Assembly (NCBI GenBank): GCA_026874595.1
Contig: CM049311.1
Location: 17,445,676-17,509,675, forward strand
Length of the DNA: 64,000 nucleotides
From: Sipunculus nudus
Lineage: Eukaryota > Annelida > Sipuncula > Golfingiida > Sipunculidae
Reading direction: 5' to 3'
Numbering within the stretch: the stretch's first letter is position 1; every line of letters starts with the position of its first letter. The notes under the pieces were generated by a model. That model saw only the letters and a program-made list of their open reading frames with translations, was not told where the DNA came from and ran no database searches. Below are positions 1-64,000 of the stretch, in pieces. The position numbers and the translations under genes are program-made.

Positions 1-966
1 TCATGGTCGAAGCTATTACTAGGTCTACCCCCGCCCCTCCCGTACTTTGATTGGCCTTGTTGATGCCCGACACGTACGAACTGTTCATGGTTAGCGTAGT
101 CTATAAGCCACATGACTGTAGCAAGTCTTCCTGGTGGTACAATGAAAAGTAGGGTCTTCAACCAACATGCGATCAGTATACACACATAGAAGATATTAAC
201 AGTTATTTATATTTTACCAGTGTCATTGTTTGTTATTTAAACTCTCAACGGTGATTTGTGTTGAAGATCCAATTTTCATCCAATTCATGTCACAAAGGAA
301 AAATTAATTTGTTTTTACTCATACGTTTTCCATCACTTTGTGTTTATGATTGATCTAAAATTAAGCTATAACAATTTTAATGTAAACAGTACCTCAAACA
401 TATGACTGTTACAGGTTTAGACATTCAACATAGTGCAATGCTCACCTTGAAACCATGATCTACATGTGTAAGTTAAATTTAATAATATAAAGCTTTCACA
501 AAGCACATGCCTCCGCCGTCACCTGTAACTGAATATTGTCCCGCCTTAAAGTATAATAAATGCCAACTCTCCATTGTAAATTCATGTAAAGGCATTATTC
601 TCTGATATTCTGTGGTTTCTTGGCCTTGGACAAAATTCACGGGGTTCATTTTAGGCTGACGAGAAACGCTTGATTAGAAATGTGTGAAATTCTAAAATTT
701 CTTCAAAATATACTCTGGGGTTATTATAGACAAATTTACATACTATACAGGCAAGAAGACCGTTCTTGCGTTATCCTGAAATGAAAATCATAAATTTGCG
801 AATATTGTGATTAACGCTCTGTTTGCTAGGCTTGCTAAAAGACCGGATTACTGCTGAAACTAGGAATTAGTGAATTTATAAATAATTTTGACGTAGGAAT
901 GATCCGTTTTTTTAGGGTTGGAAAAGCCGGTGTATTAGGCAAGAATTTCCACAGCTTACATCTACG
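1..966. other. AT-rich sequence, nothing recognised
   Basis: No open frame above background, no splice-bounded exon in phase with the lectin gene and no clear repeat. It may be upstream flank or an earlier intron of the lectin gene. Confidence 0.5.
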
Positions 967-1165
967 GTGGCTGATTAAAGACAAATGTTTTTTATATATT
1001 CAGATCTCGAAATAACATCACGAAATCTTGACATAATTACTCATGGTCTCAACAAACATATCGAGATCTCAACATAGAATTTCGCATAAAAAAATAGGAC
1101 CAGAAAGAACAAATTTATTTCGAGATCTCGAGATAAAAGTTCACCAAACAAAATTTAAGTCCCCG
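967..1165 (+). repeat. CGAGATCTCG palindrome-rich element, copy A
   Basis: It begins GGTGGCTGATTAAAGACAAA and carries repeated AGATCTCGA palindromes (near 1001, 1059 and 1120) spaced by A/T-rich DNA. The start matches, in reverse complement, the end of the copy at 2345-2418. This looks like a short MITE-like or foldback repeat. Confidence 0.5.
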
Positions 1166-2208
1166 TTGGCGTTGTACGAACCATTCGATGCTTAATAGAC
1201 GTAAAAAAGCAAAGTTAAAGGGACCCACTCCGATATCTGACGTCTTTCAAATAAACATAATCCCTTGAATCTTTCATAAAAAGCCAATCCCACGGTTGTA
1301 CCTTTTGTTTATATCCACGTGTTAATAACATGGGTCGGGCAAAGGGTGCGCAAAATTGGCCGCCGGTCGTAATGGGCGAAGACATCGGGCTTCCATTCTG
1401 ATTAGTAAGTTAACAGTACTTCAAGACTTGTGCACAAATAACCTTCTAAATAAAAATCTTATACGTCAATCAAAGTGGGGTTATAAGAAACTTTCCCAAC
1501 AATGATTACCTTCAGTTCTTTAATATGTTTATGCAGAGTCACCCAGGATCACATATATTTTATAAATAAGGACATCGTAGAATTGAGCACACGCAAGGGC
1601 CAAGCTATAATCATTCGTTTATAATTTATCAAAATAAAACTTACCCATTTATAAAATTAAAAAAAACCGTGATAATTCAAAAGTATGAAACAACATTGAA
1701 ACATGTATATATGCAAGGCAAATCGATATCCCATTATAATTGATGTTATGCTTTAAATACTCTGCTGAATTTCAAGTTTACTTTACACACCCGCGTTAAT
1801 TATAATTAACTAGTAGCTTGAATTACTCTTCCCTATGTGCGGTTAATACATTAATGCAGCTGATCAGCTTATGGAAATTTGATCTCTTGCATGTACGTCG
1901 GGCATTTTATAAAACGCGTATTTCCTTATATATTTATGCACCTTTGGTAAATGCATTATAGATTTCATATCGATGCTTTTGGTATATATAATTTTTCTGT
2001 CACTTTTTGTATACTTAATCTTTTCACCATCGGCAAGAACAAAGACGTTCAACAATGTGACCCCCTGCGAACATTGAAAGGATAAATATAACCCAATCCT
2101 AGCCCGCTTTTTTTGTTATTCATAAAGAAGCATTATACGTGTAGAGTGCTTGTGTCAGATATATGAATGGGAACCTTCATCTTACGACAATCATAAAAAC
2201 AAAGACCA

Positions 2209-2211
<3 letters not shown>

Positions 2212-2259
<48 letters not shown>
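2212..2259. repeat. (TA)n microsatellite
   Basis: Uninterrupted AT dinucleotide run of about 48 bp. Confidence 0.95.
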
Positions 2260-2262
<3 letters not shown>

Positions 2263-2344
2263 TGTATTGCATATGTATAGCATAGAATGCTTCATACAAC
2301 GTCAAAATTTGTATATTTTTTTCGGAAAAGATGATAAGAGATGT

Positions 2345-2418
2345 TATGTCAAGATCTCGAGATATAATCTTGAGATCTCGACATAAAAAAAAAAATTGTG
2401 TCCTAAATCAGCCACCAT
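2345..2418 (-). repeat. CGAGATCTCG palindrome-rich element, copy B (inverted)
   Basis: It reads AAGATCTCGAGATATAATCT then GAGATCTCGACAT, a poly-A run and CCTAAATCAGCCACC. In reverse complement this matches the beginning of the copy at 967. The two could be termini of one 1.45-kb element or two separate insertions in opposite orientation. Confidence 0.5.
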
Positions 2419-2419
2419 A

Positions 2420-3973
2420 TAAATCACCCACCGTATTTATCATAACCTTGCATTTTGAAAACCTGTATTTGCCGCGATCCTTTGTAATGTTTATTTTGAC
2501 CTGTTAGCAGCATACTCGTGTTCGATTATCTACCAATGAAATGCTATGTCATATATGTGGTAAACTCTATCAAACACGACCAATCATGCATTTGGTCTTG
2601 GTATGTGATAGTGACCTAATGGATATCTATTTTGCTCTGATTCTTAACAATCTTGACGATATCGATCTTGTACAAATTATCCTTGAAAACCTTTATAGAT
2701 AGTTTATCTGAACATTATCCTATTTGACCAAGCTATAAATGTATTCTTGATACAGATGGCTTAAAAACCATTATTTAAATAACATCGCATAACTACACAG
2801 AGCAAAATGATACTTGTGTAGCTATTTCGTCTTTCTATTGATATTGTAAGTTTAACGTTTTTCTCTCTTAAATTGATTTTACACTCTTCAGATTCGAAGG
2901 AATAAGAATTATCAGTCAATCAATTGTGTCAAATGAAAAAAATACAGAGACTAAAACACAGGCACTGCTACTTTTTCATACCTGGCTGTTTCCTTGAACA
3001 TTAGTCTGGTTCCTAGTATGCTTTCAATTCATTAGCAATGACTGTCACATATCTAACGGCCTTGCACCTTAGGTTTGACTTGATTATTATATATTTAATA
3101 ATATTTTTTTTATATTAATTAGATGTTATGCTTATGGCCAATGTGTGACAAGTGACACGTGTAAGAAATTGTGAGCTAGGATGAGTATAGCTCTATCCTT
3201 ATAGAAACACCGGCAAATTTTTATGCTTGATAATATCACGATCACTTCTTTCGCCTTTTACTTGCACCGTTGCGCGGAGTCGGTGGTTACAAGCTTCAAT
3301 AAAACTTTAACATCCTAAGTATAACCCGAATTTTCCTATCGTCGGAATGTATTCTTATAAGTTGGTATTCGCTTACGTTCTTGATATATATACATTTATA
3401 TATTATAAGTCTAGCTACTAGTGTACTGACGCTGACATTGATCATCCCGATACTGCTAACTCTGACAGTGAATGCTGCAGTCACGGTAAATAATTAACTG
3501 AATCTGATGACTAATGGAATTCACACATAACTGATACATTGGTATCATCACATTTCCCTGTCAGGCTGCGCATGTACCCAGTAAATGGACCTTGACTGAT
3601 ATATTTACGATTCTGTACACATTGTAAGCTGTTGGGTCTTCATAAGTCTCCTATTGGGGAACAATTAGCTGTCATGTAAAATACAAATGTGAGGCATTGA
3701 TATATGAAGAATGTATACGATAGAATTCACGTTTGTATTCGCGAAAATTACATGATCGCAAAAATTATACTTGATGCTAGATAAAATATGAATACGGTAT
3801 AAATGTGTTACCGCTGGGTCCGGTCCGGTCCGCAATTCTTTGCTGGAACGGTCCATGCCCCTGACACAGAATACCGGACCGCTTAACCCTGGATCGTTCC
3901 TTACCGGTCAAGACCTCTCTATATACCTTAAGATCAAGAAGTTATTAAAAGAAACTTTAAAGCTGCAGCAGTA

Positions 3974-3978
<5 letters not shown>
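2420..3978. other. AT-rich sequence, nothing recognised
   Basis: I see no gene, repeat or splice-bounded open frame here. It lies between the palindrome element and the next microsatellite. Confidence 0.5.

Positions 3979-4020
<42 letters not shown>
3979..4020. repeat. (TA)n microsatellite
   Basis: About 42 bp of AT repeat directly abutting the left arm of the inverted repeat at 4019-4072. Confidence 0.95.
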
Positions 4021-4023
<3 letters not shown>

Positions 4024-4072
4024 TAGCCATGCTGGTTCATTGTATATAGATGGAACAGGCATGGCTATTCAT
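4019..4072. repeat. 14-bp perfect inverted repeat
   Basis: ATGAATAGCCATGC at 4019-4032 is the exact reverse complement of GCATGGCTATTCAT at 4059-4072, with a 26-nt loop. Flanking AT-rich DNA extends the pairing slightly. It could be the end of a small DNA transposon or a hairpin formed by slippage next to the microsatellite. Confidence 0.8.
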
Positions 4073-4237
4073 ACATCTATATATAATATATGCCGCTCAC
4101 CATATAAGGCCATTAGTTCCCCTGTTTCATGCAAAGTCGCTGTGCCGAAACATGTATTGGGTTAGACTAGGACGTAACTACGTGACGTCACTTCGCTGGT
4201 TCCTACAAAAGTGTGCAAATACACAGAAGGGAAGGAA

Positions 4238-4312
4238 ATCTGATGTAGCCGAGTGATTAGGGCACCCTACCGGACATAGGAAGATCTTTGGTTCGATTCC
4301 CACCTTCAGTGA
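4238..4312 (+). mobile_element. tRNA-derived SINE head
   Basis: A box A-like TAGCCGAGTGATTAGG starts at 4246 and a perfect box B GGTTCGATTCC lies at 4290-4300, the internal promoter pair of RNA polymerase III. Between them CCTA-(7 nt)-TAGG could fold as an anticodon arm. The acceptor stem does not pair well and the loop lacks the expected U33, so it is a tRNA-related SINE or pseudogene rather than a working tRNA. The similarity is to the Ser/Leu class. An A/T-rich tail follows. Confidence 0.6.
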
Positions 4313-4802
4313 ACCGACTTTTCTTTGTATACCATTTTATCTGAATATATATTATGATATGTGTATAAGTGTATTATTTTATATTTTTTTCTGATTTACA
4401 GTAAAATGTAATTTTTCTTTAACTTATGATTAAAGTGACATGGTCAGCATTAGAATCCTTATCCCCGGCCGTGTTGCTTTTAATCTGTTTATATCACCGT
4501 GCATCAAAATATAATAAAAACAATTTCTATACAAATTATACATTTCAAATATTGGCCTTTATTTACTCTATATTATAATGATTAACATAATATTAGGTTT
4601 TTCATATTAAAAACGCACAAACAAGTGTATCATAATACAGCTTATGTCAAGCCCCAGCAATCCTCACCCAGCAAATTTTTAATAAAAAATTTATTCAGAA
4701 TATTTACAATTTTGTCATTCAAAAATCAAATCCAGGACTTGACCTTGACCTAACCTTAAGTCCACACCTCTAATCATTTGTCTTTTAAATGATCTTTTAC
4801 AG

Positions 4803-5018
4803 AGGAAACTTGCCCTGATGAATTCGGACACAAATTCGACACCAGAGCGAATGCATCATGTTACAAGTTCGTAATCGACATAAAAAGGCCATGGATTCAG
4901 GCACGTGACTACTGTGCGAGTCTGGGTGGAGACCTGGTGGCTGTAGAAACCGAAGAGGAACTGGATCACCTCACCAACGTAGCAGTGAGGGATCCCCGAC
5001 TGCTCGATCCTCAGGCAT
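4803..5018 (+). CDS. C-type lectin-like domain, N-terminal half (internal exon)
   Basis: This 216-nt internal exon encodes the first half of a CTLD, an extracellular recognition fold. The acceptor is a pyrimidine-rich TTTTACAG and the donor is GTAAGT. The frame opens with two bases completing a codon and closes one base into the next, so both junctions are phase 1. The translation starts ETCPDEFGHKF and contains Cys at about residues 3, 19 and 37, the helix motif W-x-x-A-x-x-Y-C (PWIQARDYC) and the LGGDLVAVETEEEL segment typical of the end of helix 2. NASC is a possible N-glycosylation site. The second half of the fold is at 8886-9098 in the matching phase. No start codon or signal peptide belongs to this exon, so at least one 5' exon is missing. 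Family assignment is secure; the specific lectin and its ligand cannot be named. Confidence 0.88.
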
Positions 5019-6505
5019 GTAAGTAAAATAACAGATAACAATACCAATAAGAAGATGTCAAAGATATCGATATGAGTAGCAAACTTGTAATATATCTGAA
5101 CTCTTTTTGCTGCTATCGTGGAAATTACCTTGGTTGCAGTCAGTGTGCATGATAGTCATCTTAACCTATGTTCCCGATTCTACTTGTGTGTACCCATGGA
5201 AAAAATAATAACATTAGGTAAATTATGCGGAAAACGCCGAGTATAAAATTTATAAAGCATTACCTAAGGATTAAAATGTAATATTACTCAATAAGGAAAA
5301 TGAAAGATCACCATTTCTGACTTGAACATGAATTTTGACCGGATATGCTTTGGAGTAATTGGAAAGTTTGGGTCCACATAATGAGGGGAGCAAGCTCCAG
5401 AACAATATACCCCCGATGGGCAGGGTATGACAACGGGTCCTCTCCTCTAGCGGCGTAGAAAACAAAATGTAACAGGAGAATTAAATAATGTTCTATAATA
5501 CTTTTTTTTCCAATTACAAACTTTATATCATGCCTCACTACAAGACATTTACCAAATACTAAATTCTAAAAAATGGTAAATAAGGTTTTTTTAACTCTGC
5601 ATGCTGAGGTCTTATAATCTAAACTCTTAAATATGAATATTAATTTATTCTAAGTACAAACACGTGCATTTAAAATTCAATCATCTTAACATTAATGCAA
5701 GTAAAAATAATATATAATATTTATTTAGCGCGAATTCATAACCCACACTCAAACTCACATACACTTTCATGGAAATCTGTTCCCTGTGCCTGACTCAATG
5801 TTAATTACGAAAAGCTTGCCGAAAGATATATGTTTTTAAAAGTATTTCCATGTTTTATAATCATCCGTCTGTTACAGTCCATTCCAAAAAATTATTTATT
5901 ATACAACAAACCGTGCATTTCATACATTTACAATACCTGGCTAAATGATTAGTGTTAGTTGTTCATAAATGTTAGCACCATAATTGGTGTTTGAGATTCG
6001 AAAAACGTACATATGTTTGGCATAAAAATAAGTATGCTTTAGCTATAGGCTGTATAGGAATATAATAATGCTCTGAGGTTGTTACCATTTTGTTATTTTC
6101 TAACAAAAATAGTGTAAAAAATACATAATCGTAAACACAGGCGAGAAAGCAGATTTTATATTGGAGGTGGTTCAGTATTATATAAAAGTGAAATCACCGT
6201 GAACATTGTAGTATCCTTATAAACCTTAATATATCCATGTCCCTACCGCATCGAGGGAGATGTAGCTTTTACACACGCACGTATCCATTTATACGGGCGC
6301 ATACATAGATATACATTTAAAAAAAGAATACGTATATACCGGTATAAAGCTGCATTTACACCTACCCGCATTTTTTTCCTTCCGCACCCGCACTCATCAT
6401 CCTTGTTTCATATTAAATACTTTTATCTTCCACATAAGTAAGTTTCTACCTGTCACTTGGGATTTCTGCGGGTTTTTTTCTGAGGGTGTTTAGGGTGCAG
6501 TTTTG

Positions 6506-6508
<3 letters not shown>

Positions 6509-6557
<49 letters not shown>
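6509..6557. repeat. (TA)n microsatellite
   Basis: About 49 bp of TA repeat inside the CTLD intron. Confidence 0.95.
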
Positions 6558-6559
<2 letters not shown>

Positions 6560-6951
6560 TTATAGAGTTATTTTAGAGGCAAACATTGCTATAAAGTAAT
6601 ATTCGAGGCACATTATATAATAGACATTGGCATACAAAATGAATCTCATCCTCAACTTTGTGATCATTGCAATTTTGACATAATATTCTGTTAACTTTAA
6701 GTTTTTTTATAATTTAGTAGTGGTAGAAAGGTTTATGTTTTGGAGTCGACCAGTTTCTACTCTTAAATCCAATTTACTGCATCTTACTTGAGCCATCAGT
6801 GACCTCTTTCACCAAGAAATTTCAAACATGTTTCTGTTTACATATTTGTTTTTATCGGTTTAACAATCCTTACTTTTGGCTTGTTATTAACACATGGAAA
6901 CTATTTTTTCTTAAAAGCAAACTTATCATTTCCATGGCTTCATTAACTGAA

Positions 6952-6954
<3 letters not shown>

Positions 6955-7027
<73 letters not shown>
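6955..7027. repeat. Compound (CT)n(TA)n microsatellite
   Basis: A CT run of about 28 bp passes directly into a TA run of about 42 bp. Confidence 0.95.
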
Positions 7028-7029
<2 letters not shown>

Positions 7030-7035
7030 CGAGGT

Positions 7036-7125
7036 GTACATAAAAGCGAACTGTCTCACTAGTGAAGCTTGCTTTTATGGCGAAGCGAATCGCCACCAAT
7101 AGAGGTCAAATCCCGGACCGGCTCG
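7036..7125 (+). mobile_element. Possible degenerate tRNA-derived SINE
   Basis: GGTCAAATCCC at 7104-7114 is one base short of a box B, and GGCGA...TCGCC upstream could be an anticodon-like stem. A box A is not clear. It sits directly after a microsatellite, a common setting for SINE ends. Confidence 0.25.
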
Positions 7126-7487
7126 ATTTTTCGATATATTTTTTTTATATTTATATTCATACTTTTTCGATATATATATTTAATTGTCAACATTTTTCCT
7201 GACACACGCCACTGCTTCGGAAAAATAATAATAATATTAAAATATAAACCAGCACAGCCGTATACAGTATATCATGCAGATAATTGCAGTTTTGATCTGC
7301 TATGGTAACTATGTATTGATCCCAGGCAAACATCTTGCGTTTCTAATGAAAATGTTTATGATTTTGGTATTCTTAAATAAGTATTCGCAATCAACCCAGG
7401 CTGCGTATGCTGCCAAAAAAAATGTATCCAATGTATCAATAACAAATTACAACTTGAACATATCCGATTTACCCAGGGGTGAAATAT

Positions 7488-7510
7488 CTCTCTGTCTCTC
7501 TCTCTCTCTG

Positions 7511-7549
<39 letters not shown>
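7488..7549. repeat. (CT)n microsatellite with GT interruptions
   Basis: About 60 bp of CT repeat with three CTGT interruptions. Confidence 0.95.
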
Positions 7550-7552
<3 letters not shown>

Positions 7553-7711
7553 TAGCGACCAAGCATACACGAACCAATGTTTGCTTTCTTGAGAGCTCTT
7601 GACTTTGAGTGCTACCGACTCGGAAGTGTCTTCAAATAATATCATACATAATGATTAACCTAATATTTTTTTTAGTTTGAGGAATATCACCAACTAATAA
7701 TATTGTTGTTG

Positions 7712-7756
<45 letters not shown>

Positions 7757-7799
7757 TATATATATTAAAAAGAGAGAGACATATATATATATATATATA
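7712..7799. repeat. Interrupted (TA)n microsatellite
   Basis: Two TA runs separated by a GCATATATATATTAAAAAGAG segment. Confidence 0.9.
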
Positions 7800-8885
7800 A
7801 AGTATTTTAGTGACGGCTTCAACCTTGAAGATTAACACCCCGTTAATTTGAATAGCCCGCTTAAATGAATATAATAGGCTGACTAATACGATTTTCAATT
7901 AACGGGGACCGACAAGCTACAAGAAGACTGTTTACTACCATTTTTACTCTGCCAATATATTAATTTTTGCAGAAAATGTTTAAGTGAAATAATTTGTAAT
8001 ATTGGAAGATCCATTTAAGACCGTTTTATAACTTGCTGTTGTAATCATGGACGGAAGGGGGAGGGGGTGTTTCTTTGCGGGTGATGGTAGAAAGCATAGT
8101 CCTAAAGCTTAATCTACATCCGCTTCTTTAGAAGATGAAGACTACTACTTGGAGTGGACAATACAGCTATATATATAAAAAAAACATTGGGCATTGTAGT
8201 GGCCCGACCCCCGCGATTTTCAACCAACCTCCGACAAAAAGCTGCTTTTTTGCTTTAAACTGTTTCATCTTCCTTTGCTCACAGACTAATGTGAAATAAT
8301 ATTTAGGTGTCTGTTATCAGCTCTCTCTGGTCAAGATTATGCAAGTTTTTTTTTTATATAACACATACAAAACTCTGCACAACAGAAATCGACAACTTGT
8401 CTCCGATCATGCCGCTATGAAATGAACAACATCCAGGTACGCGGAAATCAGGTGGCTCCCGTGTCAGTTTCAAATTTTGCTTTTTTACACTGACTTTTCT
8501 TTCAAGTTGCTGATGTCACTGTCTGTTACGTGGTGTTTACGTTCAATTCAATGTGAACATTGACCAAAACATAAAATACACTACTGTCCCAAGTTTCGAC
8601 TCAAATGATACACTACTCTGTCCCTATACGATAATCACGTTCTGCTTTGTGGATAGTTGTGTGAAGTACATACTACCATGTAACTCATTAATCCTCCCCT
8701 CCACCCACACAAACTGCAGGTTAAATATTACACCCTCTTCATTCTCTTTGACCAAATGTGAGCGCCCCCTTAACCCTCCACTAAAATGCTTGTGTTAAAT
8801 TTATACTTTTTCTTTTTTGTCAGTTTCTTAGTATAACGTTAAATTGAGCTATTTCTCAATACAAGCGATCTCCTGATATCTTCAG

Positions 8886-9098
8886 CGTTTTGGAGTTCCG
8901 GTACCGATGAAGACGTAGAAGGGGAGTGGAGGTGGGCATCATCCGGAGGTCTGGTGAATGGTAGCCTGCCGGGTATTTATAACGTGTTGGGTAGCACTTC
9001 GCTGAACTGTTTATTTATGTACTGGTCTACAACTTCCAGCACCTGGGGTGATGGTTTCTGTCCTTCGGGCACCTACCAAATTTGCGAAATAGCACTCG
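8886..9098 (+). CDS. C-type lectin-like domain, C-terminal half (internal exon)
   Basis: This 213-nt exon completes the CTLD begun at 4803-5018. The acceptor is ATCTTCAG and the donor is GTTAGT; both junctions are phase 1 and the joined frame is open. The product reads FWSSGTDEDVEGEWRWASSG, the usual W-x-x-G-x-x-D region with E-G-x-W-x-W. It goes on to the conserved Cys of the long loop (LNC), then TWGDGFC and QICEIA, the last disulphide-bonded strand. The EPN or QPD triplet that sets mannose or galactose specificity is absent, and the WND motif is replaced by WGD, so canonical calcium-dependent sugar binding is doubtful. NGS is a second possible N-glycosylation site. The paired exons give a CTLD of about 143 residues, a normal size. 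The stop codon just after the donor sequence is read only if splicing fails. Confidence 0.87.
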
Positions 9099-10013
9099 GT
9101 TAGTTGTAAACCATTTCCACTTTTCAAGGCATTATTTTAGTGATTTCTTGGGGCCTTGTTTTTTTTACCTTCTCGCTTGATTTCTTTTGTAATTATTATT
9201 TTTACATAAAAGTATCCCCTGTGTAGTTAAACCGTACAAAAATATTAACCCTTAAACAAAAAAGGCCCCAATTTCGAAAGTAAGAATAATCCCTAGTTCC
9301 TAGATCCAGTATGTTTAACAGGAAAAACAAAATGTCTCAGTGCGTATCAGTGTGTATAAAAAAACAAGATCAGCTTGTTTATATTAAACGAGGGCGGTGT
9401 ACTCACTATCCTCCTATATAACTTTAGTTGCACAAATATTGTTCTATATGTACCACGTTACAATTGTACTTTACAATACTGAATTCTGCTATTGAATACT
9501 ATTTGTAAGAAATATTTACACGTTGTTTGTCGGTTTATCATAATACCATGTAGTAAAAGATATAAATTGCTTATATATATGCCAAGTTAGTCGATAAATC
9601 ATCCTTACCTTTGCAACATTTTATCGTGCATTCTTTTAGGGGTGGATTTTAGAATGGGGGGGGGGGGGTCAAATAGCGACGTCGCGAAGGACAGACGGGG
9701 AGAGCATGGTAGAGGATGCGCCCCTATGATGGTGTAAAAATGATCAGGATGCTTAAGCTGTAACAATGCAGCCTGGAACAGTTTTTCCTTTATGTCGGTA
9801 TTTGGCCTGAGCTTGAATGTTTTATTTTACGGGATTTTAGATGATAAATAGGGTTTATTCGTCCCTAGACTGTTAAAAACTTTTAGTTATTATTATTTTT
9901 ATGAAATCTGCATGTGTTGTAAATTTAGGTGTATCATAATATCAAGATGATATAATTGAAACGTATTAGTGCAAGTTTAAAGTCTCCAAAGGTATATAAA
10001 TACATATGTATAC

Positions 10014-10026
10014 ACACACACACACA

Positions 10027-10058
<32 letters not shown>
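10014..10058. repeat. (CA)n(TA)n microsatellite
   Basis: A short CA run followed by about 32 bp of TA repeat. Confidence 0.9.
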
Positions 10059-11936
10059 GCAAACCTTCTAAGCGTTACTTATTCAAGTAAATTTACACAA
10101 ATATCTGTCTTTCAACGACAGGCATGTATTTTTTGCTTATTATTAAAGGGTAATTTAGTTACTCAACCCTTACCCTACTAGTTGTTTGTGACTACATCCC
10201 TATCTGTATAAAATGTGGAATCCAAACGAGACTCATACATTAATATAACTATATTTCCTTCTTGTTTAGCTAAACATGTATGCACTACTGCGCATTCTTT
10301 TTATGATATTGCCATTGAGATGCACAGATAAAGTATAAAATATTAGACGCTTTTTGTTTGTCTTAATACTGGTTGTAAAAATCCCTCTGAAAGATGTATC
10401 GAAGATTACGAATGCGTGAATGAAAAGTTACCGAGAAAATGAAATAGCTTAGTCTTGACGAGAAAGCACAGATAGAGCGAAAACCTCCACCAACGCCTAA
10501 GTCAAGATCCTCCCCATACCTCAATCTACCCATTGTCCACCATGTCACATTAATTCATTGAAATGTATTGAATATATTTGGTTGTATTGACAACAAACAT
10601 AAAGAAAGAAACAGGTGCAATGACGTAATTGTCACTTATCTCACATTGCACCCACCTTTTCGGATGATGATGTCACCGACGTGATAACGAAAAAAGTCGT
10701 TTCCACATAAAAACTGGATTATAAGCAAAAGAAGAAGTATTTAAATTCAGGGCCTTATTTACATTCTTGAGGGGTTATGCGGAAAAAAAGACGTTTGGCT
10801 GGATGCACAGATCCAAATTTAAATTTCAAATTAAAATATTACTGCTCCGTCCCAAAATTATGTTTTTGTTCCACTTTCAGTCGATCCCTCCATTACAAAG
10901 TCACCACTCACGCCGAGAAAATTTAAAATTCGAGTTGCGATAAAGCATGGTATTTCTTGGTGACTCTTAGAATAGTAACCGTGTCTGGATCTTGAGTAAG
11001 ATTCTTTGAGTTGCATTGTTTACGTATTTGCCCTCTTCAGTCTTCAGGATTGTATTTTCTCACTCATGTGAAACATTCTTTTAATTTGCCTTGGAATATA
11101 ACGTCGCATAATATCACTTCAGATTAAAACATTTAAAAAAAATAATGATTCCTGCACCATATTTGATTAGCTTATCTCAATTTTTAACATAACAGATTAT
11201 TACATAACTTCCCATAGACATTTCGTCAAATTTCACAGTCGCATTTCACGTTGCATTCCCCCAGATTTTCATGTCATGACATTTCCTGATCATTACACAT
11301 TTTACGACTAAACATTTTTCCAACATCATTTAAAAGTATATGTATTGCATAGAAAGATAATAATGAGACATTAATAAGGAATATTTCCATTTTATATAAA
11401 TATGCCTCGGACCCAAGACCTAAGAAATGAAAAAAAAATTAGGGAAATAATTAATTAATTACTTAATCAATATTGATAATTTCGGTAATGTATGGCGTTA
11501 TCTTGCTTCTTTAAAAAAAAGATGGATTCGGGAGCAAAACAACATCATACATGTTATATACATGGAGTTTTCCTGCTGACAGAGAACGGTAACAGGAAAC
11601 TTGACATTTATGTTTTCAACCGCTAGATGTCGCATTGTACCCCCATCCCCCCCTCCCCACGAATTAAAGAGCTTTGGTTTACTTTAAATATGTCAAGATT
11701 ATTGTTAATGATTAGCCAAATGTATTACAAAAACAGGCCCGTCCTGCGTGTAAATGTCAGGTACATAGACACAACTAAATACCCCCCATTTTTTCCCAAG
11801 TGAGAAATACATATAGTGCTCTTTCTCCTCAAAGACAGTGATATTCATTGCTCGATGTTGGTGCGCCCTCCGTTGTTAATATTTCTTTCTATGATCAGCT
11901 TTTTTTTCAGGAGTGGCTGATCTTATTCTCACGAAA

Positions 11937-12460
11937 GTTACATGAACTGTAGCTTTTTTTTACTTGTAGGCTTCTCCATAACCTGGAGTAGTCATCTGGA
12001 CTCAATCTTGAGTTACTTTGTCAGTGTGTCCGTCTGTTTGTCAGTTGTCCTCAAATTCGCCTGCTTGCTGGTTCTTGCGTCTCACATATAGCATTCTATA
12101 GGCCACAGTTTTGACGGAATCCTTTTGAAACTATTACATCTTATGTCTTACATTAATATCTCGAAAAAAAATGTTTCATTTTCCGGATATGTTAATTAGT
12201 GGGCGCTGCGAACGACCCTCACACACATACCATTGTATTGGCCATATCTCTTCACCCAAAGCCTCAGTTACATAAACTATAGCTTATTTTCTTCCTTTGA
12301 ATCTTCTCCATAATCTGATTAAGGCATCTGGTGTCAATCTTATCTCACAAAGTCAGTATGTCTGTCTGTTCGTATTTTGTTGTCAGCTTTGTCTGCTTGC
12401 CTGTTCTTTTGTCTCATATGTCATTCTACGGGCCACAACTTCTAAGTTATCGCTTTAAGA
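11937..12460 (+). repeat. Diverged tandem duplication of about 330 bp
   Basis: AGTTACATGAACTGTAGCTT at 11937 recurs as AGTTACATAAACTATAGCTT at 12266. Both are followed by CTTCTCCATAA, GTCAGT.TGTC.GTCTGTT, CTGCTTGC and GGCCACA blocks in the same order. The copies have drifted considerably. No coding content is seen. This is probably part of an old interspersed repeat. Confidence 0.6.
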
Positions 12461-13312
12461 GTCATACAAATGATAGAAAACCGACAATATGTTCGTCAAC
12501 TAGTCTATCCGTCTGTCTAACATTTCAACTGCCGGCAAGAGCTCGACCTATGATCGTCTAGTTTATGTCAGTGTAGCTGACCTTTCACCAAAAGTCAACA
12601 GCAGGATATTATGAAGAATATAAAACAATTTAGCTCCGTGTACGTTCAACAGTAAGTTAATTTAATAACACGAGAAATGATCGAAAGAAAACACTTATAA
12701 TTTCAGGATATTTTACTAATATGTGAAGGTTTTCAACATTACCTTTAAAATGATGACTGTCTTTAGAAGATGTCAATATGATATGAAATTTTTAGCATGG
12801 TATACTTACCTTTAATCCCGCTACATATGAAACTTGATTTTAGTTGACATGGGTGTACACATAGTTTCCAGCCGGGTGCACTCCGGTTTAAAACAGAACA
12901 ATGTCCGGAATATTTTGGTTCTTATGTGTCCCATAAGGAATTATTTCCCGGTTAACAGAAAATATTACTGTTAAAACGGGGATGATATCTTGTCCGTTTT
13001 GAGAAATATCGTGCATTAGGTTAATTTCCCGTTACAAAAGTGTTTATCATTTTGCAAGCGTTGTATGTAGTAATGGAGATAACTGAACCAAGAGTATAGT
13101 CTGTAAGAGTTTGTATCATACTGAACTTTTGGCGATTACAAATGAGATGAGTGTAAGTAGGTAAAACGCAGGAAAGACAGTAAATATCCAACGTCTTACA
13201 AATTAATGAATTTTCAACCACAAACATATTTTAAATAACATTATAAAAAAATAAGGACAAGGTGGATAAAGTGAAGAACAAATTAAGTTTACCATTACCA
13301 TAATACATTTAA

Positions 13313-13520
13313 TCTGCTGGTTCCCAGTCATTTCTTCTTAAGCCAATCCATAATTTGACACAATACATTTTTCTAGGACTGCCTCTGATAGTAGATCCAG
13401 GAAACACAGCCAGCCACCACTCTTCCTGAGAACCGTAGGCTCGTGCCTGATACCACGTCATATCCTCACAGAGGTATACGACGTAAGGCACAGTCGGGAG
13501 GAACTTGTTACATTTGCAGT
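13313..13520 (-). pseudogene. Antisense CTLD-like fragment
   Basis: On the minus strand an open frame reads D-C-G-D-C-K-C-N-K-F, then CEDMTWYQARAYGSQEEWWL and KLWIGLRRNDWEPAD before a stop. MTW-x-QARAY followed by a W and then LWIGL is the order seen in the first half of a CTLD. The Cys expected after ARAY is Gly, the insert between the helices is unusual, and a TAA ends the frame where a donor to the second half should be. An acceptor is possible at about 13520 (minus strand GTGTAG). It is most likely a dying or dead lectin exon on the strand opposite to the main gene. Confidence 0.45.
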
Positions 13521-13628
13521 CGCCACAGTCTACACTTAGTTGAAATCAAAATAGTATCCATGGGATATAACAATGATTATAAACAATAACAAACACTTGC
13601 TGTCTCTATATGTTAAATATAATTCATA

Positions 13629-13629
<1 letters not shown>

Positions 13630-13668
<39 letters not shown>
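13630..13668. repeat. (TA)n microsatellite
   Basis: About 36 bp of TA repeat between the two antisense CTLD fragments. Confidence 0.9.
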
Positions 13669-13966
13669 CATAATATATAATACCTAAAACATATATATAT
13701 ATAATACGAATTCGAACAGTTTTGACAGTTCTGCGATTTTCTACAAAACATACCTTGAATTTCGCACAGAAGTACACTAATTTTGTCGTTACACTGGACC
13801 TTATGATCTCTTGTTTCTTTGGTACATATATGCTACAATCTCCATCTTTTGTTTTCACAAATACACTTGTATACGAATGTATTTTTATATTGATTTTTGA
13901 TAGAAATCACTAGCTTTCTATAAAGGGACAATCAAGACAAATGACCAAACTCCAACCTAGTGTTCC

Positions 13967-14152
13967 GTCCACCTTAGTCCAGCCTGGTAGTCGGTTTTCC
14001 TTAGTAAAACCCACACAGACGCCATTTCCTTCTCAATGGCCAATCCGGATACAACATGAACGTCACCTAGGTTATGGACTTCAGGCGGTTCAAGACCTTG
14101 TGACCGACAACAAGAATCATCTTCATCCCAAGTCAGGGGTTGCATACACTGA
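13967..14152 (-). pseudogene. Second antisense CTLD-like fragment
   Basis: The minus strand encodes Q-C-M-Q-P followed by LTWDEDDSCCRSQGLEPPEV and then LAIEKEMASVWV, ending in a TAG soon afterwards. LTW-DE-xxS-x-C-RSQG followed by SVWV matches CTLD helix 1 through strand 2. No clear donor precedes the stop, and no partner for the C-terminal half was found. With the fragment at 13313-13520 it suggests one or two minus-strand CTLD copies nested in the intron of the + strand lectin. Confidence 0.45.
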
Positions 14153-16719
14153 TCTTTAACATATGTAACACATATATGCCATACGCAGGAGAATACTTAT
14201 TTCGCATGGTTTATTTAGTATGACATCATTTATTTGAACTTGCCAGTGGACTGACGGACAGCATGAACATATAAATTAATGAAAGGGAATGTATTGAGCA
14301 ATCGGCAATGGGTGGAACACGTAGGCGTTTCCTTGTGCTGGTTAGGTGGTTTGAAATAAAAGCATCCAGAAACGGTGATTGAGAAGACCCTGCTGTGAGA
14401 AGGCCCTGCTGTAATGAGAGCCTCCTGTGAAAAGAGATCGCCGATATATTTGGCAAAAGAAGAGATCATAGATTTTGTATGGTTCAGGTTGGCCAAGTAC
14501 TTTCCCGAAATGAATTCTCGTGCGAAACCAGTTTCCGAAGCCGAAGTCAGTAACTTCAATGGCCCACAGAAAAGTTACATGATGTGAAGTTTATGGTGGA
14601 CCACAGTTAAGCCATTCACTCTCTTCCAACTAACAAAGCATTAATAACATCCCCATGAAGCCACCAAAAATGAAAAGTGTGCCAGCAACTGTTCGAGTTA
14701 TCCTGTACATATAAAAAGCTCACAACATAGGTGTGACACCACCACCTATAAAAAAAACAAAGGCAAACGTAGTTACTGCAACAATTTTAGAGGCCGTCAT
14801 TGGGACATTACAGATGTAAATGCAAGGATAAGCCAGGACAGAGTACATTGAAGAGTCACAGTAAAGGATAAAAAATTATCTAGACATCCCTCCTCCGGTC
14901 GGATCGAGCAAGATCTCCAGAGACTAAACAGCAAGTGATGAAAGAGTTCCTTTGGTGATACGCGACATAATATACAATGGCGCTGGATGTATGAATACAC
15001 ACAGATGACCTTGGTGAGTTTTCGTCATTTTTGTCCTTTGTAATACACGTATTTTCTAACATATATCAGGTTATGAGTTGGTGTTCTAAACCAGCCCAAG
15101 GATGGATTATATGGTGCGCCACTTGTTTCCTGTTTCCGTACATGATAAGGCCACGTACATTTATGCCATACATAGAGCTGACATGAAACACTACGGCATA
15201 TGTTCTTTCTAAAGAAGAGCATGGCTATTGAGATAAATTACTTATACTTATTGTGACCTCATTTTTTTCACGCAAATGAATACGATATGTTGCTTATACA
15301 CATTTTCACGAATGTTAGATATATCATGGGTGGTTATATTTTATATACTGATATGTTTTGTGTTGCATCTAAATGCACTATTTCTCTACTGTTGCTTTAC
15401 GACATATATTTAACCTCGACTCATGGAGTTAACTTTCTTAGGAAAGTGATTGCCTTTTTTATCATTCGAAGCGCTCTTTGTGATAAATCAGAATCGTAAC
15501 ACACATCTGACGATTATATGTAGAATATTTGGCTGTGGTGTATCTTAAAGTATGAAGATCTTAGAGTTGGTACTTGTGAAATTGGCAACGTCGGAAAAGA
15601 ACATGACGAAATTGAAGATCGGGTTCTTTATACATTTCATGGAGAGAACGTATACCCCCGCTTCAACCAGCCACGTTCTTCCTCAGCTCCGTTTCGGCCC
15701 TTTGACATTAGAGAGTCTACGACAAGCGTACTAGCTGTCAGAGTACCCGTTAACATCCTTCAGCGAGGAACACACTTAAAGCTCTATGAGGATGCAACTA
15801 TTTTCGTAATTTCTGACAAAGCCTCTTTGCCTACAATTACGCTGTCACTTGACATAAATCAGACCAATCGTAAACTAATTTAGCATACTTTCTCACAACT
15901 TCTAACATGAGCGAGGACATTTTCGTTTTAACTCATCATATTGGTAAATTTTTCCGTATGATTGTTGAATTTCTGACCGCATGAATATAAGCATGGCTCG
16001 CACGAGTAACTGAAAGCAGCTTCCTTGTAGGCAATACAGAATTATTTTTAACATAGAGACGGAATTTCAGTGTAGGATGTGCGTTAACATATATATTATT
16101 TTGTGTCAATTTATCATTCGTAGCCAAATGGGCTGTTTACCACGATATGAATGCAACATGATGAAGGGCACTGCGATGCATTCCACGTTATGGCTGTATC
16201 ACGACTGAAGTTATGCTTATCAGCCAAATATAAATTGCTACTGAGTCACGGCCACGTGCTTCTGCGACCTTCAATTATGTAGTGAAACCTCGACTTTACA
16301 TTTTGATCATTACAGTGTCAATAGTGTTTGAGACGACAATGGTTTAGAGCTCATGAAATCAGACCTGTGTTCATTTTTTTCTTTCTTATTTAAGTTTACC
16401 TTTAGTTTAAGTCAGATAATTCATTACAGATGGTATAAAATTGCACATTTCTTTTACATTATCTCTTTTATTCCCACAGAACAGTTCTTTCAATGTCAAA
16501 TATGTTATCTATGTGACTATATGACGTAAGTCATATGGATCAAACCATGCAAAAATGCGTTTGCCATAAAGAGTGGCATTAATAACACGCACATGCCATT
16601 CAGAGGATATTTAGTGTTTTTATTTTTTTATTGTTTCAGGTTAAATAAAGACTACGAGGACTTCTATCGAACGTGCTTCTACATGATTGGTTCGAAAAAA
16701 AAGATATCAGAGTAAAAAA

Positions 16720-18530
16720 TTTCCGACGGGGCCAAACATAAATAACCCTAAGCAAATTGCAAGCAATTATTCTATGGTGATTTTTGTTCTTTAGGATGAC
16801 TTAACAAATATCAAAAGTTTATCATAACTCCCGGAAGTTTGTTTTTCAAAATAGCAACGACGTTGACCGCCAAGCCCCTCAGATGACCATAAATCATTTA
16901 GTATTCATCACAGAGTTGTAATTTTATATCTGCTTCTAGGTTCAGAAATCTATTGGGACCAATAAAACATCATTACATATTTATATTACTGGCAAATCTA
17001 AGATTGCGTCAAAAATGGCAACAAAGCCCTTAAAAAAGATAACAACTCCTTTATTTTTGATCATAGAGTTGTAAATTTGGTTTCTACCACCATGTTCTTG
17101 GGGTCCAGAAATCCATTGGAACCAACATAAACATAATTCCGTATTTATATTACTGTCAACTCCAAAATGGCGTCCAAATGGCTGCCAAGTCCTTAAAAAT
17201 TGCCATAAGTCATTTTTCACCATGGAGTATTGGTATCTACTCCTACATTTTTTTGGTTTGTGAATCCTTGGAAACCAAATAACGCATTGCCGTGTATTCA
17301 TTTGCCTGGCAAATCAGAGATTGCTAAAAATGGCTACTTATTACTTCTTTTACAGTCACAGTTTTATTGCCGTAATTGTGGTGTTAATAACTATTCTTTC
17401 AAGGGTCAAAATGTTGCCGGGAGATAAAAAAAAAAGGTTCAAGCCTGAATCAGTTGGTAAACTACACACCCAAGATAGCAAACAAAATGGCCGCCAATTA
17501 ATCTTATATTTATATAGTTAGAGGCAGTTAATGTTTATTGTCTTGCATATTTTTTTTTAGTCTGTCTCTAGGTTTTAGGGTGTACAAATAAAGACAATAC
17601 AATGTATTATCTGGTAATCATGTAACCTAAACTATCAAATATTACATTCAAATTGGCAACCTATGCACTGGAAAAATGTAAGACAGTTCTAAGACAGTGA
17701 AATTAAGTGGAGAATAGAACATACCGAAGGTCCTTGGAGAAAACAAGTAAATTAAAATGTGATGTAAGGGATGGAACTCGAAGGTCCGGAACTCTGATCT
17801 GTACATGAGGTCAAGTCTCGATATCACGGCCAATGGTTGATCATTCTCCTTCTGTATACACCCTTTTTTTTTGGGGGGGGGATTTTAACGATGATAATAT
17901 TGACAAAAAGTTTTGAAAGCATTCCTTAGGCCTTCCTTGCATTCTTTTGCCTGACCTGAGTTCAAGATGTAGGAGTTGCTATAGATGAATATGTAATCTA
18001 ATATGTACACCCTTTTTTTGGGGGGGGGGGGATTTTAACGATGATAATATTGACAAAAAGTTTTGAAAGCATTCCTTAGGCCTTCCTTGCATTCTTTTGC
18101 CTGACCTGAGTTCAAGATGTAGGAGTTGCTATAAATGAATATGTAATCTAAATAATGTGATCAGCAGCCATTTTGACGTCATCTTTGATATGCCAGTCAC
18201 AGCGATGCTCTATTTGGTTTTAATTGATTCACAAACCAATAAAGGTAAAAGAAGATACATTGATTGCAACTCTGTGATGAAAACAAAGGTTTTGTCAGCA
18301 ACATAAATACGTGATGATGTTCGGTTCCAATGGATATCTGAACCCCCAAAATCATAGTTGTAGATACCCCAAAAACATCTCTATGATGAAAACTGAATAA
18401 TTTATAGCCAGCTGAGGGGCTTGGTGGCCAACGTGCTCAGGAAATCATCATAAAACAATTTCTTGCAATTTGTTTGAGGTGTAGCTATATTCAATATTTT
18501 GACCCGTCCACTAAGGTTTGTCTGTGACAA
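16720..18530. mobile_element. Foldback-like element with satellite arms
   Basis: The left arm (about 16720-17345) holds about three diverged copies of a unit of roughly 170 bp marked by CA(C/T)AGAGTTGTAA, GG(T/G)TC.(A/G)AAATC.(A/T)TTGG and (A/C)AAATGGC. The right arm (about 18160-18530) carries the same unit in reverse complement, for example AACTCTGTGATGAAAACAAA and GCAGCCATTTTGACGTCA, ending in a shared TTGCAATTTG...GACCCGTC segment. Such long inverted arms with internal repeats resemble foldback elements. No transposase is visible in the middle. Confidence 0.6.
17857..18150 (+). repeat. 149-bp direct duplication with poly-T/poly-G start
   Basis: Two adjacent copies begin TACACCC, run through a poly-T and poly-G tract of different length, then share GATTTTAACGATGATAATAT through ATGAATATGTAATCTA with a single visible base change (ATAGATG against ATAAATG). 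The near identity implies a recent event. Confidence 0.9.
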
Positions 18531-21500
18531 AAATAAATTGTATTTTTTCAGTTTCCCATGGTTCAGGTTTTATTCATAATTTTAGAATTATCTCCAGGTC
18601 ACCTTCTGAGGAAAGCCCAAAGCTAAGTTTAAAAGGGTTTGATCGAAATCTTCTGCGATCCCCATAGCATTGACCGTTATGTGATCTTTTCAGAGATTTT
18701 TGTTGATCGAGAAACAAACAATGCACTGACAATTAAACTGCTATGATGTTAGGTGCTAATTTTTTTCCCTAGAGAAGGTCTGACTGATTTAATGAAGACC
18801 ACCATATGACGTCTATTGGCAATACAGGCAGAATTTCTCTATCAACTTAACAAACACACTTAACATTAAAACGTTTCAAGGTCACGGGGCCTAAGGTGCA
18901 TGGCATGCAGTGTCACCACCTGGCGGGAAGGAGAGTAAAAATACGGGTTCGACTGATAGACGAAAGGACCAATATCTGTATTTTAAACATTGGTTAGTTA
19001 TATTTAAAGATGATAGTTTTTGTTGATATAGACTATGTTTGCCTAGATACATGTGTACAATAAACAGTTAAGTAAAATATAAAAATAAAATAATAGAAAA
19101 TATGGATAGAAGCTACTTAATTATATATTCTAAATAAGTTAAAATAAAAGTTGTACATTTAAAAATGCTCGAGGCTAAATAATTAAGTAGCACACTGTAT
19201 AAAGTGGTAAATACAGTTGCAAATATCATTCTTTGAATTTACAACATAATATATTTTGTTATTTTTGAATCGATGGACTATACCTCCACCACCACCGACG
19301 CCATCTACAAACACTCAATAGAACTAAACAAGACAGACTTACAGTTACACATATATAGGTCATACATGTATTCAAATGAGAAATCAAGTCCATATCTATA
19401 AGGGACATATGGAAGAATATACATGGATCGGATGTCTCACAAAGACAATTGATAATTTTACTGGCCCAATTGATTATAGATGATAGATTAACGTTGGTGA
19501 TAATGATACGAGAAAACAATATAAGTTCCAGCCAGAATGAAAATGTGATTAATTACACAAACTTATCCATTCGGGTTACATTTCAGGGCGCGAAATAACG
19601 TTGACAGAATCTAGATGATGAAAGTGAGCTTCCGTAGGAGGGTACTGTCCAATATAAGGTCCAAGATAAGATTTCTCCTGTCATCTAGGTACTCCAAACA
19701 AGTTAGCCTCACTACATATATATTGCCCTGGTAACGAAATGGCTTAAGATCTTTGGTGATGTCAATATTTCTTAATGCTCCCGATGTAAGGATCAGCCCA
19801 ATTTAGTAAGCAATATCTGATATGATTGTTAAATTGAGTGTGGTTATCATCGCCATTAGGAAAGGTTTTATGTGTCGTTTTAACTAAAATTATAAAATCA
19901 ATATATTGGTATATCCTTACAAATAGAGACAAATATAGCCTATAGATCGAATATATGCATTTAGACGGATTTTTTATATATAAAAGTCATCTATTTTATC
20001 AATATTCTGAAACGATGTCCATTTAATATTAGTGACAATTCATGAATCAAATATTGTAACAGAAAAAGAGTGTATATGGTACTGCGATAAATTATGTTAT
20101 GAAATTATATTGTTAAGAGTCTTTACAGTTTGTATTTTTTAGGATAAAGCTTAGGTTATTAGCTCCCATGGCTCATCCGAAGACCTGTTTGTTCCTGGTA
20201 TTCCTTCGAGTTCCAGCTCAGTCTTACCGCTTTTTGTGTTAGAAGTTTAAGCCCAGCTTTTGGCTGGAGATGGGTAGTTTTTTCTGATATTGATTTTATG
20301 TTAGATTTTCAGTTGGAGAATGGTGATGTAAATGTGCACTCGTTGACGAGTAGCAGCAAATGGCCCGCTTGTCTAGTTCCGAGAGGCTCAATTCCGGATC
20401 GCCCTCCCTTTCTACATCAGTGTCTTTGGTTCACGAAACAACGTCAACTGGATCACTAAAAAGCCATATTAGTTTCCAAACAGTGGACCCCCTTGTTTTA
20501 ATTAAGATCAAACTTGCATTTTAGTTTTGTTTTGTAACATTGTTAAAAATTGTTTTTTGGATGGTAATTGACACAGAGTTAAAGTTAATATTTATTAAAT
20601 ATAATGATTTGGCAATCAGTCCTAAAAGTTCACCGTCATGCGGAAAAGCAGCATAGGTCTTAAGGCCGCTTTGGTGTATAAATATTTAAGACAACGTTGT
20701 ATCCGACCCAGTTAATAACTTAGCACCACCGTGTTTCTGTGTCAAGCTTCTATTTTAATCGTTGGTTGCTTGCAAGAATATAATAAAATCAATCAGTCAT
20801 ACGTGGACTCAGGTGATGTTTTTAAAGATGCCAGAGAGATACAACACAATTTTACCGGAGTTGTTTATAGGACCGGGGTCGTTTATAGGGATGTTTTGCC
20901 TAAAACTGTGATATATGGAGACGCTAATCCTATCTAAAATGTTTATACCCGACAACGAACACGAGTGGATGAGATTTACTAATATATCCTCTGTGGACTG
21001 GTTGATATTGTATTAAACCCTACTCCGATTTTAACCATTACACGGCCTAAATGTATCCGAGTTGTTTATTCCACAACGGAAGGCCAACCAGCTTACTCCC
21101 ATACAAGCTCTGACATTTTTTTGCGCGTTTACTTATCTGTTTAAGGATAGATGATTAACTGTAATGCGTTATATATATGACCGAATGTTTATAATATTAC
21201 AATAATGTTTTATCCTTGTATGAGATGACACCATAACTTGTTTGGGAAATCTAACAACAACCCTTTAAAGTAATTATATACGTAATTTTTTACTAACACT
21301 CGACTGGTCGCCTATTAAAGTAGTCTCAGAACTAATTAAGCTAAACTATAAATCAGTTAGTCTACACTTATGAGACTTTTCATCTCTTGATGCCTTCCCT
21401 CATGGATGAACGAACGAATGAAGCATGAATAAATGAGCGAATTTGTAAGAAAAAAAAACAGAAAAAACCCGAATGTATTCAGATAATATACAGGTTTAAA

Positions 21501-21951
21501 ACGGTGATTATTTGTAATTATCATATCACAAGAACTAGCATTATAAATTGTCTGTCGCAGGCTGTTTACTGAAATCAAATGTATACAAAAATCGATTTAT
21601 AATATAGCCATATAAGGTGTAAAGCCAAGCATGAAATAGAAACCTTTATTTTTACAAATAAAAATATCTGACGCCAAGTGGCAGATTAGGCTTAATATGT
21701 TGCTCGATTTGTTAAACATAACATAAATACGTTTCCTGGAAGGTAACGATTTTTGCATATTTGGTGGCAACTTGGGGGATGGGGTTAGGTGGGGGGCCAG
21801 AGGAGAAATGACTCTACATTAGGTTGTAGTCGTGCAATCTTAGATAGGTTAAATGTTATAAAGCAAAACATAACTTGTAACTGAAAGCATGACGCTGAAC
21901 TATGAGTTTCTTCCTGGTTTTTGTTTGGTTAGGTCGATAAATTTATGTATA

Positions 21952-21952
<1 letters not shown>

Positions 21953-22015
<63 letters not shown>
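21953..22015. repeat. (TA)n microsatellite
   Basis: About 60 bp of TA repeat. Confidence 0.95.
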
Positions 22016-22017
<2 letters not shown>

Positions 22018-22697
22018 AAACGGGACGCTCTCTCTTCATACACAATCTTATAATAACAAAGAAGTGTGTGGTTATGGTTCACTGTTCACTGACGAACTGA
22101 AGAACAAAAAAACAGAGCGTTCACGGCGTTTTCCCGATACGAAGTCTGAGGTTTGAATGGCGCAATAGTGTAATTCATGTCTGCACATGGTCAGTGTTAG
22201 GTGTTTATACTAAACTAAGGTTATAAACCTGGTGAAAAATTCATCTTCCCGCCAAGGACATAGATCTTTATTCGATATATGTACCGTAAGTAAATTAGGG
22301 GTGTAATTTGGACTCGGCCAGTTTAATTTCTGATAGGATATAGTTGTTTGCGACCTGACGAGTGAAACAATAGGGGGAAAAAGAATGAATACAGTATATC
22401 CATACCTTCTTTCGGTGGTATTAACGCTTCCTCATAGTTCCTGAAAGACTTATTCTTCTTGCATTCCTTGAGTGATGTCTTTTCTGAAAGGATATATATG
22501 TGTGAGTACGTGTGTGTGACAGAACCTAAGTTTTTCAGTACTTTAAAGAAATATAATGCATTTACACGAAGTTCTATTAGTTGCACAAACGCCCTTAATA
22601 AATTGAACAGACATACACTGGAGGTCCAAGAAATCATTATATATTTTGCCGCCTGTTGGATTTTATACTTTAAGAAAAACCTAGTTTCGGGGATGAA

Positions 22698-22699
<2 letters not shown>

Positions 22700-22760
<61 letters not shown>
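22700..22760. repeat. (TA)n microsatellite
   Basis: About 60 bp of TA repeat. Confidence 0.95.
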
Positions 22761-22763
<3 letters not shown>

Positions 22764-24879
22764 CTGTAGTCATTGTCGATCGTTTTGTTATCCAGATTGA
22801 GTATGAAAAAAGTAGTAAATCACATATAAGAAGGAAGATTAAATTATTTAGGAAGCTTTATTGTGTCAATGTCGGCTCTTAGAAATCTGAGCCATTCAAA
22901 ATGTCATAACGACATATTCAGTGGAAAGTTTCATAATATCGCCTTATGAAATACAGACAATATTTCATAACACCTTTAAACAGTTTAGCAAGTTTTAAAA
23001 TAAAATTTCATTAAGAATTGACGTTACAATTGGATTGAGGACACATCGATACCTCTCCTTGTGGTGCATATAAAGGTTTTCTCTAATTAACAAGACTTTA
23101 CTCTCAGTTTCCAGCTTGATTTAGTCTGATCTATCACAGAACAATGTTCAGATTCAATTGGTTCTTGCTGATCCCATACAGCAAATCATTCTTTATATAC
23201 AGAGAAAAGAATAAGTTAAACTAAGTAGGTTTTGCATGATACTTCTATTCTATAGATAGATAATTTTTAAACAGGTGGGATAATCTAATTTTCCATCTAA
23301 GCTACCCGCTACTTCATATGTGTTGATATCGTTTTCCAAGATAAATATACCTATATAATTTGAATAAAAATTATGGAATTGTATCTGCCAAATGAGGTGT
23401 TTTATGACAGATATAATTTATATTAAATACAAATTATATATCATTTGTGTGAGAGTTAAGACTAAAATCAAAGTTAATATTTAATACTACTGAAAATTAG
23501 CCTAGATCTACAATTTACGGAGGGGTAAAGTGTTCAGCACAACAAGACTAGAACAGTCTCAACATATATGTAACCCTCGATTCAGAGCATTGAACAGGGT
23601 TAACAGTGTTACCATAGCTCAAAAAAATACAAGGGCACTGTAATAGCTCCATGGCGGACAGCTCATCAGAGGTTTTACAAACTTAAACAGTTGTCAGTAG
23701 CCCCACCAATAAGCATCCGAAACACATATCAGACATGTCTCCACGTAGGAAGGTTCCCGAACCATTAAGCAACACAAAATAGAAATTGTTTGCTTGTATT
23801 ATGTTTGGGCACCTTCAACTTTTAAGCTTTACAACAGGATTTACCTTGATTTCAAAAGTATTGTCTGAGGCATAATGTTCAATTTCCCCGCAAAACGGTT
23901 ATTCTTTGATTGTTGATTTCATGTGTGAACTTTGTGATAACTCTGCTCGATCTAAATCATTACCGTAATGACATTTGCTTGTCTAGGTTGTTTATTTGAG
24001 AGTCTAGGTTTGAGAAACCCTCTAAATGATGTGGATATTAAGAAGATACTCGCATATTTAGCTGAATCTGGTACTAAGAGGCCGCTTGGTTGCACCAAAC
24101 GGATGCCTGCATGTGTGTTCATTTTTTAATTGTTTAAGTCATAGGAGGATAATCAGTCACTGCCATTGGATTAAATCAGACCTAAGGACAAATCTGTTAG
24201 CTTTGTCATTCATAACTAAATCTTCAGGTTTAGCTCCTAGAAGTGCAATGTCTAACAATGTTTACAGTAAGAGTAGTTCTTTGTTGTTTACAAGAGATCA
24301 GATTTCCTTTCAGCAGGATGGATCGTTGTCAATGTTATCTTTTTTTGGTATAATAGTTTTTGGTATGTTCAAGTTGGTGTTAAACATGACACAGCCATGC
24401 AGATAGCAAGGTAAAAACTCAGGAGGTATTTTATAATAGACACGTTTATCCGACGGCACCAGGCTTCACAAATGATGTAGGTCGGTTCAGAGGTACTAAT
24501 TAAAATTCTTGATTTAAATATTATATTTTCTCTCTCAACATAGGCATTTGTTATTTTGTATGATTAGTTTAATAAATATATATGCAGTGTGACGTATGTT
24601 TTGTTCCAACTTATTATAGTCACACCTGTATTTGAGTCATATCTTTGTCGTGTTACGACATACCGATTTACGTCATTACACTTAAATTGGCACTTACGTC
24701 TTTCCAAAGCGCAGTATTGTAACTATACATTACATTCCCGTGATTTCTGGGAATTTCGGGGGAGCTCAAAGTAAATGTGTACTTTGGACGAGTATACTCA
24801 TTTGTAATTTTGTATAATTTGTTTAATAAATATATATGACGTGTGACGTAAGTTTTATACCAACTAAATAGATTATAAA

Positions 24880-26104
24880 AAAAGCTAATGATAGCTTAAA
24901 TCTTTTCTTTTCTGGCTTATCTTATAATAATTTAAGTTTTGGAACATCATTAATCCACTGGAGACACTTTTGTTTAAAATGAGCTGGAATTTTTAGTATA
25001 AAATAACGGATGGTTGACCGGACCTATTTCTATGTATAGCGGTATCCGTCAAGGAAGACCCTTTCAGCTTTGATATTTATTTTGGCCATTGAAAAATTAT
25101 CTATTCAAATAAAACCAAATAAACAAGTATTAAATATCAGTTTAAAAATTAGCGTTTAATGTGCACCTATTATACAATACGCAGATGAACCTGTTCTTCT
25201 ATTGGATGATTTCTGTTCATTAAAGACGGCTTAAAAGGTCATTGAAGATATTGGTATTGTTTCTGGGCTAAGTCTAAACAGTAAAAAAACAGGAGCATTA
25301 TCAGATTCTTTAATGTATTATAATGAGCTGGAATTTTTAGTATAAAATAACGGATGGTTGACCGGACCTATTTCTATGTATAGCGGTATCCGTCAAGGAA
25401 GACCCTTTCAGCTTTGATATTTATTTTGGCCATTGAAAAATTATCTATTCAAATAAAACCAAATAAACAAGTATTAAATATCAGTTTAAAAATTAGCGTT
25501 TAATGTGCACCTATTATACAATACGCAGATGAACCTGTTCTTCTATTGGATGATTTCTGTTCATTAAAGACGGCTTAAAAGGTCATTGAAGATATTGGTA
25601 TTGTTTCTGGGCTAAGTCTAAACAGGAAAAAAACAGGAGCATTATCAGATTCTTTAATGTATTATAATGTGGCATTAACATCTAAATGGAATACGCAATT
25701 CTTTAGTGATGGCGGATGGTAAAATGATTTAGGAGCCTTATATTATAGAAGTTTGTGTAAAAGATTTCTACTAAACGATAGTTAGAGAGAAAATAAATTT
25801 TAAAATATTGAAAACATATCTTTTTTTTATCAAAATGTGTTGTTTTCATGAATGCAAAGACAAACAAAATATCATGAATAGCAAAACTGAGGTGGGATGC
25901 TATAGGTTGTTTATTTATAAACAGCTGTGTTTACCTATTAACAGTTGGATTGAGGCAGGATTCGTCTTTGTCAAAAATTTTTATGATGAATATGGTAAGT
26001 TCATCACGGCTGATAAAGTAATGTTATCCCAGAAGAACAAATCTAACAGGATATGTGAATATTTAATCACGGAAAATGTTTTCAAGCAATTGTTTTCAGT
26101 GTAA
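24880..26104 (+). mobile_element. Degraded non-LTR retrotransposon ORF2 fragment
   Basis: Pieces of reverse transcriptase can be read on the + strand across several frames: NNGWLTGPISMYSGIRQG (the G-I-R-Q-G-C-P motif, here with R for C), FWPLK.YLF, QYADEPVLLLDDF (the catalytic Y-A-D-D with E replacing the second D) and IGIVSGLSLNSKKTGAL. From 25808 an open frame of 98 codons contains PINSWIEAG and FYDEYGKFIT, like the region C-terminal to RT in L1/Tx1-type LINEs. Stops and frameshifts show that it is dead. The RT part is present twice because of the duplication listed separately. Clade assignment within LINEs is a guess. Confidence 0.7.
24978..25665 (+). repeat. 344-bp tandem duplication inside the LINE fragment
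   Basis: The segment starting AATGAGCTGGAATTTTTAGT recurs 344 bp later, and I can see only one base difference (AACAGTAAA against AACAGGAAA). The junction TATTATAATG is shared by both ends. This is either very recent or an assembly artefact. Confidence 0.92.
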
Positions 26105-26785
26105 ATTAGATTGGAGAACTACTGTTATGGGATTTAAACAGGAAGGTGAATATTTAAAGTATTCAGAAGAAACTATATCAGTAACTTTTATTTATTTTAA
26201 GAACACATTTATCCTTTCAATATAAAGTGTAAATTGAAAAACCAAGAATTTTGTTTAACGGGTTTAAACCACATATAAAAAATGATATGCAATATTATTT
26301 AGCTTTGTTAGAAATAAAAATACTCTAATTGCAATGAAGACAGACAAATTGATTCAGTGTACAATTTGATGAAGTGTATGTTGTAGCGTGGAGCCTGCCT
26401 ACCAGGATCAACGCTGCATATATATTTGGAAGTTTTTTTTTCTGAATAAACTAATCGTAAAAAACTGTGTTGTGTTAGAAATATCCCCACACAAACTCTT
26501 ACACTGACCCATGGGTTCACTGTCACTCGCTTGGTTTGCCGTTCTGGTTGAGTGAGTGCTCATTACAATTCGGCCACCTCCGCGTGTTAACAAGACTATT
26601 GTTTGCTAAGCGAGACCAAATGCTCAGATCAGTAGTTCACAATTCACCAGTTAAATAGTGAGGGGACACGACATGTGTATAAATTGTTTAACTTGCGTGT
26701 CGAAGTAAATGAATATTCATAGGGCTACAGAGTACTTTTCGTAATGCTCACGTTTTGTTTTCCTGTATCTTATGAATGTTCAGTA

Positions 26786-26809
26786 CCAATCAGCAGGGTC
26801 CAGTATAAA
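26786..26809 (+). promoter_or_regulatory. Possible core promoter (CCAAT box and TATA box)
   Basis: CCAAT at 26786-26790 (in ACCAATCAG) is followed by TATAAA at 26804-26809. This would place a start site near 26835, in a less AT-rich stretch. No ATG-led open frame of note follows, so if real it could drive a non-coding transcript, a 5' untranslated exon or a retroelement LTR. These motifs also arise by chance in AT-rich DNA. Confidence 0.25.
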
Positions 26810-27269
26810 CGGGCAGATTAAGGCAATTTAGCCGCACACGGTCCAAAACAACCAACGAGAAGGGATTCCAGCAGAAGCAGCAGATCCTCAAGTGTCATTA
26901 GGAAAGGTTGGGGTTGAAGATCTTTTCTTCAATTGCTACTTTCTTATAAATGTAATTCTAGATACTTAGTCTTAACTCACGGTATGAACACATATTTAAA
27001 ATACTTTAAGAAGACCTTTAAAGGAAGTTTCGTTAAAGACTGTAGTTAAAAATGGCAACGTTGTTACGTCGATTAACATATTTGTAATCGCGAATGCATA
27101 GTAATGTTAAGAGGCATATTTTTATGGAAATGTATTGTAAAATAGAAGGCAGTTTAAATGTTTAGTGGACAGTTTTAGTAAGGGCTATCGTTTCACACGT
27201 AACGTTCTCTCCGTGCACGGAAAATGATTTTGAGGGTAATACGGGTTTTTATAATGTCAAATGCAAGGT

Positions 27270-27835
27270 ATCACAATTGTTGTTGTGAAAGCCACGGATT
27301 GTGACTTGAGTACAAGGAGTATGACATAACTTTCGCTTAGTAGGGACCTCTTTAGGCAGTAGGTCCTCTTGCCATACGTGCCTTTTACTGGAACGACCAT
27401 TAGAAGTTATGAGTACTGTAGAGTGGGCGTTCTGCTGACGGAGTAGCGGACATCCCGGGATAGCGGAAGGCGTTGCTGATAAGACGCTGACCAGCTCCGC
27501 AGAACCGCACGGTGGACGCAGGGTTCGTCAACGAGGCCTAGAGAGGGCGCCCATGTGTGACCGGCGGAAGAGTGATTCGTCAGTGACGAGAGGTATCAGG
27601 GCAGTGACTAACCGAGGACTGACTCCCGGACACTTGGCTGTATTTATTTTCCCTATATAACATCTATAACACACCAGAGGTTTGGGCTCTTTAAATAATT
27701 TTAAAATAAATTCTGACATCAAACTTTTTTCCCTGAGAATTTGTTATTTCTTCAGTCAAACTAGACCAAGAAAAAGGGGGCTTGTGTACTCTCCTTCAGG
27801 TCCTGGTGACCCCAGGTCATGTAAACAAAGACGTG
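27270..27835 (+). other. GC-rich island, possibly a solo LTR
   Basis: The stretch 27,400-27,610 is visibly more GC-rich than its surroundings. It is followed by CCCTATATAAC (TATA-like), AAAATAAATTC (polyadenylation-like) and a CCTGGTGACCCCAGG palindrome. This order is compatible with an LTR, but I could not define TG...CA ends or a target-site duplication, and there is no second copy in the window. Confidence 0.25.
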
Positions 27836-29426
27836 ACAGTAACTAAACACTGAAAGTGGCTACCCTTGCAGCTAATCATTAAAACGCCTTTATGAAATTT
27901 GTAAAACAAAATATGGTATCTAGAGTCTAATATACTTGTTCTTGATTACAAAAACACAGAACTGCCGCCACATAAATAAACCTTGCACTCTGTAATTTAA
28001 GTAGATGTACAAAAGTTAAAGATTGAACAAGTTTTGGATTCAATCCTTTGAAGAAATGCTTAATGTTTAACAAGTAACTATAGCCATGATCAATTGACAG
28101 TTACAATTGACTATATTTCATGAAAACAGGCATAAAATATAATTTTACTTGCAAAAATATTCGTTCATTTCCGCAAATGCAATTGACGCTATCTAGTGCC
28201 TCCTACCATGCTGTCATTGTTAGTGGTTACAAGTACTGTACGTCTCTAATGAGAGGTCAAATATTCGGCAGTATGGTTTGAAACAATATCAATTCATGTA
28301 TTCAATTTTTCCCAGTTATTTAACTATTATGAGATTTCCGTATGTGTATATGGCAGGTTTGTCAAGTGTTCCCTATTTTAAGTCCAAATTAGAAATTAAT
28401 CATCCATTTATGTCAATTAAGTCAGGTTTATTATAATGAAGTTAGGAATATTATATTTGTACAATATGTATACTATATCCGTATAAAAAATAGGAACATT
28501 TCTGTTTAGTTTCTGTAAGTTATATTTAATTAGGATTTTAAAAATAGTTATGTTGTGATCAGGTAAGATACTTCATGCTTTGCTGCAAACAAACAATATT
28601 TAAAAGCAAGCTATGTAAATATTGTCAATGTTGTTTAAACGAGGCAATAACTTTGTATAACCAGTTTCGGCATATATGATAGCATTGTTATTTCACACAT
28701 ACCAAAATATGTATATGAGTCATCGAACACCTTATCTCAATTTAGATTGCTTTTGCAGGGACCCATACAACGGAATGGGTTAAGCCATAAAATTGACCTC
28801 ATCATGTCTGTGTTCAGTATGGCACATAGAGTAAAATGGCGTTAGATATGGAAGTGTAGGTATGGAAGGTACAATTTTTAATGTGATCAATGTGAAGGAA
28901 ACAAAAATATCAGCTGGATCACAAGTGAATTTCTTATCGAATTAAATATCAGTACATGTAAAACATAAGCATGTGTGTATCTGCTTAACCACCTAGAACG
29001 TGTTCACTGTTCGAAATATGAATGTGAAATTCGTTTCCTGTTTGCGAATACTCTTTCATAAAAGATATTTAAGTTTTATATTTTTCCCAGCAAAGAGGGA
29101 CGCGCTCCTCTAGTAAATATCTAAGCAATAATAAAAGACTTCGCGAATGATCGGACGATTATATACATTGGCGTGTCCAATATAATGAATAAAGACTGTA
29201 TTTTAAATATAGGATGCCTTATTCTATCATTGCAATGAAAAATACATTTGACATATTCCATGCATTAAAATTGATAGAAAGTGTGGGAAATATAGCATGT
29301 TTTGGATCCACCAAGTTTACATTTAAGAATTAATGAAAGACTACTTTTTCAACTATGTTGAACGTATTATGATAACGGCCTGTTATTAAAACTAAAATTC
29401 TCTCCGTCTAAATATATATAGAAGGA

Positions 29427-29428
<2 letters not shown>

Positions 29429-29463
<35 letters not shown>
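29429..29463. repeat. (GA)n microsatellite
   Basis: About 35 bp of GA repeat. Confidence 0.95.
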
Positions 29464-29466
<3 letters not shown>

Positions 29467-30812
29467 TTTTGAGTGTTTTAATCTGTGTATCACAGGTTAC
29501 AATGTGTGATGTAAACAGACGAAAACACTGATGTGATTTCAATGTCAAATCAATCTAAGTCTAAAATGTTACCCAAAGCATCATTACAGAGATAGTATCA
29601 ATATGCATGCCAGCTGACACTTGTAAATCTGATAATTTACACGACCAAGTACGATACCATCAAGCGCAATGCCCAGCGAAATCATGTTTAGATATGTATT
29701 TCACATTAACTACTTGGCTGCCTCATAGCATTTTCCTTGCAGAGTTCAAAGAATATCTTTGCAGGATGAATGTATGGGGCCTTCTTATTGTGTGGCATAT
29801 ACACACTCAAGGTTGGTAATTTATATAAATTCCTGTTGAATATATCATAATAAATATTAATTATAAAAATATGGTGTTATTACTTCAACACTGTACAATA
29901 CTGTTGGGATTATAGTAAACACAAAAGTTATGTATGAATATTGTCAGATGTCAATTGAAAGCTGTTTAAAGTGTAGAGTGTATTATTGTTATTGCATGAT
30001 TGTGTCTTTCTACATTAAGCCTCAGAAACATACAAGCCCGTGACTGCATCAGTGTAAAACAAGACAATATTCTTCCAAATAAGGTTACAATGTTATAAGA
30101 AGTCACTACTATGACATTAACAAGTGGCCCATGGGCCATGACGCTCTGCTAATTTTAATTGGGTGCGCATATTTTTTATTAATGTTATATTGTCTTTGAG
30201 AAAAGCTATTGGAAAAAGTTACAGTGTTGAAAAAAAATGACAGAAAATTAAAAAAATCAGGATTCAAAGGAGACCTACCCAGAATAGAGCTAGGGTTCCA
30301 AGGAAAATAGATTTTGTACCTTGTCTATCTAGGTGCTCAAAGTCATGTGTCTGGTCAACAGATAGCGAATATAGGTCACCATGATCAAATTTCAGGTTTC
30401 AGGAGAATTGCCAAGGATTTCCCTGAATGTCATGTTAGAAGAATCTAGGGCTATTAGATACAATTTGTGCCTTGTCTGTCGGGGTGCGCAAAAACCCATA
30501 GGTCACACAATATAGGTCAGAATGACCTAATTTCGGGTTTCCAAGGAAAACTGACTAGAATCTCCCTGAATTTTATGTTAAAAGATTGTAGGCCTAATAG
30601 ATACAATTTTTCCCCTGTCTGACTGCTTATATGACATCTTTTCTGATAGATTGCAAAATATAAATCAAGCTGACCTAGTTTCAGGTTTCCAAGGGCAACT
30701 AACTAGGACCTTCCTAAATGTGGATTCTAGGCCTTATCGATTCAATTTGTTCCCCCGTCTCACTGCCTGATGCTAAAAAAACCCTGTTTTTGGCCTGAAG
30801 GTTATAAAGTAT

Positions 30813-30827
30813 AGGTCACCATGACCT
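30813..30827. promoter_or_regulatory. Palindrome matching the ERE consensus (example unit)
   Basis: AGGTCACCATGACCT fits AGGTCA-nnn-TGACCT, the consensus site of oestrogen-receptor-type nuclear receptors. Perfect half-sites with 3-bp spacing also occur at 30514, 30969, 31288, 31758 and 31917. One or two mismatches are seen at 30373, 31127, 31444 and 31601, and more at 30662. The sequence match is certain; receptor binding is not shown. Confidence 0.5.
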
Positions 30828-30968
30828 GATTCCAGGTTTCCAAGGAGATTTGCCTGGAAACTACCAGGATATCGTGTTCGAAGATTCTAGGCCTCGCAGA
30901 TACAATTTGTCCCCATATGACATTCAGCGTGCTTATATGACATCTTTTCCCTATAGGTCACAGACTAT

Positions 30969-30983
30969 AGGTCACAGTGACCT
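30969..30983. promoter_or_regulatory. AGGTCACAGTGACCT, vitellogenin-type ERE core
   Basis: This unit has CAG as spacer, giving the same core as the classical vertebrate vitellogenin response element. It is followed by the repeat's usual AGTTTCAGG. Function is untested. Confidence 0.5.
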
Positions 30984-32094
30984 AGTTTCAGGTTTCAAAG
31001 GACATTTGCCTAGGATCTACCAAAGTGTCAGGTTAGAGGTTTTAAGGCCTAATGGGTAAAATTTGTGCCCCGTCCGACTGTCTTGGTTCTCGAAATCATG
31101 TTTTCCGTCAGTAGGTAACAAAATTTAGGTCACCACGACCTAATTTCAGGTTTCCAAAAAGATTTGCCTAGGACCTCCCTAAAGGTCACTTTGGTCGATT
31201 CTAGGCCTTATCGATCCAATTTATGCCCCGTGTGACTGTCTGATGCTAAAAAAGAACCTTGTTTTCGGCCCGAAGCTCATAAAATATAGGTCACCATGAC
31301 CTAATTTCAGGTTTCCAAGGAGATTTGAACAAAAACTCAAAGAAACTTGTGTTGGAAGATTCTAGGCCTCACAGATACAATTTGTCCCCATCTGATTTTC
31401 AGCGTGCTCCCACGATATCTTTTCCGGATAGGTCAAAGACTATAGATCACAGTGACCTAGTTTCAGGTTTCCAAAGAGATTTGCATAGAAACTCCCAGGA
31501 TATTAGGTTAGAAGATTCTAGGCCTCACATATACGATTTGTCCCCATCTAACATTCAGGGTGCTCAAAAACATATTTTGGGCCCGAAGGTCACACAATAT
31601 AGGTCACCATGACCAAATTTCAGGTTTCCAGGGAGATTTGCATAGAAACTCCCAGGATATTGAGTTAGAAGATTCTAGGCCTCACATATAAAATTTGTGC
31701 AAATCTAACAATCAGGGTGCTCAAAATAATGTTTTCGGCCGGAAGGTCACACAATATAGGTCACCATGACCTTATTTCAGGTTTCCAAGGAGATTTGCCT
31801 AGGACTTCCCTAAATATCAAGTTGGAGGATTCTAGACCTTATCGATTCAATTTATGACCCGTCTGACTGTCTGATGCTAAAAAAACCTTGTTTTCGACCC
31901 GAAGGTCATAAAATGTAGGTCAACATGACCTTATTTCGGGTATCCAAGGACCAAAGACCTCCCCGGATGTACAATAAAAAGTTTCTAGGTCTAACGGTTA
32001 CGATCTGTGCCATGTTATCTGTGCCGGACAGCCGGACGGCCGGACGGAAGACGGCCGGACAACCAGACGGACGCCGGACAAAGGGTAATCGCTA

Positions 32095-32125
32095 TAGCTC
32101 AGATGACTTACAGTCAGCTGAGCTA
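32095..32125 (+). other. 3'-terminal hairpin of the Helitron-like element
   Basis: TAGCTCAGATGACT pairs with AGTCAGCTGAGCTA at 13 of 14 positions around a TAC loop. The sequence continues AAAATG, so the element may end CTAA as expected of a Helitron CTRR terminus, although the usual spacing between hairpin and CTRR is absent. Confidence 0.65.
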
Positions 32126-32753
32126 AAATGAAGGTTTTCAATTTAATACATTCTGTTCAGGTTATCTAATGAAGCAGCTTTAATATTAAATCAAATGTTA
32201 AAATGATGCTGTCATTTAGAATTTAGAATTAAAGTGTTATTCCGCTCGTTTATCGAACTAAGGCTATAAATGAATTATGATTTTTTCCCCATAATTGTGA
32301 CATATTTTTGGAATAATAATAAAATATTATGAGCACCTATCACGTCCTTCGTGTATTTTTCATGGCTACATAATATTTAAAAGTTATATTATGTATAATT
32401 TGAAGCATGGTATTACGGCAATGACATTGAGCAAAATACAAATTCGGATTTTTAACATTATTTTCGCTGGGAATATTTATAATACAAAGGATAATAAAGG
32501 GTTAGACTTTGTCAATATTTCCCTTGCATATGACAATACAGGGTCATAATACTAATTGACAAAATGATACAATTGTAATATTGATTTCAAATAATTTTTG
32601 ATGTCAATTTAAAGAAAAATCAATTTATGTATTTAAAGAAGCATTTGGAGCAAAATTATAATTTTTCCTCCTATTACAGTTGAGTAGTCGATCTTCAACC
32701 ATACCGACGTATTACCCTTTTTAAAGCTTACACATTATGATATTTCTTTGCAG

Positions 32754-32789
32754 CCGCATGGCTCGTTGAACCTGATTCTGAAGATATCA
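32754..32789 (+). CDS. Short linker exon after the CTLD
   Basis: This 36-nt candidate exon lies between TTTCTTTGCAG and GTAAGT, both good splice signals. It begins with two bases and ends with one spare base, so it is 1-1 symmetric and in phase with the CTLD exon at 9098. The split codon plus exon reads A-A-W-L-V-E-P-D-S-E-D-I, an acidic linker that would follow directly on the last CTLD strand. The intron before it is 23.7 kb, which lowers confidence. Strong splice sites on both sides, correct phase and an open frame in so short a segment argue for a real exon. A similar D-S-E-P sequence appears in the candidate exon at 42531-42599, which may be a paralogue. Confidence 0.62.
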
Positions 32790-33984
32790 GTAAGTAACAA
32801 GATAACTTGACTTTGTTTCATTATCAGTGAGTCACTTATTGGTGGCCTTATATTAAATATAACATGCTTTTATCTCAAACACATTTTTATCCTATATCAT
32901 GTTTCTATCAACATTATCTATCCATTTCATTTTTCAACAAGGAAGACACACAGCGGAGAAAGAAATCAAAAAGTTTTCAGACATGGATGCTCAAAACACT
33001 GTTCCTTTTAATATTTTAGTTTTTCCATAATGTTACAAAATCAAGTGAAAATGAATGAAAAGTTCCAAAATATGTAAAACATCAAAAAGATCACTGTATC
33101 AGTTTTTAAAAAAAGGTACACTTTGTGGGGCCTATTGAATTTAAACAGTTTTCGGACTGATTTTAACATATTTTATTAAGGCCGTCAGGTATTAGATTGA
33201 TCGATAAAATCATCATACACTTTACATACACTTCGTTGAACATATGTTAGAAAAATATAAAATACAGTTGCTTCCTTAAGTATAGCGAGGGAATACATCT
33301 AACAGCAATAACATTATTCTTTTGACAAACTAACCGTTAACAGAAATAATTTTAAAACTAGTCCTTTTTTTCATTTAGGAGTTGTTCAATGGAAAATACC
33401 ATGCATCTGAATTACAGAAACCATTGTTTTGGTACTTTTCTTTGTTTACCACGTGCATCTTTTGCTCTTTGAATGATACATTGACTTTATTGACAATATT
33501 CTCCTCGCCACTGAAAGCTAGATGAATTAACAAGATCAATGTGCTACTATAGTAATAGTTTATATTTGAAAACCAATATTTAGTACACAATAATACCGTT
33601 AAGCATTTGAAGTAATACATGTCTCGTCGCCAATTATATTAATCCAGTTTAAACTGCACAGCCGACAAACAGACTGTATTACCGAACTTGTTCATTATTT
33701 CACATTCTTTCAGCCTTTACAAGGATTTATGCGAACGAAATACTGATACGACAACTAAACATGTAATGTATTTACCAGAAAGTGACTTGTGTATTGAGTA
33801 TTACGTGTGTCATATTAATAAGGTAGGTTCAGCCTGTTGTTAACATTTATTTGCATTCATTAACTTAAACTATACAACATTGTTTAATGAACTGCAATGC
33901 TTGAGCATAGCAAATAGCACGGACACTCACCCACTTAATAAATTATTATGGTGAGTTTTTAAGTTTAACATTATTAAGATTAAG

Positions 33985-34320
33985 ATTATTCCTACATCGG
34001 AATCTGCAAGTAGCCTTTCGTCAGATCGATCTTGGTAAAGTATCTGTTTTTGTTACCTCAGTGATGAGTGCCTCTAGCTCTGGCATCGGTGCCGAATCGA
34101 ATACTTCCAACTAGTTCAATTTACGGAAATCGACCTCGAATCTAATCTTGCCATCCGATTTACCAAACATTATGCATGGTGACATAAAATTATCGATTTG
34201 TCGATTATGTCTAAATCTAGTATCTCGTTGATTTCTGATCTGACAGTTTTCCTCAACTCTAACGCACCAAGATACGGTTTGAAATTCACTGGCGTATTGG
34301 AAGTGGGTCGAATGTAACAA
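33985..34320 (-). pseudogene. Ty3/gypsy reverse transcriptase, N-terminal piece
   Basis: On the minus strand SPCIMFGKSDGKIRFEVDFRK matches the start of the RT fingers (S-P-I-V-x-V-x-K-K-D-G-x-x-R-F-C-V-D-Y-R-x-L-N). After a stop and a frame change YFTKIDLTKGYLQIPM follows, which contains the first catalytic Asp (K-I-D-L). It then ends in a stop at about 34000, and no YVDD or RNase H region remains. The copy is truncated on this side. Confidence 0.75.
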
Positions 34321-34853
34321 TAAATGACATCGGTGGGTTTTGAAACGTCTGTAAAAACTTCCCCATATCTGTCTAGCAAATCACGTATCCCGCAATGATG
34401 TCGCTTGCCTAGCTCGGCATTGAAAAGTACTTCACGTTCAGTTTGACTAAACACCGTGGACGGTAAAGGCCCTCGGGATGTTTCGTTTACTCCCTTGAGG
34501 TTAATCTCCGACCAATCACAATCTGGATTATCCGAATCTTGCACGGTTTCGTCCATACCTAAGACTACCCCCGCTAAGACATGCTGAGGTTCAGCCCTGG
34601 TGTGATATCTCTTCAGCATAATCAAGTGGAAGGTTTTGACCTTTTTATCGACCTTGATCCTATAGTCTAGGTCACCTATTGTACCTTCAGCGCTGTAGAG
34701 GTCTATCCACTGGACTAACAGCTTGTTTCTGTCCGTCGGGAGGAGCAGTATCACTTCGTCGCCAATCTCGAATATGCGGATGCGTTTACCTATGCCGTAG
34801 ATTTGTTTGTATGTGCCTTCGGATTTGTCCTGTTCCTCGCGAGCAAATGGCAC
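34170..34853 (-). pseudogene. Ty3/gypsy post-integrase region joined to the RT start
   Basis: An open frame of 227 codons on the minus strand. Its first third (GDEVILLLPTDRNKLLVQW, YRIKVDKKVKTFHLIMLKRY) is the GPY-F-like C-terminal domain of a gypsy integrase. Its last third (RDLLDRYGEVFTDVSKPTDV, SEINEILDLDIIDKS) is the segment that leads into reverse transcriptase. Integrase therefore lies upstream of RT in the same sense. This order is typical of copia but is known in the Gmr1-like clade of Ty3/gypsy elements. Frame changes on both sides show that it is inactive. Confidence 0.75.
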
Positions 34854-34975
34854 GTATCGCTTAGCTTAGCATAGTCCTGGAGATCAAGCACGTATTGTTA
34901 AGTTGACTTTGTCTCCGCATCCGCATCGCGTGGGGTCCACAGAAGGCGTAGAATGCGCATAGGACCTCTTACAAC

Positions 34976-35539
34976 TCACCCGTAAAGCAAATCAAAGGGA
35001 GAGAGAGCTGTGCTCTCATGTTGCGTCTTTCTATAAGCAAAGAGCACCTCCCCTAAATAACGATCCCAATCTCGTGGTCTCTTCGCGCATATACGCTTGA
35101 TCAGGGTGCCGTCAAACCTTTGCACCATCCCGTTGCACATCGGGTGATATGGTGTGGTATTTAGTTCCTTCACTGAAAGCAAACGGCTAACTTCTTTTAT
35201 GAGATCAGAGGTGAACTGATTCCTCATGTCCATGAGTACCTTCGAAGGCACTCCTATACGTGGATATATATCGAATAAAGCGTCGGCTACAGTCGTTGTG
35301 TCTATGTTCATTAAGGCCACTGCCTCTGAATAGCGCGTACCGTATTCCATGATGGTCAGTATATATCTATGACCATTGTCGGGCGCGGGATGGATCGGTC
35401 CGCCCAGATCCATAGCGATCATACGCCAATGTTTGTCGATAAGGGTCATTTTTCTTACGTAGCCCCTTGAACTCTGCCCTTCGTAGTTTTTTTTAGATAT
35501 GGTACCCAACTTGCAGTACACTGCTATATCGCCGTACAT
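34976..35539 (-). pseudogene. Ty3/gypsy integrase core
   Basis: A minus-strand open frame of 187 codons. It has the RNase H-like fold motifs of a DDE integrase: first Asp in R-M-I-A-M-D-L-G-G-P, second in KVLMDMRNQFTS, then NTTPYHPMCNGMVQRFDGTL, where the catalytic Glu expected after Val is Gln. It ends with AYRKTQHESTALSPFDLLYG, the usual end of the core. At the N-terminus YCKLGTISK has lost the second Cys of the zinc-binding CxxC, and the GHQG part of the HHCC domain is in another frame just upstream (about 35590-35620). It cannot encode an active enzyme. Confidence 0.85.
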
Positions 35540-36582
35540 CCCCTTCCCATAGAACTTGGCCCCTTACGCGCTCATGTGTTTGATCTGCGCCTTGATGGCC
35601 CATCATAATCGCTTCGTGGCCCAATCCTATTACATCCAATCATACTGACTGGGGGGATCACCGCGTTTATCTAGCGCAATTCTGATTAAAAAGCCGTCCT
35701 TGAACCGGAAAGGGTTATTCCTTCCAACAACAAATTTCGCATGTTTCCTGCACGGAGCAAACCATTGGTTTACTAACCCATATTAAATGGGTGAACAAAT
35801 ACCGCCCTCTTCAAGAGCAATCAATTCGAAAGACTGTTAATGTTCATACGAATCAGTCAATCTGAATGACTGACACTATTTATCCAAATCTGGATTAGCG
35901 CGACTGAAGGCTTCCGACTCGAACAACCAGGCAACCTTTGACAATGACTCGGGCTTACGTTCCAGTTTAGCCCCCAGACTACTACTGGACTAACGATGGC
36001 TAAATCGACTGATCATGTGATCCATAATCTTCCATACGTTTCTCCCTCGGCTGGTTTACCTACTGCCCTATGCGGGAAGCTCACCATAAAACTATGTAGG
36101 CCGTGGGCTACTACTCGGCCATCTATATCACGATATTTTCTATCTTTCAAAAAACACAGAGAGATCCTTGCTGCTACAGTTCAAATACTGTTCCCGCTTC
36201 AGGAAGTCGACTAACCGATTGAAATCATCGCCTACGCCTGCCATCTTGATGCAATGACCAAAGTACCGCGAACTGACTGGGGATTTCGCCACGCTCTGGT
36301 CTGCAAGCACTAAACTTGTTACGATAACCTTCCTCAGTCATCTGGTACCGCTTTAAAAGCGCTAAGTTCAGCTTATCCTAGTGCATAGCATCGCTAACGT
36401 CTAAATGTGCGTAGGTATCAAGTGCCTCTCCGCGCAACATTGGATATAAGTGTAACGCACAACTACATCGGTCGTACTTTTGATCGCTCTATAAATAAGT
36501 CTAGCCTATCCTGCTAGTGGAGGGAGCTTAAGTTTTAAGACCGATTCCCTACTATTCATCTGTTTACTATCACCCTCATCGC

Positions 36583-36786
36583 CTATACTACCAATCGGTT
36601 AACAGAGTTCAGCACTTCTATCTCCTGAGCACTCTCGTCGCGACCAGCGGCTTCCCGCTGCATGGCTACCAAAGCCCCAAGATGCTTGTTGACAAACTTT
36701 TGCACTGTTTCGCTGCTGTACCCTAACGCTTGTCCACACTCGACAATGGACTTCAAGGACACCATGGTTACGGATAATCTGACCAA
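36583..36786 (-). pseudogene. Probable gag N-terminus of the same element
   Basis: The minus-strand frame reads SIVECGQALGYSSETVQKFV then a charged VAMQREAAGRDESAQEIEVL. A short helical start, followed by a basic and acidic coiled region, is how gag begins in several metazoan gypsy elements. Only about 1.2 kb separates it from the integrase, too little for complete gag and protease, so an internal deletion is likely. Confidence 0.45.
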
Positions 36787-36839
36787 CTATACAAAAACAA
36801 GTGTAACCAATACAAGCAGTAAGGGCTGACAAAATAAAC

Positions 36840-37860
36840 CGAAGGTATCCTTACGATCACACTTCGGTTTCATCAAACATAAAAGACGTACGGAGACGGA
36901 TAGACACCAAGTTTGCTCTACTAACGTCTTAGTACACCGACCAAAGGAAGACACTTACCTGTCGTGTGACCTCACTCACTTAACAACACCAAACTGTTGT
37001 TACTAATCCAAACCAAACACCAATAACTGACCAAACTCTATTCTGAGTAACTATCAAGCCTATTACAATGGTTTTCCATATCAAATTACTAACTGGTATC
37101 ACCGCCAAGTAAAGTGTGTATGTGTGAAGTTTCAGCACTGACTCTCAATTTTAAGTTTTAAATATTACCAAACATTTAACAGCCCACAGAGGTTATATCA
37201 ATAACAATTTGAACAAATTCACCAAATAAGCAGGAAATAAATTTGTTGAGCTCTAAATACCTAAACTAAGCCTAACTGTACGCTCACCCTTCGATGTGGT
37301 AAAATCCTGTCATTCTCGCCATTCAGTGTCACACAGGCGAAGAGATAGACATATACGGTGGACTTTACTGGCTGAAGCTCGCACATAAACAAAGATGAGA
37401 AATTCGGTGTAACATAAAAAAAGTATAATCAAGGAAACTTACAATTCTCTGGAGAGGTGTCACGCTCAAGGCACAAGCTGTAAGTGCAGTACACAGAAAG
37501 TTCGCCGTAACGCTGTTCCAATGATCGTCACGCACGTGACTTCTTGAGTCCACCTGGTTCCCCCTTATACAGGCGTACAGCCGTAACGCTAATCCCTGGC
37601 CTCATTTCAATGTCTGTCAGCGTAATCCGTACCCGAATATGTCACAGTACACAACATCATTCGGTACCTCCCACAATCACTAGAGTAACAATAGTCCACG
37701 GCAGATACACATCGGAGGTTACAAGTCCGTCTGTAACAATAACGGTAACTCACGAGTCCGTTAGCGAGACTATAATGACATACATGTCATACAACAGGAT
37801 TTGTCCCATTCACAGGTGACTTCGCACCCTCCTGTTGGACAAACAATCTGTCAAACTGCA
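36840..37860 (-). other. Possible 5' leader or LTR of the gypsy element
   Basis: A non-coding stretch with composition like the adjacent element. It includes a small hairpin (AACCGAAG...CTTCGGTT, 36837-36870). There is no duplicate in the window to prove an LTR and no clear tRNA primer site. Confidence 0.25.
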
Positions 37861-37869
37861 TCATCAAGA

Positions 37870-40200
37870 ATGCTTAATGAAGAGTTTCTGTTCTTAATTT
37901 CCGGCTTTCAGCCCATATTCCGCTGCTGCCGTCATATCTCTTGACCATCCTTGGCCTATAATACGATCCCATGAATACCAAAAAAAAAAAAACTGTGCAC
38001 ACTTCCAGAGAAAAATGTATGGAAAGTCTGTCATGCAGGTGTGTTGCCTTTGAAGTCTACAGCATTTATGTTACCAAAGGAACCGGTCCAGACCCACGCT
38101 GACATGGAAGCATTCTCACTGATTTACGACCGCACTGACACTTGGGTTCCCTAAACCTACATTGACATCCTGATCTGATACTTCATATTAATAAATTAAA
38201 TAAGTCACAGCTCTCTATGGAATTTCCGCGAGCCCCTAGTTTTTGTTTCTTTCATGTGTCTTATAACCCTTTCCAGGTCATTACAAACATACCAAGGTGA
38301 CAAACACCCTGAAAATTTGACTTTTTTTTACACACTGCGTACTGATATTTGATTTTTTTTTCTGGGGCAACTTTGCATTGGTTTATGGATAATAACTTTC
38401 CTATTTTACACGGAAAGTGTATAGTTTTGGCATCAATGGCAATCGATGAACGTTGGCTACAAAATGAAATATGGTATGATGTCACAGACTACAATACGTG
38501 TTTGCCTAATATATATTCCATGTCATGATTTATCTGTTATCTTTAAGCCCTCTTACGATTATTCTAAGATATATACGGATGTACCCCTCTTGTGTGGATC
38601 TCCCCTGAAGAGTATAACCCTCCTTCAAGATTGAGACTCTTTTAGATATACTGGGTGAAAGTCTCTATCGTGCCCTGGGGAAAACAGCCTATTAAGAGAC
38701 CCCCCCCCCTACTTTAAGCTGACCACTGAACCGTCCACATGTTGTTTAAACTAAAGTTGACCGTAAAGGCCACAATAGATAACTGTAAACTGGTTCTTGT
38801 TTATTTTTCTTGTGAATATTTTACTGGGGCACACGAGACAAACTAGAAAACAGTTAGAAAACAGAGACACAGCTAGTATCCAGATGGGCCCTCTGAGCGG
38901 TTACCTAAGGATCATTTAGCTGTGCGTCGCAAGTCAGAGAGTGGACTCATGTACTGTTTTAAAGTGACATATTGTTGGGCAACTTCTATGATCATTTGAA
39001 ACATTTTAAAGTTCTATTTAAGCTCGTGCATGAGTATTTAACAAAGAGGAAAGTAGTGTACTACAGAGAAGTATTTTGCTGCTACCAAAATCCATCTCGT
39101 GTTTCTGCTCATCTACCAATGGCTCAACTACCAGTGGTGCTTTACCTGTGAGGACCAGGAACACGGATTTAGTATCTGGAGTTCCTGTTTGACCCTACCA
39201 TATCACTCAGTTTATATGGTGAGCCCTTTTTTATATGCAATACTATTCATAGGAAAATTATCCAGAACTGTCTATTATTGTCATATAATTGTTAATTAAT
39301 GTTTAATTGTACTTGATTTTAAATACAGTAAATGTCCATAAATAGGACGCGATTGTAATTGGCGTCACATATGTAATTAAAGGAGTAAAGCTTTGCTTTT
39401 ATTCAGTGTTGTTAGAGTAAAAACTAGTAACTCTAAAATCAAATATTAAGTTAGGTTTTTTTTATTCTTCCAGTGCGGCATTCCTGAAATATTCTACTGA
39501 CCCTTTTGGTCTGTCGTCAGTTGAGGTCACGTCTTGAGAGGGGAGGACACCCATAGCCAATCACGTGTCTATTTAATATTAAGATGAAATACAATAATAA
39601 AGATCTTTTTTGTTATCCGTCTTTATCTGCTTTGTATGAATTTGCTGTGATACTGTGCTATAAAATATCATTAAGGCATGAAAGAACCTGGGGCAACGAA
39701 ATGTATGTTGTTTGAAAGACCTAAGGTTGAATCCTTGACATATATTGGCCTTAAAGAAGAACATGTGTTCATTTTGAGGCCAAGGAGGTACAAATTCAGT
39801 GAAACCAAGATCTCAGAGATGTGTTGAGATTTGCAAAAGCTATAAAGCAAAAGACACTGTGAAGACGATATTTATGCTTGCGTGTACATGCTTGTTTAAT
39901 GTGTGCTATTTAGCTTAATTTGAGAACCTATTGTTAAATATGCATATACAGTTGTGCTGACAGAATTTTTGAACACGTCTAGACTCATAATTGTGCATAA
40001 ATCTACAAATATGACTTTGTCATTTTTAAGGAAAATTTAGGGATAGGGATAGAACAATGGCTCCAAAGAGGCTGTGAGAGAGCCCCATATAGCAGACACA
40101 ACGCCATTTTTTTCGAAATTTAACAGATAAGAAATGGGCTCAAAATTGAACACGTAATCATGTTCTCTCTTACAATCATTGTAATGCATCATGATTATTG
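37870..40200. other. Intronic DNA, nothing recognised
   Basis: AT-rich with short homopolymer runs (poly-A near 37981, poly-C near 38701). No coding or repeat structure that I can support. Confidence 0.5.
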
Positions 40201-40218
40201 CTTTTACATATTACAGGC

Positions 40219-40351
40219 CATATTAAATTGGGATATCGGATTTCAGTGTACGGAAGGAGGTTTGATTCCAGAGGCTTAAGCAGCGTCGGGAGTGGTGCCG
40301 TCCTATCTGGTTCCGGTTTAGCTGGTTCCGGTGGTTCAGGTTGGTGTCATG
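40219..40351 (+). CDS. Possible Gly/Ser-rich exon (weak candidate)
   Basis: After a reasonable acceptor (CTTTTACATATTACAG) an open frame in phase 1 runs through a Gly/Ser-rich stretch (SVGSGAVLSGSGLAGSGGSG) with a GGTTCCGGT-like nucleotide repeat. A GTTGGT sequence near 40351 could act as a donor and would again be phase 1; otherwise the frame runs to a stop at about 40401. The composition would suit a flexible linker between the CTLD and the stalk. The donor is poor and the sequence has no recognised homologue, so this may be a chance open frame over a minisatellite. Confidence 0.2.
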
Positions 40352-41059
40352 ATCAAAAAGAATTCCAATTAATAATGTATTTAGTGACAACTGATTTATA
40401 AGAGAAACGAGCATATTCACGTTGATATCATTTTCGGGTCAGAAAAGGTATATGTCAAGGTAAGTGAGTAAAGGTAATTTGTAGAAATGCAAATTTAAGT
40501 ATCCATCATGCAGCGGAAATTCCTTGCATTTCAAGAAATAGTTAGATCCGTTTCCAAAATATTGAAGCTTGCTTGTATTTAAACGCTTGTGAATGGCTGC
40601 AGATGGGGTTGTCTACATTGTGTTAAAAAAAATTTCCATAACCAGAGAATCTGGAAAATAAACTGCAATGTACTGAACGAGTTGTATGGGCAATTTTATA
40701 AACATAACCTCAAAGACGTGTGCACAACTGTTAAACAAACTTGATTGGAACAGGATACATGTATGCAAATTAACGCACAAAATGTGGCGAAGGTTTCAGG
40801 TGAAAAGATCCTTAGAGTATGTAGTAAGGAATTGGCTTCCATTTTTAATCGATTATATCAGGCTTCACTTTACACAATGATTCTACGGACCATTTGATAA
40901 ACCTCTAAAGTCATTCATTTTGCTAAAAACAAGACCCCTGGTGATTCCACACAACCAAATGTTCCTCTGGGGAAACTAATGAATAGGAATGTTAATCAAA
41001 GAGAAGCAAGTTTGTAATGTTAATTAAGGTCAGTTCAAGAGAAATTCAAATTAATAAAT

Positions 41060-41950
41060 GAGCTTCTCAGGGATGCGTTGTATCACCATTTTTTATTCCC
41101 CTTGCACACTAATGTTCGCACAGTCATTTCTGAAGGCTGTAAACTGTATGCAGATGACACTGCATCGGCTGGTCTTTGCTTTAAATCAGATGTAGGTTAC
41201 AGGCTAGAGGTACAAAATTTTGAAGCGTGGTACAATAGTCATTTCTTTGAACTTAATGAAAATGGAATGATTGTAGATTAAAGGAAAGGAAAGTAAAAAC
41301 ACGAACCTTTTATAATAAATGGTCGGATGTAGAACCAGTAAGAGAATATAAATATCTTGGTACTATAATTGATGACAAATTCACCCCTTCGAAACTAAAT
41401 CGGCAAACATATACAAAAAGGCTGTTCACCTGGGGATAACAACACAGGATGAAAGTTGATTTAAAAATAATGGAGCATTTTTACAAGTTAGTATTACAGT
41501 CTGTCTATAAAGTTTGTATTGCCTCAAGATTGTAAAAATGTTGTTTGAGCTCCTCTGTTGTATATCATATGGAAAGCAAATCATATCATGGCCGATCCCT
41601 CTCATGCGCTTATAGACTTATATCACATCCTGAGATCGGAAAAAAAGGCTTAAAGCCATACATACGGTGCCGAACAGCAAGATATAGTAAGACATTCGGT
41701 CCATAAAGTTAAAAAAGTGAAAGCTTCTGTGGCATAATATGATTTAATTATTTATTGATTCATTTATTAAGTATAGGGTTATTTCTGTAATTTGTTTTAC
41801 TTATGTGTGATCATGTATTGATAAATACTTCCTGTGATATAAGATTGTCATTTCTCAGTTACACTTACCTGTGCTGTGCCTACTACCTGTGCTGTAAATG
41901 CTTGCAATCAAATTTTTTTGACAAATAAAGGCTTATCTTGTCCTAATAAT
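41060..41950 (+). mobile_element. 3' fragment of a second LINE
   Basis: The + strand reads CKLYADDTASAGLCFKSDVG (the Y-A-D-D active site of a non-LTR RT) and FEAWYNSHFFELNENGMIVD. After a stop it continues REYKYLGTIIDDKFTPSKLN, a KVCIASRL piece and a cysteine-poor tail with CAYRLISHPEIGKKGLKP. This layout, YADD then YKYLGxxID, then a short C-terminal domain, is that of Rex1/CR1-type LINE 3' ends. AAATAAAGG near 41924 could be its polyadenylation signal. The element is 5'-truncated and broken by stops. Confidence 0.7.
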
Positions 41951-42530
41951 AATTTTAATTATATTAATTATTTGAGGGTTAAATTTAACATTTAAAATTC
42001 GACTCGTGTATGATAGAAAAGCGTGAAGACAGGATTCCTTGTCTGATGTAAAGTATCTTTTTGTATATAATTTTGTTTTGAATATATCATTAAAAAATAT
42101 GTTTTGATAATGTTCTATCTCCTTTTTCCTGGGTGTTACTGTTTTTGCATGGAGAGGGGTTTTGTAAAACTTGTGTATTCCATTTTGTAAAATATCTTTC
42201 AGTGGTTTCAGACAGGGGAAGGCTTTCCTTGCTTAGGCTTATATCTGTTTTCTTCGGGGCGATTTTGTATCTCCGTGCATGCATTTCGGGCATAGATTGG
42301 GAATATTTGCCTATTTCGAGAAAGAAGGGTAAAGAAATTGAGTGATAAAAGTGGCAAAGGGTGATTCTCAATTTAACTACGACCTAGGCGCCCTAAAGGA
42401 CTGTGTCTTGCTTTGTGTTTGTTGACATGCTCAGCTCATGGTCTCTTCAAATAAATATCAGTGTAAAAATTACACTGTTTGATGGCACACTATCTTTAGA
42501 GTATGGAAAAAAAATTACCATAGTAGACAG

Positions 42531-42599
42531 TTTTTTGCGACTTTTATAAAAAAATGATTTTGCTCATTAATTCTGATTCCGAGCCGCCGACAACAACTG
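42531..42599 (+). CDS. Candidate stalk exon with SDSEPPTTT end
   Basis: A good donor (CAACAACTG followed by GTAAGT) is identical in its last bases to the donor of the 60-nt stalk exons, and the codons before it read N-S-D-S-E-P-P-T-T-T in the same phase. Starting after the CAG at 42528-42530 gives 69 nt, 1-1 symmetric and open. However, that acceptor has no pyrimidine tract, and the alternative AG at 42582-42583 would break the phase. The D-S-E-P similarity to the linker exon at 32754 suggests common origin. It may be a real exon with an acceptor I have misplaced, or a decayed one. Confidence 0.38.
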
Positions 42600-43259
42600 G
42601 TAAGTATTATGTTTAAAACAATTAACTTTTTACTCTCTCTTTTGATTCAGGTAGTTGTATTCAGTACTAGTTTCAAGTAAACCACAATGCCCGTTTTCAG
42701 TGTTTTATGCAGGTTGTAAGAACAGGTGAAGTGATCTTTTTCAAAAAGAGATTCTCTCAAGAAAATCTCTGTGATTTGTGCTTTTTAATAAATTTAATCG
42801 GAAATTAACAATATCCAATGCTTTTGGAAATTACTTGAGGTAGGTTTATTGCTTTTTCTGCTTAAGAAAGCAAAGAGGATAATAAGTGTAAAGTGGCACA
42901 GATTGATTCTCGGTCGAAACTACGACTTATGCTGCCCTTATTGATTCTTTTTTTGACTCACTAATAGTCGAAGAATGTCGACATAAAAATGTCGAAGAAA
43001 AATTACCACACCAGATCATTTTTGACAAAACAGTCCTTGAAATACAATTGCCTCATTTATGAACGGATCTTTGCGGATCAATGCATAAAAATATAGGGTT
43101 CTCACTATACTGGGGTAAAGTGGTATAAACTCTATTGTGTGGATAGTATTTTTTGTAGTTTATTTCAGGAAGTGTCAGAAAAAAGCCTTTCCCACAAGAT
43201 TATTTTGACAAAACTTACTTTTGTATAAAAACTGGTTGAAGATATATTACCCTAAAGCG

Positions 43260-43315
43260 GTCCCGATGACAAAACCACCAACGTGGCTCTTACCATAACC
43301 CCTGCAACAGCATGT
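43260..43315 (+). pseudogene. Decayed copy of the 60-nt stalk exon
   Basis: The sequence aligns by eye with the stalk exon, sharing the ACCACC...CGTGGCTC...ACCA core and followed by GTAAGC. In the phase required by the gene it meets a TAA near its middle and is 4 nt shorter than 60, so it should not be used. Downstream, the intron shares an 'AGCATTCTCTGATT..TGC' stretch with the region after 48348. This is a duplicated exon plus intron, not chance similarity. Confidence 0.5.
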
Positions 43316-44219
43316 AAGCAGGATCAAAGTATTAAGCCATTTTTCAGCATTCTCTGATTATGCTACCTAGGAAGATATAGCCTTATATGTATCGAGAAAT
43401 GCTTTAATGTGTAGTCCGAAATGGTTTGGAGTCACCACTTGGCTAAAACGGTTTTTCCTGTTTATGCGGATATTATGTTATCTATATAATTAATACGCAG
43501 TTGTGTCCTTCTAGACAATGGTTTACCTGCTTCCCTTCTGGTCTGGCTTTCCAAATTGTTCACACGTATCATCGTTGTCCTCTTCTACAATCACAATTAC
43601 AATTATCACTCAATATAGCGCACTTTTATACCTTAAAAGTCAAAGGCGCTTAAGAGTCATAACAGAGTTTAAATAAATGAGTCTTTAGTCCTGACTTAAA
43701 TAGTTCAACAGACATGTGCTCTGTGTTTCTAAGGTTCTGAAGTAAAGCATTCTAAAGTCTAGAAGCTACCTGTACAAAACAACCGTGTAGAGTTAAAGAC
43801 AAATTACACCTGGCTGGGATCGATATCTTGCCCGCTGTGGCTGACCTTAACCGTTTATTAAAATTTAATTTGAGAGCTTCAATCAGATATTCTGGCGCTG
43901 CTTCCTTAATACACTTAAAAGTGTAATACTAGAATCTTATATTTAATCCTGTATGGAATGTTCAGCCAGTGAAGGGCTTTCAGCGAGGGCGTGATGTGGT
44001 CATACTTGCTTAGACCTGTTACAAAACGAGCAGACATGTTCTGAATACACTACAAACGGTTCAATTCCTTCTGGGACGCACCAAAGAGTAGACTGTTACA
44101 ATAATCGACCCTTTTCATGACTAATGCTTGAGCTAAAATTTTCCTTGTATCTGTATCTATATAGTGTTTCACTCTACACAGTCGTTTTAACATGAGATAT
44201 GAGGAGGAGCATACTTTAT

Positions 44220-45047
44220 TTATTTGCCCTTTATATCTGAGTGTACTACCCATATAAAACCCAGGTTTCTTACACATTTAGTTGCCTGGATAATATCATC
44301 ACCAATCTTTACTCTAAGATCCTGCACTCTCTTAAGATTAGTTTTGGTACCAATCATAACAACTTCAGTCTTTTCTTCGTTCAATTTAAGTGTGTTTACC
44401 CTCATCCATGATCTAATGGATGATATACACTCTTCTAATCCAGAAACAGTCTCATGAATGTTTATTTTGTCCTTCGGATCAAATGAACAGTATAACTGCT
44501 GATCGTCCGCGTAACCATTAAAGTTTATATCATATTTCCTGCAGATATCCCCTAGGGGACTGATGAAACGTGTAAAAAGAAAAGGGCCCAGAATCGAACC
44601 CTGCGGTGACCCGTACTTAATAAACTCCTCTGATGAAAACAATCCGTTTATAACCACTTTTTGTTTTCTATTAGTAAGGTATGATCTCAGCCATGAGAGA
44701 ACAGTACCTAAAACTCCAAACCGATATTTCAGATGATTAAGCAACAAGTCATGAATCAACGTGTCAAAAGCGGCTGATAAGTCCAGCATAATAAGACAGA
44801 GCACCCTTCCTGTATCTACTTCCTGATAAACATTGTTCATCACATCAAAGAGAGCCGTCTCAGTACTCCTATTCCTGGTATATGGTGATTGATATTTCTC
44901 CTTGTTTCCAGTTTTCTTGGCATGCGATATAATCTTATTACAGGCCGCTTTTTCAATTATTTTACCAAGAAATGGTATATTCGACACAGGTCTAAAATTT
45001 GTGTATTCATTAGTGTTTAATCCAGCCTTATTCAGAAGAGGGCGCAC
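44220..45047 (-). pseudogene. LINE reverse transcriptase domain
   Basis: A 275-codon open frame with the RT blocks in order: NFRPVSNIPFLGKIIEKAAC, RNRSTETALFDVMN, LIMLDLSAAFDTLIHD (motif A, first catalytic Asp), YGSPQGSILGPFLF (motif B), NGYADDQQLYCSF (motif C) and LNEEKTEVVMIG (motif D/E). Motifs A and C are intact, so this domain decayed late. The frame ends early at ...GFIWVVHSDIKGK, where the C-terminal part continues in another frame from 44277. Confidence 0.9.
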
Positions 45048-45135
45048 TATAACTACTTGAGATCTTCAGGGAACACTCATTCACTCATTGATTTATTGAC
45101 GGTTAAACAAATAATAAGGGTTACGTCCACAATGT

Positions 45136-45597
45136 TTATTTAAGGAGATGTGAAAGAAACGGGTCCAGCTCACAGCTCTTAGTAGCCGGGCTACTAATAA
45201 GTTCCTTAGTTTGTTGAGGGTCTGTGGTTGCAAAACAGTAAAATTTCATCTGAGTACCATATTCCGCTTCAATGTAGAGGTGGTCATCAACTCCTATTGG
45301 CAGACTGTTGAGTAAATTCATGATTTTCTCAATTTTTTCACTAAAGAACACATCAAAATTTATAGCAATATCTACATCATCACATATGGGAAATGTTGTT
45401 TCTTCCTTCCTGAACAGTAGTCTATTTACATGTTTATATACACCCTTATAATTAGATTTACAGGTGTTGAAAATCTCTTGGTGATATTCTCTGACTTTCC
45501 TGCAAACTGTCCGACTAAAATGCTTTCTCATTGTAGCAAATTCTTCCAAACTCTTTTGATTCTTCAGTCTTTTCCAAATACGTTCTTTTCGTCTCAT
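45136..45597 (-). pseudogene. LINE linker between endonuclease and RT
   Basis: An open frame rich in basic residues (MRRKERIWKRLKNQKSLEEF), then FFSEKIEKI and a CELDPFLSHLLK end, typical of the region that joins endonuclease and RT in CR1/L2 elements (the C-S-L-D-P-I-P-T block). About 90 bp with a shifted frame separate it from the RT. Confidence 0.75.
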
Positions 45598-45871
45598 AAC
45601 TGCCTTTTCTAATTTAGTTGTGTTGTGAAGCCAAGATGGTCTTTCCCATTTTGGTCCATTCTTTATCTTTTATTCTTTATCTCAATGGTGCTAGTTTATC
45701 AATGATCGAGGATAATGTCTCATTGCAGAACGTAGTCAGTCCACATGAATCCATATAAGTTTCAAATAAATCGATATTCTGAAGGTGAAGCTGAAGCACC
45801 GAATTGTCAATCTTTTTAATAGCCGTGTATTTGATTTCTTTTCCTGTTCTTATCTCTGTCTTACTACATCA

Positions 45872-46414
45872 TTATTCCAATTCACCTACATAATGATCAG
45901 AGAAAAACAATCCTTGGGAGACTTTTGTCACTATACAATCATCATCACTGAAGCAAAGATCAATCCCATTTCCCGATTTACTAGTAGCAAAATTGACAAA
46001 ATTTACCAAACTAAAACAGGTAAGAAAATCTTTGAAATTGATAACATCTGAGTTACTAGAGTCCAATATATTGATATTAAAATAACCCATGTATACCGTT
46101 TTCTCCTTTCAATGCATGTTTACTTCTATATCTGACGTCAGTTCATGAATGAAGTCCGTGACATTGCCCTCTGGAGGCCTATAGATCTACAAAATATAGA
46201 CTTTCCTTTCTGAGAGGTCCCTTTCTAATTCTTGATATTCCATATTATCAAACTGATAGGCACATTTACTCAGAGTGATATTTAAATGATTTCGATAAAT
46301 GATGTCGACCCAACCACCTTTATCTCCAGTTTGTCTAGGTGTTGATATAATGTTATAACCAGAGGGTGATATGAGACGAGCCACATCTGGATCATTAAGT
46401 CTCTGTAACTCCAC
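45872..46414 (-). pseudogene. LINE APE-type endonuclease fragments
   Basis: Two minus-strand frames. The upstream one (46414-46187) reads SPSGYNIISTPRQTGDKGGW, like the active-site-proximal strand with G-G-(G/W)-V. The downstream one (46090-45872) reads GYFNINILDSSNSD and later GIDLCFSDD and FFSDHY, matching the G-D-F-N and S-D-H signatures of apurinic endonuclease-like domains. Here the Asp of GDFN is Tyr. A stretch between them is missing or out of frame. Confidence 0.75.
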
Positions 46415-46839
46415 AAATATCTATATTGTGATCAATTATATAGGTCTGAAGATTTAAATACTTGCTTAAAAATTACCTGGAATTTACAAACATGGCATTG
46501 TACTTGGAGCTGTCGCTGTTTTCACTGATTTAAGATGCTCAATATTTGTTCCAGACTGTTCTTTGTTTTCTTTATAACGAGTATGTGATACTGTCCTAAT
46601 ATGCTGAAACAGGCCTCGCCTTCCACGGGTAGGCCTGTATGGCTGATACATGGGCAATTTCTTGATGCCAAGTTCCAAGATTCTTGCTTTAATATCAGTT
46701 GACAGGAGGTTTTTCCAAGGCTCGGATTTATTGGGACGTTTGAAAATGAAAGGTTGTTCAAAAGAAAGTCCAACAACTGAAACCCAGTTCGAGGGGCGGA
46801 GTGGGGGAGGTTTCACACATATTTTCTTTTAAGATCAGC

Positions 46840-48300
46840 AATCTCCAGGTATATTGAAACAGATTACCGCCAGATCGTATAGGCATTATATAGGATCTTA
46901 TAGACCGGTAGGCATTCTATTAACAAACAATCCTACAGAGTCTTAAAACCTCCGTCAGAATCTCCTTATCAGTCATTTGTTCATGTGTATACTTTTCATG
47001 TATAAATACTGTCATGCTTCAGTAAGCGTTTTCATCTGGCGAGTGGTAAAACAAATACATACGAAAAGGCGGTTTCTACAGGGGGACAGCGAAATTGTCA
47101 TAATGCTGTTATTACAGATAGTGGTGATTCTTACCTTCGAAATTAATGGATTGTTCATACAGTTTTACCCTGACTTTCTACAAATATTCAGCATAACCCG
47201 TACAAAACTTTTTTTTTAAACTTGTTTGGACACAAAACAAAGAACCATTAATTTCTTAGCCAATGACTTGCTCCGAAAGATCTTATTGGACTGTTGTCAG
47301 TTTTCCAAAAGACCTGCTTATATCCGGGTCAACCACAAAAATCAGGACAAATATTTAATCCTGTTTGAATATATTCACCTGTGCATGTCTTTCCACTTTT
47401 GCAGCTACATGTTGCATTTTAGCGTGTGAGAGCCTTCCCCGACATTTATGTGTCTGTAACATGCATAAGATTACCCTTAACACACAACTAAAACATTTTC
47501 CGTGATGTGCTCTCAGCACCAATTGATATAAAGTATCTTTCCTTAACTTTCATTTGGCTTTAGTCGTATCATTTCTTCAAATCATTATAACAGGAGATGC
47601 CTTCTTTATGCAACCGTTATATATATTATATTGTCGTCGCTCCAGTAAAGAGTTGTTTATCAGTATAATAAAATAATTCGTAGACCCGACATGCCTCACG
47701 TCTTTTTGCAAAACGTATTTCTCTGTGCGATCTGTTGTATTGCATAATTTGCCATTCCTTGTGGACTAGTATTTATACGGGAAGGGTTTCATTGAGGATT
47801 CTTCCAAAAGTAAACTAAATATCATAAAGTGAACATCTAACAAAATTGTTGCCTGAAGCCAGAGATTAAATTATGCAACATTCAGTCCCAACAACCTTTA
47901 ACATAACAATTTACCTGATAGCACCGTAGACCTTCCACGAATCAATGTAGTTTTATATTAAAAGAGAACAGAATTATTACTTATATCGTATTAATTCCTG
48001 TCAGACTTAATTACAATATTACCATACATATTTCTATAAGGTCCCGGAAGGACGTCAGCTCCAGCCGTTTCAAAAACAAAAAGTTAGAAAATAACAGTAT
48101 ACAAATAATATTTGTATTATTAATTTTCGACGACTCAAAGAAGAAAGTATTTAGAAGGATGATTCTTTATAATTCATATTTTGGTTATTAATCAGCTCTC
48201 CCTTGTGAGTTGCGTCGGGTCAATATGCTTGCAAGTTGTCGTATATGAATTTAAAAAGTGTTATAGAACGATCGCACAAGACAAATATTGACCTAACCAG
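46840..48300. other. Intronic DNA, nothing recognised
   Basis: AT-rich with scattered short open frames that have no splice signals in phase. No repeat identified. Confidence 0.5.
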
Positions 48301-48307
48301 TCACCAC

Positions 48308-48348
48308 CGGTTTTCCGACGACAACATCCTGCAAAAAATATGTGAACA
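48308..48348 (+). pseudogene. Second decayed relative of the stalk exon
   Basis: A short ACCACCGG...CAACATCCTGCAA segment, ending at ATGTGA where the live copies have a GT donor, precedes flanking DNA that aligns with the region after the relic at 43260-43315 (shared CATTCTCTGATT and GAAATGTGTCTGCTTG-like stretches). The donor is lost and the exon body has drifted. It is supported more by its flank than by its own sequence. Confidence 0.35.
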
Positions 48349-48654
48349 CGATACACGTATTCAGTACTTCTTTGGCATTCTCTGATTTTGCCAATCGGAA
48401 ACTATAGAGTCTTATCGTTATTAAGAAATGTGTCTGCTTGATCTCTGTAACCCCCAAGTGAATTGCTCGTGAATTATTGAACTATTAATAGCTTGCAGCG
48501 CAAGCGAGCACTAAAAGATGTACCGCAGCTAATAAGAATGAATATTCGTTTATGTAAAAAGAGAAAGCAAAAGTTATTTGAAATATCAGTTCTATAAATA
48601 ATTGGATGCCATTTCATTCAATAAAACATACTTTTAATTTATAATATTCATCAG

Positions 48655-48714
48655 GGGCCCCAACGACCACACTGGCCCGCACCGTGGCTCCAACCACAAC
48701 TCAAGAATCAACTG
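48655..48714 (+). CDS. Mucin-like stalk exon, copy 1 (divergent)
   Basis: A 60-nt exon between ATTCATCAG and GTAAGT, phase 1 on both sides. It encodes G-A-P-T-T-T-L-A-R-T-V-A-P-T-T-T-Q-E-S-T. Half the residues are Thr or Pro, as expected of a mucin-type O-glycosylated stalk. It is the most divergent intact copy, with Gly in place of the first Val, Leu-Ala-Arg in the centre and Gln-Glu-Ser at the end, so it is probably the oldest. The unit that follows it is longer than the others (2,779 bp to the next exon) because of an insertion. Confidence 0.75.
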
Positions 48715-49375
48715 GTAAGTTATATACCTGTCGTATTAAGTTCTAGTGAATCACTCCTTGATTCATGTAAATGGAAGACGATAGAATTATCCTCGTATTG
48801 AAAAATGTTAAGCATGTAGTTTGCAATCGTTTCAAAACAAAACAAATCTAGTTTTTTCCCTATGTATTGTTTTAAAAGTTCCTTTCTATTTTATGCAGAC
48901 ATTATGTAAGTAAAATTAATTTCAACGAACGCAAACGGAAGGGTATGGATTTTATGATCATTAACGGCCTGGTTCTTTGAATATCTTTGCACCTGAAATA
49001 GGATAGGTTGCTGCTTTCATTTAGCAGACAGAGGCAACAAAGGAATTCTCGAGTTTTGAATAATTATTGTTTCATTCAATTAGAATGTGCAAAATCCTTT
49101 TTATTTTCTTATTAATGTAACCCTGCTTCTTTGAATACTTAAATGGAGCCAAAATCAAGAGCTGCCAGGTTCACACAGAGTAGCCGGAGCTGGTAAGGAC
49201 TAAATATTCTCTTCAAGAGAATATATATAAACTGATGATTCACAACGTGTTGGTTATCGGCCAATATCTGTCCTAAATCATGTCTCCAAAACTGCCAAGA
49301 AAACAAGATTTGATTATACGTAATTTTCTCCGAGAGCACAAAAATATTATAAAATGTCAATTTGGATTGATACCA

Positions 49376-50266
49376 GACAAACGTTGCAGACAGACAAGAT
49401 AGCAAACCACGCTAATCTTGTTTTACTTACCTACTCTTTTCAGTATATAAACAATGTCTATATATGGTCACCTTAATATTTGTTCAACCAGGTTTATCCT
49501 CATATGTTTGAAATTCTCATTCCTTTAATAACAATTCTGAACTAAACTTGTTATTCTTATGTAGCATTAACAACACAACTGTATAAACTACATACTTGTA
49601 ATGTGTATTGATCTCATAATGACACTGTGATGCTAGAACTTGAAAGAAACCTTGGTTGTACCAAGTATGTGTTTGATTTGCAACTCATTGTCTAACTTAT
49701 TGCTAACCCACCAGATTGAATTTAGGTGCAAATATTTATGTTTAGGTATTACTAATGCATTGTCTAAATATAGAAACCATGCCTATATCATAAATTTGCA
49801 CCAGTTAATGCATTTAAACAAGTTTTTTTTTTATTTTTTATGCACTTAATTATCTTCATATAGATTTTGTGCGATATATGTATTTGTTTAACTCTCATTA
49901 TATTTTTTTCCCTGTTTTGATATGACATACAAAAGCTTTCCTATTTATACCTTTATAGAGTAAACTAATGCACATACATGTACGTACATATATATATGTG
50001 TGTGTGTATATGTTTATTTATAATATAAGTATCACAAAATGTCCGTGGCATGCATATAAGGCATCTCTACCTTTACCATACAAGTGATGGATCCCATAAC
50101 ACATTAAATGTACAAAAAAAATGCATATTCATTTTAAGTAAATGTTACTGCACTTAGTACTTGTGATATGACTATATATAAGGTGCTATTTATACCTACA
50201 CTTACTATACATTTACACACTTGAATGTTTATAAATGTCTACATATGCATTATATATATATATGTG

Positions 50267-50319
<53 letters not shown>

Positions 50320-50670
50320 TATCTCGTACATATGCTTCATACACACAAAGGTGTGTTTTCTAGCAAAAATATGCTAGTAAACAAGCACTTAAAGATTGCA
50401 CTGTTTATTAAATACCTGTTACTCTGCATTATATATTGTTTATACACTTATATACACTAATACACCCTATTTATATTCTCAAGCAAATAAGAGTTAGTGC
50501 ATATACACATGCCCTGGAGGCCGACATCGTGTAGGTATTACTTGTGATATAGTGTTATATGTAGTTACATGTAGTCACAGTACATATTGTGTATACACTG
50601 TAATATTGTTTTTCATGACTCCGTATACCTCAAAAGAGATCACTTGAGTTGAAATTAATTGTTATTATTA
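49376..50670. other. Insertion interrupting the first array unit
   Basis: The LINE relic of unit 1 can be followed to about 49375 and resumes near 50670 (TACAAGGAGATTGTACAGTG). The intervening 1.3 kb is absent from the other units. It is strongly AT-rich, includes a (TA)n run at about 50252-50316 and has no coding signature I recognise. It may be a non-autonomous transposon; terminal repeats were not identified. Confidence 0.6.
50252..50316. repeat. (TA)n microsatellite
   Basis: TA repeat with two TG interruptions inside the unit 1 insertion. Confidence 0.9.
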
Positions 50671-51324
50671 CAAGGAGATTGTACAGTGAATGAAAATTTA
50701 TATCTGTTCTGGGAGGCCCTGACCACGCGCTAACAGCTCCAAAATCGTAACAGCATGACCTAAAAACCTTTTATTCAAAATCCGCACTGCTCCTATGTAA
50801 ATCCCCGTGCTTACCAAAATTAGTTAGGAATCATTTAGCAAGTTTTGCGTATTTTGTTGTTTTTGTAGAACTCTACAAGGTTTTACATAATAGACTGTTC
50901 AAGTCAACAAAAGGTCATGACCCATAGATCACTTGTTATTTTTTTAGGAATTATATTTTATTTAACTTACTTAGCAGGAATTTTGACATTTGCAAACAGG
51001 AGCACTCCTTTTCTCCTTTAACGTTGAGCTTGATAGCATAATGATTAGAAATCGTTACATGATTGTCCCGCGGATTCTTGTCGCTGCTAAAATGTGGGAT
51101 TCCCATGCATTTTGTGCTCAGTGGCCTGCCTGATTTATGTAATCCCCTACAAAAAATATGAAGTTTCACAGAAATGAAGTGTAAATATTGCCTGGACACT
51201 GGTCCTGCCACAGGTTTTCCACGCGAGATGCTTGTAACTTATTTATGACTTGCAGTGCCAGCAAGCACTAAAAAGAGAACCGCAGCTCGTAAGGACTGAA
51301 AGTTCTAATAAGTGGCGGCGGCTT

Positions 51325-51338
51325 GGGGGGGGGGGGGG
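51325..51338 (+). repeat. Poly-G run ahead of the stalk exon acceptor (one per unit)
   Basis: Each unit carries an uninterrupted G run about 80-110 bp upstream of the stalk exon. Lengths as printed are 14, 11, 8, 12, 14, 13 and 15 for the runs near 51325, 53244, 55235, 57220, 59206, 61193 and 63176. It is the most variable site between otherwise near-identical units. Confidence 0.85.
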
Positions 51339-51433
51339 TGGAGCAAAGGCAATTTGAAATATCAATTCTATAAAAAAAATTGGATGCCATGTGTTCAATA
51401 AAACATGTTCTTTTTATGTATATTATTCTACAG

Positions 51434-51493
51434 TGGCCCCAACGACCAAACCGGCCTCCACCGTAGCTCCAACCACATCTTCAGAGACAACTT
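51434..51493 (+). CDS. Mucin-like stalk exon, copy 2
   Basis: A 60-nt exon after ATTCTACAG, ending CAACTT before GTAAGTT. It encodes V-A-P-T-T-K-P-A-S-T-V-A-P-T-T-S-S-E-T-T. The last base is T where the other copies have G, so the split codon with the next exon becomes TTG (Leu) rather than GTG (Val). Lys at position 6 and Ser at 17 set it apart from the recent copies. It is intermediate between copy 1 and copies 3-8. Confidence 0.8.
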
Positions 51494-53340
51494 GTAAGTT
51501 ATATACCTGTCTTATTCGGCTCTAGTAAATCCCTCTCTGATTCATGTAAGTTTAAGACGGTAGGGTCATCCCTGTATAGAGGAATATTCTGCATGTAGTC
51601 TGCAATCGCTTCAAAACACGACAATCTGGATCTATTAAACGTAATTTTCTCCGACAGCAAAAAAAAATTATAACATTTCCATTTGGATTTATACAAGGAG
51701 ATTCTACAGTAAATGAACTAGCAGACATTTTTTCATCTGTTATGTGAGACCTAGATATGAGATTATTGTTGTGTTTTGTGAAAACTATAAAGCTTTAAAA
51801 TAATATGGCATAAAGGAATCTTACTTAAGATAAAGCGAATTGATAAAAAATGACACATTTCTTTTACGGTTTAAATATTACCTACACAATGGGCAACAGC
51901 AAACCTTGACCCGGGATGGGCGTTTTGACTGTGGTATAATAAAGGGGGAGTGCGGAAGGGTACATTCTTGAGAACGATTTTATTTTTCATATATGTGTAT
52001 TAACGACATAGTTGATTTTTGTCATGTAATATAAGACTTTTCGCAGACGTACAAAACTTTGTCAAATTGTCCAACACTATTTCTATTATGAGGTGTGGTT
52101 TATGGTAAAAAAAAGTGTGGGCAGATTAGTGTCTAGTGATGTTTATTCCGGAAAGTCCTTAAGCTATGGACATTTCGCATTCACTGACCATTTAAATCCA
52201 GCTTTGTCATTCTCTGGTGTTATAATGCCTTATACAAATGAACAAATGCCTCAGTATACACTTTCGGCACGATTATACATGGGCTTGTAACATTTAAGAA
52301 GTATTAAAGAAAGTATACAAAAGAACTGAGGTATTGAACAAAATTAAGTACCCACCTGTAATACTAACAATAGAACTAATGAATAAATCATTTGTATTGC
52401 TTATATCAGGATATGGAAGTATCATATGGACTAATAAAACAAAACGACAGATTCAAGAAAATTGGAGAGGTCCAGTTATATGCAACCAGAATTGTTAGGG
52501 GGGCACTTAATGGAACCAGTAATCGGAAAATGTATAATGAACTTTGATGTGAGAACTTGCAGGATCTTAGAAAAAAATCTCAGTAGTTGGCATGATTATA
52601 TCAAATAATCCATTTGTTTGCTCCAAACTACTTGACACAGTATATCCAAACCCTTTTTACAAACCTGTGCAGTATCCCCTACGAAACAGCCATGATTTGA
52701 ATTTTTTCAGATGTTTAACATGTCTGTCCACGAAATCGTTTATTCCACATACATGTCGTGTCTAGAATAGTCTCAAAGTTCATTGAAACTGCTCAAGGAT
52801 CGCATTATTCAAGATAATTAAAATAGAGTGAAAAGATAATCCAGTCACCACAATTTCATATGGAAAAGAAAATTAGTAATACAACATGCAACAGTAAGAA
52901 TAAAATGCTGTGCTCTTCACTTTTATTTCCTTTGAAGAAGATGACAGGTAATCTATTGAGCTTGATAACATAATGATTATAAAAAGTTTTAGGATCGTCC
53001 CGCGGATTTTTTTATGCTCAAATGTGGGTTTCCCGAAAGTTTGTGCTCCCTGGCCTGCGTGATCTCTTTTATCCCATCCAAGAACATTTGGAGTTTTAAA
53101 AAAAATGTAGTGTAAATATTGCTTGCACACTTGTCCTGCCACAGGTTTTTCCGCGTTAGTTGATTGTAAATTATTTATGATTGGCAGTGCCAGCGAGCAA
53201 TATAAAGAGAACCGCTGCCAGTAAGGACTCAATGTTCTTATATGGGGGGGGGGGAGAAAGGCAATTTGAAATATCAATACTATAAAAATGTAATGCCATT
53301 CTATTTAATAAACATGTCCTTTATGTTTATTATTCTTCAG

Positions 53341-53400
53341 TGGCCCTAACGACCACACCGGCCTCTACCGTGGCTCCAACCACATCTCCAGAGACAACTG
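53341..53400 (+). CDS. Mucin-like stalk exon, copy 3 (consensus type)
   Basis: The first copy of the consensus form. Acceptor TTATTCTTCAG, donor GTAAGTTATA. With the split codon supplied by the previous exon it reads VALTTTPASTVAPTTSPETT, 20 residues with nine Thr, three Pro and two Ser and no aromatic residue or Cys. Such repeats form extended O-glycosylated stalks that hold a lectin head away from a surface or matrix. Copies 4 and 6-7 are identical at the exon level. Being 1-1 symmetric, any number can be spliced in without a frameshift. Confidence 0.83.
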
Positions 53401-53584
53401 GTAAGTTATATACCTGTCTTTTATGGCTCTAATGAATCCCTCTCTGATTCATGTAAATTTAATACAATAATGTCATCCCTGTAAGGAGAAATATACAGCA
53501 TGTAGTGTGCAATCGTATCAAAACAAGACAAACTGGGTCTATCCGATTCCTATATCTGTCCTAAGTTGTGTCTACAAAACTGCT

Positions 53585-54815
53585 TAGAAAACCATTTTAA
53601 CTTAAACGTAATTTTCTTTGAGAGCAACAAAACATTAAAAAAAATTTCCGTTTGGATTTATACAAGGAGATTCTACAGTAAATGAACTAACAGACATTTT
53701 TCATCTGTTCTGTGAGCTCCTAGATAATGGGATGGACGTTTATGTTGTTTTTTTTTTTGTGATATATATATATTAATCTTTCAAAAGAATATGGCATAAA
53801 GGAATTTTACTTCAGATAAAGAGAAATGATCAAAATATATGACACATTTCTCTTATGGTTAAATGATAACCTACACAATGGGCAACAGCGAACCTTGACT
53901 TGAGATGGGTGTTTTGACTGTGGTATAATAAAGGGGGAGTGCAGAAGGGTACATTCTTGAGAACGATTTTATTTTTCATATATATGTATTAACGACATAG
54001 TAGATTTCTGTCATGTTATATAAGACTTTTCGCAGACGTAAAAAACTTTGTCAAATTGTCCGAAACAATTTCTAATATGAAGAGTGGTTTATGTTCGAAA
54101 AAAAGCGTGGTCAGTTATTGTTAAGTGAAGTTTTTTTCCGGCAAAAACAAAAGCTATGGACATTTCGCATTCACTGACCATTTAAATCCAGCTTTGTCAT
54201 TCTCTGGTGTTATAATGCCTTATACAAATAAACAAATGCCTCAGTATACACTTTCGGCACGATTATACATGGGCTTGTAACATTTAAGAAGTATTAAAGA
54301 AAGTATACAAAAGAACTGAGGTATTGAACAAAATTAAGTACCCACCTGTAATACTAACAATAGAAATAATGAATAAATCATTTGTATTGCTTATATCAGG
54401 ATATGGAAGTATCATATGGACTAATAAAACAAAACGACAGATTCAAGAAAATTGGAGAGGTCCAGTTATATGCAACCAGAATTGTTAGGGGGGCACTTAA
54501 TGGAACCAGTAATCGGAAAATGTATAATGAACTTTGATGTGAGAACTTGCAGGATCTTAGAAAAAAATCTCAGTAGTTGGCATGATTATATCAAATAATC
54601 CATTTGTTTGCTCCAAACTACTTGACACAGTATATCCAAACCCTTTATACAAACCTGTGCAGTATCCCCTACGAAACAGCCATGATTTGAATTTTTTCAG
54701 ATGTTTAACATGTCTGTCCACGGAATCGTTTATTCCTCATAAATGTCGTGTCTGGAATAGTCTCAAAGTTCATTGAAACTGCTCAAGGATCGCATTATTC
54801 AAGATAATTTAAATA
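53585..54815 (+). mobile_element. Jockey-like LINE RT relic (one per array unit; unit 3 shown)
   Basis: On the + strand broken frames give FGFIQGDSTVNELTDIFHLF (N-terminal RT), a degraded G-V-P-Q-G-S-like GVQKGTFLRTILFFIYMY, IRLFADV (from F-A-D-D-T), SGYGSIIWTK, and PLRNSHDLNFFRCLTCLSTE with CRVWNSLKVH at the 3' end. The order and spacing match a jockey/BovB-type ORF2 that has lost its 5' half and large internal pieces. Copies sit at the same place in every unit (for example 55570-56800, 57560-58790, 59550-60780, 61540-62770), so one insertion was amplified with the exon. Confidence 0.8.
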
Positions 54816-55328
54816 GAGTGAAAAGATAATCCAGTCACCACAATTTCATATGGAAAAGAAAATTAGTAATACAACATGCAACAGTAAGAATAAAATGCTG
54901 TGCTCTTCACTTTTATTTCCTTTGAAGAAGATGACAGGTAATCTATTGAGCTTGATAACATAATGATTATAAAAAGTTTTAGGATCGTCCCGCGGATTTT
55001 TTTTATGCTCAAATGTGGGTTTCCCGAAAGTTTGTGCTCCCTGGCCTGCGTGATCTCTTTTATCCCATCCAAGAACATTTGGAGTTTTAAAAAAAATGTA
55101 GTGTAAATATTGCTTGCACACTTGTCCTGCCACAGGTTTTTCCGCGTTAGTTGATTGTAAATTATTTATGATTGGCAGTGCCAGCGAGCAATATACAGAG
55201 AACCGCTGCCAGTAAGGACTCAATGTTCTTATATGGGGGGGGAGAAAGGCAATTTGAAATATCAATACTATAAAAATGTAATGCCATTCTATTTAATAAA
55301 CATGTCCTTTATGTTTATTATTCTTCAG

Positions 55329-55388
55329 TGGCCCTAACGACCACACCGGCCTCTACCGTGGCTCCAACCACATCTCCAGAGACAACTG
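55329..55388 (+). CDS. Mucin-like stalk exon, copy 4
   Basis: Identical in sequence to copy 3 and placed 1,988 bp after it, with the same acceptor and donor. The surrounding unit is also almost identical to that of copy 3, so this pair is among the most recent duplications in the array. Confidence 0.83.
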
Positions 55389-57317
55389 GTAAGTTATATA
55401 CCTGTCTTTTATGGCTCTAATGAATCCCTCTCTGATTCATGTAAATTTAATACAATAATGTCATCCCTGTAAGGAGAAATATACAGCATGTAGTGTGCAA
55501 TCGTATCAAAACAAGACAAACTGGGTCTATCCGATTCCTATATCTGTCCTAAGTTGTGTCTACAAAACTGCTTAGAAAACCATTTTAACTTAAACGTAAT
55601 TTTCTTTGAGAGCAACAAAACATTAAAAAAAATTTCCGTTTGGATTTATACAAGGAGATTCTACAGTAAATGAACTAACAGACTTTTTCATCTGTTCTGT
55701 GAGCCCCTAGATAATGGGATGGACGTTTATGTTGTTTTTTTTTGTGATATATATATATTAATCTTTCAAAAGAATATGGCATAAAGGAATTTTACTTCAG
55801 ATAAAGAGAAATGATCAAAATATATGACACATTTCTCTTATGGTTAAATGATAACCTACACAATGGGCAACAGCGAACCTTGACTTGAGATGGGTGTTTT
55901 GACTGTGGTATAATAAAGGGGGAGTGCAGAAGGGTACATTCTTGAGAACGATTTTATTTTTCATATATATGTATTAACGACATAGTAGATTTCTGTCATG
56001 TTATATAAGACTTTTCGCAGACGTAAAAAACTTTGTCAAATTGTCCGAAACAATTTCTAATATGAAGAGTGGTTTATGTTCGAAAAAAAGCGTGGTCAGT
56101 TATTGTTAAGTGAAGTTTTTCTCCGGCAAAAACAAAAGCTATGGACATTTCGCATTCACTGACCATTTAAATCCAGCTTTGTCATTCTCTGGTGTTATAA
56201 TGCCTTATACAAATAAACAAATGCCTCAGTATACACTTTCGGCACGATTATACATGGGCTTGTAACATTTAAGAAGTATTAAAGAAAGTATACAAAAGAA
56301 CTGAGGTATTGAACAAAATTAAGTACCCACCTGTAATACTAACAATAGAAATAATGAATAAATCATTTGTATTGCTTATATCAGGATATGGAAGTATCAT
56401 ATGGACTAATAAAACAAAACGACAGATTCAAGAAAATTGGAGAGGTCCAGTTATATGCAACCAGAATTGTTAGGGGGGCACTTAATGGAACCAGTAATCG
56501 GAAAATGTATAATGAACTTTGATGTGAGAACTTGCAGGATCTTAGAAAAAAATCTCAGTAGTTGGCATGATTATATCAAATAATCCATTTGTTTGCTCCA
56601 AACTACTTGACACAGTATATCCAAACCCTTTATACAAACCTGTGCAGTATCCCCTACGAAACAGCCATGATTTGAATTTTTTCAGATGTTTAACATGTCT
56701 GTCCACGGAATCGTTTATTCCTCATACATGTCGTGTCTGGAATAGTCTCAAAGTTCATTGAAACTGCTCAAGGATCGCATTATTCAAGATAATTTAAATA
56801 GAGTGAAAAGATAATCCAGTCACCACAATTTCATATGGAAAAGAAAATTAGTAATACAACATGCAACAGTAAGAATAAAATGCTGTGCTCTTCACTTTTA
56901 TTTCCTTTGAAGAAGATGACAGGTAATCTATTGAGCTTGATAACATAATGATTATAAAAAGTTTTAGGATCGTCCCGCGGATTTTTTTTATGCTCAAATG
57001 TGGGTTTCCCGAAAGTTTGTGCTCCCTGGCCTGCGTGATCTCTTTTATCCCATCCAAGAACATTTGGAGTTTTAAAAAAAATGTAGTGTAAATATTGCTT
57101 GCACACTTGTCCTGCCACAGGTTTTTCCGCGTTAGTTGATTGTAAATTATTTATGATTGGCAGTGCCAGCGAGCAATATACAGAGAACCGCTGCCAGTAA
57201 GGACTCAATGTTCTTATATGGGGGGGGGGGGAGAAAGGCAATTTGAAATATCAATACTATAAAAATGTAATGCCATTCTATTTAATAAACATGTCCTTTA
57301 TGTTTATTATTCTTCAG

Positions 57318-57377
57318 TGGCCCTAATGACCACACCGGCCTCTACCGTGGCTCCAACCACATCTCCAGAGACAACTG
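57318..57377 (+). CDS. Mucin-like stalk exon, copy 5 (Thr to Met variant)
   Basis: Differs from the consensus by a single C to T change that turns ACG into ATG, so the start reads V-A-L-M-T-T. Copy 8 has the same change, which suggests shared descent or gene conversion between non-adjacent units. The change falls at a CpG, so independent deamination is also possible. Confidence 0.82.
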
Positions 57378-59305
57378 GTAAGTTATATACCTGTCTTTTA
57401 TGGCTCTAATGAATCCCTCTCTGATTCATGTAAATTTAATACAATAATGTCATCCCTGTAAGGAGAAATATACAGCATGTAGTGTGCAATCGTATCAAAA
57501 CAAGACAAACTGGGTCTATCCGATTCCTATATCTGTCCTAAGTTGTGTCTACAAAACTGCTTAGAAAACCATTTTAACTTAAACGTAATTTTCTTTGAGA
57601 GCAACAAAACATTAAAAAAATTTCCGTTTGGATTTATACAAGGAGATTCTACAGTAAATGAACTAACAGACATTTTTCATCTGTTCTGTGAGCCCCTAGA
57701 TAATGGGATGGACGTTTATGTTTTTTTTTTTGTGATATATATATAAATCTTTCAAAAGAATATGGCATAAAGGAATTTTACTTCAGATAAAGAGAAATGA
57801 TCAAAATATATGACACATTTCTCTTATGGTTAAATGATAACCTACACAATGGGCAACAGCGAACCTTGACTCGGGATGGGTGTTTTGACTGTGGTATAAT
57901 AAAGGGGGAGTGCAGAAGGGTACATTCTTGAGAACGATTTTATTTTTCATATATATGTATTAACGACATAGTAGATTTCTGTCATGTTATATAAGACTTT
58001 TCGCAGACGTAAAAAGCTTTGTCAAATTGTCCGAAACAATTTCTAATATGAAGAGTGGTTTATGTTCGAAAAAAAAGCGTGGTCAGTTATTGTTAAGTGA
58101 AGTTTTTTTCCGGCAAAAACAAAAGCTATGGACATTTCGCATTCACTGACCATTTAAATCCAGCTTTTTCATTCTCTGGTGTTATAATGCCTTATACAAA
58201 TAAAAAAATGCCTCAGTATACACTTTCGGCACGATTATACATGGGCTTGTAACATTTAAGAAGTATTAAAGAAAGTATACAAAAGAACTGAGGTATTGAA
58301 CAAAATTAAGTACCCACCTGTAATACTAACAATAGAACTAATGAATAAATCATTTGTATTGCTTATATCAGGATATGGAAGTATCATATGGACTAATAAA
58401 ACAAAACGACAGATTCAAGAAAATTGGAGAGGTCCAGTTATATGCAACCAGAATTGTTAGGGGGGCACTTAATGGAACCAGTAATCGGAAAATGTATAAT
58501 GAACTTTGATGTGAGAACTTGCAGGATCTTAGAAAAAAATCTCAGTAGTTGGCATGATTATATCAAATAATCCATTTGTTTGCTCCAAACTACTTGACAC
58601 AGTATATCCAAACCCTTTTCACAAACCTGTGCAGTATCCCCTACGAAACAGCCATGATTTGAATTTTTTCAGATGTTTAACATGTCTGTCCACGGAATCG
58701 TTTATTCCTCATACATGTCGTGTCTGGAATAGTCTCAAAGTTCATTGAAACTGCTCAAGGATCGCATTATTCAAGATAATTTAAATAGAGTGAAAAGATA
58801 ATCCAGTCACCACAATTTCATATGGAAAAGAAAATTAGTAATACAACATGCAACAGTAAGAATAAAATGCTGTGCTCTTCACTTTTATTTCCTTTGAAGA
58901 AGATGACAGGTAATCTATTGAGCTTGATAACATAATGATTATAAAAAGTTTCAAGATCGTCCCGCGGATTTTTTTATGCTCAAATGTGGGTTTCCCGAAA
59001 GTTTGTGCTCCCTGGCCTGCGTGATCTCTTTTATCCCATCCAAGAACATTTGGAGTTTTAAAAAAAATGTAGTGTAAATATTGCTTGCACACTTGTCCTG
59101 CCACAGGTTTTTCCGCGTTAGTTGATTGTAAATTATTTATGATTGGCAGTGCCAGCGAGTAATATACAGAGAACCGCTGCCAGTAAGGACTCAATGTTCT
59201 TATATGGGGGGGGGGGGGGAGAAAGGCAATTTGAAATATCAATACTATAAAAATGTAATGCCATTCTATTTAATAAACATGTTCTTTATGTTTATTATTC
59301 TTCAG

Positions 59306-59365
59306 TGGCCCTAACGACCACACCGGCCTCTACCGTGGCTCCAACCACATCTCCAGAGACAACTG
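59306..59365 (+). CDS. Mucin-like stalk exon, copy 6
   Basis: Consensus exon sequence, 1,988 bp after copy 5, with intact splice sites. The preceding unit has small differences from units 3-4, for example a C to T in the sequence just upstream of the acceptor region (GTTCTTTATG). Confidence 0.82.
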
Positions 59366-61292
59366 GTAAGTTATATACCTGTCTTTTATGGCTCTAATGA
59401 ATCCCTCTCTGATTCATGTAAATTTAATACAATAATGTCATCCCTGTAAGGAGAAATATACAGCATGTAGTGTGCAATCGTATCAAAACAAGACAAACTG
59501 GGTCTATCCGATTCCTATATCTGTCCTAAGTTGTGTCTACAAAACTGCTTAGAAAACCATTTTAACTTAAACGTAATTTTCTTTGAGAGCAACAAAACAT
59601 TAAAAAAATTTCCGTTTGGATTTATACAAGGAGATTCTACAGTTAATGAACTAACAGACATTTTTCATCTGTTCGGTGAGCCCCTAGATAATGGGATGGA
59701 CGTTTATGTTGTTTTTTTGTGATATATATATAAATCTTTCAAAAGAATATGGCATAAAGGAATTTTACTTCAGATAAAGAGAAATGATCAAAATATATGA
59801 CACATTTCTCTTATGGTTAAATGATAACCTACACAATGGGCAACAGCGAACCTTGACTCGGGATGGGTGTTTTGACTGTGGTATAATAAAGGGGGAGTGC
59901 AGAAGGGTACATTCTTGAGAACGATTTTATTTTTCATATATATGTATTAACAACATAGTAGATTTCTGTCATGTTATATAAGACTTTTAGCAGACGTACA
60001 AAACTATGTCAAATTGTCTGAAACAATTTCTAATATGAAGAGTGGTTTATGTTCGAAAAAAAGCGTGGTCAGTTATTGTTAAGTGAAGTTTTTTTTTTCC
60101 GGCAAAAACAAAAGCTATGGACATTTCGCATTCACGGACCATTTAAATCCAGCTTTTTCATTCTCTGGTGTTATAATGCCTTATACAAATAAAAAAATGC
60201 CTCAGTATACACTTTCGGCACGATTAAACATGGGCTTGTAACATTTAAGAAGTATTAAAGAAAGTATACAAAAGAACTGAGGTATTGAACAAAATTAAGT
60301 ACCCACCTGTAATACTAACAATAGAAATAATGAATAAATCATTTGTATTGCTTATATCAGGATATGGAAGTATCATATGGACTAATAAAACAAAACGACA
60401 GATTCAAGAAAATTGGCGAGGTCCAGTTATATGCAACCAGAATTGTTAGGGGGGCACTTAATGGAACCAGTAATCGGAAAATGTATAATGAACTTTGATG
60501 TAAGAATTGCAGGATCGTAGAAAAAAATCTCAGTAGGTGGCATGATTATATCAAATAATCCATTTGTTTGCTCCAAACTACTTGACACAGTATATCCAAA
60601 TGCTTTTCACAAACCTGTGCAGTATCCCCTACGAAACAGCCATGATTTCAATTTTTTTCAGATGTTTAACATGTCTGTCCACGGAATCGTTTATTCCACA
60701 TACATGTCGTGTCTGGAATAGTCTCAAAGTTCATTGAAACTGCTCAAGGATCGCATTATTCAAGATAATTTAAATAGAGTGAAAAGGTAATCTAGTCACC
60801 ACAATTTCATATGGAAGAGAAAATTAGTAATACAACATGTAACATTAAGAATAAAATGCTGTGCCCTTCACTTTTATTTCCTTTGAAGAAGATGACAGGT
60901 AATCTATTGAGCTTGATAACATAATGATTATAAAAAGTTTCAAGATCGTCCCGTGGATTTTTTATGCTCAAATGTGGGTTTCCCGAAAGTTTGTGCTCCC
61001 TGGCCTGCGTGATCTCTTTTATCCCATCCAAGAACATTTGGAGTTTTAAAAAAATGTAGTGTAAATATTGATTGCACACTTGTCCTGCCACAGGTTTTTC
61101 CGCGTTCGTTGATTGTAAATTATTTATGATTGGCAGTGCCAGCGAGCAATATACAGAGAACCGCTGCCAGTAAGAACTCAATGTTCTTATATGGGGGGGG
61201 GGGGGAGGAAAGGCAATTTGAAATATCAATACTATAAAAATGTAATGCCATTCTATTTAATAAACATTTCCTTTATGTTTATTATTCTTCAG

Positions 61293-61352
61293 TGGCCCTA
61301 ACGACCACACCGGCCTCTACCGTGGCTCCAACCACATCTCCAGAGACAACTG
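61293..61352 (+). CDS. Mucin-like stalk exon, copy 7
   Basis: Consensus exon sequence, 1,987 bp after copy 6. The flanking intron shares variants with the unit of copy 8 (an extra G after the poly-G run, GTGCCCTTC in place of GTGCTCTTC), so copies 7 and 8 form a sub-family. Confidence 0.82.
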
Positions 61353-63277
61353 GTAAGTTATATACCTGTCTTTTATGGCTCTAATGAATCCCTCTCTGAT
61401 TCATGTAAATTTAATACAATAAGGTCATCCCTGTAAGGAGAAATATACAGCATATAGTGTGCAATCGTATCAAAACAAGACAAACTGGGTCTATCCGATT
61501 CCTATATCTGTCCTAAGTTGTGTCTACAAAACTGCTTAGAAAACCATTTTAACTTAAACGTAATTTTCTTCGAGATCAACAAAGCATTATAAAATTTCCG
61601 TTTGGTTTTATACAAGGAGATTCTACAATAAATGAACTAACAGACATTTTTCATCTGTTCTGTGAGACCCTAGATAATGGGATGGACGTTTATGTTGTTT
61701 TTTGTGATATATATATAAACTTTCAAAAGAATATGGCATAAAGGAATTTAACTTCAGATAAAGGGAAATGATCAAAATATATGACACATTTCTCTTATGG
61801 TTAAATGATAACCTACACAATGGGCAACAGCAAACCTTGACTCGGGATGGGTGTTTTGACTGTGGTAAAATAAAGGGGGAGTGCAGAAGGGTACATTCTT
61901 GAGAACGATTTTATTTTTCATATATATGTATTAACGACATAGTTGATTTCTGTCATGTTATATAAGACTTTTCGCAGACGTACAAAACTTTGCCAAATTG
62001 CCCGAAACAATTTCTAATATGAAGAGTGGTTTATGTTCGAAAAAAGTGTGGTCAGATTATTGTTTAGTGAAGTTTTTTTTTCCGGCAAATACAAAAGCTA
62101 TGGACATTTCGCATTCACTGACCATTTAAATCCAGCTTTTTCATTATCTGGTGTTATATTGCCTTATACAAATAAACAAATGCCTCAGTATACACTTTCG
62201 GCACGATTAAACATGGGCTTAAAACATTTAAGAAGTGTTAAAGAAAGTATACAAAAGAACTGAGGTATTGAACAAAATTAAGTACCCACCTGTAATACTA
62301 ACAATAGAAATAATGAATAAATCATTTGTATTGCTTATATCAGGATATGGAAGTATCATATGGACTAAAAAAAAAAAACGACAGATTCAAGAAAATTGGC
62401 GAGGTCCAGTTATATGCAACCAGAATTGTTAGGGGGGCACTTAATGGAACCAGTAATCGGAAAATGTATAATGAACTTTGATGTGAGAATTGCAGGATCG
62501 TAGAAAAAAATCTCAGTAGTTGGCATGATTATATCAAATAATCCATTTGTTTGCTCCAAACTACTTGACACAGTATATCCAAACCCTTTTCACAAACCTG
62601 TGCAGTATCCCCTACGAAACAGCCATGATTTCAATTTTTTCAGATGTTTAACATGTCTGTCCACGGAATCGTTTATTCCACATACATGTCGTGTCTGGAA
62701 TAGTCTCAAAGTTCATTACAACTGCTCAAGGATCGCATTATTCAAGATAATTTAAATAGAGTGAAAAGGTAATCCAGTCACCACAATTTCATATGGTAGA
62801 GAAAATTAGTAATACAACATGCAACATTAAGAATAAAATGCTGTGCCCTTCACTTTTATTTCCTTTGAAGAAGATGACAGGTAATCTATTGAGCTTGATA
62901 ATATAATGATTATAAAAAGTTTCAAGATCGTCCCGCGGATTTTTTTATGCTCAAATGTGGGTTTCCCGAAAGTTTGTGCTCCCTGGCCTGCGTGATCTCT
63001 TTTATCCCATCCAAGAACATTTGGAGTTTTAAAAAAATGTAGTGTAAATATTGCTTGCACACTTGTCCTGCCACAGGTTTTTCCGCGTTAGTTGATTGTA
63101 AATTATTTATGATTGGCAGTGCCAGCGAGCAATATACAGAGAACCGCTGCCAGTAAGGACTCAATGTTCTTATATGGGGGGGGGGGGGGGAGGAAAGGCA
63201 ATTTGAAATATCAATACTATAAAAATGTAATGCCATTCTATTTAATAAACATGTCCTTTATGTTTATTATTCTTCAG

Positions 63278-63337
63278 TGGCCCTAATGACCACACCGGCC
63301 TCTACCGTGGCTCCAACCACATCTCCAGAGACAACTG
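63278..63337 (+). CDS. Mucin-like stalk exon, copy 8 (Thr to Met variant)
   Basis: Last exon in the window, 1,985 bp after copy 7, with the same V-A-L-M start as copy 5. Its downstream intron continues to the window edge with no sign of the array ending. A membrane anchor, other domains or the stop codon would lie further on. Confidence 0.82.
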
Positions 63338-64000
63338 GTAAGTTATATACCTGTCTTTCATGGCTCTATGAATCCCTCTCTGATTCATGTAAATTTAATA
63401 CAATAAGGTCATCCCTGTAAGGAGAAATATACAGCATGTAGTGTGCAATCGTATCAAAACAAGACAAACTGGGTCTATCCGATTACTTTATCTGTCCTAA
63501 GTTGTGTCTACAAAACTGCTTAGAAAACCATTTTAACTTAAACGTAATTTTCTTCGAGAGCAACAAAACATTATAAAATTTCCGTTTGGATTTATACAAG
63601 GAGATTCTACAGTAAATGAACTAACAGACATTTTTCATCTGTTCTGTGAGCCCCTAGATAATGGGATGGATGTTTATGTTGTTTTTTGTGATATATATAT
63701 AAACTTTCAAAAGAATATGGCATAAAGGAATTTTACTTCAGATAAAGGGAAATGATCAAAATATATGACACATTTCTCTTATGGTTAAATGATAACCTAC
63801 ACAATGGGAAACAGCTAACCTTGACTCGGAATGGGTGTTTTGACTGTGGTATAATAAAGGGGGAGTGCAGAAGGGTACATTCTTGAGAACGATTTTATTT
63901 TTCATATATATGTATTAACGACATAGTTGATTTTTGTTATGTTAAATAAGACTTTTCGCAGACGTACAAAACTTTGTCAAATTGTCCGAAACAATTTCTA

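What the first reader, a model, noticed from the sequence alone, without database searches (positions are those of the whole stretch)
48655..63337. A mucin-stalk exon amplified at least eight times in a C-type lectin gene
Eight 60-nt exons, each with its own acceptor and donor and each encoding 20 Thr/Pro/Ser-rich residues, sit at almost constant spacing. All are 1-1 symmetric, so copy number directly sets the length of an O-glycosylated stalk without disturbing the frame. Recent units are near-identical, the array is cut by the window edge, and the total may be far higher. This resembles a locus built for length polymorphism or alternative splicing of a defence or adhesion lectin.
Basis: partly seen in the sequence, partly recalled or inferred. 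Interest (0 to 1): 0.88.

Follow-up and report, generated by a model that had tools for sequence, protein, structure and literature searches.

The report
Amplified mucin-stalk exons in lectin genes
In this animal genome a small exon that codes for 20 threonine- and proline-rich amino acids has been copied many times inside several members of a C-type lectin gene family, so the number of exon copies probably sets how long a stalk carries the lectin head.

Summary
The window holds eight 60-nt, phase 1-1 exons with splice sites. A ninth copy (57 nt) lies just past the edge, so the array has nine units and is not "far higher". Its lectin-domain (CTLD) exons lie past the edge too, 8-14 kb after the last copy; the CTLD exons inside the window belong to the upstream paralog. 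Spliced on paper, stalk and CTLD form one open frame ending in a stop in three tandem paralogs with 10, 2 and 9 stalk exons. End units correspond between paralogs; internal units are gene-specific, so arrays A and C grew independently after gene duplication. Two adjacent units differ at 3 of 1,925 intron sites, so copy-number polymorphism is likely but untested. Elsewhere, 69 of 70 tallied stalk exons lie 5' of a same-strand CTLD exon, at 13 loci with 1-11 copies (lower bounds except A-C). A 164-kb array on the same chromosome has at least 121 copies by pattern and no CTLD found near it. Selection on the stalk residues is not shown. No RNA evidence; 5' exon, species and O-glycosylation are undetermined. 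First reading partly supported: stalk and lectin gene yes; alternative splicing and defence untested.

The parts
48655..48714 (+). stalk exon 1 of gene C (GAPTTTLARTVAPTTTQEST), positional counterpart of copy 1 in gene A
51434..51493 (+). stalk exon 2 of gene C; last exon base T instead of G before GTAAGT
53341..53400 (+). stalk exon 3 of gene C (ALTTTPASTVAPTTSPETT after the split codon)
55329..55388 (+). stalk exon 4 of gene C, exon identical to exon 3; downstream introns of 3 and 4 differ at 3 of 1925 sites plus 3 gap openings
57318..57377 (+). stalk exon 5 of gene C (one Thr to Met change)
59306..59365 (+). stalk exon 6 of gene C
61293..61352 (+). stalk exon 7 of gene C
63278..63337 (+). 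stalk exon 8 of gene C (same Thr to Met change as exon 5); exon 9 (57 nt) and both CTLD exons lie beyond the window at window coordinates 65261-65317, 73627-73842, 79543-79760
4803..5018 (+). first CTLD exon of the preceding paralog, gene B (phase 1 start, phase 1 end)
8886..9103 (+). second CTLD exon of gene B, ends in the stop codon
   Evidence: joined domain matches PF00059 at E 2.9e-12
43258..43313 (+). decayed stalk-like exon remnant upstream of the array (read by eye: stop in C, no AG directly before it in B, open in A)
40247..40339 (+). weak candidate for a 5' Gly/Ser-rich phase 1-1 exon of gene C, present in A and B; not proven coding

Best explanation
The array is the stalk-coding part of a functional C-type lectin gene (gene C), third in a tandem set of three paralogs. 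Shown from sequence: each unit (about 1.99 kb from the third copy on) carries one 60-nt phase 1-1 exon with splice sites, so adding or losing a unit lengthens or shortens the protein by 20 residues without shifting frame. The units sit 5' of a two-exon CTLD that ends the protein. End units are alike by position between paralogs, while internal units are gene-specific and, from copy 3 to 7, near-identical. Inferred: unequal crossing-over (or other duplication of whole units) after the gene triplication expanded and homogenised internal units separately in A and C. The exons are spliced in series, the Thr/Pro/Ser-rich product is O-glycosylated and acts as a stiff spacer, and copy number sets how far the CTLD is held from its anchor or partner. 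Because the youngest two units differ by about 0.2%, alleles with different unit numbers probably segregate.
For: Exon coordinates, frame and splice sites. In-silico splice of genes A, B and C gives one open frame stalk-CTLD-stop of 343, 183 and 323 codons. Joined CTLDs match PF00059 at E 1.5e-14 to 2.9e-12, 3 of 3, and PDB C-type lectins (gene B domain). Tree of 14 units: A4-A8 one clade (1.000); the seven C units separated from the A and B units (0.999); C3 vs C4 3/1925 intron differences. No exon gap in any of the 91 pairs of those units, against 23-32 gap openings in the intron of A-C pairs. Against the C17 paralog the exon differs at 7 of 60 sites, while alignable intron pieces differ by 19-28% (binomial p 0.031, 0.009, 0.003 for assumed intron rates 22, 25, 27%). 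69 of 70 tallied stalk exons outside the giant array lie 5' of a same-strand CTLD exon within 100 kb, at 13 loci, none with an opposite-strand CTLD exon within 100 kb; the matched CTLD exon has no in-frame stop at 13 of 13 of these loci.
Against: No transcript was available. The start of the gene (signal or anchor exon) was not found. dN/dS over 21 stalk exons is 0.90 (bootstrap 0.56-1.54), and Thr-majority codons are not significantly more constrained than the rest (54 of 300 random codon sets as low), so purifying selection on the residues is not shown. A-C exon divergence (6-11 of 60) is little or not below intron divergence (about 14-16% for A4-A8 against C2-C8). CTLD dN/dS is 0.66-1.00. 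A decayed stalk-like exon lies upstream, so copies do die. The 69 of 70 tally is helped by CTLD genes being clustered on one strand, and used only the listed part of the matches.
Confidence: 0.72

Rival explanations
1. Neutral passenger: whole units multiply by unequal crossing-over because the locus is repeat-prone. The exons are spliced in and stay open because short Thr/Pro-rich exons tolerate almost any change, but stalk length has no selected role.
For: dN/dS near 1; exon divergence close to intron divergence between A and C; no significant Thr constraint; paralog B has two copies only; giant array with an out-of-frame third exon type.
Against: Arrays of the same exon at several lectin loci, with different exon types in C6, C17 and C2; no frame-breaking indel in the 21 exons of A, B and C; exon more conserved than intron against C17.
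Confidence: 0.3
2. Alternative splicing device: a variable subset of the symmetric exons is included, so one gene gives many stalk lengths.
For: All exons are 1-1 symmetric with similar splice sites; one copy in gene A has a GC donor and copy 2 in gene C a changed last exon base.
Against: Near-identical sites give no sign of regulated choice; no RNA data either way.
Confidence: 0.15
3. Non-coding satellite of 2-kb units in an intron, exon copies being unused pseudo-exons except at the ends.
For: No transcripts; a decayed copy upstream in C and B; third exon type of the giant array is 61 nt, out of frame.
Against: All 21 exons of A, B and C are open and keep splice sites (a GC donor in one); same exon 5' of CTLD exons at 13 loci.
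Confidence: 0.1
4. Assembly artefact: false duplication of one or more units.
For: Units 3 and 4 differ by only 3 of 1,925 intron sites.
Against: The other pairs of C units differ by 0.7-15%; gene A has its own clade of units.
Confidence: 0.04

Closest known systems
CLEC4M (L-SIGN) neck-repeat VNTR
   Same: C-type lectin whose C-terminal CTLD is held by a neck made of a variable number of 23-residue repeats, 4 to 9 copies in people (passages of PMC3261175).
   Different: There the VNTR is sequenced as a fragment of one exon, exon 4; here each repeat is its own exon inside a unit of about 2 kb. That neck is helical (title of PMC2971551 in the search listing) and involved in tetramer assembly; this stalk is Thr/Pro-rich.
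LPA kringle IV-2 copy-number array
   Same: Genomic units of several kb holding exons and introns, repeated in tandem, so that copy number sets protein length (5.5-kb unit, 1 to more than 40 copies; passages of PMC4378929; the link to protein length is recalled).
   Different: Two exons per unit coding a folded kringle; here one 60-nt exon coding 20 low-complexity residues, at several paralogs.
DMBT1 (salivary agglutinin) copy-number variation
   Same: Pathogen-binding glycoprotein gene discussed with copy-number variation (search listing and start of abstract of PMC9038570 only).
   Different: The repeated SRCR domain does the binding (recalled); here the repeat is the spacer and the CTLD is single.
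Mucins with PTS tandem repeats
   Same: Thr/Pro/Ser-rich tandem repeats of constant length (recalled).
   Different: Vertebrate mucin repeats usually sit in one large exon (recalled); here every repeat is flanked by introns.

Membership tests
C-type lectin domain (PF00059) | profile match over the whole domain | tested here: met
   Joined CTLDs of A, B and C match PF00059 positions 2-106 of 107 at E 1.5e-14 to 2.9e-12, 3 of 3.
C-type lectin domain (PF00059) | six cysteines of the long form | tested here: met
   C at ETC, SCY, DYC, NCL, GFC, ICE in the gene B translation; assignment to the long form is recalled.
Ca-dependent sugar-binding C-type lectin | EPN or QPD motif plus WND | tested here: not met
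   Translations of A, B and C show no EPN or QPD; WGD in place of WND. Motif names are recalled. Sugar binding by other means is not excluded.
Mucin-type stalk | Thr/Pro/Ser-rich low-complexity repeats | tested here: met
   Gene C stalk 179 aa: 62% T+S+P, 37% T.
Mucin-type stalk | O-glycosylation | not testable with these tools
   Needs protein.
Length-polymorphic array (CLEC4M or LPA-like) | copy number differs between alleles | not testable with these tools
   One assembly only; differences shown only between paralogs (10, 2, 9).
Length-polymorphic array (CLEC4M or LPA-like) | unit carries a whole number of codons and symmetric exon phases | tested here: met
   60 nt, 1-1, in 18 of the 21 exons of A, B and C; 57 nt, 1-1, in the three last copies.

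The most novel reading that the evidence does not exclude
A lineage-wide system of length-coding exons: one 20-residue stalk exon family, spread through a large lectin gene family, has grown into arrays at ten or more lectin loci (independently in A and C by tree, and with exon types of their own at C17 and C2) and, 1.2 Mb from the window, into a 164-kb array of at least 121 copies. If spliced in series these would give stalks from 20 to over 2,400 residues, whose length changes by unequal crossing-over faster than the domain sequences do.
Probability: 0.4. Interest if true: 0.75.

Novelty: new variant of a known kind. Interest (0 to 1): 0.56.

Why it matters
Stalk length is a basic design variable of cell-surface receptors, and the best-known variable lectin neck (CLEC4M) is a repeat inside one exon. 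Here introns separate every repeat, and the same module forms arrays of different size at several paralogs of one genome, so the effect of copy number on stalk length, splicing load and expression can be compared gene by gene (1 to 11 copies tallied, and at least 121 in one array). It also gives a natural test of whether exon number is selected or drifts.

Tried and rejected
Looked for the 5' (signal or anchor) exon of genes A-C by conserved splice-bounded frames, conserved ATG to phase-1 donor with a hydrophobic core, a looser scan, and inspection of the best candidate, rejected by eye because it is not open in B. Whole-genome searches with upstream DNA mostly returned dispersed repeats; two C2 loci match window 39789-40625 and led to the weak Gly/Ser candidate.

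Rejected the idea that the in-window CTLD is the array's own head: the order stalk then CTLD holds in A, B and C, and the in-window CTLD follows the two-copy array of gene B.

Rejected "far more units beyond the edge" for this gene. Followed the giant array past its last pattern match: a broken copy, a 57-nt copy, and then a frame that begins E-P-C-N-Q behind an AG, with only a sub-cut-off Pfam match; no CTLD was recognised in the 15 kb read there (L050 by tblastn; L051 by its frame list only).

The Thr-codon constraint test was not significant. An exact 38-nt exon/donor string was not found in the prokaryote genome collection, as expected. Window: no Rfam match at gathering score, no tRNA. 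The species was not identified; I made no dedicated search for it.

Paper searches for the same arrangement (11 listed, 12 of 3,655 listed, none, 6 listed, 4 listed) showed no title or abstract start that describes intron-separated mucin-exon arrays in C-type lectin genes. None of those papers was opened and the library holds open papers only, so this is not proof of absence.
Full report
WHAT IS THERE. The window is C6:17,445,676-17,509,675 of an animal genome of 1.43 Gb in 153 contigs. The eight exons of the finding are real, each 60 nt, open, phase 1-1, with AG before and GTAAGT after. They lie in direct repeats; from the third copy on the units are 1,985-1,989 bp long. The region on both sides was fetched. 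Scanning 264 kb showed that the array ends with a ninth copy of 57 nt at window coordinate 65261, 1.3 kb past the window edge.

THE GENE. tblastn with the two CTLD-coding exons found in the window gave three copies of the pair in the 264 kb. Order along the chromosome is: array of 10, CTLD (gene A); array of 2, CTLD (gene B, whose CTLD is the one inside the window); array of 9, CTLD (gene C, the array of the finding). The three genes align in collinear blocks over some 45 kb, most long blocks 79-92% identical. The last stalk exon ends in G, the CTLD exon starts AG at a ttttacag acceptor, the first CTLD exon ends with one base of a codon and joins the second in frame, and the second ends in a stop. 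Joining exons on paper gives open frames of 343 (A), 183 (B) and 323 (C) codons including stalk. The joined CTLD matches PF00059 at E 1.5e-14 to 2.9e-12, 3 of 3; that of gene B matches C-type lectins of the PDB such as mincle, dectin-1 and the low-affinity IgE receptor at E below 0.001. It lacks EPN/QPD and has WGD for WND (motifs recalled). The CTLD is at the C-terminus, so the stalk stands between it and an N-terminal part not found here.

HOW THE ARRAY GREW. First copies of A and C share the same unusual sequence (GA-TTTLARTVAPTTTQEST). Last copies of A, B and C share the same 3-nt deletion. Internal copies are gene-specific. In a tree of 14 full units, A4-A8 form one clade (1.000), and all seven C units separate from A and B units (0.999). 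C3 and C4 differ at 3 of 1,925 intron sites (plus 3 gap openings) and not in the exon; pairs among C3 to C7 differ by 0.2-3.2%; C2 and C8 are further off (6-15%). So the genes triplicated first and internal units multiplied afterwards, separately in A and C; end units escaped homogenisation. A decayed stalk-like exon lies upstream (window 43258-43313 in C; counterparts in A and B), so the process also leaves dead copies.

IS IT CODING. All 21 exons of A, B and C are open and phase 1-1; one has a GC donor. None of the 14 aligned units has an exon gap, while A-C intron pairs have 23-32 gap openings. Against C17 the exon differs at 7 of 60 sites and alignable intron pieces by 19-28%; p is 0.031, 0.009 or 0.003 for assumed rates of 22, 25 or 27%, and 19% (one 98-nt piece) was not tested. 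Against the giant array the exon with short flanks aligns at 70-84%, and intron only in two weak pieces of about 66%. Against this: dN/dS 0.90 (0.56-1.54) over 21 exons; no significant extra constraint on Thr codons (54 of 300 random sets as low); and A-C exons differ about as much as introns (6-8 of 60 for most pairs, 10-11 with C2; intron about 14-16% for A4-A8). The evidence fits an exon whose length, frame and Thr/Pro character matter more than its exact residues, but does not prove selection.

GENOME-WIDE. A 32-place pattern gave 229 + 71 matches with up to 3 mismatches, reversed control 1 + 1. The total of 300 is probably a cap: the tool calls the counts whole, but exact matches seen in L049 are missing from the listed exact matches. 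100 places were listed. Leaving out the 53 listed places of the giant array (47 remain) and adding 2 places and the 21 of A-C, 70 stalk exons were compared with 45 CTLD exons (those of the 67 with E up to 3.3e-11, 4 of them with an in-frame stop; 22 weaker ones dropped). 69 of 70 lie 5' of a same-strand CTLD exon within 100 kb, at 13 loci with 11, 1, 11, 7, 2, 7, 1, 1, 3, 4, 10, 2 and 9 copies; the exception is C6:19174759. Counts outside A-C are lower bounds. Because these CTLD genes are clustered on one strand, the agreement of strand is not fully independent evidence, and the two C2 loci with 7 copies look like duplicates of each other.

THE GIANT ARRAY. Two exon-end patterns with up to 1 mismatch matched 49 and 72 times, all at C6:16,137,402-16,301,275 on the + strand, controls 0; whole exons were read only in L048, L049 and L050. 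In the 10 kb of L048, 11 exon-like copies were seen: 8 open with splice sites and 3 of a 61-nt, out-of-frame third type with a GC donor; L049 holds the same two kinds (8 and 3, and one cut copy). Past the last pattern match come a copy with a broken donor and a 57-nt copy at C6:16,305,472, then a frame starting E-P-C-N-Q behind an AG. No CTLD was found near it, so which protein it serves is open.

READING. Most likely this is a lectin gene whose stalk length is set by the number of symmetric exon units and changes by unequal crossing-over. Shown: anatomy, phases, order, independent growth in A and C. Inferred: splicing in series, O-glycosylation, allelic length variation, biological role. It works like the CLEC4M neck VNTR (passages of PMC3261175) and the LPA kringle IV-2 array (passages of PMC4378929), but is not a member of either. 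The novelty is the intron-separated mucin module that forms arrays at many paralogs of one lectin family.

Noticed in passing
G000 C6:16137402-16301275 (L048, L049, L050): 164-kb array with at least 121 pattern matches to the end of the same stalk exon family, in higher-order repeats, with a 57-nt copy after it; no CTLD found nearby.
   Followed up: partly
window 13309-14196 (-): Two minus-strand frames with C-type-lectin-like residues (by eye), 79% and 73% identical to frames near C6:17331393-17333609 upstream of gene A; no Pfam match.
   Followed up: partly
window 51325, 53244, 55235, 57220, 59206, 61193, 63176: A poly-G run of 8-15 bases sits about 95-110 nt before each of stalk exons 2-8, not before exon 1; a possible instability point.
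   Followed up: partly
window 44220-45669 (-): Reverse-transcriptase frame (44220-45065, PF00078, E 6e-28) and an adjoining frame of a retroelement, a few kb upstream of the array.
   Followed up: no
window 34170-35563 (-): Frames of a retroelement, one integrase-like (PF00665, E 2e-4, below cut-off).
   Followed up: no
window 30778-31950 and 24974-25669: Tandem repeats of 157 nt (7.4 copies, 73% matches) and 344 nt (2 copies, 99%).
   Followed up: no
genes A, B, C CTLD exons: CTLD dN/dS between paralogs 0.66-1.00: fast protein change in the lectin head.
   Followed up: partly
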